DNA of 64,000 bases from Rhizophagus irregularis (lineage: Eukaryota; Glomeromycota; Glomeromycetes; Glomerales; Glomeraceae), in assembly GCF_026210795.1 (NCBI RefSeq), contig NC_089446.1, positions 868,001-932,000 of the forward strand. The letters are read 5' to 3'. Under the pieces are notes generated by a model. It searched no databases. It was not told the DNA's origin and saw only the letters and a program-made list of their open reading frames with translations. Below, in pieces: positions 1 through 64,000 of the stretch (positions are counted from its first letter, which is position 1; every line of letters starts with the position of its first letter). A program made the translations under genes and the position numbers.

Positions 1-507
1 ATATCTGACCGGAAGCTGAAGATTTTTATATCTCTCTTTTGCACTTTGGACTCGTTCATGACTTGGCGCAGCAGATGGTGGTTGAGTATTGGACGAATCT
101 GGAAGCCGAAGATTTTTATATCTCTCTTTTACACTTTGAGCTCGTTCATGACTTGGCGCAACAGATGGTTGTTGAGTATTGGACGAATTTTTATTGATGT
201 TAGTAGTTTGAGCTCGCTCATGAATTGGGGTGGCAGTTCCTTCAACAGCTTGTTGAATATTGGACGAACTTTTATTGATGTTAGTAGTTTGAGCTCACTC
301 ATGAATTGGCGTGGCAGTTCCTTCAACAGCTTGTTGGATATTGGACGAACTTTTATTGATGTTAGTAATCGTTTTATTTCGATTATCACTAGCCAAACCT
401 TTTTCAGTATTTTTATTTTTTCTATTTTGGATCATTATTTTTTTTGGTTGCGAATTTTGGCTCATTATTTTTTTATTTTTTTTTTGGTTGCGAAGAGTAT
501 TAGACAT
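1..507 (-). pseudogene. Broken low-complexity repeat-protein gene, runs off the left edge
   Basis: The minus strand reads as a hydrophilic protein rich in Asn, Gln, Lys and Ser. It has a start at 507, a basic N-terminus, then a 27-residue tandem unit (81 bp period, copies at about 169, 250 and 331) containing NINKSSSNIQQAVEGTATP, then a looser 90-bp unit toward the edge. The first unit ends in an in-frame TGA at about 295-297, whereas the next unit has CGA (Arg) at the same place, so the stop looks like one C-to-T change. The frame stays open beyond the stop to position 1. Function is unknown. It may be the second gene of the CACTA element whose Tnp2 gene starts at 4549, with the Tc1 element inserted between them; that is inference. 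Confidence 0.45.
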
Positions 508-508
508 T

Positions 509-930
509 AAAACTCTAAAAAGAAAAGGTTGGTGAGAAAAAATGAAGTTTTATTTAAAAAATTAAACTTTAAGAAACTTTCGCCATCATACTGATCGAAT
601 AGTCTATTTTATTATTAATATTATTAATCGAACGATTTGAACGCAAATCGACATCATGTAATATTTATAATTTAAGTGATAGTTGATGATTTTAATAAAT
701 TTAATATAATTTAAGTATTATATCGACAATTAAACTCTAAAAAGATTAAACTCTAAAAAGAAAAAGGTTGGTGAGAAAAAATGAAGTTGTTTAAAAAATT
801 AAACTTTAAGAAACTTTCGCCATCATACTGATCGATCGAATAGTCTATTTTATTATCAATATTATTAATCGAATGATTTATATTTATAATTTAAGTGTAG
901 ATTGATGATTTTAATAAATTTAGTATTACA
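509..930. repeat. Direct repeat pair, about 180 bp each
   Basis: The segment starting at about 509 (AACTCTAAAAAGAAAAGGTT) recurs at about 747 and stays alignable through the stretch containing TTTCGCCATCATACTGATCG and the following AT-rich part. The second copy has a small duplication (GATCGATCG). No gene is seen between 510 and 1004. Confidence 0.7.
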
Positions 931-1004
931 TCGACGCAGTTGATGATTTTATTCTAATTTAAGTATTTTAAACGAATTATATTGATATTATTGATATATT
1001 ATTA

Positions 1005-1056
1005 TCGCCGTTTTCGATTTGGTTGAATCTGCACTATGTCGATCAATTATAATAAA
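1005..1056 (+). repeat. Left terminal inverted repeat of the Tc1 element
   Basis: It matches 4461-4512 in inverted orientation over 52 bp with about three mismatches, and directly follows the TA at 1003-1004. Confidence 0.85.
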
Positions 1057-1455
1057 ATTGGTGAAAACTCGTGATTTTGTAAAGTAGTACATATAAAACT
1101 TTATGCTTTGCTTATCAACATGCAAATTTTTTGTATTACGCATGATGATTGAGTTATAACGCGTATGTTTTTGTACTTTCTTTGAATTTTTTTTTCTATT
1201 TATTAGAAGATTACTAGCGATTCAACATTCGGTCCACATTATATATTGCAATCACTACAATTATAACGCTTGTTCAACTAAAGTTTTGAACTGAAATATT
1301 TATTTCTTGATAGAAAAGACCTTGTGTATGTATTTTTTAGATTTATTTCGCTTCCATTTGTTAGATTTACTTCAACATTAGGTTCTATACTATATTTATG
1401 ATTATTTCTGCTTATTCAACTAAAATTTTATCTTATTTATAAATAGAAATACCTC

Positions 1456-2555
1456 ATGCCTAAAGAATTTAGTGAGGATTTACGATGGAGAGTAGTATAT
1501 TTATATACCGATGGTTTCTCTATTATAGATATTGCTAATACATTATATATGAGCAAGTCTTCTGTAACTAGAATAATAAATATTTATGAAAAATGGGCGT
1601 GTGTTACCAATCCATATAAAGGGATTTCTGGAAGAAGAAAGCTTTTCAGTAGAAATGATATGTATATACTCCAAAATCTCATTAGAGATAAAGTTAACTG
1701 GTATTTAGACGAGTTGGTGAGTGAGATGGAAAATCTTACAGGAAAAAGAGCTTCTATTGCAACACTCTGGAGATCACTTCATTATTTAGGAATTACCAGA
1801 AAAAAGGTATTGAAAATTTTAATTTTCAGAAAAAAATTAGTAACTGCATATTCTAATTATAGTTTTTTTTTTTTTATAAAGTTACAAAAAGAAGCATATG
1901 AGAGAAGTGAAATTATGCGTGCACATTATTTAGGAATTATTGGTGAGCATTATACTCCAAATCAATTAATCTTTATTGATGAAAGTGCTAAGGATGAGAG
2001 AAGTTTGTCAAGATTATATGGATATTCTCCTAGAAATATACGTGCATGCAAAAAAGTGGTATTTGTACGAGGAAAAAGATATACAATCTTGCCTGCTCTT
2101 ACTTTAGATGGATTTGTTGCAGTTGATGTGTTTGAAGGGGCATGTGATAAAAATAAATTCGTTAAATTTGTACTTGATCAAGTGGTATGTAAAATTATAA
2201 TATTATTTTAAAATTATAACTTATATAAATTCTCAATATTTCAATATAGGTTCCTGTAATGAATCCCTATCCTGGTAATAATAGCGTTATTATAATGGAT
2301 AATGCCAGAATACATTATGATGATGATCTTATTTCGCTATTAGAAGGATTGGGATGTCACGTAATTTTTCTTCCACCTTATTCTCCTGATTATAACCCTA
2401 TAGAAACAGCATTTTCAATAATTAAATCATGGATTAAACGTAATTATGATTTTATGGATGCTTGTAATGATCCAATATATGCTTTATTAATTGCATGCAG
2501 TCAAATTACACCTCAAATGGCACAATCATTTTTTAAGTCATCAATTTATTTGTAA
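1456..2555 (+). CDS. Tc1/mariner (IS630-like, DD34E) transposase, three exons
   Basis: Predicted exons are 1456-1806, 1882-2184 and 2250-2555, giving 319 residues. Both introns have GT..AG ends. The first (75 bp) is a multiple of three, so the frame stays open through it, but removing it joins ITRKK directly to LQKEAYERSE as expected for the family. The N-terminus is a helix-turn-helix (FSIIDIANTLYMSKSSVTRI). The catalytic triad is visible: Asp in FIDESAKDE, Asp in IIMDNARIH, and Glu in DYNPIETAFS, with 34 residues between the last two. The protein would cut and paste its own element at TA sites. No stop or frameshift is seen, so it could be active. The splicing is inferred, not tested. Confidence 0.87.
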
Positions 2556-2656
2556 AAAATTTATTATAAAAAATAAAATAAAATTAGAATATCAATTTTA
2601 TTAGTAAACAATTTTTTATTATATTTTATAATGAAATACAAAAATATACTAATCAA

Positions 2657-4329
2657 TCAATATCTTTGTGCTGCTTGCCTAATGTTTTTTTGCCACCCAA
2701 TTTTAACAATTCCTAACTTTACCATTTGTTCATCAGTCAAATCTTTAATTGCATTTACCGTAATTTCTTCTTCTAAAAAAGCATTTTCAAATTTGGAATA
2801 TACATTATTACAATTATATTTTTGATCTAAGTTAAGAAAAAATTCAGTAACTGAAGGTAATTCATGATTTGTAGTAGGTGATGATATTGGATGAATAGAT
2901 GTTGGATGAATAGATGTATTTGAAGGAGAATGAGAATAAGGATATGGCATTTGAATCACAATAGGATTAACAGGTGTAGTAGATGTAGTAGACGCTATAG
3001 TTGGTATTTGTGTATCATTATTTTTGTTTACCAACGTGCCCAATACTGCATTGAATGTTGGAAATGTTGGAGGAACGTCATAAGTAGTATTTTTATTATG
3101 CTATAATTTTTATTGAGGTTAGAATTGAAATAAATGCAAAATCAATTTGCTAATAATTAAAATTACTTACAATTTCACGTGCCCAAAGCTGTAATCTAGC
3201 TGGATTTAGTTGTAAATGGCGATTTTCTTGAATAAAGCATGGTGTATTATGCATATCACACTTGTATTTTTCACATAAAGCAGCTATGATTCCCGCTCTT
3301 GTTTGTTCTTCTTTAGATAAATCATTTTCTTGAATAGCACGCGACTTTCTTTTCTTTTTAGAATTTGATAATATTCTTTGATTTCTTTCTTCATCAGAAG
3401 CTGAGGAATCACTTTTGTCAGAAGCCTGAAATTTTTAATATGAAATTAGATATTGAAAAAACTAAAAAAACAGTTGAACTTCAGAACTTTCTTACCTTTG
3501 AACGCTTTGATTTTGTTTTTTCATTTGTAGAATCATCACCAATTACAATTATTATTGACACTTTCTTGCCTGCAGCAATGATTTTCTTATAATCTTCAAT
3601 AAATTCATTAAAATCCAATTTATCTTCTAATGTACTTGAAGGGCCACGCGCATTTACTGCTTTATATGACATACTGTAATCTGCTGGCTTGATATTTCTA
3701 TTCTTAAGTGCTTTTTGAACAGCATTATTGATTCCTTCTATAACAGTAATATATTCAACTGGTTTAATGGTTATAGTTTTAGAAGTAGAAGTTTTCTTAC
3801 CCTTCTTTTCAATAGCTATTTGTAACTTGATTTGATCAATTCCATAGTCTTCAACTTCAGAAAATTCAGAAATATCATCCTCATCTTCTCCATCAACAAG
3901 ATCACTAGATTTAGTATCTTCAACATCAATAGATATACTATTCATTTTGTTAGTAGATTTTTCTAATATCTTCTCCTCTTTTTCAGCAAGTATTTTTTTT
4001 TTAGTATATATGTCTTTTCTTTTAGCTAACTTATCATTACCTTTCAATCTTTGAAATTTACTATTGCAAGTAGAACAAAAGGTGAAAGAAAATGGAATGT
4101 TAAAATTGCTATTGTATTGAAATTTTTCGTTAGCAGAAAAAAGAAATTGGTTTGTTGTTTGCAGTTCTTCGTTGGGAGTAAAAACGCGAGAATAAATTTG
4201 TTGACCGCGTTGTGGGTTGCCTACTCTTGTTAGTTTCACACTTTTATCACACTTGCAAGTGTCTAAAGTAAAACAAATTAAACACTTTTTACAAGTGTAG
4301 CAATTAGCAGGTAGATATTCACGCGTCAT
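2657..4329 (-). CDS. Transposon passenger gene with zinc-ribbon-like N-terminus and SAM-like C-terminus
   Basis: Predicted exons on the minus strand are 4329-3496, 3425-3171 and 3100-2657 (510 residues), with GT..AG introns of 70 bp. An in-frame ATG also exists at 4350; I prefer 4329 (MTREYLPANC). The N-terminus has paired cysteines (CYTCKKCLICF, CKCDK, CSTCNSKF) that look metal-binding. The middle is acidic and Lys-rich, followed by a charged segment with more Cys/His (KYKCDMHNTPCF). The last about 70 residues (LPSVTEFFLNLDQKY to the end) resemble a SAM-type helical domain. No enzyme motif is seen. Its place inside the inverted ends suggests an accessory DNA- or protein-binding factor. I recall this as a high-copy family in Rhizophagus, but cannot check that here. 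Confidence 0.72.
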
Positions 4330-4460
4330 TTTTTGGATTTTATTGTACAAACTGCGCCAGGTACTATCCTTTTATATCATATTTTAATTGAAAATCATTT
4401 AAGAGTCACGCTTTTATTAACAAATCAAATAACTCGGGTGTTTTTGGTGTTTTCGGTAAA

Positions 4461-4512
4461 TTTATTATAATTGATCGACATAGTACAGATTCAACCAAAT
4501 CGAAAATAGCGA
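4461..4512 (-). repeat. Right terminal inverted repeat of the Tc1 element
   Basis: This is the inverted partner of 1005-1056 and is followed directly by TA at 4513-4514. Confidence 0.85.
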
Positions 4513-4514
4513 TA

Positions 4515-7500
4515 ACAATTAACTTTATTTCGAAAAACGTTCACAAAAATGACGAGAAAAAGATCATTATCAAGTATACTCAATGAAGAATCAGATTCTA
4601 GACCTCATGCCATACCTTCATCACGTATACAAAGAACCAGATCAGTGTCAAATATAATTGACGAAGAATCTTCAAATCAATCTTATCCTACATCATCACG
4701 TATTGGAAGGTTAGTTGCATGTAATTGTTCTGAATGTAATGGACGATTAGTAGATCCTCGTACGAAAACTATCCATGAAATTAACCAAGATTCAGAGGAT
4801 GATAATTCAGAAAGAACAGAAGTACATCTAACTGATGAAGCTGAATTGCCTAGTGACGAACCATACAAAAGTGCCTCAATATTAGATGAACCACAAATGA
4901 GAGAATCAGAAGCTGAATTACCTAGTGACAAACCATACGAAAGTGCCTCAATATCAGATGAACCATGAATGAGAGAATCGGAAGCTGAATTGCCTAGTAG
5001 ACAACGATCAAGAAAATATGTTCGACCGGTTATAATTGCTGAATTAGGAGATATAGTAGATGATAAATCTTCTGAATCTTCTGAATATACTACGGAGGAA
5101 GATGCAAATATCGATGATAGAAATGAATCATCTGATAATGAACCATCCAATGATGACGAATACCACAAAATTTTTGAAGATTATTCATGTTCACCTTTCA
5201 AACCATTTCAAGATTCTGATACTGAACAATCAATAAATAATCGGTTCTTATGGATATTATTATGGATCATGAGCTTCCGAACCAGGTTTAACTTACCAGA
5301 AACAGCTACAGAATCATTGATAAAATTCTTGAAGCTTGTTCTAACAGAAATCGGTAGTCCTGATTTTGACACATTTCCTGACACTTTATATCTAGCAAGA
5401 AAAGCCCTTAATCTTGAAGACCGGTTTCATAGTTTTGTGGCGTGTTCCAAATGCCACAAATTATACAACAAACAGGAAATAAAAAGTTTTCTCCAAAATG
5501 AGCAACCTGCCATCATGAAGTGTTGCCATGTCGAATTTCCTAATTCGACAACTAGAAGATTAAGGTTGTGCCAAACACCTTTGGCACAGAAAACAACATT
5601 GTTAAATAACCAAATTTCAATCAAACCTGAATTATTATTTCCGTTTGTGAGTATTAAGCAGCAATTGGAAGCAATGTATCGTCAACCTAACTTTGAAAAT
5701 TCTCTAAGGCATTGGATAAATCGTCCAACTTTCGATAATATCCTAACTGATATATACGATGGTGAAGTTTGGAAAACTTTTAAAGAAACGACAGATGAAA
5801 GTTCGAATAATTTTTTCCGATCTGATGTTGCTGATTTGCACCTCGGATTGATTTTGAATTTGGATTGGTTTCAACCCTTCGATGGCACAATCCACAGCAC
5901 TGGAGTAATATACGCTGCAATCGGTAACCTTCCGAGGGATGTCAGATTCAAGCGCAATAATATCTTGATTCTTGGCTTATTACCCAGCCCAGATGAAGTA
6001 AGTTTACATAAGATTAATCACTATCTGGCGCCAATCATTGATGAGTTGAAGTCACTTTGGGAAGGAGTGACATTAAATCAAACGTATGAATGTCAAGAAG
6101 GGAAAAGAATTCACGCAGCTCTGATTCTTGTTTCATGTGACATACCGGCTGCAAGAAAAATTTGCGGACATATTTCCGCTTTGGTGTCGTGTCATAGATG
6201 CGAAAAGAAGGCGAATTATGAAAATTGGCAGCATAATTTTGCTGGGATAAATGAAATGGACGAATGGTTTACTTGCCGTGATTCGGCTCAACATCGTCAA
6301 GATGCTATAGGATGGAGACGCTGTAATTCAGACGCAGCAAGAAAATGATTTGTAAAGCAAACTGGAGTTAGATGGTCCGAATTATTGCGTCTACCATATT
6401 TCGATCCAATTCGGTTCATTACAATCGACCTGATGCACTGCTTGTTTCTGGGTATCGCAAAATGAATTGTAAGAAGACTTTGGATCGAAAATGGCGTATT
6501 AACAACACATATTTTGAAAACAGTTCAGAAAAAAATGGATGAATTTAAAGTTCCAGCTGACTTGGGTCAAATCCCGGGAAAAGTCGATTGTGGAGATGGG
6601 TTTTCAAATTTTACTTCGGATCAATGGAGAATATTTTTTACAATATATGCAACGGTCTCTCTCTGGGAACATCTTTCTGAGAATGACCGGAAGATTCTCG
6701 TGAATTTTGTGAGAATTTGTTCAATTTCAGTAAGTCGAATTGTAGAAGTCGATTTCATGAGAGAGGCGCATCAGAGGCTAATTAATCTAGTGAAGTTGAT
6801 AGAAGAAAATTACGGTCGTGATAAAATCACACTGAATTTACATTTATCACTTCACTTATGTAAATGCTCACTCGACTATGGACCTTTATATACATTCTGG
6901 TGTTTTTCCTTTGAGCGCATGAATGGCATGCTAGGTATAATATTTTAAATATTCTTGTTACTTTCTAAAATAATGCATTTTTATCAACTTTTGTTTAAAA
7001 TAAATTTAGGCTCTTTTCCGAATAGCAGAAGGAAAATTGAACCAGAAATTATGCGCCGCCTGATGTTTGATAATCAAATCAGTAATATCATTAATTCCGG
7101 CGTGAAATCAAAGGGCCTAGATTTGATTAGTAATAGACCATCTGTTGGCTCTCTATCAGAAGCCGACCAATTTTCTGCTGATGAAATGAGGCGATTTTGG
7201 TTGACTTCAAGAAACATTCATGAATCGACCACCACAGGAAAAGAAGCATTTCCGGGCGAAATGCTCAGACCAGTATTTAACGATATTGTAATGTCAAGTG
7301 ATATGCTTGACTTAATAGTTGAATACTACATGGCGAGCTACAAAACGATGGAATTTCGGAAACCATTTGGAGAGGGTGCAGAAGATTCGATAATAGTTCA
7401 AATTAAAATGAATCAATTTGGAAGGTGCCGAATTAGTTCTGAAATATTCGGCTCTTTGATATCATCACGTCATGTAAAAAGCTCATTTATCTTGGCAAAA

Positions 7501-8299
7501 TTTATGACAAAAAGTGGTGATATCGATTGCTATCCTGGACAAGTCCAATACTTTTTTACACATGCCGTTAATTTGCCAGATGGGTTATCCGAATATAATC
7601 TAGCATTTATTCGCTGGTATAAACCTGCAGAATCATCAAATATTCGGTATCATTTCAGAGTTAGAGATGACGAAATATGCAATGTTGAATTATGGGGTAC
7701 CGAGTTTTACCCAGAATCCCGTGACTGTATTATTCCAGTTCATCATATTCTTGGCCGATTTATACCAACGAAATACCGAATTTCAGGCAGGAGAAGTTCA
7801 AACGTCTATTTAGCGGTAAATCCAGTCAATAGAAAATTTCATATTCGCTGAAATTAGTATCTTTTTCGAACTTTATTTTGATGAAATAACATATAATTTC
7901 AAATAATACAAATATCGGAATTTATTAAATTTCAAAATAATACAAATTTCAAATAATACAAATATCGAAATTTATTAAATGTTAAAACAATACAATACAA
8001 ATATCGGAATTATTAAATGTCAAATTTACATATAATATAATTATCGGAATGTCGAAATATTATAATGCGCAAACATCGGAATTTGAAACAAATATCGGAA
8101 TTTTGCACCACAAATCGGCTATGCCGAATGTCATCTGATATGCAGCCGATTATCGATCATATCCGAAATCGGAATTTTGCATCGCAAATCAGCTATGCCG
8201 AATGTCAGCCGATTATTGATCATATCCGAAATTTATCCGAAATTTGGCCGAAATTTGGCCAATTTGCCTTACTTCCGATTTGCCTTATTTCGACTAGTG
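4515..8299 (+). mobile_element. CACTA (Tnp2-type) transposon, right part; left end not found
   Basis: The right end reads GCCTTATTTCGACTAGTG and stops at 8299; on the other strand it begins CACTAGTCGAAATAAGGC. The same terminus closes the MITE at 35114-37973 at both ends. The subterminal DNA (about 7860-8290) is full of short repeats such as ATATCGGAATTT and CCGAAATTTGGCC. No matching left end is present between 4515 and the transposase start, and none was seen in 1-1003. The left end may lie outside the window, with the Tc1 element splitting this one. Confidence 0.72.
4549..7851 (+). pseudogene. Tnp2-family CACTA transposase, interrupted by three TGA stops
   Basis: There is one long exon from 4549, a 75-bp intron at 6935-7009 (GTATAA..TTTAG), then an exon to 7851. 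The N-terminal 200 residues are acidic with a duplicated MRESEAELPS unit. A Cys pair region (CSKCHKLY, CCHVEF) follows. The core has Tnp2 hallmarks: HLGLILNLDWFQPF, IGNLPRDVRF, ILILGLLPSPDEV and DLMHCLFLGIAK. Downstream is a domain ending in a charged stretch. The frame is broken by TGA at 4966, 6346 and about 6462, each consistent with one transition (CGA to TGA, or TGG to TGA for the third). Otherwise the frame is intact, so decay is recent. The protein would have recognised the CACTA ends. Confidence 0.85.
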
Positions 8300-8588
8300 A
8301 TCTGAATAAATTTATATTTAAATATAAAACTGATATATTATTAGTAGTATCCTACATATGCAACTTGAAATAACTCATATAAACTCACATAACATAAATA
8401 AATAGTTAAAGTACATAGTGTTAAAGTATTATAAAAATTAGTATAGAACAAATTTTATCATATAAAAAATTGATTCAAACTTAATTTGACTCAACTTATG
8501 AGGAATATTACTAATTATTAAATATCTCATATCTGTAAAATATGAATAAAAGATTTAAACTTATATTTAAACCAGATTATAATTTTAA
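7860..8588. repeat. Subterminal repeats of the CACTA element, then unannotated AT-rich DNA
   Basis: From 7880 to about 8090 the motif AATACAAATATCGGAATTTA recurs. From 8090 to 8250 a block of about 75 bp (ATCGGAATTTTGCA.. TATGCCGAATGTCA.. CCGATTAT.GATCATATCCG) occurs twice. After the terminus at 8299, 8300-8588 holds nothing I recognise. Confidence 0.6.
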
Positions 8589-8608
8589 TTAGAATTTCAG
8601 TTTTATTT
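8589..8608 (+). repeat. LINE target-site duplication, 3' side
   Basis: The 20 bases TTAGAATTTCAGTTTTATTT recur exactly at 17049-17068. The end overlaps the T run, so the last three T could belong to either. Confidence 0.85.
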
Positions 8609-8828
8609 TTTTTTTTTTTTTTTTTTCAGTTCACAAGCGCATAGCGCATATTTATTGATAAAGATTGAGATTACAGGAATGTGGAGTTATAGGTACCTGG
8701 TCAGATAGTAAAACTATATGGGACTACAAACCTTATAACTAGACTTAGTAGAAAATTAAATACATAAAAGACTACCAACGACAACTGAGTTAAGTTAAAA
8801 TTACTAAAAAGGACTAAACTCCGTACCT

Positions 8829-9509
8829 TTAAAGGTAACGGAAAGAACAAGAATTATATACATAGAATTTAACCACCCGGATCACATACCCCATAAAACC
8901 CAGGATTTCTTTACCAAACAATATGTGCTCCCTAACGCTGATTAATCCCTCATATAATGGATAATTTCCCAATTTCCTTTTTAATTGTAACTCCTTTTCT
9001 TTTTCTTTTACGAAGATAGAGTCAGGTTTCTTTTTGTCCATTTTCAAGATACCCAAAGATTTGTCGACTTGTTTCATTTTTTCACACCTTTTCTTCCAAA
9101 TTCCTGAATTAACCTTTTCAAAAATAAAATTTAGTAATTCTATACTTATTGTACGAGCTATTTTTTCTTTTGTTTCTCCTACAAAAAATAAAATTTTTCT
9201 CAAAAGACTTAAAGGAAAAATTCCTTTTATCATATCTATAAAACAGAAGTTATTAATATTCTTTTTTCTTTGAAACGTAGGAAGATTCAGCAAATCATCT
9301 TTGACAATTTTTTCTACATCGACGCCATTTCGTATTAATAAATCAATAAGTTTTTCTATCGTTTCCATTATTAGGTCTTTAATATATTTTCTATTATTTC
9401 TGCAAGTCCACACATGATCGAAACTTTCTTCTTTCTTATTACAACAAGGACATAATCTATCTTTATATAAGTCATAAGAAGATTTTTTCATTTGTTCTAT
9501 TGTCGACAT
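8829..9509 (-). pseudogene. Displaced C-terminal zinc-knuckle part of LINE ORF2
   Basis: This 226-residue frame starts MSTIEQMKKSSYDLYK and contains CPCCNKKEESFDHVWTC, a CCHC knuckle that normally follows RNase H in this LINE type. It lies one frame away from ORF2, and reading a few codons upstream (LIEE) meets the end of ORF2. One lost base around 9528-9535 explains the break, so I treat it as the severed ORF2 tail, not a separate gene. The rest is basic and helical, ending shortly before the 3' UTR. Confidence 0.75.
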
Positions 9510-9517
9510 TTCTTCAA

Positions 9518-12500
9518 TTAGTCTTTGTACTTCATTCTTTTACACTTCGAAGAGTGAGCATTTGTTTTAAAATACGTTTCATATTCTTCATTAACGTTTA
9601 AGTATTCAAAAGTCACGTGCCAATCTATTTCCAACATTCTGTATTTATCATTTCTATTTAAGTTAAAAAATTTTTCTAGCCCTTGTATCCGCGTAATTAA
9701 TCTAATAAATCTTCTTATATTAGTTTCCACTATTGTTTCATTCCATCTTAGCACATATCTATACTCTTTGCATGTTGGCAACACTTCTAATTTATTAACG
9801 TTATGAATATCAACATATCTTTCTTTGATTTCTATATCCAATATATTATGTAATGTATCTGTTGCATGAGCTTTAATCTTAATTACTTCTATATCCAGTT
9901 TTTCTTTAGAAATTATTTCTTTAATAATAGCCCAAATATAATTACTAGATCCAAATTTTAGTATATCTCTTAAATTATTTCTATGTGGTCTTTGTTTGAT
10001 GTCCATAAAATTGTTGTAATTTGTTTGACTATCTGTATAAATCGTAGCTTTCTTATTTTCTGGTATAATTAATAAAGCTGCTAAAAGTGCCAAAGCTTCT
10101 GTTTTATTGACTGTAATCCAATTTTCCACTGTTGACATTATTGTATCTAATAATTTATTATCTTCATCGTAAATCATTAATCCAAATATTGCTTCAATAT
10201 TTTCTGTTTTATTATTTTTGACTGATCCATCGATATATATATTAAGTTTCGCCCCTCTAGCAGTTGTCAATCTATTTTTACACAATTGCAATCTATTCGT
10301 CATCGGTCTATAAGCTCCTACTTCTAAAAATTGACTAATCATATCATCTATAAAGGATATTTTATCTTTTGATATTATCTCATACATTTTGCTATAAGTA
10401 GATTTGTATAACCATGGTTGTTGTTTTAATATTCTATCGTATATAAAGTTCTCCTGAATTACTTGTCCACTAATTCCTGGAAATATAGTTCTTTCTTGCC
10501 CTAGAATATTACCTTGATTAATACCATTTTGCCATTTATTCCTTGAAAAAGTACTAGCATTTCTAACATTGGTCATAATTATACACGGGATCCTAACTCG
10601 TTCTAAATGTGAAAACATTACTTCTGGAACATCTAACCACGTTGCTGCATTACATCCTGGGCATTTTTCTAATATTAAATCTTTATCTTCTATTGTTGTT
10701 ATTGGCACCATATGCATTGCTATTAAATGACCACCAGGTAAGACTTTTCTAGTTCTTCCAAAGACTGCTTGTAAATTTCCTCCGATGTTGACTTCTATAA
10801 TGATTGGAACGTCTTTTTTCATATTAGCCATTACCGGTATTAATTCAGTCCCTCTTAAATTTTCTACTCTATCGATCCCATCAATTTGGTTGATTATATG
10901 ATTTTTTAATTTGTATGTGTGCGGCGACATCGTTAGTTCTTTTATAATTTGGTCATAATTATTAATATTAGCTGATAATCTTCCTTTTAAACTAAGTTTG
11001 ACATATTTTTTATCTTCAAGTTCTTTGATTGTTAAGAGATATCGTTTACTAGGAGAAAGCAGTTGATCTATATATCGAATATTGTTATCTTGTAAAAATT
11101 TAAAGTTATTAACGTAAGTATCTTCTGAAATTAATAATCTAACAGTTGTAGGTCCTCCTTCCACTTTAAATCTTTCCACAATTCCATCATCTTTTTCTAA
11201 ATCAAAATCATTATCTCTCATTAGAAGTATATTCCTCATTGTAAAACTTTCATTGTAAAACTTCTTAATCACGTGACTCGTCTTATTGTCGATAGTATAC
11301 AAAGGATTATTTTCTAAAAGCAAAAGATTTTGTATACTTGTAAGTCGAATATCCATTATTTCTCCAAGAATACCCTTGTCATTTATCTGTAAAACAAAAT
11401 TAGTTATTTTTGCCTGAAGTTGATTATTAGTAAAACTGTTTAAATTGTAAATGTAATTAGTTTCCAAGATAGCATTAGGCGCTGTACAAGCCATTTTCAA
11501 TTTGTTCTTCAAAACTTTTCTAAAAGGTGACATTAATTTCTCCATTATCCTTTCATCCATAACTGTAAGTTGTGTTCGATATTCTACTATTGGTATAATC
11601 AAATAATTGAAAAGATATATCATCATTTTATCAGTTAATCCTTTTTTTGTTGTAAATGCTTTATTAATTAACATGACTTCATTTTTGACTTGTTGCTGTA
11701 TATGTTGACTTTTATTGTACATATTAATCCATACTCCTAGAAATCTTTCAGAGCCATTATGCTTGACAGGTTGAATTTCCACTTCTTCGTTTCCAAAACT
11801 GAGCTTGATTTCTTTATTTAGCCTTTTTCGTTTCTTAAATCTTATTAAAAGTGCTGATTTTTTCTTGTTTATTTTAATATCGTTAAGCGTATAAAAAGAA
11901 TCAGCTATCTTTAAAATCTTTTCCATGTCCAATTTGTTTCCTGTTAAGAAGCTTGTATCATCCATATATCCACATGCTGGAAACCTGAGTTGTTTTTCTC
12001 TTGTTAATCCTTCATATATATCCAATTGTTCTTTTGCCGAAATCTTAAATCCCAAATTTGATTTTCTCAATCTTTCTAAAAGGGGGTCGTAAAATATAAT
12101 CCATAGTAGTGGAGAAATTATTTCCCCTTGATCTATTCCAGTTTTCATTTCAAAGGGTTTAGTCAATCCAGCAGGAGTAAAAACTTGATTGGTCCTTCCT
12201 TGAAACATTCCTATTATTATATTACATAATTTTTCAGGTATCTTAATCCTCTTCATCGCTTTTCTTAACATAAAAATATTAACTCTGTCATAAGCTTTCG
12301 ACATATCTACTAAAAAAAACCATAATTCTTTATTTTCTTCGTTAGCGTAATCTATTAGTTCTTTAATAATTCTAAGCGGTTCGAAAGTGGATTTCTTTGG
12401 CAATCCAGCAAATTGGTGTCCTCTAAGTATGTTGTATTTAACCATAGCGTCGGACAATCTATTAGTTATAATCTTCATGAACATTTTTCGTAAAGTTTCT

Positions 12501-14614
12501 AAAAGAGTTATAGGTCGAGTATTATTAAGATCATATCCCCAAGGTTTCGGCTTTGGAATAGGATATATGTTAGCTTTTAACCATTGTTTCGGTATTTCTT
12601 CTGTATCCATAATATCATTGAAAATTTCCTGTATATGATCTTTTAATGGTAAAATTGTTAGTTTAATATCTTCGTACGTTATACCTGAAGGTCCACTAGC
12701 TTTTCCAGAAGGCAAGTCTTTTGCTACTTCCAATATTTCGTCTATAGATATCTTTTCTAAAACTTTATCGTATGCAAATGATGGAACATGTGGTTGTGTC
12801 CTAGGATTATATTCTTCTTTCCAATCTTCTGGTATTTCTTTATCTATACTTATAGATCCAGCGCAATTTTGAAAATGATCAGCGACTTTTTCTTTGATTT
12901 TATCTTCATCCACAATTAGTATGTCTTCGCCTTTTGAATTGGTAGAAAGTACTCTATCAATAGTAATTTTCTTAAATTCTCTATCCATAACATTGTCTAT
13001 CATTCTCCTTTGATTGTCTTCCAAATCTTTTTGTCGTTGTTCAATGGCGTGTTTGATTTTATCTTCTTTCATCGTCGATACTTTAACCTGTAGTTTTAGC
13101 TGAAAAATTTCATATAATTCATCCAGTTTCGCAATGTATTTTTTGATTTGTACATTTCCAAACCTATATGAACGCAAGTAATAGAAGCCATCGACATTCC
13201 ATTTTTTTAATATTTTGTCCACGTGACTTATATTCTTCTTCCAATGTTGTTTAACATTTTTTATTCCTTTCTTTTTTTTAAATTTTCTTCTTAAACTAAT
13301 AAAGAATCTTACTATCCGGTATAATTCTAAATCTTTAACACTTGTATCTTCTTTTTCATTAGTTAGATATATTTCTTTTTTTTCAATTTCTGAGTTTTTA
13401 GTTGCATTAATAACATCCTCGTAAAGCTTTATCTTCTCATCTAAGGTTATTGTTGTAGTTATCATTCTATTTTTCCTCTCGTTAAGCTCCTGTTTGGCTT
13501 TAACTTTAATAGCATCTTTAATCTCTTCATCGATTCTATCATAAAAATATTTAATTCGCTTATCAGATTTTCTTTGTTTTTTCTTGTTATATACGATCGA
13601 TGGCAACACAGTGTTTCGAGTCACTTTGAAGGAAATTATTTTATGATCTGTATCGTTTTTGCTATCATATTCCTTTATGTTTACTTGAATTATTTCTTCA
13701 AAAATTTTCTTTGTTACCCAGATATAGTCGATTCTTGAGCCCATTTTTTTCGTTATATGAGTCACATGATTTTTCGTTAACGCTAAATCATCAATATTGA
13801 GCACTTCTTTACAAACGTCATATAATTCCATATTTTCCAAAAGTTCAAATATCTTTAATTGTTCTGAAACTCTAGTTCTATTACTATTCTTTTGCTTAAG
13901 ATATTTTTTATACTGTAAATTAAAATCGCCCATTAAGATTATTTGTTGATTTTTCTGTTTACTATCTTTGATCATTTTCATAATGTTTTTATTGATATCA
14001 ATTCTTGTTTCTACACAAACTTTCCCTCTATCTCCACTTTTGTTGTATACTGATATAATCGCCAACTTTTGTTGTTCTGAAAAAGTAAGCTCTATTTTTA
14101 AAATTCGTCCTTTGTACCTATCCATTTTACTAATATGCTTAGCTAATTCCTTTTTCATAATGATTAAGGTTCCTGATCCATTAAAATCCACACCCACTGT
14201 TCCAAAAACTTGATGATTCATAAATTTGTTTTGTGTGATGAATTTTAATTTTTTGTTAGTAATTCTAGTTTCGGTAATACTCAAAATATCTATGTCATTT
14301 TTTTCCAAATAATCTGCCAAATTTTGAACCTTAATATCGTTTAGTTGCCTTATGTTCAATGTCGCAACCTTAAAAAAATGAATAATGTTAGTATCAATTA
14401 TCATACTGTTATCAAGTTCATTTTTTTTCCTTTTTCTTTTTCTTTTTTTATAGTTTCTTATATGTTTGCTATTATTAACTTTTTTATTTTTCCTTGTATC
14501 GTTATAAGGGGGAGATGATGTATTAGAAATATTTAAATTGTTATTGTTATGTTGATTGTCCATCATTAAAATTATTGTTGGTAGTCGTTGTTGTTGACAA
14601 ATCGGCTGCCCCAT
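9518..14614 (-). CDS. LINE ORF2: AP endonuclease, reverse transcriptase and RNase H
   Basis: The frame is open for 1698 residues. The first ATG (14614) overlaps the end of ORF1 by 68 nt in a +1 frame; a second ATG (MDNQHNNNN) lies 17 codons later and may be the real start. Domains in order: a basic leader; APE endonuclease at about 85-340 (VATLNIRQLND, ITETRIT, LMGDFNLQYK, SRIDYIWVTK, DTDHKIISF); reverse transcriptase at about 650-930 (FFLVDMSKAYDR, TGIDQGEIISPLLW, catalytic YMDD in FPACGYMDDTSF); a CPGC motif; RNase H at about 1455-1610 (YIDGSVKN, TEALALLAALL, YTDSQTN, IKAHATDT). The frame ends early because of the shift described in the next entry. Confidence 0.9.
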   Translation of the reverse strand: MGQPICQQQRLPTIILMMDNQHNNNNLNISNTSSPPYNDTRKNKKVNNSKHIRNYKKRKRKRKKNELDNSMIIDTNIIHFFKVATLNIRQLNDIKVQNLADYLEKNDIDILSITETRITNKKLKFITQNKFMNHQVFGTVGVDFNGSGTLIIMKKELAKHISKMDRYKGRILKIELTFSEQQKLAIISVYNKSGDRGKVCVETRIDINKNIMKMIKDSKQKNQQIILMGDFNLQYKKYLKQKNSNRTRVSEQLKIFELLENMELYDVCKEVLNIDDLALTKNHVTHITKKMGSRIDYIWVTKKIFEEIIQVNIKEYDSKNDTDHKIISFKVTRNTVLPSIVYNKKKQRKSDKRIKYFYDRIDEEIKDAIKVKAKQELNERKNRMITTTITLDEKIKLYEDVINATKNSEIEKKEIYLTNEKEDTSVKDLELYRIVRFFISLRRKFKKKKGIKNVKQHWKKNISHVDKILKKWNVDGFYYLRSYRFGNVQIKKYIAKLDELYEIFQLKLQVKVSTMKEDKIKHAIEQRQKDLEDNQRRMIDNVMDREFKKITIDRVLSTNSKGEDILIVDEDKIKEKVADHFQNCAGSISIDKEIPEDWKEEYNPRTQPHVPSFAYDKVLEKISIDEILEVAKDLPSGKASGPSGITYEDIKLTILPLKDHIQEIFNDIMDTEEIPKQWLKANIYPIPKPKPWGYDLNNTRPITLLETLRKMFMKIITNRLSDAMVKYNILRGHQFAGLPKKSTFEPLRIIKELIDYANEENKELWFFLVDMSKAYDRVNIFMLRKAMKRIKIPEKLCNIIIGMFQGRTNQVFTPAGLTKPFEMKTGIDQGEIISPLLWIIFYDPLLERLRKSNLGFKISAKEQLDIYEGLTREKQLRFPACGYMDDTSFLTGNKLDMEKILKIADSFYTLNDIKINKKKSALLIRFKKRKRLNKEIKLSFGNEEVEIQPVKHNGSERFLGVWINMYNKSQHIQQQVKNEVMLINKAFTTKKGLTDKMMIYLFNYLIIPIVEYRTQLTVMDERIMEKLMSPFRKVLKNKLKMACTAPNAILETNYIYNLNSFTNNQLQAKITNFVLQINDKGILGEIMDIRLTSIQNLLLLENNPLYTIDNKTSHVIKKFYNESFTMRNILLMRDNDFDLEKDDGIVERFKVEGGPTTVRLLISEDTYVNNFKFLQDNNIRYIDQLLSPSKRYLLTIKELEDKKYVKLSLKGRLSANINNYDQIIKELTMSPHTYKLKNHIINQIDGIDRVENLRGTELIPVMANMKKDVPIIIEVNIGGNLQAVFGRTRKVLPGGHLIAMHMVPITTIEDKDLILEKCPGCNAATWLDVPEVMFSHLERVRIPCIIMTNVRNASTFSRNKWQNGINQGNILGQERTIFPGISGQVIQENFIYDRILKQQPWLYKSTYSKMYEIISKDKISFIDDMISQFLEVGAYRPMTNRLQLCKNRLTTARGAKLNIYIDGSVKNNKTENIEAIFGLMIYDEDNKLLDTIMSTVENWITVNKTEALALLAALLIIPENKKATIYTDSQTNYNNFMDIKQRPHRNNLRDILKFGSSNYIWAIIKEIISKEKLDIEVIKIKAHATDTLHNILDIEIKERYVDIHNVNKLEVLPTCKEYRYVLRWNETIVETNIRRFIRLITRIQGLEKFFNLNRNDKYRMLEIDWHVTFEYLNVNEEYETYFKTNAHSSKCKRMKYKD

Positions 14615-16925
14615 CAGCTGATTTGTTTAGAATTTGTTTATTGTTGTCTACTTTTGTGATTCTGTTATTGATGTTGGTCAATCCTTGAGTTATAGCTGCC
14701 ATTCCGTTATGTAAATCCTTTAGTTGAGCAGTCAATAAAGCCATGTTATTTTGTCGGTTATCATTTGAATCTGAATCTGAAGTATCCTCGTTTTGTGGTC
14801 GTTTATTATTTTCATTGGTGTTGAAAGAAACCATTCTCCTTTTAGGCGCATGTTGTTGTTTTGTATTGGCGTTATCCAATATCATGTCGTCATTATTATT
14901 CTTATCGATCACTTTATCCTTCCCTTTGGATATGTTAGTTGTTTGCATATATTGGCTGATTTGGGTCGTCGTTTGTTCCAAAGACCTAGCTAAATTTTTT
15001 ACCATATCTTGTAACACAGCCAAATCACCTTTAATTTCTTGAATTTCTGATTCGTTATTATTAATCTTGTCTAAATTTGATGAATTCCTATTTTTCATAC
15101 TTCTTGGTCTGGAGAGAGTATTAGCCCTGTCCTTAGAACGCTGTATGTTTTCAGGGTCGTATTCTTCGTCTCCCCATTCATATAATTCTTTTTCGTCATC
15201 TCCATAATTTTGGGATTCTTCAGCTCGTTTATATATATTATTCCGGTTCCAAGGTCGATTCCGATTTCTATACGGATTATCTTGTCTGAATCCCTCACTA
15301 CTATAGCGTCCCCTATCGTATCTTGCATTATTTGGTCTAGTACGTAACGCGTCTGCATATGATCCTGGACGGACATTATCTTGTGTTTGTCTCCTATGAT
15401 ATCCTGGTTGATATTGTCTAATAGAATTTAAGTATTCTCTTTTATTTATTGGCTTCTTCCTTGGTGGTTTATAATTGCATTCACTTATAAGGTGGGACGT
15501 AAATCCACAATTGAAACAAGATTTTACATCTGGTGGTGTCCACTCATGTTGTTTGTTTCGTCTAACAATTACTCGATCGGTTCCCCTTTGCATGCTTTCT
15601 TCGTCCTTAAAATAAACATATGCATAAAGCTGTGTTCTATTTGTCCTAGTGTTTCTAGGTATCCTAAACTCAAGCACATTGAATTCTTCGATAAAACTTT
15701 GGTATTCCCTAGCGTTCGCGTTAGGTGGTAACCCATTTAATTTTGCGCAGAAAGCTTGTCGTTCTTCTCTTTTGTCTTTGCTCAATTCCATTGGAGTTAC
15801 GTAGAGCATTTCATTATATACCCATAAGATCGGTTGTCCATAGAAAGCGTCAGCACAAGTAGATTACTTATATGTCGCATAAAAGGTTTGTTTGTTCGGC
15901 TGGTATGGGTTTCGTCTGGCTGCATACACACCATTTTCTTTGAGTTCTCCATAACGCCGTAAAAACGGTTTTAAGATTGAAGTAGTTATTTCTAACGAAG
16001 CATTGTATATCTGAACTGTACGGTTTCTGGTTCCTTCATTAGCTTGTTTTCTTTGAGTTCGGATATTTTGGTAAGAGGTAAATGTGAGTGTATCGTTTCC
16101 AAGGTGAAAGTCCATTGCCATGACTTCTTCATATACTTTACGAGAAAGTACATTAATGATTAAACGGTATCCTAAAACATCTTTTTTCTTTCTTTGTTTA
16201 TCTTTATCTTGGGTGGCATTATCTATATCACGTGATTTTTCCTCAGGAGCCACTTTTTGTAATTCTGGTAAGATTTTTGAAACCTGGGTAATCCCAGGGC
16301 CAATTCCTGGATCTGAAATCAAGTAGTCCCTAGTATTTCTTAAGAACTTATTAGCTGTTTGAGCGTCAACCTCGTTTGACAATTTTACACCAATGACGAG
16401 CGACATCAATTGTTGTTGTGAGGCGTAGTACAAGATTTCATTTTCGGTAGAACCTTCAGAAGCTTGATCGACGTCGATCATTTCTTTTTCGGGCAAATTG
16501 GGCGTAGCATCTGCAGCTGACAGATTTGGTAGTAACGCCGTTTGTTGTTGTCCTGTCGTAAGGCCATCCGATTGGCCAGGATTTGTTTGTTTTTCATTCA
16601 TAATATCCGATTGGCTTTCGTTTGTTATGGTTTCAAAAGAGAGAGCCCCAAAGGAAATAGTGGAAGACGAACTATTATTCAGTGGGGTATTAATGATATT
16701 TTTATTTCTATTACGCTGTTCTTTTCGTGAACCGTTGGCAGCTTCACCAGAACGGTCAACAGGGTTGTTAACTTCGTTAAAGTTGCGTTTGCCTAGCTCT
16801 TGGCGAGAAGGTTTGTTAGGAACGGGAGGCAGAACTCCTTCGTTTGCTCCAGAAAGTACAGTACTGGGTACGTCCACCTGTTGTTTGTTAGTCTGAGACC
16901 TAGTATGGTTTGCAGGGTGGGACAT
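14547..16925 (-). pseudogene. LINE ORF1 (RNA-binding/zinc-knuckle protein) split by one in-frame TAA
   Basis: Two open stretches, 16925-15864 (353 residues) and 15809-14547 (420 residues), are in the same frame. They are separated by a single TAA after ATYK, and the codons between them are open (STCADAFYGQP..). Without that stop, ORF1 would be about 792 codons. The N-terminal part is disordered and Asn/Gln-rich, then becomes a folded region. The second half has an RRM-like stretch (LYAYVYFKDEESMQRGTDRV), a CCHC knuckle (CFNCGFTSHLISEC), an Arg/Tyr-rich segment and a coiled coil. Its role would be binding the LINE RNA. The TAA may be a CAA-to-TAA mutation or a read-through stop; mutation is simpler. 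Confidence 0.75.
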
Positions 16926-17048
16926 ACTTATTGTTAGAAACTAAAACACACAAACTGTAACACGTAGCTTTTGTAAAAAAATATATTTTGAATTTTTCAG
17001 AAAATTTGGCACTGCACGAGAGCGGAAAGAGTTCTAAAAAGAATTTGG

Positions 17049-17068
17049 TTAGAATTTCAGTTTTATTT
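17049..17068 (+). repeat. LINE target-site duplication, 5' side
   Basis: This is an exact copy of 8589-8608, directly upstream of the LINE 5' end. Its presence marks a full-length or nearly full-length insertion. Confidence 0.85.
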
Positions 17069-17700
17069 GACACCACTAAGATATTTATGCAAAAATTGTC
17101 TGGCCTGATTTAGAATTTAATTTTGATGATCACAAATCGGCAACTTTAATTGCTATATTTGTCAAATTTTACCCGAATTTTTGGGTAATTTTCAATAAAA
17201 AATGATCGGCAGAGGTTCCCTTGTCATTTTCCTAATATGGGCGTAATTTTTTTACTTTAATGTTTTATGTATATTGTATAATGTATAATATATAATATAT
17301 ATGTATATGTACAGTATATTATATAATATATATATATATATATATATTATATATGTATACTGTAGGAGGAAAAACAAAAAATTGATAATGGAATCATTAG
17401 AGTAAAATCATGAATTAGGCTTATCTGTGCCACCTTTGCTGCACGTTAAATTAAGCCATCAAATAATAGTTTTTGATAAAATTTTTAATTCTTTTGATCT
17501 TCATTCAACAAAAAATTTTCGAAAATAACAAATGATCATCATGCTTTTTCCGAATTATTGGAAAAAAAAAAATTTTTTTTCATTTCTACCTTTTTTTACC
17601 CTTTATTGTTTAAATAAAAATTAAACAAACAGATAATAAATAGTATTCTGAATAGGTCAAGTCAATTCAGGGACCCATCAGATTGACCGATTGACTTGTT
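17069..17700. repeat. Intergenic AT-rich stretch with a TA microsatellite
   Basis: An imperfect palindromic TA/ATGTATA microsatellite occupies about 17270-17365 (ACAGTATATTATATAATATA .. TATGTATACTGT). A short Gly-Gln type inverted pair (GGTCAAGTCAATTC .. GATTGACTTG) lies at 17655-17700. No gene is seen. Confidence 0.6.
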
Positions 17701-17809
17701 AACCTGAAGTTAAGTTATTAAAAAAGAAAATGCAGGAGCATTTTCTTTACACTCTAAATAAATTGTAATTTAATAAAAAATGCCAAAAGTTTTTTCTTAG
17801 TAATTAAAT

Positions 17810-18845
17810 GCAAAGCATTTTTTTATTATAATTAATTGAAAAAACGTCAAGTGACATTTTTTTATTATAGTTAATTTAAAAAAAAATAACGTTTTTTATT
17901 ATAGTTAATTTAAGAAAATGTTAAAAAACATCAAAATAACGTTTTTTATTATGGTTAATTTAAAAAAAATGTTAAAATAATGTTAAATAACGTCAAATGA
18001 CATTTTTTTATTATAAAAAATGTCAAAATAACGTTAAATAATGTCAAATGACATTTTTTTATTATAAAAAATGTCAAAATAACGTTAAATAACGTCAAAT
18101 GACATTTTTTTATTATAAAAACGTTGAAATAACGTCAAATAACATTTTTTCATTATAAAAAATGTTAAAAGATGTTGAAATAACGTCAAATAACATTTTT
18201 TCATTATAAAAAATGTTAAAAGATGTTGAAATAACGTCAAATAACATTTTTTCATTATAAAAAATGTTAAAAGATGTTGAAATAACGTCAAATAACATTT
18301 TTTATTATAAAAAATGTTAAAAAACGTTAAAATAACGTCAAATGACATCTTTTTATTATAAAAAATGTTAAAAGACGTTAAAATAACGTCAAATGACATC
18401 TTTTTATTATAAAAAATGTTAAAAGACGTTAAAATAACGTCAAATGACATCTTTTTATTATAAAAAATGTTAAAAAACGTTGAAATAACGTCAAATAACA
18501 TTTTTTCATTATAAAAAATGTTAAAAACGTTGAAATAACGTCAAATAACATTTTTTTATTATAAAAAATGTTAAATAACGTCAAATACATTTTTTTATTA
18601 TAAAAAATGTTAAAAAACGTTAAAATAACGTCAAATAACATTTTTTCATTATAAAAAATGTTAAAAAACGTTGAAATAACGTCAAATAACATTTTTTCAT
18701 TATAAAAAATGTTAAAAACGTTGAAATAACGTCAAATAACATTTTTTCATTATAAAAAATGTTAAAAGACGTTGAAATAACGTCAAATAACATTTTTTCA
18801 TTATAAAAAATGTTAAAAAACGTTAAAATAACATTTTTTATTATA
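17810..18845. repeat. 51-bp satellite array, about 18-20 copies
   Basis: The best-preserved units (about 18130-18840) have a 51-bp period: AACATTTTTTCATTATAAAA, then AATGTTAAAAGATGTTGAAA, then TAACGTCAAAT. Because 51 is a multiple of three, the minus strand shows repetitive open frames that are not genes. Each unit can fold into a hairpin (AACATTTTTT .. AAAAAATGTT). Units at the left end are more diverged and variable in length. Confidence 0.88.
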
Positions 18846-19870
18846 GTTAATTTTAGTTAGTTTAAACTATATGTAAATATTATATAATAAAAGTAATAAT
18901 AGAAATAAATAACTTACTCCCTATATATATTATTAAATATTTTTTTTAATAAAGAATTTAGTTAGTTTAAATTATATGTAAATATTATATAAATAAAGTA
19001 ATAATAAATAACTTATAACTTACCAGCAAAAAGAAATTACAAAATAATTTTCAAATAAAGAATTTAATTAGTCATGTGTAAGTATTATATAAATAAAATA
19101 ATAATAGAATTAAATAATAAATAAATAATTTTTTAAACAAAGAATTTAGTTAAATTACATGTAAATATTATATAAATAAGCAATAATAAATAACTTATAA
19201 CTTTATACAATCTATTAAATAAAGAAGTTAGTTTAAATTTTATATTATTAGATAAATTTTTTAAATAAAGAATTTAGCTAATTTAAATTATATGTAAATG
19301 TTATATAAATAAGTAATAATAGAATTAATAAATAATTAATAGTTACTCGGCACGAAGTGCCGAGTAACTGTTGTATTTGCAATAAGCAATATGATTGGTG
19401 AGATTTACTGAGCGCAGCTCAGTAAATTTTACTGATCATATTCTTATTGCAAATACAGTACATGTAAGGCACGACAGTGCCGCAGTTATTAGGTCACGTT
19501 GTGCCGAGTAACTGTTTTATCAGGCTTACGTAATAGGTATTTTTTATACAACTTAGTAACTGGTTGTACTAACATAAATCACCAATTAGTAAATGCCTGA
19601 TAAGTATTACTCCCTATATTATTAAATAATTTTTTAAATAAAAAATTTAGTTAATTTAAATTATGTAAATATTATATAAATAAAGCAATAATAAATAACT
19701 TAGTATAACTTACTAACTAAAAGAAATTACAAAATAATTTTTTAAGTAAATAATTTAGTTGGTTTAAATTATATGTAGTTATGATATTATATAAATAGGT
19801 AATAATGGAATTAAAAATAACTTAGTACTCCCTATATTATTAAATCATAATTTTTAAATAAAGAATTAAA
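18845..19870. repeat. Second, longer-period tandem repeat
   Basis: Irregular copies of about 85-130 bp share AAAGAATTTAGTTAGTTTAA, TATATGTAAATATTATATAA and AATAATAAATAACTTA. They occur near 18855, 18957, 19063, 19145, 19270, 19640 and 19755. The array directly follows the 51-bp satellite and is split by a palindromic insert at about 19338-19605. Confidence 0.7.
19338..19605. repeat. Nested palindrome insert
   Basis: A perfect hairpin ACTCGGCACGAAGTGCCGAGT opens the insert. Next comes a larger inverted repeat (TGTATTTGCAATAAG .. CTTATTGCAAATACA) whose centre holds a third hairpin (TTTACTGAGC .. GCTCAGTAAA). A reversed GTGCCGAGTAACTG follows, and then TATCAGGC .. GCCTGATA encloses a further loop. 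The insert interrupts the tandem repeat around it and is richer in GC. It resembles nested foldback MITEs. Confidence 0.65.
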
Positions 19871-20270
19871 AAAATGTTAAAAAAAAATGCAACATTGATC
19901 GGCAATCATGTGACAAACCCATATATTAATTACAATCGGTAAAATATTGGCCGGTTCATAGTTATCATTGATCAGCAAAATGCTAGCAAACATTACAAAA
20001 TTCATAATGCGAGCCAAAATGTATAGTGCTGGCCAGACAATTTCGGCCTGAATCTTGACTTTCGGCAGAGTTTCAGTTTCAGGAATGGTCCTAAACTGAA
20101 CCTGCTGAAATTATGCCGAAATTACTGAGTGTATAGACTAAAATGAACAGAATGCTATGAATTTCACAGCTCCCCATGAATGATGGACTCTTGTTTAAAA
20201 GGATATTTAAAGTAGAAGTAAATCATATGATTTTGAAAAAAAAAATTTTAAATAAACTTTTTGCTATATA
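19870..20270. other. Intergenic, no gene seen
   Basis: There are scattered TTTCGGC/GCCGAAAT motifs like those near CACTA ends, but no open frame with family resemblance and no clear boundaries. Confidence 0.5.
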
Positions 20271-20693
20271 TACAGTCACCACTGAATATAACGAACCTGC
20301 CATTCCAAGCATTTTGGTTCAGTATATGGTGAATTCGATATATGATATTCATATCATATACCGAACTGTTCGGTATATGAATTTTATCCAATTAAATTAT
20401 AGCAGCATATACTGTAATATTTAAAGTACATGACTTACTATAACAGATAACATTATATTTTATTTAAAATTTATGTGTTCATCAATTTTTTAAGTATTTA
20501 CCAGCTATTCAAATGAAAATTTTATCTGATACTAGCAGAAATAATTTTTCCAGTAGTCCATTCTTTTATATTACTAATTAAAGTCACGTAATAGTTTGGT
20601 ATACTAAATATGTAACTGATATACTTGGGTTGGCTAAAATAAGTTCAGATGCGGTATATAGTAATTTATTATGTGATTTTATTATATTCAGTG

Positions 20694-23600
20694 CAGTGTT
20701 GGCCTTTTGGACTATTGGACTTTTGGACTATTGGACTATTGGAATATTGGACTTAGTCCATTCCAATTCCATTAAAATTTGGACTATTGGACTATAGACC
20801 TTGTCCAACAGCTATAAGTTTTATATGTAATTTTAGCAAGTATATAAATAATTATAAAAGTTATAATTGCAAATCATTTTTTATTGATATTTATTAAAAT
20901 TTTTTATTGAATTCATCAATTATACTTAGCATTTTTATTGATATCTAAAATTTTTTTAATTGTTACCTAAAATAAAAGCTGACAAATAATTGGGTTCCCC
21001 TAAACTTTCAATAAAAATATCTTGAAGTTTCCATTTAGAATTTTGATCTCTAGCAGGATGAGGCAAATTTGATATATTTGTAACATTAATTTCAAGTTCT
21101 TCATCATCATCATTACTATCACTTTCATTATCATTATCATATTTTTCATTTGATTCATCTTCTAACATATTAATCCATCTTGACACTACACTTCTCCAAT
21201 TACTTTCAGTTTGAACATTAGCATCTGTTTCAATAAATTCACTTGATGATTCATCATCTGACACGTTCAGATCATCTGATGCATTTGGATCTTCATTTTC
21301 ATTTACTGGAAGTGCAACACCTGTACTTTGAAACTTTAATGCATTTTCATCAATTTTTTTTTGTTTAAGTTTTTGTTGCATTGAAGCATGTAACTGAGTC
21401 ATTCCTAAAACCTTCTCATGCTAAATAATTTAAAAAAATATTAATAAATGATATAATTATATTTATTATAATTAAATTACTAATAAAAATACTTACTGCT
21501 AAACGATTTCGCCGCTTTGAGTGTAACCATCCCATTGTGAAAAAAAGTCTTTCAAGAGATGCTGTAGTTACTGCAATTGAAAAAATACGTTCAGCAACAC
21601 GATAAAGTTCTTTAGAATAACCATGAACATAATTCCAAAATTCTAAAACATTATTATTAAATTGTCATGAAGTTGCATCATTATAGGGATATTTTTTTGT
21701 CGATAAGCCTCTAATTCAACTAATATTACAGTCGGATCTTCATTAAACCAAATACAATAGTAATAAGTAACCCATTTACCAAGATGTGGAAAAGACAAAG
21801 TTTCAATTTCAGGATTAAATTTATCAATACGATATCCTGGATGAAGTAAAAATGCCAATAATAAAAGAGGTTGCTCCCAATCACTCCACCTTTTTTCAAG
21901 TTTTTTTAAAAGCTTGTTTTTAAGATTATTATTATCTAATGAATGCAAAACTATAACTAAATTGCCAAAGTAATGGAGAACATCATGAAGTTGTGAATTA
22001 TGTCGTTGAAGTTGATTAAGTGCAGCACAATAGGGAAGTACTAATGTTTCCAATTCTTTAAGCTTTTTCCACCAATTATTATCAGAAATGCAGTTAAGAT
22101 ATTCGTTTGAAAAATCATAAAGATCATCACTTTCTTGTTCTTCAATTTTTGTTGCTAAATTCTAACAATTTTAATTTTTTTAGTAATAGAATAATATAAA
22201 TTTTATTAAAAAAAATCAAGACTTACTTTTAATGCAGATTTTGATTACAATAAACTTGCAAAACAATAATATTGGGAATTCCAACGAGTATCATTAGGTA
22301 CAATTAATGCATAATATTTATTTTTATACATTACTGCTTACTCTTCTCATAATTTTCCAATCCATACTTTTGCATGGTTAAAAAAACTAGCAATTGCAAC
22401 AGCTTGCTCACCAACTTTTGTAAGAGAATTTGATTCTTTAAATATATCACCAACACATAGATTCATTTGATAAGCAAAACAGGGTAAAAATAGTTTATCA
22501 CGATAAAGTAATTAAAGTTGTTTCCTATTAATAATACATTTATAAATTTAATAATTAAATATAATTAAAATTAAACAATAAAAAACTGAAAATACACACC
22601 ATGCAGAAGCATTTTCTGATGCTGAATCTGTAACTAGCCCATTAACTCTTATATTTTCTTGATTCAATTCTGCAAAAAGTTGTTGTGTAATTCGAATAAT
22701 CTCATTGGCAGTACCTCTATTACCGCCGCAATTGATTGCTTTCCAAAAATATGTTGTCGTGCCACATTTTTCCACCCATCAAAAGCGAGGGTTACACCAA
22801 ACAAATCATTTTTAGCATTATCAAGTAATTTTGTTGAAACTTCATCAGTTGCATCTTTTAAAATACGTCCTGATAATACTTTTCGAGAAGGCAATGCAAT
22901 CATTGGATTTAACCAATGAAATAAACTTTTAACTGCAGGATCTTCAGTCCATCGGAATGCAAAGCCACATGAAACAGTTACATCCAATAAAAGTTGTTCA
23001 AGTTTCTGTTCTTGAATAATTGTTAATGGACGGAATATATAATTATCCAGTGTAATCTCATCCAAATTTAATGTTTCTTCTTCAAGTATTGGATTATCAT
23101 TGTCATCATCATCAGATAATCCATCATCAGATGATTCTGTACGACATCTTTTTTTAAATGGTTTACTCTTCGCACCATCTTTTACTGCATCATCAAGAAG
23201 TTTTGCTATTTGTTGTGAACTATATTTCTGCGCAAAATTTGGACAGTTTTTAATATGACGTGCACATTCTTTTTTAGTATTTGTAAACTTTAACTTATAT
23301 GCTTCATCTTTTCCAATAATACTAATACAAGCTCGACATACTGCATATTTGTTGCTTTTATTTGCCTTTTTTGCTACGTGCAAAACTATAACATATGGTA
23401 TTAAAAATGTGGTCGACAGCCCATAATATTATGATAATTAAAATTAGAAATGAGTACTCTTATCTTTTCTTTGTTTTATTTTGAAGATGATCGCAAAAAG
23501 AGATTAAATAAAAAAATTTTTTTTTTTATATTTTTCAATTGATTGGTCATCCTTTTAACCAATTATAGTTAATTTACAGCACAAATTTATGTACACGTAT

Positions 23601-23799
23601 GCTTTTTTAATTGTAAAGAATTAAAATTAATTTTAGCTGGCATTATAAAATTGGCCAGAATTATGGTATATAAAATTTAATTCGGCCAAATTTATGAGAA
23701 CATAGTCCATTTGAATTGGAATTGGACTGGATATCTCCATTAGGTCCAAAGTCCAATAGTCCACTATTGGAAATTGGACAATGTCCAATTCCAACACTG
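20694..23799 (-). mobile_element. hAT transposon nested in the MITE
   Basis: The ends are CAGTGTTGG and CCAACACTG, the usual hAT start. The flanking 8-mers ATTCAGTG (20686-20693) and ATCCAGTG (23800-23807) match at 7 of 8 positions, as expected for an 8-bp target duplication. Subterminal DNA carries repeated TTGGACTATTGG on both sides in opposite orientation. It encodes one broken transposase on the minus strand. Confidence 0.87.
20956..23383 (-). pseudogene. hAT transposase, broken
   Basis: Read from 23383 downward, the N-terminus has a BED-type zinc finger (CRACISIIGK .. HIKNC), followed by an acidic linker and the hAT core (VTLAFDGWKNV). The frame shifts near 22755 into WKAINCGGNRGTANE .. 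LVTDSASENA. The next exons contain stops (KL-TGA-EE-TAA-AV and LL-TAA-SK), then NDTRWNSQ. A further shift lies near 21655, just before the dimerisation region (RIFSIAVTTASLERLFFTMG). A final exon from about 21402 is acidic. At least two frameshifts and three stops make it non-functional; all three stops fit C-to-T changes in Arg or Gln codons. Confidence 0.85.
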
Positions 23800-23900
23800 A
23801 TCCAGTGCAATTAATTATAAAAAAATCAGTTCTGTAAAACTTGGTTCAATATAACAAGTTTTTGGTACAAACAGGTTCGTTATAACTAGTGGCAACTGTA

Positions 23901-24194
23901 TATACAAATTTTAAATATATATATTATAGTATTTTGATCTACTTTGCAAGTTTACTTAGAGCAAAAAATGAGATTTTAAATGCTATTTTCAATTTATTTG
24001 ATTTTTCATTTTTTGTTTATCCATTTTTAAATATAATTTATTAGTAATTTTTTAGGATGCAAATTTTTAAGGATTCTAAAAATTCTATAATTAATAAAAA
24101 TCCTTAAAGAATTTTTCTTATCAGTATTAAAGGATATTAAAAGATTTTTATAGAATCTATTTATTTATATATAATTATTTATTTATAAATTATT
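23901..24194. other. Intergenic, no gene seen
   Basis: AT-rich DNA with GGATTCTAAAAATTCT-like short inverted words near 24070-24160. No coding or boundary signal is seen. Confidence 0.5.
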
Positions 24195-24208
24195 AATTAT
24201 AAACAAAT

Positions 24209-24459
24209 TTTAGATTCTGTAATTACCTGACGTTAAAGATAGGGCCTTATAGCTAAAATGACCTGTTTCTAAATGAAGTCTACCTATGGAGTTAAACGAT
24301 TATTTAACAATACATACATGAGGTACTATATGTATGACGAGTAGTTTGTAATTTAATTATATTAGAGTAGATGTTATTAAAACTTTATTTTATATATAGT
24401 TTCTTCTAATTTGTTTTTTTTTACTTTAATAAAACTGCAAATGTGCTGCAGAAAAAAAA
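24209..24459 (+). mobile_element. SINE-like retroposon, copy A
   Basis: A body of about 240 bp begins GATTCTGTAATTACCTGA and ends in an A run. It is flanked by an exact 14-bp direct repeat AATTATAAACAAAT (24195-24208 and 24460-24473). A second copy, roughly 80 percent identical by eye, is at 58841-59097. No open frame is present. A tail of A plus a variable-length duplication are signs of LINE-driven retroposition. I do not see a convincing tRNA or 5S head. Confidence 0.72.
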
Positions 24460-24619
24460 AATTATAAACAAATATTTTGTATATTTTTTTGTTATACAAA
24501 ATGCTATTCAAATTCTTTAACCTAAAAATATATTCTATTATAATTAGATGCCTAAAATATTTTCTAAATATATTATAAAATTAATACTACAATAATATCA
24601 CAATACATTATATACAAAC

Positions 24620-25005
24620 TAAAGCTCCGAATGGTTCAGTTCCATTTTTCAGTTCTTTTTTAATTGGTCAGAATCCATTTTGTGTAATAACTCACCATCC
24701 AGCAATCCAATCAATAGCTCATTGGAATCGTCTCATCAAGACGGTTCGAATGGTTCCAAAATCATCTTTCTAGTATCGATAGATGGCAAGTTAATTTGCC
24801 AATTTTTCAAAAAATAACTCGCCATCTATCGATGCTAGAAAGATAATTTTGGTACCATTCGAACCGTCTCAATGAGATGATTCCAACGAGCTATTGATCA
24901 GGTTTCTATGATCACTAGATGGCAAGTTATTGCACAAAACAGATTCTGACTAATCAGAAAAGAACTGAAAAATAGAACCGAACTGAACTGTTCAGAGCTT
25001 TAATA
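24620..25005. mobile_element. Foldback hAT-type MITE, 386 bp
   Basis: Almost the whole length is one inverted repeat. The left arm starts TAAAGCTCCGAATGGTTCAG and the right arm, read on the minus strand, starts TAAAGCTCTGAACAGTTCAG. The arms meet near 24805. The flanks carry a perfect 8-bp duplication ATACAAAC (24612-24619 and 25006-25013). No coding capacity. The 8-bp duplication points to mobilisation by a hAT transposase. Confidence 0.9.
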
Positions 25006-25239
25006 CAAACTATCATAAGATACTCATTATTAGTTTTGTAAAAGTATCATATAATAGTCAGTATAATATTAATTGTAATATTAATTTATTAATATATATC
25101 AGATATATTTAATATAATATAAATTGAAACAAATTATTGTATTTGTAAATAAAAGAAACTTTTCATTTGTCTTTTTCTTTTTTTAGTTCTTTTAAATAAT
25201 TTGTAAATAATCTAATTACAAAATAACCATCAGGAAATT

Positions 25240-25710
25240 ATATAGTGCGAAAAGTTGCGCAAGTTTACACATCATAATATTTCGTAAGCTTCCAGACCCG
25301 CTGCAAGTTTGCGTAAGCGTAATATTTTGTAACTTTTTAAAATATTTCGAAATATTACGATATGCAAAGCTTCGTAATTTTACGATTTGTAATATTCCGT
25401 AATTTTGCGGTTCGCAATATTTCGTAATTTTACATAATATTTCGTAAGTTTTCAGACCCGCCGCAAGTTTGCGTAAGCGTAATATTTTGTAACTTTTTAA
25501 AATATTTCGAAATATTACTGTATGCAAGGCTTCGTAATTTTACGATTCGTAATATTCTGTAATTTTACTGCGTAATACTTCGCAACTTTTTAAAATATTT
25601 CGAAATTCTATGATGCGTAATGTTCCATAATTTGACGATTCGTAATATTCTGTGATTTTACACAACTTAATATTTCGTAATATTTCAAAATATTTCGATA
25701 AATAATACTT
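25240..25710. repeat. Left subterminal repeat block
   Basis: There are two long copies (about 25285-25445 and 25460-25600) of CCGCAAGTTTGCGTAAGCGT, AATATTTTGTAACTTTTTAA and TTCGTAATTTTACGATT. These are made of CGTAATATT-type words, unusually CpG-rich for this window. Confidence 0.75.
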
Positions 25711-25939
25711 CATTTTCTGTACTATAAGTTTATATAATGTATGTTTTATTAGATATAATCATAAAAAATTACAAGTATTTATTAATATATACAGAATACA
25801 TAAAAGTAAAAAAAAGAAAGAGTAGAGTAACAATATTATTAGACGTAAAAAGAAGAGAAACAGCTATAGTAACGTTAGTATTAGATATAAAGATAAAAGA
25901 AATATTGTTATTATTGTTAGTATTAAGGTAAAAAGAGTT

Positions 25940-26345
25940 AAAGAAACAGTAAAAGGAGTAAAAGAAACATGGATATTATCGTTAGTATTAAAGTACAAGT
26001 AAAAAGAAATAAAGAAAACGTAGATAGTATTGTTAGTATTACGACATAAAGTAACAAAGAGGTAAAAAAAAAACGCGTTAATATTAAAATAATTAGTATT
26101 AATAAATAAATATTTCTATACCTGCAAAGTAATTGAACAAAAGAATAAAGAAATAAAGAGAAAGGAAAAAATAAACATGTTGTTAGTATTGTTAGTATCG
26201 TTAGTATTAAAGTACAAGTAAAAAGGAATAAAGGAAACATGGATATTATTGTTAGTATTACGATACAAAATAACAAAGAGGTAAAAAAAAATGAAAATAA
26301 TTAGTATTAATAAACAAATATTTCTATACCTGCAAAGCAATAAAT
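25940..26345. repeat. Direct duplication of about 200 bp
   Basis: GTTAGTATTAAAGTACAAGT, AACAAAGAGGTAAAAAAA and AATATTTCTATACCTGCAAAG occur in the same order twice (about 25990-26130 and 26200-26335). The region also repeats the word ATTGTTAGTATTA. Open frames on either strand here reflect low complexity. Confidence 0.7.
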
Positions 26346-26594
26346 TATGAAATATATGTAAATATATTGTATATAATTAAAGAAATAATAGAAAGAAGAG
26401 ACAAAAAAATTAAAAATATTGAACAAAAGAATAAAGAAATAAGAAACAAAAATAAATAAGACAAAAACGCGTGCATGATTAAATGATTAAATGATTAAAT
26501 CACATGCAAGGATCAGCCTAATTTGATTGGCCAGAAAATACGATATCGTAAAATTACGGAAATCCGCATTTTAAAAAATCACAGAAATTGTATA

Positions 26595-26810
26595 TGCACA
26601 ATTACTAAATATTATCCCCTCGTGATAAATTAAAAATTATCAACACAAATTCAACACAAATTTAACAAATTTAACGAAATTTGGCCAAAATTAACAAATT
26701 TTTACCAGAATTATCAACACAAATTGAACACAAATTGAACACAAATTTCAGCCACGATTTATTTATGTCACACCTGTGTTGTTAAGAATTAATAACCATT
26801 TTATTTATTA
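26595..26810 (+). repeat. Left inverted end of the Plavaka element
   Basis: It contains repeated CAACACAAATT.AACACAAA words and ends near GTGTTGTTAAGAATTAATAA. The inverted partner is at 32485-32696. Confidence 0.8.
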
Positions 26811-26871
26811 AAACTATATTAATTATGGTAAAAAAAATGCTATTACGTGTGATATATATAAAAAATAATAT

Positions 26872-28305
26872 TTATTTTTTATGCAACCCATAATTCTCTA
26901 ATAAACTATTTACATACCGACCTTCCTCCTCCGTGTTATAAGAGTCAATAGAAAGTATATCATCGTCAGCTATGCCATCATTGGCCGCACCATCGTTGGC
27001 CGCACCATCGTTGGCCGCACCATCGTTGGCCGCATCATCGTTAGCCGCACCATCGTTAGGCCTACCATCATTAGTCACACCATCATCAGCCGCACCTGCT
27101 CTATCGTCAGCTGCTCTATCACCACCATCGTCTACATCATTACCATCATGAGAATCATCATCCGAATGTGTAAATTTATCCCTATTTTCCAACTTTTGCT
27201 AAAAATCAATAAATAAATAAATAAACTGTAATTCAAATAATTCACATTTTGCAAATTGTAAATTAAAAACTTACTAAGTTGTTGATTATCTTCGACTTCA
27301 TTATACTTTCGCTCATTTGAATGTTTTGATTATTAGGATTTAAGTACGTTTCACATATGCTAATCGCATACGCTATTTGTGTTTTTGAGGGATTTTTATT
27401 TTCTTTTCGCAACTTATCAATTATCAGCGACATATATGTCGTAGGTTGCCCATCTTTAACCTTTTTAAATAGGTTGTTGTAACATCTTTTCACCTCCGCC
27501 TTACTCTTCCATTCCTGAATCTTTGACGGACTAGCCTGAGTGTTAATAGACGGTAATTTATGCCCAGTCGCTTCGAAAACAGAATACATAACGTCTTTAA
27601 CTCTAGACGTCGAACGTCCCTCGTATGCTTCTATGTTGTTGTACTAACTATTAAAAAAAAATGTTAGTATGAAATTTAATAAAATTCATAATTGCTTTAA
27701 CTTACAGTCGGGGCAATTTTTTTTTCGAAAAAAATAATCCATTGATTTTTTTTGAACTGGCGCATAAATTCCGGATTTTCGTCTTTTAAATATTTTTCGG
27801 TAGCGAGTTTGTACTCGTCTTGCGAAGGATAAACAAAATTTTCAAATAAAATTTTCGACACCTTCTTAACGAGCTCCTAATCAAACGAGGTTAGCATTTC
27901 AGGTTTACATTAAATAATATTCATCTTTATTACCTTTACATACTCTGGATCTATTGTATTATTATTATTTTTGTTATTATCGTTGAGCTTTTTTTCTATG
28001 CTCGAGAGACGGGTTTCGAGATTTTTTTGTCCGGTGATAAGAACTTCAAGCTTAGAAATTATCTGCGAATTGGTTCTTAATAGTTTTTCTATTGTTTTTT
28101 TATTAACTTTAACAATAAAATATAATTTAACTATATATTATATAATTTCTTTTATAAAGAATATGATACATATTATGTCATATATACCATCAACACTATC
28201 ATCGGATATTCTCACTCGCTTCTCAGCTTCGCTACCCTCAGTACTACGTTTTGAAAATCTTTCATTATCGTCAATTCTTCGTTTCTCGCCACGCTTTGTA
28301 GCCAT
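26872..28305 (-). CDS. Plavaka accessory gene, five exons, unknown function
   Basis: Predicted minus-strand exons are 28305-28188, 28088-27934, 27876-27706, 27643-27275 and 27198-26872, with GT..AG introns of 57-99 bp that keep the frame (379 residues). The N-terminus is basic (MATKRGEKRRIDDNERFSKR). A predicted coiled coil follows (LLRTNSQIISKLEVLITG .. LETRLSSIEKKL), then a folded aromatic-rich region (ELVKKVSKILFENF .. EFMRQFKKNQWIIFFEKK). The last exon is acidic with a tandem NDGAA five-residue repeat. I do not recognise the family. The coiled coil plus basic N-terminus suggests a DNA-binding partner of the transposase. No stop or frameshift is seen. Confidence 0.72.
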
Positions 28306-28940
28306 TATGATAATAAATTTGAAACGAAAATATGAGAAAAAGGAGGAAATATATGAGAAAAAAGAGGAAATATATGAGAAAAAGGTGAACTAGAAAATTC
28401 AAAAAGGATGAGGAAAAAGGGGGAAATACATGAATCAGAAATTCAGAAAAAGGAGGCAAGCTGTCATAAGGTAATTTCCGCCATTCTATACTAAAAAAGA
28501 AAAAAAACTTGCAAAATATTGCAAAAAATGGATGAACTAATGCGAAATATTACGAAAAATGAATGTACTAATGCAAAAATTTTGCATCGTGATATTACGA
28601 AAAAATATTGTAACACTTTCATAAGAGAACTTTAAAAAAAAACTCTCGTAAAAGCACATAGTACAATCGAAATATTAATCAAATCCAATTTATAAAAAAA
28701 TAACATGTTACACGATGAGGGGCTTTTATGCATGGAAAAAAAAAGTTGCAGCCAGTGAACTCATTTGGCTGATCAGATTGATAGTGATCTTGAGCGCTTA
28801 TAACCTGATTATCGTATAAATTTGTGGCTGATCATCCGTCCATTATTGTAAAAGTGATTTGCCGTGTTAAGCCAATAAATTTGCGGCTGATTATCAGATG
28901 ATTAGCCGATTGAATAAGCCATCCGAATTCTTACAGCCCG

Positions 28941-29161
28941 TTACAGCAAATTCAAAATATGCGAAACACTCAGCACTTTTGCTGTCAGATTCACTTGGCA
29001 GGTTGCCGGCAAATTGAAATAGTAAATAAAATAATAAACAATATTTATATGGTACATCATAGACTTGTTACATTTATTTTTAGATTTGCCAACCCACGAA
29101 CTCGGCAAGTTCCCGACAGCAAAATTGCTGAGTGTTTCGCATATTTTAAATTTTGCTATAA
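28941..29161. mobile_element. Foldback MITE between the two Plavaka genes
   Basis: The left arm TTACAGCAAATTCAAAATAT and the right arm, read on the minus strand (TTATAGCAAAATTTAAAATA), both continue through GCGAAACACTCAGCA and a CTTG-CGG block, for about 65 bp. The central 90 bp are unique. It lies in the presumed promoter region shared by the divergent genes. Open frames here are by-products of the inverted repeat. Confidence 0.75.
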
Positions 29162-29406
29162 TGCGTAAAATTGCGAATGATTCCGTGATATTAGCCACCA
29201 GATTCTTACAGCCAGTTCCATTCATTAATGCGTAAATTTGCGTAGTCGTGTCTATTCAAATAACTCAATCAATTGTAATCCATTCAATTAATTCATTAAA
29301 TTTTTACAATGAATTTGCAATATAATTTTATTAGCACACATAATCTCATATAAATTAAATAGTGAATTGATACTTTTCATCAAATTTGACGCGTTAATTT
29401 AGTAAC

Positions 29407-32387
29407 ATGAGTTTCAAATGCCCCCTTTGTATGCGAATATTCAGTCAACGCTTTGCATATACTCAACACGCCCAAAAATGCTTAAAAAATGTAGAAGTAG
29501 AAGTAGAAGATGATGATGATAATAATGATAGTGAAAAATATAGCAGTGAAATGGATACAAGAAGTAATCTAAGTAGTGAATATGAAAATGATAAAGTTGA
29601 GGTAATTATGTTATTCCAGATTATTCTTTTTAAAGAAAAAGCTCAAATTATACTAACTCATTTTGGTTTATAATTTTAGGTGGATGATGATAATAATGTA
29701 CAAAATATGTCATTTGACAGTATTGGAAGTGCAATATCAGAGATGAGCCTTGAAGATAGTAACTTTGAAAATATATTAGATTCATCTGAAGAGCCTGAAA
29801 TTTTTGAAGAACCCAAAAATCTCAATACCAAAACTTGCACAGAATTTCCTAATGATGCTTATAAAGATCTAATGTTATTAGTAACGAAATATAAAATAAA
29901 CAATAAAGGTGGTAATGAAATAATACGTTTTTTTAATAAACATTCAAATCTTACAGAATCACCATTACCAAAAAATATTGAACAGGGACGAGCATTTATG
30001 AATAATATGAAGTTTTCTAATTTAGAATTTAGTAAAGTTCTTATAACAAAACATAAGGATAAAGATTATTTTCTTTATTATCAAAACTTAATACAGTGCA
30101 TCAAAAATATCTTAACTGTTCCTGACATAACACAAAATTTTGCGCTATCTTACGAAAACTATGAGGTAAATAGTAAATATTAGTTAATTCAATAATTTAA
30201 ATAATATTTATTTTAATTTATTTATATTATTTTATAGTATAATAGAGAAAGTATTTACAGTGAACAAAACACTGGAAAATGGTGGAAAACTACGCAAGAA
30301 TCCTTACCTACTGGTTCCAAATTATTATCAATTATTTTATATTCAGATGCAACAACTACAGATACATTAGGAAAAAGTCAATTGCATCCAATATATATTT
30401 CATTAGGCAATATCCCAATATGGCGTCGTAATAAACAGGATGCAAAGCAACTTTTGGGATATTTACCAATTTTAGAAGCTGCAAATAAAGATCTGGTTCG
30501 TGATACCTTTCATAAATCTTTACGTCATTTACTAGAACCAATTATTTTATTAAAAGATGGTATAGACCTTTTTATAAATAATGAAAATACCTGGTTTTAT
30601 CCTAGAGTTTCAACTATTATTGCAGATTGGCCAGAAGCCGCAAGTTTTTGTTTAGTTTATAAATCCTCCAATTCAAGCCTTCCATGTCACTCCTGTTTAA
30701 TTAAAAGGGACAATCTTGCAAATATAAACTTATCGGTTAATGATGTAATACTAAGAACTCATGATGAAATGCGTAAATATTTTGAAAATGATACACAATA
30801 ATCTGTTTGCATAGAATCTGTACCTAATTTTTTTTGGGATTTGCCGTAAGTATGCAAAAGTAGAAATAATTATAATAACATATATATATATTAATTATAA
30901 ATATTTATATTATCAAGGAATATAAATATCTACTTGGCTACTGTTCCTGACAGAATGCATCATTTAGATTTGGGTTTATTTCGTTATCAAATTATCTTCA
31001 CGTGCGATATCTTAAAATTGCAACATGTTAATGGTAATAAATTAGTTGAAGAAGTAGCTCGCCGTCTAGCAGCAATTCCACGTTTTCCCGCCATTAAAAT
31101 TTTTTCCAATGGACTGCAGTCAATTGCAAGATTAACTGTTAATGAATATCGAAGTTTGATGAAAGTCATGATATTTGTTATTGATAATTTATATGATGAA
31201 AATAATAACGAAGTAGATAATTTTGTAAATAATGATGATCTTGTGAAATTGTACGAATATTGGAATGAAATGTATATTTTAAGTAGATATGAAGAATTTA
31301 GTGAAAGTGACTTGGAGAAATTTAATGTATGTATTAAAATTTTAGTAAAATCGAAAATTTAAATTAAATAAATTAAATTAACATTTAAATTTTAGGATGC
31401 AATACATAGATGGGCGCGGATGTTTGTCAAGGCTTTTAAATTTGTTTCTCCTTCCAATTTGAAGTTGCCTAAATTGCATTCATGGGTTTATCACATTATT
31501 GACTCAATACGATCTTATGGCGCAATAAATGGCTATACCACAGAAACTTACGAAAGTCTCCACAAATATTTCGTTAAAATACCCTACCGAATTAGCAATA
31601 AAAAAGATGTCGAACCTCAGCTTTTACGAACTGTAAGTATTTGGAAATTTATTTATTGTATATATTTATTATATAACTTAAGATGGAAATTAAATTAATA
31701 GATAAAACGTCAAGCAATATCTATTAGAATGTCTCAACATTCAGTGAATCCGGCAAAAACACCTCGCACTTGTAAATTTTCTGCAAGACTCTTTGATTTC
31801 TCTTTACAAGATGCAAATACATTTTTTAATGAAAAAAAAGATTCCGTAGACAATAAAATGCAGACCGGTTTTGCTAGATTTATAAGTTGTCTGGATTCAT
31901 ATCTAGATTTACTCGATGGGTTCACAATTATTGGTGAAACCCGAATAAACATATACGGATCGGTAACACTGGAAAATGGTGCCATAATGCGTGCCACAAA
32001 CAGGTATCATAATAAAGTATGGTTTAGCGACATAGCTATTTCAATGGATTCTGAAGAATCAAATGATTATATATCAGACAAAGGACTTTGTTATGGACAG
32101 GTATTTTTCCAATTTATGTAATAATTTATTATAAAGTATTAATAAATATTTATTATTTATAGGCCTTATTGTTAGCAGAAGTATTAACAGACCCACCGCT
32201 AAATCTCGCATTAATTCAATGGTACGATTTTAAATCTAAAAGGAACCCATATTTATATGGATGTCCTCACTTAAAATTGATAGAATTATATAACTTTGTA
32301 GCTATAGAGTCTATACATGGTGTCGTTCACATAGTACCCCGATTTGATAAACAAAATGAATATTTCGTAAATAAATATATTTTTTAG
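29407..32387 (+). pseudogene. Plavaka transposase, seven exons, one in-frame TAA
   Basis: Predicted exons are 29407-29601, 29680-30165, 30238-30845, 30918-31326, 31396-31632, 31702-32100 and 32163-32387. All introns are GT..AG and 62-78 bp, and the first contains TACTAAC. The frame gives 852 codons with a single TAA at 30799-30801 (DTQ-TAA-SVCIESV), consistent with CAA to TAA. A zinc finger starts the protein (CPLCMRIFSQRFAYTQHAQKC). Plavaka hallmarks follow: ILYSDATTTDTLGKS, ISLGNIPIWRR, a CHSC knuckle, VPDRMHHLDLGLF, HSWVYHIIDSIRSYGAING and TYESLHKYFVK. Apart from the stop the gene is well preserved and could be a very recent casualty, or a sequencing error could explain it. Confidence 0.85.
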
Positions 32388-32484
32388 TCACTTGATATAG
32401 GAGTTTTGATTTATTTTAATAAAATTATATCCTTAAAGAATTTATGGTCACGTTTCCCATATCATAAATAAAATGCAGATTTAT

Positions 32485-32696
32485 TTATTTAATTATTAAC
32501 AACACGGGTGTGACATAAATAAATCGTGACTGAAATTTGTGTTCAATTTGTGTTCAATTTGTGTTGATAATTCTGGTAAAAAATTATTAATTTTGGCCAA
32601 ATTTCGTTAAATTTGTTAAATTTGTGTTGAGTTTGTGTTGAATTTGTGTTGCGTAATTTTTTATTTATCACAAGTGGATGATATTTAGTAATTGCA
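32485..32696 (-). repeat. Right inverted end of the Plavaka element
   Basis: Inverted partner of 26595-26810, matching over about 200 bp with scattered differences (for example CACACCCGTGTTGTTAATAA against CACACCTGTGTTGTTAAGAA). Confidence 0.8.
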
Positions 32697-32699
32697 TGT

Positions 32700-33240
32700 A
32701 CGACGTACAAGATTTTTTTTTATGATTTTTTTAAGAAATGTACGCAAAATATTTAATCAGAATATAATTGTTTTATTTTTAAATATGATATATTGATGAT
32801 TTTTTTTTTAAAAAAAAAAATTGATTTTTTTAAAATTCAATAGAATGTGCTAATAATAAATTGGTTTATTTTTAAATATAATATATTGATATTTATATTT
32901 AAATAACCAAAACATGTATATGATTTTTAATTATTTTTAATTGAAATCATGTACATGATTTTTAATTATTTTTAATTGAAATCAAACTAAGATTTTTTTT
33001 TTAAAAAAAAATTAAAATAAATTAAGTGATTTATATTTATATTTAGAATCATGATATTTATATTTAGATAATCCATATCCGCATGAGATTTAATTAATAT
33101 GTTTAATGATGAAAAGTCTAATAAATTAAATTTTAATTAAAACGAGAAATAAAATCAAACCAAAGAAGTATTGTTCAAATTTTATTTAAAGTGACATTTT
33201 ACGACTTTCTTTCAAATTTTTACTCATCCCAAAATCAAAT
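32700..33240. other. AT-rich spacer
   Basis: Homopolymer-rich DNA with two copies of CATG.ATATGATTTTTAATT-type words (32910-32990). No gene is seen; the last 60 bp are presumably the leader of the Myb/SANT-like gene. Confidence 0.5.
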
Positions 33241-33248
33241 TACTAATA

Positions 33249-33873
33249 ATGCCTCGCCACACACGTCGTCGTTCCCACTATAACGTCCATTGGAACTGGG
33301 CTATGATGGACGAACTTGTTGACATACGCCGAGACAGAAACCGCGCCTACCACAATATTAATGGTAGAAGCCGCCAAGATTTTTGGGACTCTGTTGCCAA
33401 TAGGTTCATATGACTAATATCTATAATTTCTTTAAGAAAGAATTTAAATTCAAATTAACCAATCCATTTAATTGAATCAGAATAAATAGAATATTTCGAA
33501 CGAGGGTTTCCGGGCAACAGTGCAGCCAAAAGTGGAGGAACCTCGTCAGGGATTACCATGTAAGTAAATAAATAACATTACATTCATATAAATTAAATGT
33601 ATTTACCGAATATTCAAACTGATTTTGATATTTAGAACTATGTCCTTTATCGTAATGGTAACCCTGGGCGGCGGCTGTGGACGCGTACCGGCGCAAGATA
33701 TTATCGCGAATTTAGAACGAGATTTTGGGAGAGGCCGGGTAATTATACTATAATAAAATTTATAATTAATATTTACGTTCATGTTTTAAATTTGATAAAT
33801 TTGATCAATTTTAGTCACGCGTGACGATCGTAGGGCAAGGAGAAACTTACCTACGTATCGTAGAAGAAGATAA
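33249..33873 (+). CDS. Small Myb/SANT-like DNA-binding protein, four exons
   Basis: Predicted exons are 33249-33403, 33490-33559, 33636-33738 and 33815-33873 (128 residues), each intron GT..AG and 76-86 bp, with phases that fit exactly. The protein has the spaced tryptophans of a trihelix/Myb-SANT domain (HWNWAMMDELVDIRRDRN .. DFWDSVANRI .. CSQKWRNLVRDYHNY) and an Arg-rich tail (RRARRNLPTYRRRR). The first exon is richer in GC than its surroundings. It lies outside the Plavaka ends but inside the 25.2-34.9 kb inverted ends, so it likely belongs to the outer element. Myb-like partners are known in PIF/Harbinger transposons; that parallel is inference. It is easy to miss because no exon exceeds 160 bp. 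Confidence 0.75.
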
Positions 33874-34249
33874 TTATTTTTATTTTTTTATTATTTATTA
33901 AGTAAGTAGCTAGGCCCAGTCCGTACCAAATATTGGCTGGAGACTCACGTTTTTTTTGGGCTGTGACTGATACTGACGTCCACGCCGTACAGCCTGGGTA
34001 CTATTTTATAAAATAGTAGCGAACAAGTATCAAATGTGTATTTTTTTTATTAAGTTATAATAAAAATTAGAATTTACTTTAATTTTTAACATAAAAATTG
34101 TAAATAATAAAAATTCGTAAATAAAAATAAATTTGCTTTCCCAAACTTAAAAAAAAAGGTGTTTATATAAAAGAAAAGGTGTTTATATTATTTTTGATTA
34201 TTCAATAGTATCACATGCCCCTTGTATACGTTCTACTGCATATGCAGTT

Positions 34250-34910
34250 TACAATCTCGTAAATTTTCGAAATATTTCAACCGTAATATTACGCAGGTTT
34301 ACAGTTTCGTAAATTTTTGAAATATTTCAACCGTAATATTACGCAGGTTTACAGTTTCGTAAATTTGCAGAATATTTTGACCGTAATATTACGCAGGTTT
34401 ACAGTTTCGTAAATTTTCGAAATATTTTAACCGTAATATTACGCAGGTTTACAGTTTCGTAAATTTTCGAAATATTTTAACCGTAATATTACGCAGGTTT
34501 ACAGTTTCGTAAATTTTCGAAATATTTCAACCGTAATATTACGCAGGTTTACAGTTTCGTAAATTTTCGAAATATTTTAACCGTAATATTACGCAGGTTT
34601 ACAGTTTTGTAAATTTTCGAAATATTTCAACCGTAATATTACGCAGGTTTACAGTTTCATAAATTTTCGAAATATTTCAACCGTAATATTATGCAGGTTT
34701 ACAGTTTCGTAAATTTGCAGAATATTTTGACCGTAATATTGCGTAAATCTTACGATATTGAAAACTCACGTAATATTTTAACCGTAATATCACATAAATC
34801 TTACGAAATTGTAAACTTACGTAATATTTTGAAATTTTTCAAAATATTATGCCATAAACTTTCGTAAACTTACAAAATCGTAAACTTACGCAATTTTTCG
34901 CGCTATAAAA
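34250..34910. repeat. 50-bp satellite in the right subterminal region
   Basis: About ten units of exactly 50 bp: CCGTAATATTACGCAGGTTT, then ACAGTTTCGTAAATTTTCGA, then AATATTTTAA. Divergence is small apart from variants with GCAGAATATTTTGA (34368, 34716). CpG sites in TTACG and TTCG are largely kept. The array ends in looser copies that run into the inverted end of the composite element. Confidence 0.9.
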
Positions 34911-35359
34911 TTTCCTGATGACTTATAAAGAAATAAATTTTATTAGTAAAAATTTTGCTTAACAGTTAGTAATATTTATTATAATTTTTTTACTTGTTAT
35001 ATTTAATATATTCTACATAATTTCACTTTATCACTTTATGGGCCAGTGCAAAAAGATTCGTACCTCACTAAAAATAGATAAGATTTACATTAAGGTCAAA
35101 TATTGCACAACAACACTAGTCGAAATAAGGCAAATCGGAAATAAGGCAAATCGTCCTTATTTCAGCTGAATTTCGGCTAATAATTGACGATCGTCTGTAT
35201 ATCAGGTGACATTCGGCATAGCCAATTTCCGATTTCACTAGTTGAAAAAGGCCGGCCTATATTCAATTAAAAATTCGACCATGATCTACGATTAGACATT
35301 GGTCAAATAGTCTAATTAAACGTCACGCATTACACATATCAAAGTTTAAAAAAGGATCT

Positions 35360-35525
35360 TTATTAAACTTTCCCCTTTCATCCCTTCCTTTCACTTCACT
35401 TCGTCCCTACTTTCCCCTGTCTTTTCGTCCTTCCCCTCCCTTCCTCTATTGTCCTTTCCTTTCCCTTTCGTCCTTCCCTTGCTTTCCCTTTCGCTCTCCC
35501 TCTTTTCTTACACCTTTCTTCCTAA
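35360..35525. repeat. Polypyrimidine tract
   Basis: About 165 bases are almost entirely C and T on the plus strand (TTTCCCCTTTCATCCCTTCC and similar). It lies just upstream of the intron array in the same MITE. It could serve as a long splicing-type pyrimidine tract or form triplex DNA; both are speculative. Confidence 0.7.
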
Positions 35526-35929
35526 GGTTGCTTGCCGAAATCAAGTAGTTTAGGCCAAGGCCGAAACTTTTTTAAAACCGAAAGTTTAGGCAATTAAAAG
35601 TAAATTTGCCGAAATTATACAATGCCGAAACTTTTACCGAAAGGACGAAATTTGGCCGAAATTATTGGCCAACATTAATACTATAATTCTGGCCAGAATA
35701 ATGATCGACATGTAAATTTCCTTTTTTGGAAATTCGTGTAACGTCACGTAACACAATATCATAATTTCGGCCGAATTTTAATTTTGGCCAAAATTAAGAC
35801 CGAGTTTCAGCCTAATTTCGGCATTTTCGGCATTTGATTTGATTGGCTGAAATCTTTCGGAATTTCCTTTTTAGTTTTGGCAGGCAACCTTATTTCTTTT
35901 GCCTCTTTTTCTTGGAAGTAATGTAAGTT

Positions 35930-37600
35930 TCATTTCGAAACTTACATATTTTTTTTAATTTTTTTTTTTTTTTAATTTAAGAAACGAATTTCTTTTCATT
36001 GTTTTTTTTTTGTAGGACGCCAGCTTTAACATGAAACTGGACTTTAAGGTAAAAAACGGGAAAGTGAAGTTTTGTTAATTTAAGAAACGAACTAACGTTT
36101 CTTTTCATTATTTTTTTTTGTAGGACGCATAGGAGGACGCCGGCTTTAACATGAAACCGGACTTTAAGGTAAAAAATGGGGAAGGGGTAATGGGGTAAGG
36201 GAATTGGAGAACCAAGATTCTTAAGAATCTTGGTTTTTATTTTTTTAATATTTCGGAACGGTTACTAACCGTTCCTTTCTTTTTTATAGGTTTCGGCTTC
36301 CTGGTTCTGAAGAATGGAAAAGAACCAAGATTCGTAAGTAAACGAATCTTGGTTTAATTTTTTTTGTTTTTTTTTGTAATATTAACGAACAGTTACTAAT
36401 AACCGTTTTTTTATTTATTATTTTAGGATCAGGTTGGCTTCTGAGTTCCGAAGAACAGAAAGAACCAAGTTTCGTAAGTACAAGTATGAAACTTGGTTTA
36501 TTTTTTATTTTATTTTTTTTCCTATTATATGAACGGTTACTAACCGTTCCTTTCTTTTTCTTATAGGTTCAGCCATTTGGGTGAGTTTCCGAAGAACGGA
36601 AAAAAACTAAGATTCTGTACTATGAATCTTAGTTTTTTTTTTCTTTTTTTAATATTTGGAATGGTTATTACTAACCGTTCTTTTTCTTTTATTTTTTATA
36701 GGTTCGGTGTCTCGGGGAGGGGCTTCTGAGTTCTGAAGAACGAAAAAAAAACCAAGATTCGTAAGTATATACGAATCATGGTTTTAATTTGTTTTTTTTT
36801 TAATTTTATTAATGAACGGTTACTAATAACCGTTCTTTCTTTTTTTAGGTTCGCGAGTTCCGAAAAACAGAAAAGAACCAAGATTCGTAAGTATATACGA
36901 ATCTTGGTTTTAATTTTTTTGTTTTGTTTAATTTTATTAATGAATGGTTACTAATAACCGTTCTTTTCTTTTTTTAGGTTCAGGTAGGCTTCCGATCTTT
37001 GGAAAAAGTAGAACCAAGATTCGTAAGTAAGTACGAATCTTGGTTTAATTTTTTTATTATTATTATTACGAACGGTTACTAATAACCGTTCTTTTCTTTT
37101 TTTTTAGGATCAGGTGGATTTCTGAATTCTGAAGTACGGAAAAGAACCAAGATTCGTAAGTATATACGAATTTTAGTTTTGTTTTTGTTTTTTTTTTTAC
37201 TATTTGGAACGGTTTACTAACTGTTCCTTTCTTTTATTTTTTAGGTTTCGGGTTGACTTTTAAAGATCGGAAGAAAAGGAACCAAGATTCGTAAGTAAGT
37301 ATGAATCTTGGTTTATTTTTTATTTTTATTTTTTATTATTTTGGAACGGGTACTAACCGTTCCTTTCTTTTATTTTATAGGTTCGGGTGGGCTTCCAAGT
37401 TCTGGAGAACGGAAAAAGATCAAGATTCGTAGGTATATACGAATCTTGGTTAAATTTTTTTTATTAATATTAATGAACGGTTACTAATAACCGTTCTTTT
37501 CTTTTTTTAATAGGTTTGGGTGGATTTCTGACGAATGGATGAACCAAAACCAAGATTCGTAAGTACGAATCATAGTTTATTTTATTATTATTATTTTATT
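35930..37600 (+). other. Tandem mini-exon/intron array with splice-site and branch-point hairpins
   Basis: Units of about 130-145 bp repeat about twelve times. The best intron predictions are 36334-36426, 36474-36566, 36617-36701, 36761-36848, 36887-36977, 37023-37107, 37156-37244, 37291-37380 and 37429-37513. Most start GTAAGT and all end in a T-rich tract plus AG. The exons between them are 38-59 nt. Each intron holds GGTTACTAATAACC or a variant: a stem with the branch-point motif ACTAAT/ACTAAC in the loop. The donor lies within a second stem (CCAAGATTC .. GAATCTTGG). Two earlier units (36015-36048, 36124-36168) have a different exon with CTTTAACATGAAAC. No long frame runs through the exons, so a coding role is unlikely. 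Confidence 0.8.
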
Positions 37601-38085
37601 ATAATTTTGAATTAGCAATATTTATTTGTAATTTAGATAGATGCTAATAATAATAATATAATTATAAAGTTTTTAAGTATTTAATTAATAAATACATTTA
37701 ATAAATTTGATAATAAAAATTGAAATAAATTCAGAAAAAAATAGTCCGATTTTTGTCTGATTTAAGTTTTGAAGTACATCTAATTGACTGTCTGAATTTA
37801 GTATGATTTAATTCTGATTTATGTCCGATTTAAGTTCTGAAGTACATCTGATTGGCAGTCAATCGGATAACAATCGGAATATATTTTTTGTAAAAATCAG
37901 ACATATTTTAGCCGTAATTCGACCTAAAATCGGATATCTGATTTTTAGCCGATTTGCCTTATTTCGACTAGTGCAAAATATAATGGTCCAAAATTTATAT
38001 ATTTGATAAATAATAACTAAAAGTACTTGATTTTTAATTTTTTTTCTTATACCATCCTTTTTTCTTTTTTAAAATAAAATAGAAT
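37600..38085. other. Right subterminal part of the CACTA MITE and short spacer
   Basis: GAAGTACATCTAATTGACTG and GAAGTACATCTGATTGGCAG are two copies of one subterminal block, with TCCGATTT.TGTCTGATTTAAG words, leading to the terminus at 37973. The spacer after it has no gene. Confidence 0.6.
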
Positions 38086-39580
38086 ACTGTTAAAATAGGA
38101 CCCTAGACATCTAGGGATGGTAAAGTCCTAGGTCCTGGACTTAAAGACTTGGTTCTAGGACCTGGTCTGCAGATCTTTAGGTTCAAATTTTGGACCAGAA
38201 GCAGACCAAGTCCTAAAAAGTCCTAGCCAATAAGGTTATAAGAGATCCATATATTTAAATTATATATGTATAATTTGCTGTAAATTTGATTTTAAGTAAT
38301 TATAAATTATAAAAAAGTGTATTGCAATATTGCAATATAATTTTTATATTATTAAAATCATATAAAAAATGAGTTGCGATATTGGGATTCACATTTTTAT
38401 ATTAAATCATATAAAAAAGTGAATCGTGATACCGCAACTCACTTTTTTTATATAAAATCAATATAAAAAAGTGAATCGCGATACCGCAACTTACTTTTTT
38501 TATATAAAATCAATATAAAAAAGTGAATCGCGATACCGACACTTACTTTTTTTATATAAAATCAATATAAAAAAGTGAATCGCGATACCGCAACTCACTT
38601 TTTTTTATATTCTTTTTTTATATTTTTTTTTTAGGCATACTTCCCGGGTTACCAGAGAGTGCAATTTGCGTTTAAAATCAATATAAAAAAGTGAATCCCA
38701 ATATTGCAACTCACTTTTTTTATATTTAGTTATTACTAAATTCATAAAATCTATAAATAACTTAATCAGGACCAGGTCCAGGGACTAGGTTCAGGACTGG
38801 TCCTAACAGGACCTGATCTGCAGGTCCGTTCAATAGGACTTATAGGTCCCTAGGACCAGGACTGGATCAGGATTAATCTAACCATCCCTACAGACATCAC
38901 ATATATAACTCACATTTGAGCTTTAGCAAATTCAATCAAAATTAGGTTAAACTCATAATTTTAGATAGAGCAAATTAATTGAAAATTAATTAAAAGTCAT
39001 AATTATGAGTTTTAGCAAATTGTGTTGATTTTACAAAGTCATATTTTATATTTGAGCAAATTGGTACTTTTTTTTGAATTTAACTTATCCTTTTTTTTTT
39101 AACTTTTATTGATAATATTTTAAAAATATTAGTTTTGGAGTCAGGGTTATATTTTGGCCAAAATTAAGTATAATTCCAGACAAAATTAAGCATAATGCAG
39201 GCCAAAAACCGTTTGATTAGTTTCGCAACATTTTTTTTATTTTCAGTTTTTTGCAATTATCTCGGCATCCAGTAATCCGATTTATGCGGATTTTTTTTAA
39301 TTTGTAGAGCTCAATAAAGGCTACAAAACAAAAAAATGTTCGCATAAATTGGACCACTGGATGCCGAGATAATTGCAAAAAACATGATTTTTTTTGAAAT
39401 TTAGGCCAATTTGCTAAAAAGTTATACTCATATTTTGAGTTTTAGCAAATTAGTATAGATTTAAAATGTGATAATTTGATTTTTAGCAAATTAGGTCTAT
39501 TTTAGCAGGAGCAAAAAGTGCTAAATTCATGCAGATCAGTTATGAGTTATATGTGATGTCTGGGGTTCTGTTAAAATATA
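38085..39580. mobile_element. Foldback element interrupted by a hAT MITE
   Basis: ACTGTTAAAATAGGACCCTA then GACATC (38088) plus ACATATATAACTCA (38899) matches the minus strand of 39540-39580 (TTTTAACAGAACCCCAGACATCACATATAACTCA, given in parts). Arms rich in TTTAGCAAATT words follow on both sides. Inside the arms is an inner inverted pair at 39246-39289 and 39340-39383 (GCAATTATCTCGGCATCCAG). No gene is present. Confidence 0.65.
38112..38890. mobile_element. hAT-type MITE with internal hairpin repeats
   Basis: The ends are TAGGGATGGTAAAGTCCTAG and, on the minus strand, TAGGGATGGTTAGATTAATC, both followed by CCTGGTCC-type words. Flanking 8-mers TAGACATC (38104-38111) and CAGACATC (38891-38898) match at 7 of 8. 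The centre (about 38395-38715) is a tandem repeat of about 58 bp containing AAAAAGTGAATCGCGATACC and GCAACTCACTTTTTT, each unit able to fold on itself. No coding capacity. Confidence 0.83.
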
Positions 39581-39589
39581 AAAAAAATA

Positions 39590-41173
39590 CAGTCACCCCT
39601 CTCTACAGCGAACCTCGATATAGCGAATAACATGATATAACGGATCATACAGTGTGGTACCGATTTTAAATATGAAAAAAACCTTGATATAACGAAGTTT
39701 ACTATTTATTTACCGTATAACGTAGTACAAAGTAAAGTGTGTGAATTTCTTATATAAAAATGCCTCTTCGATATAACAGATTTTTTTTATAACGAATTTT
39801 TTTCAGTTATAATGAAGAATTTCTTTATAATTAAATGTAATTATTAATAAATATTGATGCATTATGACATTAAATATCACCCCTGTGTTTTATATTTAAA
39901 TTATGGATCAGGATTGTATCAGGATCGTATCAGGATTAATAATTCTGGCTATTTTATTTAATATTTAGGCAGAATTACATTAATTTACATTAATTCGGTT
40001 GTATTAGGATTCGATGTGAATTGTTATTAATTTATATTTATCACAGGGGTAAGGACACTCCTAGTTAAATTAATATATCATTAATAATTTATTTATTATA
40101 TAGTCAGTTATTGTTAAACAGCATTCCTACAAAAAAAAGGAATTATAATAAACATTTTTATATAGAACACTTCAGGAAGCATTCCCTATAATAAAAAAAT
40201 AAAAAAAGAACATTAGTAAATGTTCTTAAACGAAATTAAAAGAAAAAATTGAGTTGTCCCACTTACTTCTTGTCTCAAGCGTTCATTTCGAAGTCCCTAC
40301 AATAAAAAAAAATAAAAAAGAATATTAGTAAATGTTCTTAAACGAAATTAAAAGAAAAAATTGAGTTGTCCCACTTACTTCTTGTCTCAAGCGTCCATTT
40401 CGAAGTCCTTACAATAAAAAAATAAAAAAGAACATTAGTAAATGTTCTTAAACGAAATTAAAAGAAAAAATTGAGTTGTCCCACTTACTTCGTCCCAAGC
40501 TTCCATTTCGAAGTCCCTACAATAAAAAATAAAAAAGAACATTAGTAAATGTTCTTAAACGAAATTAATAAAAAAAATTGAGTTCCCCACTTACTTCTTG
40601 TCTCAAGCGTCCATTTCGAAGTCCCTACAATAAAAAAATAAAAAAGAACATTAGTAAATGTTCTTAAACGAAATTAATAAAAAAAATCGAGTTCCCCACT
40701 TACTTCGTCTCAAGCGTCCATTTCGAAGTCCAGGAAGTTCCCTATAATAAAAAAATAAAAAAAGAACATTAGTAAATGTTCTTAAATAAAAAAAATTGAG
40801 TTCCCCACTTACTTCTCGTCTCAGGCGTCCATTTCGAAGTCCAGGAAGTTTCCTACAATAAAAAAAATAAAAAAAGAACATTAGTAAATGTTTTTAAACG
40901 AAATTAATATAAAAAACCCCCCAGTTCCCACTTACTTCTCATTCTAGGCATCTATTTTGAAGTTTAGAAAGCACCCCTATAAAAAAAAGATTAAAAAAAA
41001 TGTTAAATTATCGGTAATCAGATCAACAAGTCACATGATCTGTATAACCGATATTCCTATACCGAAGAATTCATTATACAATACCGAATAATTTGTTATA
41101 GTGTTAACGAAGTTGCTTATAACGAAGCCCTGATCAGCTGGAACCTAGGGTTCGTTATATCGAGAGAGGACTG
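39590..41173. mobile_element. Pogo/Tc1-like MITE carrying a second mini-exon/intron array
   Basis: CAGTCACCCCTCTCTACAGC on the left pairs with CAGTCCTCTCTCGATATAAC read from the right end on the minus strand. Both lead into CGAACC and both are flanked by TA (39588-39589, 41174-41175). TATAACGAA words are frequent in the subterminal parts. It has no transposase. The central 0.9 kb is the array described separately. Confidence 0.82.
40105..40990 (-). other. Second mini-exon/intron array (minus strand)
   Basis: Seven donors (GTAAGTGGGA on the minus strand) lie at about 40261, 40373, 40483, 40589, 40698, 40807 and 40930, spaced 106-123 bp. Each intron runs through AAGAACATTTACTAATGTTC, where the branch-point motif TACTAAT sits in the loop of an 8-bp stem, then a T-rich tract and TTGTAG or TATAG. 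Exons between introns are about 28-45 nt. The commonest is 30 nt (GGACTTCGAAATGGACGCTT plus GAGACAAGAA), which could be read as GLRNGRLRQE. Lengths of 28, 38 and 40 nt in other units would break that frame, so coding is doubtful. Confidence 0.78.
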
Positions 41174-41243
41174 TAGTAATAATTAATGATTGCAATTACA
41201 CTTTTTAAATTAATTTTATGAGGATAAGCCATCTAATATTTAT

Positions 41244-41587
41244 CTTTACAGAAACTTAACATTTTTAATCAATATATAATCGATATCGTTAAGTTTATCT
41301 TAACGGTATCATTTTGATATTATTTTGATATTATTTCGATATTAAATTGATATTGAAATGATAATTAAAATGATATCGAAATGACATCTTTAAATTAAAC
41401 TTAAAGATGTTGTTTTGATGTCATTTCTATTATCATTTTGATATCATATCAATATCAATTTAATATCGAAATGATATCAAAATGATAATACTTTATTTTG
41501 ATATCGTATCAATATTAAATCGATATTGATATGATATCAAAATGATATCGAAATGATATCACTTGAAAACTTAAAGTTTCTGTAAAG
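41244..41587. mobile_element. Palindromic MITE made of GATATCAAAATGATATCGAA words
   Basis: The ends are CTTTACAGAAACTTAA and TTAAAGTTTCTGTAAAG. Nearly the whole interior consists of TTTTGATAT and ATATCAAAA words that pair across the centre. No gene is present. It interrupts the transposase scrap that follows. Confidence 0.75.
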
Positions 41588-41588
41588 C

Positions 41589-41650
41589 ATATTACGCAAG
41601 CAAACTGCTGAAGCATTGGGAATTACTAAAAGTACAATTAAAATTATGAT
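41589..41650 (+). pseudogene. Scrap of a Tc1 transposase helix-turn-helix
   Basis: The plus strand reads ILRKQTAEALGITKSTIKIM, a typical Tc1-family helix-turn-helix, before the frame is lost. It lies inside the 35039-42271 element and is cut at its left by the palindromic MITE. It is the only trace I see of that element's own transposase. Confidence 0.6.
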
Positions 41651-43060
41651 ATCAAATTAAAATAAGGTATAGCAGCAGTATATTCATGCTAAAACTTTAC
41701 ATATAAAATGTAAGTAAATAATAAACTGCCTAATAATTTACAATATTGCCTTTTTAATAAATGGAAAATATCAGAATTTTTAAAATTAATTTAAATAAAC
41801 AAAGAAAAAGCATTTATTTTCTTGTTCTAAAATAGCAAAATACTATAATTATCAAAAAAAATTTTATTTCTACTTGTTACTACAAACTTTAACTAATTGA
41901 AGGTTTTTAATTAGTTGTAAAGTGTAAAATTGTAAGTTTAAGTTTTCATTCAAAATCTTTATCCATTCATGATACATTATTAAATTCATTTAAAAAAAAA
42001 AATTCCATAAGTTTTAATTAAATTTTAGATAATGGCACTTAAATATATTAAAGAATACTTTAAATATAATATAAAAAATGCACAATTAATCAATAAAAAT
42101 TTAGTGGTTATAGTAATTTTAATTGATAATACACAATTTAATCTTACACTTATATTTTTATATTTCCCAAACATATATTAATTCAAATTAAATAAATAAA
42201 TAAACATTTATATAATAAAAAATTTTTTTATTGGCATTTTGTTGAGGTATGAATCTTTTTGCACTGGCCCATATCTTTTATATCATCCAGAAACTTGAAA
42301 AAACTATTTTAAAAAAAAGAAAAAAAAACAATTTTAAAATAGTATTCCTAAAAATAAAAAAAACTTTAAAAATTGTTTTTACTTGCTGATATCCTATATC
42401 CATAATAATTCAAAAAAAATGCTTTTTATGTAGCTGCTATTTGGTTATACAATTTCAACTATATGACTTATTAAGAAATTATATAATAAGTTTATATAAA
42501 ATTAGATCCCTGCAGTATTATATGTATTCTTTGGAATCCTGTTTAAATTCCTATTCTCTACATTTATAATATAGTAAAGAAGCCATTTTACATCTTGAAT
42601 TTATTATAACAAGTTAGCAGGATTTGATTGGTTACTTTGTTAAAAAATTATTGCTAGGCATCACGTAATTCATTATATCAGGCGAGGTGAAATCCTAATG
42701 GTCATCTCATCTTAACTGTCACCCAATCCTTCGATCACGTGTCAATGCATAACGCCGGCCGAGTCTGAAGAATTTTCTGGGTGCCATTGAGGTAGACGGG
42801 TAGTTCGAATGCATTTGTTAAATTATCTAAATATTAACCTTGTCAGTTGCATTATACTGATAAGTAGGAGGTAAGTTAAAAATATTTATTTGAATATTTA
42901 TTAAAATAATTATAAACTTTCATATTTATTATTGATACAAGCGTACTGTACAAATTTCCTTCTATTTTTAAATAAGTTGTATTCACTTGCTCTAAAAGTC
43001 TCAAAAATTTGTATATTGCCTTCAGCAATAAATGAATTTACTCATCGAAACATATCTATA
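41650..43060. other. Intergenic AT-rich DNA
   Basis: No gene is seen. A short block at about 42700-42820 is richer in GC (AACGCCGGCCGAGTCTGAAG) and has no recognised function. Position 42271 is the end of the outer Tc1 element. Confidence 0.5.
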
Positions 43061-43071
43061 AATAAAGTATT

Positions 43072-45449
43072 TTAGTTATCGAAGTCAAATTTAAAAGTAG
43101 TTCTATAACTTTGACCAGTTTGCATATTCCTTGCAGTAGCAATAATTTCCATTTTTCCAAAAGTTATTCCAAGCTTAACATTTCTATCAGTACCTGAACC
43201 AGGAAGATCAGTGTGAAACTTCCCTAAAAGCTCCATACCAGGATCATTCCGATATTCTCCATCATATTCTTTAGTGTAATATAATTCATTATCCAACCTT
43301 CTTTGATATGAATATAACGGACTACAATATGTCTCGATTTCTTGATCAATATCTATTTTAGTACCACGTCTAGCTAAACAATGAAATTTTTCAATATAGC
43401 CACCAGAGGCTTTTCTATGTTCCGGATCTCCTTCTTTCTAAATAAAGTTACGTTTGATTTTTAAATGAAACATTATCAAGCAAAATTATTATATTTAAAA
43501 TAACCTACCCATTTAGTATGATAGATAATTCCATAAGTATATTTAAGAACTCTTGAAGAAATAACACATTTCATATTACCGTCATTCCCTATATTATTCA
43601 AATCATTTAGTTTTATCGATAATCCGTAAATTGCTGCTCCACGTGAAATTGCTGCCATAGGCTGAGTAGGTACTGAAATATTATTTACTCGATGACTAAA
43701 TTCTTGTTTAATTTTTTTTTGTAAATATTTTGATTCACTAAAACCTCCAACTAAGAACATTGCAGAACAAGTTTCTTGAGCATTATCTAGTTGTGCTTTT
43801 ATCAAGTGGAGAATCCTCTGGACAACAGGCTCGAATATTGATTTCATAATTTCAAAGTCAATGTCAATTACCCATTCGACTTCTTCTAAAGTTTTCCTGA
43901 TATCATCATCTGTAACGTATTGTTTTAAGATTGGAACTGCCTCCTGAATATCCAATTCATACGAAAAGTCTGGATCATCCCCTGAAAAAGGAATTTTGCA
44001 ATTTCTACAAAATTGCTGTATCAAATATTGCATTTGTCCATAATCATTATCTCTAAGCAAATCCATAGGTACATCTCCGAGTATTTTTCGTAAATATTTA
44101 ATGAATTCGGCATCAATGAAAGTACTTCCACAAAAATCTCCGGTTCTTTCAGTTATTTCGCCCAATTGCTTATCATTTATTATTTTACGAGTTGTTAAAT
44201 CTACTGTACCCCCACCGCAGTCAACTATCATAAAATTAGCTGATGTTCAAAATTATAAATAAACGAAGTTAATTATATTGTCTTTTTTTTTATTGAAGAG
44301 GAAAGTTTATTTCAAACATACTTCCTGCCCGCGCAAGATTCTGTCCTTCAAGATTTTCCATGCAATATACCGCAGCAGCTTCAGCTGAAGATAGTTAAAT
44401 ATCTAAATTTAGAATCTGAAGAAATGATTATAATATAAAATTGTGAAAATTCTTACGTTCTGTAGTAAATTGTAAATTTGTTGAACATTCTTCTTTGATC
44501 AATCCCGCATTAAATGCACATACTCTCATAATTGCTTTTGACTTATCAGAAAATTCTGCAGGAACGGTAATAACTAAAAGAATATTCTCAAAGTAATCAA
44601 TCAATGGCCAGCGTGTTTTAATTGTATCTTTAATTACCTTGAAAAAATTATATGTGCGTACGTAAAAACATCATTCTTTAAATAATAAAAAATTGGTATT
44701 ATAAGAAATATTGTACCTCGCCAATTTCCCTAAGATAGTCAGTAATAGCCTTTTTGTAATCAACTGGAAGTTTAGGTTTAACTTCATCCGATAAATCACC
44801 TAAATGTAATTTGAACAATTCAACGGGTATACTACCTTCGCTATTATCTTGCTTTCTCACTCTACGACGTTTCTTTTTAGCTAGAGCTGGTGCTCCCCAA
44901 CATTTTACTTTATTATATTCGGCGTCGTATTGAAGAACTGTATTAGTTTTTAAATAACGTGTTTCACCGTGCCAAATATCATTTGAACACAGATTTCTTT
45001 CTTCACTAACATGACAATAGGCGAATCCGGAGTAGGTTGTTCCAAAGTCTAATCCAACCACAACACGGATATTACTTTCTTCAGGGCTCAATTGGTTATT
45101 ATTTTCTTCAAGACTATTATTTTCTTCAGGGCTATTATTTTCTTCAGAGCTCACTTTGTCATTATTTTCTTCAGAGCCTAATCTGTTGTAATCTTCTCCG
45201 TCGCTATCTTCCTCGTCGCTATCTTCCTCGTCACTATCTTCCTCAGAGTTTAGCTGGTCGTTGTCTTTCTTAGAGATTGGTAATTCGTCATTTTCTTCCT
45301 CAGAACCTAGTTGGTCGATATCTTTCCCAAAGATTATTAGTTCTAAATTTTCTAAATAATTGTAAAAAAGAAAATTTAACTTCGTTAATTATCAGAATCA
45401 ATGGTATCAAAAAATGTCTATTTAACGTCATATACCTACTTCGACTCAT
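43072..45449 (-). CDS. HSPA12-like Hsp70-family ATPase
   Basis: Predicted minus-strand exons are 45449-45440, 45351-44717, 44637-44457, 44384-44322, 44239-43509 and 43437-43072 (661 residues), all introns GT..AG with matching phases. The first 10-nt exon is the least certain; no ATG lies in frame at the start of the second exon. The N-terminus is acidic with repeated EENN units. Nucleotide-binding signatures are present: VVGLDFGTTYSGFAY (phosphate 1), MIVDCGGGTVDL (phosphate 2) and MFLVGGFSESKYLQ (adenosine). The divergent sequence and the absence of a standard substrate-binding domain fit the HSPA12 branch. It would be a cytosolic ATPase or signalling factor; substrates are unknown. It is the only clearly non-transposon gene that is complete in the window. 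Confidence 0.88.
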
Positions 45450-45469
45450 CTTTGATATAGTACAGTATT

Positions 45470-46250
45470 AATTTCTGAAAAATCGACATGATTTATAAGA
45501 ATTTTGCCATATGAAATACCAAACAATGATTGGTGTAAATCAGCATAGTACGATTTACGAAAAATGGGGTGAGTGGGACCAAATTGTAACATATTATGTG
45601 ATACAATAACGAATAAGACATAAAACGAGTAAGATAATGTTTCTTAAAGGGATATGTGACACTACATGTAAATTTATATTTATTTTTTTTAATTTATAAT
45701 AGTAATAAAAAAAAATGCTATAAATACATTCTTAATTGAACATAATCTTCGTGTAACCTTCGTTAAAACGGGTATACTGTACATATAATGCACCTCCTGA
45801 TACATTAGAATCAAATTTGGAGAAATTTAACTACAAAACTTCATGCAAAAGGGAAGTATCTTTATCTTACTTCTAATCAAAAATATCCTTAAATTACCTT
45901 CACTTTTAGCTTCAAACGAATATTAAAATTTATGTCGTTGTAATTTACCATTATCTTGGCGATTTTGGGTAAATGATGATAATCCGCAAGCAAAAAACTT
46001 TTATAAAAAAAATTTCTAATTTTTAAAGCAGAAATGTGGAGTACCAAGGTAAGTGATAGTGCTTATAAGTGAAGAATTATTCGTTATTTTCTTTTTTAAA
46101 ATTAAGTTTTATTTAGCGCTTACGTAGGCAAAAAAAATATTCTTGAAGATATTGAAGTTATAGAGAGATAGAAGAGGACCCGGAGGTAATTAATTATTAT
46201 TTTAGATAAAGTGATGAGGCAACTTATAATTTTATACGTTTTGGTGATGA
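45470..46250. other. Intergenic, no gene seen
   Basis: This includes the upstream region of the Hsp70-like gene. I see no clear TATA box or conserved motif. Confidence 0.45.
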
Positions 46251-46258
46251 GCTACAAC

Positions 46259-46351
46259 TAAAGGTGCAAACTTAATGACGTGACGTAACTCTTAGTCGTC
46301 GTAGACGTAATTAGGACGTAACCCTAAGGGGAGGATAAGTTTGCACCCTTA
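46259..46351. mobile_element. Tiny hAT-type MITE, 93 bp
   Basis: TAAAGGTGCAAACTTA at the left pairs with TAAGTTTGCACCCTTA at the right. The flanks carry a perfect 8-bp duplication GCTACAAC (46251-46258, 46352-46359). The centre has several ACGTAA words. Confidence 0.85.
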
Positions 46352-46441
46352 GCTACAACAGGCTGAATATAAAAAGGTCGAAGCTCCATTAGCTTTTATA
46401 TCGGAATCGCATCAAATTTAAGATGGTAGGTTTAGCTTCCT

Positions 46442-46686
46442 ATCGAGTATCTTGCAACTTGTTATCAAGGAATTGCTTATGTTTTAAATGTTGAACAATG
46501 GAATAATGTTAACTCTGTATATGGAGATGTAAGTTAAGTTGTTTTCTTATTAACCCTATTATTATTTTTTTTTTTGAAAAAAAATTTGATATTAAATAAC
46601 TTTTGATTCAGATTCAATACTCGTTAAGAACACCATCAAGAGGGAACCCACAAGGTGTAATTTTATGTGATGAATTAATATCATAA
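46442..46686 (+). pseudogene. Two-exon gene fragment, unknown family
   Basis: An open stretch (IEYLATCYQGIAYVLNVEQW ..) at 46442-46528 is followed by a GT..AG intron (46529-46611) and a second stretch (IQYSLRTPSRGNPQGVILCD) that stops at TAA 46684. The phases agree and the composition looks coding, but I see no complete gene upstream. Probably a decayed fungal gene. Confidence 0.4.
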
Positions 46687-46699
46687 TCAAAAATCTGTC

Positions 46700-48425
46700 G
46701 TGCGTTAAATACTACATTAATATGCTTGAATAGTGGTAAATTATCAACTTGATAAGGTATATTTGATTAGAATGAGCTGTCACTATTATTTATTAAGAAA
46801 TTTCTTTATGTTTTAATAAATTTGAATAATATTGTATCTGTACATAGGACATAAGATTATTGATTGTTAGTATTAAATGATATTTTAAACTTCTGATATA
46901 ATATAAGTTGTGAAGAATAGAGTTTTAGTAATTTTAATATAAATATCAGCAGTTGGGAAAATAAAGTTTGATTTTTTAATTTTAGATTCTTGATATCTTG
47001 ATATGCATTTGCTTATTAATGAGTTGAATGAGTTGTGGTTCATTTATAATGTAGTAAAGAACCAGTCTATTTATTTATTTTTAATGAAGTTGTGGAGTTG
47101 GTTTAAAGATTTATTATTTAATAAACTGTTAAAAAGTCATGCCTAAAGATCTATATTCTAATATTTTTGTCAAGAATGTATAGATTGTCCTATTGTATGA
47201 AATCTAAGGAGTTAGCTCTGAAATATTGCTAGTTGGTCAACTTTATCATTGTAATTGTCATTAACATATACTTTATTTGATAAGTAAATAATATAAGTTT
47301 CTATATTAAAAAGTTTTTAATTTTAATTGACATCTAGTACTATGATGAAAATAATTGTTGAATATATATACACAATTCACAGAATCTATATATATCCGTA
47401 TTAATATTAGAGAAGTGTAATTAAAGTAATAAAATAGCACTGGTCAGAATAGTCCATTTCGTCCAAATTTCAAATTGATGAATGTTGGACGCAAAGTACA
47501 GTTTGCCTGCCATTTGGCAATCACAAATCGGCAAAAATTCATTAAAAAATTGGAAATAAACTATTCGTTAACCTTTTACTAGTCATTTGTCCAAATTTAA
47601 AATTGCCAAATATTAGCAAAATTGAGTCTAATTTTGTCCAATTATTAATGATTTTTATGTATTTAGCTTATTTTTAATTTTGTAATAGCAATCAATTAAT
47701 TATATTTTATTATTTCACTTTATTAAAATTACATATTAAAAAGTATTATATTAAATTTCTAATATTTACAGTATTTGTCTATTTACATCTACCATCTACT
47801 ATCTACCCATTGTCAACCATCCATTGTCAACCATCCATCATCTACTTATATATTAAATTTATATATAATATTACTATTGTAAAAAAATAGTATTTCATTA
47901 ACATTTTTGCTAGTAATCAAATTATTTTATTTTTATTATTTTAAAATTCGTTTTTATTTTCTTTATTTTATAACAATAAATTTTTTTATTATAATTATAA
48001 TTATCTTAATATTATAATAATTATTTTCTATATTTTAACTTCAATTTTTTAATCTTTAATTATCAGGAAATTTTTCCAAATAATATATAATGATATATAT
48101 CATTTTATTGATATTTATTACATTATTTATAAAATGTGATATTTATCGATAATAATCATACTTGTCAAGTAATATTAATAGGATAAATCAGATTAAATTG
48201 ACAATAATCATCTATATAGTTAAAAATTGATATTTATTCCTATTGTTAAAATCAATAATTATTACTACAGGTTAAATAGTGTTAAATTATTTATAGTTAA
48301 ATGTTATATTATTTCACTATTAAACAGCATTATATTTTTTCATTATTAAAAATGTTATTTTATTATTTTACTTAATAATGATTACATTATTTAATCTATA
48401 TTAAAAATTTATCTAATTACTTTGT
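46700..48425. other. Intergenic AT-rich DNA
   Basis: No gene is seen. A short CATCTACCATCTACTATC minisatellite lies at about 47785-47840. CACAAATCGGCAAAAATTC-like words near 47520 recall CACTA subterminal DNA. Confidence 0.5.
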
Positions 48426-48429
48426 TATT

Positions 48430-49335
48430 CTTCTTCAATTCCTACAAAATAAAAGCAAAAGAATTGTTAGTAAACAATTCCTAATAAGAAAATATAAAAG
48501 ACAAAACTAAAACAATAAAATTTTGCAGAAAAATTTACTATTTTTAAACTATAATGCTTTTATTGAATCCTTCAGAATCTATAAAAACATAACAAAAAAA
48601 TGTTATTTAATGTTTTTATTACTAAAAAAATAAAAATATGATAAGTTTTGCAAAGAAATTTATCATTTCCAATTTCTAGTATTTAACTAAAACCTGTAAA
48701 TAAAACTTACAATTAAGAGTTGAAAGAAATATTAAAATAGTTGTAATTTAAAAAAATTAAAATGTTTAAGTTTTACTTTATAACGAAACTTACCTAAGTA
48801 TCTATTGTTCAGTAATATCACTTAAAAGTCAAAACCTACAAAAAGAAATATTAGAAATTGTTACTATTAATATAAACAAAATAAAAAAATATTATAAATC
48901 CTCAAAAATCTTATAAGAAAAAAAAAATGAAATGTTAGAAAATACTTCTATTAATAAAATAAAAAAATTTAGTTTTACAACATAAATATTGCAAAACTTA
49001 CCAATTTCATATTTAAAGCTTAACATCAGACGAAACCTACAAAAAAAATAAAGAAAGTTAGAAATATTTCTTTAAAAAAAGCAAAAAAAGAAAAGTTTAA
49101 AGTTTCTTTCATACCAAAAAAATCTCTTATTTTCTCAAACTTTTCTAAAACTACCTATTATTCTAATCCAAGATCAATACTGAAGGGAACTTACAAAACA
49201 AATAGAATTGATGTCTTCTTAAAAAAAATACCAAAAAAAAAATTAAAATTTCAAAATTTAAACTTACCAATATCTTACCTTTAAAGTTGAAGAAAGTCTA
49301 AGGATTTCAAGTTACTGATTTACAAAAGAAAAGTC
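48430..49335 (-). other. Third, degenerate mini-exon/intron locus (minus strand)
   Basis: Read on the minus strand there are repeated GTAAGTTT donors (about 49264, 49001, 48793) and TTTTTGTAG-type acceptors (about 49037, 48836, 48437), with exons of about 35-45 nt such as GTTTCGTCTGATGTTAAGC. Some introns again have a branch-point motif between short inverted arms: GAATTGTTTACTAACAATTC near 48460 and AAAGAAATATTTCTAACTTT near 49060. It is less regular than the other two arrays and no transposon ends were found around it. No long frame. Confidence 0.55.
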
Positions 49336-49479
49336 CAAGTATTATCCAGATGTCATGAAGTTCATAAGCCCAAAAAGGTGATATTTAAAGTTCAAAACTA
49401 AAGGAACTGGATATTTATGAAAATTTAAAAACAAAAATTAAATCAAAGTTTTTAAGCTTTCTGCTTTAAAACTTATCTT

Positions 49480-49720
49480 AGGTAAAAGAAGAGATGAGAG
49501 AAAGAAAGGTAAAGAAAAAAGGAGAGGGTACAAAAAGTAGAATAAGATAGAAAGGTAAGAAGAGTGAGAAAAATAAAGAGGAAGAACTAGTATCATTTAA
49601 AGAAAATTGTGGCTAGAAAAATGAAAAAATGAAAAAGAAGTAAAAAAAGAAATAAATGAAAAAAGAAAAAAAGGAAAATGAAAAAAAAATGAAAAATAAA
49701 AAAAAGAATTTTACTGCATT
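49480..49720. repeat. Polypurine tract
   Basis: The plus strand is almost entirely A and G (AAGAAGAGATGAGAGAAAGA and similar) for about 230 bp. It lies upstream, on the minus strand, of the degenerate intron locus, which mirrors the polypyrimidine tract ahead of the first array when strand is taken into account. Confidence 0.6.
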
Positions 49721-49729
49721 CCTCTTTTC

Positions 49730-52040
49730 ATAATTTCTAAGGAAATTAAATAAAACATTTCATCTATATCTCAATATACATTCTTTATATTGGATTTACT
49801 TTTTCACTACAAATCCTAATATAGTTTTATTTCTTTAGAATTTTTCCAATTACTAATATAATATAGTAATTTATCAATTCATTATATTACTTATTTTCTT
49901 ATAATAAGCTTTAATTCATTCAGTTTTTAGATACTTTAAAACCTTTTTATCTATCTTCAAGTTTAGATCTTTAGGAATACCACATAGGTATCCAATTATA
50001 TTAAGATAGTTAAAATAATTTATATGTCAAACTATTACTAGTAATATCTGCCACTTGTTAGCATAGAAAAAAGGTATAAGTAATCAGATCATTTTCAAAT
50101 TTATCCATTTTTTCACTTAATTTGAATAGTGTTGTAAATGATTGTCAAGAGTTGATATGTTTTTTGATCAATTTTGGAAAAGCTCAAATAAAAATTTGAG
50201 TTGCATTTTATAATAATACTTAATGCATTATGCTTTATAATTAGATCATGAGTACAAGTACGAGTTGTTGTAGACAAATCATAATCATAATCATAATGTA
50301 TATGCTTATGCTTCTTTGACATCAAAAGAATAAAATTGCGATTTAGAGCTTTCTGTGCTACTTTTATTGTAAGTTAAGTTAGACCTTCAAAAAATAGAAT
50401 CATAGAGTAAAACTGATCTACATACATAAAAAAATAAAATTTTTTTCATATGATAATTATTTTTATTAATTAATAAATTAAATATCACTGTTAAAGTTTA
50501 AAAAAAAAATTCATACAAATTGTATTATATGAAAATTAAATTTATTTTTTATTTTTTTTTATACAATAAATACAATAAATTATTTTTATTAAATTACATA
50601 AAATTTTGATTTTAAAAAAAAATTTAAAATTTTTTTATTTTTTTTCATATAATTATTATTTTTATTAATCAATAAATTAAGTACCATTTAAAGGTTCAAG
50701 AAAAAATTCATACAAATTATATTGTGAAAATTAAATATCATTTTTTCATTTTTTTTTAAAAAGAAAATTATTTTCAATAAATATATTTTCTAATTTTTTT
50801 GTACAATAAATATAATAAATTATTTTATTATTTTTTTTTCATAAATTGAAATTTTTAATGATCTACTGTACATAAAAAAATGTCACTTGATTTATTTAAT
50901 TTTTTTTTTTAATAAAAAGAAAATTACTTTCAATAAATACTAACTGTCACCCATTGCTTTGCATTAGGACCAATGAGTTTTTTTAAATAGAAAGATTTAG
51001 TATTATAATGTAATACTAAGTAAGTTAAAGAAATTTTTTGTTTATAATTAAGAATTTAATATGGTAATAATTAGGTAACAAAAAAATATGTATTAAACTA
51101 TATTTATAATATTAGAATGATATAAATAATAAATTATTTTTAAAATAATATAGCTATTTATATTAATGATTTGATGTTTGAGTGTAGAGTGAAATTCAGA
51201 TTATTAAGAATTGTGAAAAAATAATTTTCAATAAAAGTTGATTAATTTTTTAGAAGTATTTTTGAAAAAACTTTAATATTATGAAAATACTACAAATATT
51301 TTTATTAATTAATTATAAATTTTATAATTATTTTTTATTATTTTATATTATGTTCAATTTTTTTTCAGTTTGAAAAAAAACAAAAAATTTAAAATTAATA
51401 ATCAAAAAAAAAAATTCTGATTAAAGTAAAATTTCATTAACTGAAATTGTATTAGTTGATTGGAATATCACGGATAAATAAATCAGGTGGAGGCATATCA
51501 CAGTCACAGGTTTTAATCATATTGCATGGAATTTCAAGTTACACAATTCAAATTATACTAATCCAAATATCAGACAAATTTTTTTGTAGTTTTTAGATAT
51601 ATAGATTTATCAAAAAATTTATTATAGATTTAATTACAAAATATCTATATAATTAAAAACAATTTCACTAAAAAAAATTTATCAAAAACATTGAAAAAAA
51701 CAATCTCATAAACAAAAAATAGTTTACACTAAATTGAAAAAAAAAATCTCAATAAATAAAAAAAGTTTTCACTAAATCAAAAAAATTCTCATTAAAAAAA
51801 AAATCTTGAAAAGGCTATAGGACATAGTTCTATAGTCTTGTCCTAAACCAAAAAAAAAAAATAAATTGTATTTTTTTGGTTAAAAAAAAATTTGATAAAT
51901 TCTGAATTTCTGATTAAAAAAAAATCCAATAAAAATAAAACAAAACAAAAAAGAATAAGAAAAAATTTTGGTTAAGTTAATCAAAAGAAACAATAATGAT
52001 AAAGAAAAATAAAAATTAATAAAAAAAAAGACTAAAAAGG
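49730..52040. repeat. Low-complexity AT-rich DNA with internal duplications
   Basis: Copies of a block with AATTCATACAAATTGTATTA and TACAATAAATACAATAAATT occur near 50505 and 50700. A block TGAAATTTTTAATGATCTAC .. TGTCACTTGATTTATT at 50868 recurs near 57150. A 70-residue minus-strand frame at 50113-50325 shows no family resemblance and I do not call it a gene. Confidence 0.5.
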
Positions 52041-52042
52041 TA

Positions 52043-52358
52043 CCGTATATCACGGGCCATAGTACCTATCCTCCCTATGCATAGTACCTTCCTTGAAAAT
52101 TTCATGGAATTGTATAGTACCTGAAGGGATATTTTACAATTATCTTATGATCTAGTTATCAGATTTGGGCCATCTTTTTTTTGTTTGATAGCTCTCATTG
52201 AGCTCTTCAAAATAAAAAAAGATTGTTCAAATTGGGCTAATAGATCGTGAGATATTCGCAAAAAACAGAATTTTTAAGCTTTGTTTAGTACTTGGGGGTA
52301 CAGGATCAAACCCCGATTTTTGCAAGATATCTGGGGTACTGTGATCTGCTATATACGG
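52043..52358. mobile_element. Tc1/mariner-type MITE
   Basis: Inverted ends CCGTATATCACGGGCCATAG (plus) and CCGTATATAGCAGATCACAG (minus) lie between TA dinucleotides (52041-52042, 52359-52360). The arms continue through AGTACC and a longer imperfect foldback. No coding capacity. Confidence 0.75.
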
Positions 52359-52939
52359 TAGTTTCAGTTTTTATGGTAAAAACTGAAAAATAAAAAAAAC
52401 TATTATTAGTTTGTGGTAACTAAGAAAATAGAAATAACTGCAAATAAATGCAATTAATAAGAAAAATTATACTTTTTTTTGTTAGTATTAATCCATCAGA
52501 ATAAAAAAAAATTAAGTTAAAATTTTAATTAAGTGACAGTTCGGTACCCAATAGGTAAAATTTAATAATAATGGTTTACGCAAATCATTGCCGAAAATGG
52601 CTAAAACCCGATTTTTGTTAGATTGACGTCTTCTCACGTGATATTTAATGAAAATTCTGAATACAGCAATAAATAGTGTCAATCCTAGCCAAGCCACTTG
52701 CAAAGTTTGAAATCGCTAAAGTTCATCGTCATCGACTTTACTATAGAGAAACACGACATTCCGACCGCAAATTTCCAGCTGATTCAAATATTGAGTGAAA
52801 TATTTTTGAATAATTTTAACCACAACCGAATTGTATTTGGTTTTTATTTGATTTTAAAGCCTTTATTTAGTTTTATTTATTAGTTTTTGCGTATAATTTC
52901 TTGTATTTCGTTCTAATATACAATTTACATTTCTGCTTA

Positions 52940-55900
52940 TTATAAAGAACTCTCATCACGAATATCTTTTACCATATTTTCTGTAGCTTGTTCTTTGAAG
53001 GTTCGTGCATAAGTTGAAATCCAATTTTGTATTGTTGTTATCTTAGGGACATCTTCAGCTTCTAATTCCCCAGATTCAACAAATTTCATCAATTCATTAT
53101 ACATATCCTTTGCTAACATCTTATCTTTTTGGTTGAGATTTCCATTCAAGAAAAAACTTTTTAACAACTCCTTTACTTTCTTTTTCATCCTTTTTCCTTT
53201 CCCTTTTCCTCCAAATTTTTGATTGCTTTTTAGCGTCCATCCCATAGGAAATTGAAATTTTACGTCAATAGAACTAATTCAATACAAAACATGTAAGAAA
53301 TTAATTTGAATTATATTTGTTTTAAACTTCACATTATTTACCTTGCATCTTCTAATTCATCATTTTCATTATTATTATCCATAAATTCTGGTACAATAGG
53401 ATCAACCGTATCTGTATCTATAGAATGCATTAGCCAAAGGCTCTTAACGAACCTAAAAAAAATATTTTTTACAATTGATCACCTGGCAGAGTTGGAATTG
53501 GAATTGTCCAAGCTGATTCAGGTTCAGTTTGTTCAGAAATTTTTGGATGGGGACGAACAATTGGTTTGGTGCAAAGTTTGGCAATTGTAGAAGGAGAGAA
53601 ATTGTTCCATGGTCCAAAATGTGGGAGTGATCGTGCACATATGTAACCTATCATTTCACCAGAAACTGGCCATTTCCAATAAAACAAGTTTGAAATGCCC
53701 TTTATCGTTTTGACATTTGATCCCAATTGATCTCGATCTGGTTCTAAATTTGCCAATGATGTACCAGATAAATGTTTAGCCGCCTCCACTATATCTTTTC
53801 CTTCACGAACATCATATCCAATTCGAACATATCTTCTAATTGAATGGGCAATCTAAAGGTAAATATGATTTTAATGTGTAATTTATTACACAGCAATAAG
53901 CAATAGAATACTTATTGCAGCATGATGGGAATCAATAGTTGATTTAGCTTCGCCTGGTTCAAGAAACTGCCAATCACGAACTTCAATTTGGTACCATTCA
54001 TTCCAATGTGCAATTATAGCCATAAGTTCTGATGAATGATAATGTGCTCCATTGTCTGACATTATTCTGATCCATTTTGGTTTATGTTTTATTGTTTCAA
54101 AAACAGCTTCAAATGAAGAGGCGGTAAACCAAGCATCTTACTTAGTATCAGTTGACCAGTGATCATAAGCTCTTATCTCTAATTCCTCACAATTTTCTTT
54201 TTTTCTAAACATTAAGATCGTATAAAGGGTCCATCCTCTTTTACCAAAAAACTCTGCCTTTGTTTCTCGAGCAGATCTTGGCAAAATTCTTATCTTGTAA
54301 TCAGCAACAAATAATGCACCATCCTCATCAAGACTTGCCAAAGTAGCTTTAAATTGAGAATTCAAATATATCTTTCGTGTTGAATGGGCCAAATAATACT
54401 GTAAGTGTTCTTTAGTTTCTTCTAAAGTAGCTATTTGATCTTCTTTTATATATAGATGCATGAATTCAAAAAATTCAAAAAATTGGTCACATTCTGAGCA
54501 TCGTGAGTTATGATTTTCAAGACAATTTCCAAAAGCATATGGCAAACAATGAGAAATACAAGAATCATGTTTTGTTGTACCATCAGCATTAACCACTAAT
54601 TCTCTTTCATAACCACGACGCAGATGACGTTTCAAAGCATCAATTTTTTGTAATACACTATTCTAATGATGTGATAAATAGGTAAATTACGATTATTATG
54701 TATTTTATTACAATAATATATTTATCAAAGAATATTTTTTTACTTACTAGTTGATCCTTTTGTAAAAATGTATTGCGTGCAATAGCTATTAAGGATTCAA
54801 ATGGAATATAGCCATAATCATTACAGGTAAGACAAAGTCCACCTATATCATCTCGATATTTAATATTACTGCAGTTTGCTAATCAACCCATAAATGATGT
54901 TTTTTTCATTCCATTAGGAAAAGTTTCTTCAAATTTTTTCCACAATTTAATTTTTTGATCACGCATATATAATATTGGTAATCCATTTTTATCAACCTGG
55001 TAAGAACTTTGTGTAACTATACTTCGATCTTGAAAAAACATTAAAAATTGTTTTTCTTTAACTTCTGACATACGTTTAACAGTTCTTTTTGTTTTTACTA
55101 AGGTTGGTACTCCTGGACCATATAGTCTTGCGTGTTTTCGTGCAGAATTGACTATATCATTTCCTACTTGATGAAAATAAAGAATTGAAAATCAATGATG
55201 AAGAATTGGGATTGATGACAAAGAAAAATTAGTGATTGGTGATGATGAAGAAATTGGAAATTGGTGACAAAGAAAATTTGGAGATTGGTGACGTGACAAA
55301 GAAGAATTGGTGACGAAGAAGAAATTGGAGATTGGTAATGAAGAAGAATTGAAGGTTGGTGACGAAGAAGAAATTGAAGATTTGTGACGAAAAAGAATTG
55401 AAGGTTAGTGACGAAGAAGAAATTGGAAATTGATGGTAAAAAGGTTTTACCTTAAGCTTTTCTTTGAGTTTTTTATATGTAAAATTTTCAGCAATAATTG
55501 AAAGAATTCTTATTTTTCCATCAATTCCTTTTTTATTTGCCTTTAAAGCTTCTTGCAGACTTTTCCAAAGTATTTCACCTTCACTATCAGGCTGAAAAGA
55601 AGATTTCTTTTCTACCAACAATAACATTCCTGATTTATAAAGATTTGCTAAATTGTCTCTATCAGATAAAGGATCTGGTGCTTTTGTCCAAAATTCGATT
55701 ATGTATTGTTTTTTTGTAAATGGAGTAATATTAATACAACCAGAGGCACGAAACATTGCTCGCCATGCACCTAATTCTTTTTCTTGAAACTGATAATTAG
55801 CTGGATAGATTTGAAATAAAATATTAGGAAATTGAATTATTGTATTATTTTGTTCGTACCAATTCTTAAATAATTTTGACCAATCTGAAAATGGACTGGC

Positions 55901-56743
55901 AATTTTACGAGTTTTTATTTGTTGTCTAAATATAAGATTCAACTTATCAATATCATTCCAATCATTGCTCGTACATGTGATTGAATTATTTCTTAACTTG
56001 TCCAATTCTTGTTGAACATATGAATTGGTAATTCCAAATAAAGCTGCCCCGTCAAACTTGTTAAGAATATTAATAGACTTCCAAATTTCGTCAGGAGTAA
56101 TTCCTTCGTTATGGTATTGATTAATATCGCCATCATAAACATCTAAATTACAATTATCTTCTATAGATTATACAAAAAGTGATTGTTTGCCCTTATATTT
56201 TGTTATAAGTGTAGAAAGAAATCCTGGACCAGCACCGTAACAACCTTTATGAGATGAAATACCAATTTGACTAACCACAATTAAAATTTGATCTATACGA
56301 ATAAAAATTGGAATAAATAAAATATCAGACAATAATTCATTAATAATTATTTCATCATCAAATCCCATAACAACCATTCCCGAATACTCTGTCTTATTCT
56401 TTCTAAAAACTTGTTTATACGTGTTGTTAATAGCTGCAGAAGCCGATTGTTGAATTCCAGAATCTTTGCCATTACAAAGACAACGAAAACTTGGCTTGTG
56501 TGTTTGTTTATTATCAAGAATTGTTATTGCAAAGTTCTCATCATTTAAACAGCAATTAATAGACATAAACATTTGATAGGGTATTGCTTTAATGCAGATT
56601 TGATTAGACTTAACGCTAGTTTCGCTAGTTTGGTTAAATTTGCGTGGTTCCTACCAATATCGTGCATGAATACCATAATGTAAGTCTTGTATAATATCTC
56701 CCTTGGCTAGAAGAGTTATTGTATACTGTTTTTTTTTACTCAT
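52940..56743 (-). pseudogene. DDE-type transposase-like gene, multiply broken
   Basis: A frame starts at 56743 (MSKKKQYTITLLAKGDI) and can be followed to the stop before 52940, with an intron at 54747-54663. It is broken by TAG (about 56650), TAA (about 56168), TGA (about 54884) and TAA (about 54140). A 262-bp minisatellite insertion (55174-55435) and a lost splice donor near 53905 add to the damage. Conserved parts include Cys-rich segments (CLTCNDYGY, CISHCLP .. CSECDQFF) and an RNase-H-fold core: VADYKIRILPRSARET, FFGKRGWTL, IMSDNGAHYHSSEL and LEPGEAKSTIDSHHA, which supply plausible D, D and E residues. The C-terminus is Lys-rich. I do not recognise the superfamily name. Confidence 0.72.
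55174..55435. repeat. Minisatellite inside the coding exon
   Basis: About nine units of 28-30 bp built on GAAGAAGAAATTGGAGATTG and GTGACGAAGAAGAAATTG lie between two copies of TTGATG. On the minus strand the host protein reads KPFYHQ before it and VGNDIVNSARK after it. The net length (262 bp) shifts the frame. The units resemble each other more than the host DNA, so this looks like a local expansion. Confidence 0.75.
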
Positions 56744-57019
56744 TAGAAAAATTTTAATATAAAGAACGGAACATTCCAAAAAACGGTTTTTTTATTAATA
56801 CAAAGCCCGTAAAATTAATTATAGATTGCCGATCATTTTATCCTAATGAGTGATGATTTATCCCTTAACTGAAAATATATTAGTTTAAAGATTGGTTATT
56901 ATAGTCGGTTAATTATGATATAATAAATACAAAATAAACTGAACGCAAGAATATCACACTTTTTAATGTTACACAATTCAAAGTTATTTATACAGGGCAA
57001 TCTAAATATGACAAAATTT

Positions 57020-57240
57020 TTTTAATTAGATAGATATTTAATTTTTTGTACAATAAATACAATAAATTATTTTTATTAAATTAATATAAAATTTTAACAG
57101 TAATTTTAAAAAAAAAGTTTAAAAAATCTATTTTTTTTTCATAAGTAAATTGAAATTTTTAATGATCTACATAAAAATTTTTTAAAATATGTCACTTGAT
57201 TTATTAATTTTGGCTTTTTTTTAAAAAAAATATTACATTA
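57020..57240. repeat. Dispersed repeat shared with 50560-50900
   Basis: TACAATAAATACAATAAATT, ATTGAAATTTTTAATGATCT and ATGTCACTTGATTTATT occur in the same order as in the 50.5-50.9 kb region. No terminal structure is seen. Confidence 0.55.
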
Positions 57241-57573
57241 CCAAATAAAATATTTTTGTTTTTTATTATTCAATAGTTACAATAATTATTATTAAATATT
57301 TACTATAGAATAAATAAATTATTATTTAATATTTACCATAGAATATCAACTATTTTAAAATTAACCAATTAAAATTTAGAACATTTTTACAGTGATAATT
57401 TGATGATCTACGTGAATAAAATTTCAATCTTATATAAATAATAAAATAATATTTATTCAATTACTGATTTTTTTTGTTGATTTTTATGAAAAAAAGTTAA
57501 AAAACGTATCATAGTTTTTATTTAATAAAAAAATTATTTGATTTTATTTTTTTTATTTTATACAATAATTAAA

Positions 57574-58171
57574 ATGATGGCAAATATTTTTTCATTTGAA
57601 AATTTATTAGCTAATCAACAAAATCCCAAACAATTACTAATAAATTTATTATATACTTGTCAAATTTATCTTTTAGACAATCAAACAAATTTTTATTATT
57701 TTATTATATATATATATAATAATAAAATACAAAATATAATTTTACATAAACATTTCATATGTTAAAAAATTTCCAAAAAAAAATTCCTATAAAATTTAGA
57801 TAATTATTTTCACATATAATTAAAATAAATTTCCCAACTATTTAATAAAAAACTTATATAAAGATTATTAAAAAAAATGTTTGTATTATTTTTTTATCTA
57901 TAGTAATCAAAAATACCAGCTTAACTTTTCATAATCTTATATATTACAAATTATAAGAAATCTACTGTGCCAAATTTTTTATTGGTTCTGCAACTGGCAT
58001 AACTGGCATAATAAAATTAAATGAAAATGATTCAATACAATCATTCAATATAACTAATTTTTATCCAATTGATCCTTCAACATCATGTTATATCCCAAAA
58101 CTAACAAATACTAGCCAAGTTCTATTAGTAAATAATTGTAAATTTTCGTTGGGAAATAACAATGAAATTGA
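57574..58171 (+). pseudogene. Possible gene remnant, two open stretches
   Basis: A short frame from 57574 (MMANIFSFENLLANQQNPKQ) ends at 57765. A further open stretch at about 57967-58171 reads CAKFFIGSATGITGIIKLNE .. YIPKLTNTSQVLLVNNC and ends near a GTAAAT that could be a donor. Composition looks coding but I recognise no family and no complete gene. They may be unrelated. Confidence 0.3.
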
Positions 58172-58840
58172 TGTAAATATTTTTTTATTATTTTTTAATT
58201 TACTTTTTATTTTTATTTATTTTTATTTTATTTTCTTTCATCTTCATTTATGATTTTATTATCATTATATTATATTTTAATTAAACAAATAACAATTGCA
58301 CATTAAATTATTGACATTATAACAAGGTTGTCCAAAGACGGAGTTTCTGGTATTAGACGTATTTCTAGTTAGTAAATAAAATTAACAATTTAATAATTTA
58401 ACAATTTATTATGTTTATTTCTTTTAATATCTTTAATTATAAATTCAATTTGGATAATCTTCTTTCAATATATTTTAATTACAATTTTAAACTTGGATAG
58501 TCTTTCTTAAGTGTATTTTATTTTTTTTTAAATTCATTATTTAATTATTATCATTTTTTACAATAAAATTACAATAATAACTCTTTATTAACAATTAAAT
58601 AATTATCAATAATTTCTGTTTAATATTTTAAGCAAAAGCTTTTAAATCTAAATCCAAAACTCATTCTTTTTATAATAATTTGATATTTTACTAAATATTC
58701 TATAATCTCTCAATTCTTTAATTTTTCAATTATATTATAATGATATAATCTTTCTATCTACTTCTATCTATTTTTATAACTAATAAACTATTTATAACTT
58801 AATTATAAATAAACCAATCTAAATATAAATAACTATAAAA
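58172..58840. other. Intergenic, no gene seen
   Basis: AT-rich DNA without a recognisable feature. Confidence 0.5.
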
Positions 58841-59097
58841 AAAATGTGGATTCTGTGATCACCTGATATTAAAGATAGGGTCACAAGGCTAAAATGATTT
58901 GTTATAAATATAGTCTACCTACAAAGTTAAATGATTATTTAATAATGCATACATGAGATACTTTATGTATGATAAGTGGTTTGTAGTTTAATAATATTAG
59001 AGTAGTTTATAGAATTATACTTTGTATACAATTTCTTTTATTTTTACTTTAATAAACTGCAAATATACTGTGACAAAAAAAAATAATAATTATAAAT
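58841..59097 (+). mobile_element. SINE-like retroposon, copy B
   Basis: It is alignable with 24209-24459 from GATTCTGTGATCACCTGATA to TAATAAACTGCAAATATACT and the A-rich tail. Flanks AAATATAAATAAC (58821-58833) and AAATATAAATAAT (59098-59110) may be a target duplication, but the sequence is low in complexity. Confidence 0.65.
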
Positions 59098-59843
59098 AAA
59101 TATAAATAATCTATAAATAAATATAACTATAACTAAATTTTTATATAACTATCAAATATTATATCTTTAAATTATCTCAAATAAATATTCTTCCCTTAGA
59201 TAAATACTGATTTAACTGATCATATAATTTTTGAATATTTGCAGCTATATTATCTATAAAAATATTTTTTGAATTTTTAAAATTTTTGACTGAAATATTA
59301 TTCTAATTATAATTAAATAATATTATTATATGTAAATTTATGAGTAAACCAAGTTTCTCTTAGATTATAAAGGTTGTTATTCAGATAGTTTTTGAGAAAA
59401 ACAGGAAAGTTTGATTTTATAAGTATAATACAATTTTATTGGTTTAAAAAGATTTTTTTTAGTCAATTTTCAAATTTTAATGTGATTAGTATCTACTCAG
59501 GTTTGTTTTATACATTTATTATTTAAATTGAAATTTTGAAAAAAAATTATGATGTATTTTTTAACTCTGGCCAAAATTATAATTTTCGGCCAGAATTAAG
59601 TGGTGTGGTGATGATCACCACTAGCAACACCCAATTTTTAAAATTTTTTCTTGTACTTGTTATTTTTTTAAAAACATTTAATTTTATTTGCTTTAAAATT
59701 TTTAATAAATGCAAAATATACAATGTAATATGTACTTTTTAATTAAATAACTAGTGATCATAGAAAAATATAACACAGCTTTTCGTCAAGACAAATCAAA
59801 TGGATTACTGAACAATGTTAAATGATTAGTTATTAATACATTA

Positions 59844-59983
59844 CAGTCAGAACTTAATATAATGATTATGTGATACAATGAATTTATGATAAAGTAATTT
59901 TTTATGATTTTATCTTAAACTTATAAATTTTAATATACAATTTTTTCATTGATGGAGAGTTCATTATTATTGAGTTCTAACTA
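59844..59983. mobile_element. Short TA-flanked MITE, 140 bp
   Basis: CAGTCAGAACTTAATATAAT on the left pairs with the right end read on the minus strand (TAGTTAGAACTCAATAATAA). Both are flanked by TA (59842-59843, 59984-59985). The end sequence resembles the pogo-like MITEs elsewhere in the window (CAGTC start, TATAA words). Confidence 0.65.
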
Positions 59984-59985
59984 TA

Positions 59986-62340
59986 GTACTAATATCCCAA
60001 TTTTTGTTTGCAATGTATTACATGTATAAAAATTTATTTGATTCTGTTAAGCCACAAATTGAAGAAATTGTATTTCTTTAATTTTATTTTAAAAACTAGG
60101 AAACAGAAACCATCGCGCTTATTAAAAAAAATCGGTTACAAAAATAGCATAATATAAAAATACGTAACACCAAATAAAATACAAAATCATCAGTGAAACA
60201 AGTAAAAAAGTGATTTACATAAATACTAAAGAAAGGAAAAAGCAGGGGTATTTAGTGAGGTGACGTCAGCGGATGGACAGAAGGAAAATTTCATGAGTTA
60301 ATCCAAATTTTTGGTTCGTTATAAGTGCTCTACAATAGAAAGTCCTTCGCTACGCTCCGGACAAACAACTCTGTTTTCTATAGAATTGGAAATTTGGAAT
60401 TCAAAAGGTATTTATACAGAATAAATCTTATATGACTAATTGACTATTAATATTCTTAATTATATTATGTGAATATTTACATTTATTACATTTTTTTCTC
60501 TATAATTTCTACTGCCAGTCAAAACTTGATATAACGAACCCTCCATTCAGGCAATTTTGAGATAAAACAAATATTTTATTATATCTGATTTATATATTAA
60601 AAGGTATAAAAATTTGGTATATCTAAAATATACTTATAATATTATAATATCAATACAATGTAAACTTTTAAATAAATGCACGACTCATAGATATCAGGTG
60701 ATCTGCTGCGCTGAATTGTGTTGGCCGAAACTAAGTTAATTCCAATACTGATCTATGGTTAACGGTTATATGTGATGTCATGAAATTTATAATAAAGTCA
60801 GTATAATTTCACGTGAAGTTAAATATACTTATGCCTTATGGAATACATATGTATATTATTTTTAATAGAATTTAATTATTTTCTTAACTAAAATAACTTA
60901 TTTAAAATCGAATATTTGCAGAAAATGATGACCCGCTACTTATTCCACGGTGATCGATTTGTTTAGCTATAGAAATACCTTTGGATCTAAAAACAAAGAA
61001 ACTGATCAAATTTATAAAGCTACTTTCAAATTACTTAGACGATTGAAATGCATGCCGATTGTAAATTTAAAAACATTAAGTGCAAAAAGAATTTTTTTTT
61101 AAAATAAAAATGAACAAAAAATATAGAAATTTAAAAATTAATTATGTTAACCGTTGTCTACTGAAATTCATTATTCAGCCATCAATTGATTCACTATTAA
61201 TATAAATAATTCGAGCCTTAAATTAATAAATGCTGATTGCTGAATGAAAGAATTCAAACTGAAATAATTCTTATTATGAAACAACTGAGTTTTTAAAACA
61301 GAGGCATAGTTACGTCAAAATATTTAATTGCTAATCCGTATATATTAATTGAAACCCATTTTTACTTAATAATCACAATTCATAATATTCAGAATATAAT
61401 TAGGGCGGCACAGTATATTATAAAGTGATTTTTTGTGGTTATTTATAAAAAATTGAAATTTCCAAGAAAAATAATCCGAAAAAAAAATTTTGCAAAGTTT
61501 TTGCTGTTTTGATATTATTAGAACATAAATAAAAAAATTTTCTACATTTTTTAATTAATCTTTTTAAAGAATATACTGTATGTATGGAAAATTTAAGACT
61601 TCTAGCTGATATTTTTATGAGACAAAAAAAAGTGGCATAAATTTATGAAGAAATATTGCCAAAATTTATCTAATTTGCAATATTTAAGTATTCGCTCAAA
61701 ATTTTCAAACTTTGTAATATTTGATGTCTAATACTTGTATCAAAAAATCTAATCCCATAGTTTTTTTGGCAAAATTTAGTGATTTCGTTAAAAATTGGTA
61801 GACTTATGACTTATCAATAAGGGGAAAAAAGATTTCATATGTTTTTACAAATTTTTTACGTAAAATTTTAAATTTATAAAAAATATTTTAACTATATGGA
61901 CAAAAAAGATCAAAGAATTTTCAGTAAAAATTTCATTACAAGACCAATATGCGGATCGGCAAGTTTAATAAGGCATAGTTATGAATTAGATCACCATAAA
62001 AATGTGTCTCGATTTTCTAAAATTCACATGTGCAACAACTATCATCTATAATAGGCTAGGTTAGGAAATGTATTCATTTCCCTCTGAATTAATGAGTCAC
62101 CCGAACAAATCACAGAAGGCCATCTTGTAGGGCTGGTTACTCAAGAGTCAATTATCTTTATAGGTAAATAAATAAAGCTAAATTCGGAAATAAAAAAAAA
62201 AAGAATAAATGAATACTAATTAGGAAATATAACAAAGAATAATGTTGTGAAACTTCTCAAATTAATGTGATTATATCGAATCAATGAATAATAATCCACC
62301 AATATTTTAACCGAAGTACAACCTAATTTACTAATGTTAC
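59986..62340. other. Intergenic DNA with scattered transposon-end scraps
   Basis: Isolated TATAACGAACC words at about 60320 (inverted) and 60535 look like single ends of pogo-like MITEs, but they face the wrong way to form a pair. A small hairpin-rich block with TCCTTCGCTACGCTCCGGAC lies at 60342-60361. No gene is seen. Confidence 0.5.
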
Positions 62341-62350
62341 ACAGCTTGCA

Positions 62351-62359
62351 TATATAAAG
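62351..62359 (+). promoter_or_regulatory. Possible TATA box of the terminal gene
   Basis: TATATAAAG lies about 125 bp upstream of the ATG at 62483, a usual distance for a fungal promoter with a leader. In such AT-rich DNA the match could be chance. Confidence 0.3.
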
Positions 62360-62482
62360 ATACGAAGGATACGGTAAATTCTTTAAAATGTTACTACCTG
62401 GCTGTTTTTTAATTTTGTAAAGCTTATAGTTTTAAAAATCTCTAACGTATCTATTAAGAGCAACGCTCGTTAAAAAAAAGGT

Positions 62483-64000
62483 ATGTCAGATCAAAATCAA
62501 CAGACCATCGAGCTAGTAGACGACTTACTTACGCGAATAGCTAATAAAGACAAAGAAATTGAATTACTTCGGAAACAAAATAAAAAGTTAAATGATGAAA
62601 ACAGTAAATGGCAGAATTACGTTGGTAAAGCAACAACTTTTTCTTTAAATGATAATGATACAAATCACAGCACCCATTTTGCTAAAGATATTGAGAAAGT
62701 ACAAAAGATGATTGTAGATTACATCGGAAATCTGAGACCCAAAGTAAACGTAAATTTTGAAGAAGTAAACAAATTATTGCGACTTTATGGATGTTCTGCA
62801 CAAGTACAATCTAAAGAAAAATTATCACCAGCAAAAGCTGTTTTACAACGTCATGTGTTTGAAGAAGTCATTAAAAGTGCAAATAAATATTTTTTAAAAT
62901 ATGATGGTCCATTATTAAAAAGCAATATTGATAAACAGATTGATGACAGTCAAAGCAAAAAAATCAATGACAGCAAAAGCATTATTGATAAACAAACCAA
63001 TGACAATCAAAGCAAACAAACTGATGACAGCCAACGCAATATTGAAAAGCAAACCAATAATAGCCAAAACAAAAATGCTGATGCCAGCAAAAGCAATATT
63101 GATAAACAAATCAATAACAGTCAAAGCAAAAATACTGATGCCAGCCAAAGCAATATTGATAAACAAATAGATGACAATCAAAGCAATATTGATAGACAAC
63201 CTGACAACAGCCAAATCAATACTAATAAACAGCAAATCAATGGCAATCAAAGCAAAATTAATAGACAACCTGATAATAGCCAAAACAAAAATACTGATGC
63301 CAGTCAAAGTAATATTGATAAACAAACAGGTGACAATCCAAGCAATATTGATAGACAATCTGATAATAGCCAAAGCAAACAAATTGATGACAGCCAAAGC
63401 AAGAAAACTGATGCTGGTCAAAGCAATATTGATGAACAAACAGTTGACAATCAAAGCAATATTAATAGACAACCTGATAACAGCCAAATCAATACTAATA
63501 AACAGCAAATCAATGGCAATCAAAGCAAAATTAATAGACAACCTGATAATAGCCAAAACAAAAATACTGATGCCAGTCAAAGTAATATTGATAAACAAAC
63601 AGATGACAATCCAAGCAATATTGATAGACAACCTGATAACAGCCAAAGCAAACAAATTGATAACAGCCAAAGCAAGAAAACTGATGCTGGTCAAAGCAAT
63701 ATTGATAAACAAACAGATGATAATCAAAGCAATATTGTTAAACCTGATAACAGCCAAATCAATACTAATAAACAACAAACAGATGACAATCAAAGCAATA
63801 TTGATAAACAACCTGATGACAGCCAAATTAATATTGATAAACAACAAAACAATAGAAATCAAAACAATATTGATAGACAACCTGATAACAGCCAAAACAA
63901 AAATACTGATGCTAGCCAAAGCAGTATTAATAAACAAACAGATGACAATCAAAGCAATATTGATAAACAATCTGATAATAGTCAAAACAAAAATACATCT
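62483..64000 (+). CDS. Coiled-coil protein with 11-residue Asn/Gln-rich repeats, cut by the window edge
   Basis: The frame opens at 62483 (MSDQNQQTIELVDDLLTRIA) and stays open for 506 codons to the last base. Residues 1-50 look like a coiled coil (DKEIELLRKQNKKLNDENSK). Residues about 70-145 form a compact region (DIEKVQKMIVDYIGNLRP .. RHVFEEVIKSANKYFLKY). From about residue 150 on the protein is an imperfect repeat of 11 residues such as SNIDKQTDDNQ or SQNKNTDAS, very hydrophilic and free of aromatic residues. It is a host-type gene of unknown role. The repeat could form a flexible linker or condensate-forming tail. Repeat copies are close in DNA sequence, suggesting recent expansion. Confidence 0.82.
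   Translation, partial: MSDQNQQTIELVDDLLTRIANKDKEIELLRKQNKKLNDENSKWQNYVGKATTFSLNDNDTNHSTHFAKDIEKVQKMIVDYIGNLRPKVNVNFEEVNKLLRLYGCSAQVQSKEKLSPAKAVLQRHVFEEVIKSANKYFLKYDGPLLKSNIDKQIDDSQSKKINDSKSIIDKQTNDNQSKQTDDSQRNIEKQTNNSQNKNADASKSNIDKQINNSQSKNTDASQSNIDKQIDDNQSNIDRQPDNSQINTNKQQINGNQSKINRQPDNSQNKNTDASQSNIDKQTGDNPSNIDRQSDNSQSKQIDDSQSKKTDAGQSNIDEQTVDNQSNINRQPDNSQINTNKQQINGNQSKINRQPDNSQNKNTDASQSNIDKQTDDNPSNIDRQPDNSQSKQIDNSQSKKTDAGQSNIDKQTDDNQSNIVKPDNSQINTNKQQTDDNQSNIDKQPDDSQINIDKQQNNRNQNNIDRQPDNSQNKNTDASQSSINKQTDDNQSNIDKQSDNSQNKNTS

Follow-up and report, generated by a model that had tools for sequence, protein, structure and literature searches.

The DNA analysed here, a 64-kb window of the Rhizophagus irregularis genome, contains a transposable element that carries short exon-like and intron-like units in tandem, and it raises the question of whether such an array is spliced in series when transcribed, codes for a repeat protein, or is a satellite in which splice signals persist without use. 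Our best explanation, which we believe and doubt in about equal measure, is that the array belongs to a non-coding passenger transcription unit, probably serially spliced, tandemly amplified, and common to several kinds of non-autonomous DNA transposon.

A preliminary description of this DNA had reported a tandem array of mini-exons and introns on a single strand, and this was confirmed when the array was delimited (by our own bounds, drawn partly by eye): 13 predicted introns of 75-95 nt, all on the plus strand, alternate with 12 internal exons of 33-71 nt over approximately 35923-37636 (Table 1). The array was present as described; its extent, the sizes of its introns and their number, previously put at about twelve, were revised. 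Tandem Repeats Finder reported a period of 136 with 9.5 copies at 36234-37516, plus related rows. All 13 predicted introns begin with GT; three donors are weak (GTAAAA at 36049, GTAAGG at 36195 and GTACTA at 36617), and a TACTAAY-type branch site was not seen by eye in introns 1 and 13. A chain detector requiring at least four consecutive introns was run on the 64-kb window, 100 kb of sampled genome, the locus L021 and 12 reversed sequences. Three chains were returned in the window, with seven and four introns in the main array and four in a second array; the ten 10-kb genome samples, L021 and the reversed sequences gave none. No known RNA family reached the gathering threshold in the window, and no tRNA was found there by ARAGORN (bacterial code).

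The cargo of the element runs, in order, from an upstream block through a CT-rich tract and a probable first exon to the 13 predicted introns and an AT-rich 3' end. Judged by sequence, the upstream block and CT-rich leader are probably a promoter and 5' region. Set against 15 loci, the leader and first exons matched at length in L052 (78-80%), L056 (75-78%), L025 (80-88%) and L005 (93%) and in part in L008 (94-96%). The remaining 10 loci gave short matches, and in some of them the left portion of the element is not covered. Of 12 oriented sequences, 6 have a recognisable 3' part.

Table 1. Coordinates of the array-bearing elements and their parts, in positions of the window.
Feature	Position	Strand	Remarks
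Non-autonomous CACTA-type element carrying the main array	35114-37973	+	2,860 bp; inverted ends of 25 bp, identical; flanked by CAA
Upstream block and CT-rich leader	35240-35521	+	alike in other loci
Nested 371-bp repeat	~35522-35893	.	TA on either side; matches many other places on its own
Predicted intron 1	35923-36015	+	donor inside palindrome 35921-35947
Predicted intron 2	36049-36123	+	donor GTAAAA is weak; palindrome 36082-36103 holds the branch site
Predicted intron 3	36195-36289	+	alternative donor at 36169; nearby palindrome 36208-36237 without GT; branch-site palindrome 36255-36275
Predicted introns 4-6	36334-36426, 36474-36566, 36617-36701	+	donor and branch-site palindrome each
Predicted introns 7-9	36761-36848, 36887-36977, 37023-37107	+	donor and branch-site palindrome each
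Predicted introns 10-12	37156-37244, 37291-37380, 37429-37513	+	donor and branch-site palindrome each
Predicted intron 13, boundary to AT-rich 3' end	37559-37636	+	donor palindrome 37554-37571
Right end common to the element and transposase-bearing L021	37742-37973	+	93% over 235 columns
Second array-bearing element	39590-41173	-	TA duplications; CAGTCCTCTCTCGATATAACGAACC end
Second array	40190-40940 (approximate outer bounds)	-	7 parsed introns of 71-83 nt, exons of 28-40 nt
Third, eroded array (probable)	48440-49300	-	one clear branch-site palindrome 48459-48482; by eye

The element that carries the main array has the features of the CACTA/EnSpm group. Its identical 25-bp ends are inverted repeats that begin with CACTA, and the CAA target duplications noted in the preliminary description lie on both sides of it; of 11 elements in which both ends are present, 9 have identical 3-bp flanks, within the 2-3 bp typical of the group. 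The terminal repeat CACTAGTCGAAATAAGGCAAAT occurs at 58 plus-strand and 59 minus-strand places in the genome with up to three mismatches, and at none in the reversed control. The 6.95-kb L021 matches the element over the right 232 bp at 93% and the left 109 bp at 79%, and encodes a tnp2-type transposase (Transposase_21, PF02992; E 4.1e-13, in one of six pieces scanned). Because these ends are shared with L021, which bears the transposase and has no array, the window element can be understood as a non-autonomous transposon of CACTA type that carries some 2.5 kb of other sequence. It had been called a MITE, a label that does not suit an element of 2.86 kb (about 2,490 bp minus the nested repeat), since MITEs measure 50 bp to 1 kb, without transposase, in PMC11075540. 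The nested repeat is missing from the other matching copies, which align on both sides of it with the query gap-free, and an empty site with continuous flanks is found in L005. Two satellites lie near the element, one at 34247-34740 (period 50, 9.9 copies) and one at 38308-38610 (period 52, 5.8 copies), the latter built of near-palindromes.

It had also been proposed that the whole element could be spliced out, so that its insertion in genes would be tolerated. Many strong intron signals in one orientation would suit this idea, but no donor or acceptor is predicted near the element ends: the outermost predicted sites are a donor some 800 nt in from the left end and an acceptor some 340 nt in from the right. 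With the outermost splice sites so deep inside the element, insertion into an exon would leave both element ends in the RNA, and we consider removal of the whole element extremely improbable.

The main array is not alone in the window. A second element, putatively of pogo/Tc1-mariner type and with the TA target duplication of that type (4 of 4 copies examined), carries an array whose donors read GTAAGT and whose branch-site palindrome is AAGAACATTTACTAATGTTCTT, in a sequence that differs from that of the main array. In four distinct copies of this second family, with the window copy counted once, GTAAGT begins 28 of 28 introns, and one acceptor reads AAG. A 1,591-bp query from this element gave 51 matches, of which 14 span at least 1,570 bases at 93-100%, and one copy of the family (C8:5274624-5276097) contains 14 exact palindromes at a spacing of 110-121 nt. 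A probable third array, from which the chain detector returned no chain, has a CT-rich stretch upstream at about 49500-49750. Neither the second array nor the palindromes nor the presence of the unit in other transposons had been noticed in the preliminary description.

A search of the genome (146.7 Mb, 32 contigs) for further copies, as had been suggested, yielded many arrays, and the elements that carry them have ends of at least three kinds: CACTA type, TA type and CATCAGCAAGTTT ends. The last kind is represented by L031 and L032, which have in common a 3.6-kb element carrying the main unit type, with apparent 2-bp duplications, TG and AA, in 2 of 2 cases by eye. A second CACTA-type subfamily (L022, L023, L024, L026 and L029) ends in ...TTTTTCGACTAGTG. 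L052 and L056 have 2.65 kb in common (98.7%) and are carriers of uncertain type, as the likeness extends about 390 bp past a CAACTAGTG motif. Only three units are present in L055, and in some carriers the leader is kept with the array. L032 also contains a T-rich stretch of 1,023 nt from donor palindrome to acceptor. It has 15 hairpins, and its 13 AG compare with 33 expected by composition; it may not be one intron, because three YAG lie inside it. Several of these hairpins hold GGCTAA-type branch-like motifs.

The units are numerous, and their signals follow one another in a fixed order. A 281-bp two-unit query gave at least 401 matches in the genome, and branch-site palindromes with at most one mismatch numbered 572 for one type and 230 for the other, against none in reversed controls. 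Among the matches listed (100 exact palindromes, C1-C10), about 41 loci were counted by hand; about 16 of these were new and looked lone, and the eight that were fetched all proved to be arrays of 3-11 palindromes. Arm strings independent of pairing were used to search 27 non-redundant loci, a set that leaves out the overlapping L001, L016 and L018-L020 and has L021 and the later loci L033-L060 outside it. This gave 450 arm pairs, 327 with a second palindrome and 312 with an acceptor too, the acceptor being required by the search itself and the 138 pairs lacking one being dropped from the counts. Throughout these 312 main-family units, donor, branch site, pyrimidine tract and AG stand in the order of a U2-type intron, with GT in register in 253 and TACTAAY in 296. 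Predicted introns are 71-109 nt long in the GT-starting units, and the mini-exons of the family are 22-59 nt. Copies vary in their series of exon lengths through recurrence of the same values (46 and 48 in L005; 46 six times in L024).

Palindromes frame these signals. In the main array they hold 11 of the 13 predicted donors and 11 of the 13 branch regions, as in the donor palindrome AACCAAGATTCGTA-agtata-TACGAATCTTGGTT and the branch-site palindrome GAACGGTTA-ctaa-TAACCGTTC. None of 15 other intron-like candidates in the window, the 100 kb of samples and L021, some of them surely due to chance, has palindromes at both places. By eye, introns 1 and 2 of the window element, an upstream intron of L022, two introns of L032 and one of L052 show the same arrangement built on other stems. 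RNA folding gave z-scores of -6.4 and -6.8 for two stretches of the main array, and of +1.6 and -2.1 for two stretches of the second, the +1.6 stretch being without a whole branch-site palindrome. The two helices were examined in an alignment (A1) of 30 of the 253 GT-starting units, chosen to be more than 16% different, in which GT is conserved by construction. There 93.7% of cells pair, against 88.7 in shuffles, and both sides have changed in 25 cells, against a shuffle mean of 7.2; neither value was reached in 500 shuffles.

The arms of the palindromes thus covary between units, yet their pairing in RNA is uncertain. G-U outnumbers A-C in the donor palindrome by 67 to 30 in CACTA-1 copies and is outnumbered by 28 to 62 in other arrays; in the branch-site palindrome the counts are 52 to 45 and 22 to 15, respectively. 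With no consistent preference for G-U over A-C, the symmetry could be a matter of DNA, and the palindromes could be dyads that bind protein or are prone to replication slippage, with the intron signals incidental. Such a reading would also suit the changes in the arms, which are mostly at CpG-type positions and alike on both sides, but it does not account for donor, branch site, pyrimidine tract and AG being ordered on one strand in 312 units, nor for the identical order of signals in a second family of different sequence, and we regard it as improbable. Palindromes with a donor and a branch site inside them are expected to hinder as well as to help splicing.

If the units are spliced, the joined exons might encode a protein. 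Concatenated predicted exons contain long stop-free stretches in most of 17 arrays, with up to 176 codons in L022, and the window array alone has no stops where 1.4-1.5 are expected (p 0.08 and 0.03), as would fit a gene whose micro-exons encode a low-complexity repeat protein. Over 18 arrays, however, the best frames contain 15 stops, and randomising the phase gives 14.6, as does shuffling the order. Exon lengths are spread over the three classes modulo 3 (111, 62 and 61 of 234). The exons are stop-poor and may descend from one stop-free ancestral exon, but no single frame is kept across the exons of the 18 arrays, which makes a repeat-protein gene very unlikely. The stop-free stretches were likewise rejected as evidence of splicing, their excess being gone once phase or order was randomised in these arrays. 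Among distinct main-family exons from the 27 loci, stops occur in 63/199, 54/199 and 27/199 in frames 0, 1 and 2.

The expectation that GT and AG ends would be conserved among copies had a mixed outcome. The GT counts of both families agree with it, but the donor G is lost no less often than its mirror-image CpG changes: it has gone in 15 of 223 units, against C-to-T changes in 19 of 223 at the mirror position (21 losses in all), p 0.48. Because donor loss is not below mirror CpG loss, no selection for splicing is visible in single copies after insertion. The array might accordingly be a silent passenger, an intron-bearing piece of a gene that was captured long ago, amplified as a satellite in transposons and is now mostly neither transcribed nor spliced, its signals persisting through shared ancestry and recent copying. 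In its favour are the want of visible constraint on donors in decaying copies, the presence of ATAAGT instead of GTAAGT in 17 of 312 units, and the lack of a kept frame. Simple copying of one unit, however, would not lead one to expect a single layout on different stems in several introns and carriers, and some carriers have kept the leader with the array; we consider this alternative somewhat unlikely. No spliced genomic copies or exon-exon junctions were found in the whole genome with two junction patterns at up to three mismatches, though DNA transposition would leave none anyway.

The preferred reading, a passenger unit spliced in series, draws on the same observations. Splicing of the units into a chain of micro-exons is plausible, since hundreds of copies, and the second family of different sequence as well, have the four intron signals in the right order. 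The ordered signals on one strand, the different stems and the carriers with different ends favour true introns in active lineages, while the decay of single copies disfavours a function after insertion. The unit would consist of the upstream block, CT-rich leader and first exon, tandem pairs of a mini-exon and a U2-type intron of about 71-109 nt, and the AT-rich 3' end, and once transcribed would likely be spliced in series into a non-coding RNA. Folded in RNA, the palindromes could compact and insulate each intron, and this insulation might let each donor pair with its own branch site among near-identical ones; both steps are uncertain. Unit number would shift within elements by unequal exchange or slippage. 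Most tentatively, serial introns might raise the expression or stability of the element RNA, or aid escape from silencing, and so contribute to persistence. In Cryptococcus neoformans, introns are reported to raise the mRNA level cumulatively (PMC3744415).

A stronger version of the preferred reading is that the arrays form an undescribed class of transposon cargo, serially spliced and insulated by palindromes, which several DNA transposon types of this arbuscular mycorrhizal fungus gained or exchanged because splicing itself benefits the element, whether by recruiting the spliceosome, by evading silencing or by acting as a decoy for splicing factors. We put this forward as rather unlikely as a whole; if true, selfish DNA would here be multiplying introns as tandem satellites rather than singly in genes. 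If the arrays are spliced at all, spliceosomal introns can multiply inside selfish DNA by a route unlike that of introners, and the palindromes of different stems framing donor and branch site would provide a natural test bed for RNA structure guiding the pairing of near-identical splice sites.

Several known systems resemble parts of this picture. Among the papers listed from open-licence PubMed Central on introners and hairpins, CACTA elements or MITEs and splicing in R. irregularis, micro-exon arrays in transposons, repeated exon-intron units, structured introner-like elements and SOS splicing, nothing comparable appeared. Introners and fungal introner-like elements (PMC9860276) likewise comprise many similar spliceosomal-type introns per genome and have a link to DNA transposons, but they are single introns in new positions of host genes, whereas the introns here form arrays in or beside transposon sequence, as did all eight lone-looking loci fetched of the approximately 16 among the matches listed. 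The arrays were therefore not classed as introners; the word 'rhizophagus' does not occur in the main text of that paper. The internally symmetrical stwintrons and sister introns of Hypoxylaceae are also proliferating fungal introns with inverted symmetry; in PMC8469720, however, their symmetry is one of terminal repeats spanning the intron, and they are single in genes and without target duplications, unlike the two small palindromes that frame donor and branch site here in tandem arrays within duplication-flanked transposons. Non-autonomous CACTA/EnSpm elements with captured sequence (CMC/Plavaka in R. irregularis, PMC11075540) correspond in their ends, duplications and transposase-bearing relative, but the cargo here is a tandem exon-intron array; the main text there has no occurrence of 'intron'. 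Tandem exon duplications and micro-exon genes (PMC9013439, PMC10526429) have rows of similar or very short exons in coding host genes, whereas transposons are the carriers here and no frame is kept. SP7-like effectors and AGL genes of Rhizophagus were set aside, as the passages on them describe an intron close to the start, conserved or single, and no arrays.

Other mobile sequences lie in the same window. Positions 1-8301 hold a reversed copy about 96-97% alike to L021, cut by the window start, with a terminal repeat at 8278-8299. A 251-aa open frame at 1456-2211 (+) gave weak matches to HTH and DDE_3 transposase, all below curated cut-offs, and a 1,698-aa open frame at 9518-14614 (-) with reverse transcriptase, RNase H and endonuclease domains is LINE-like.
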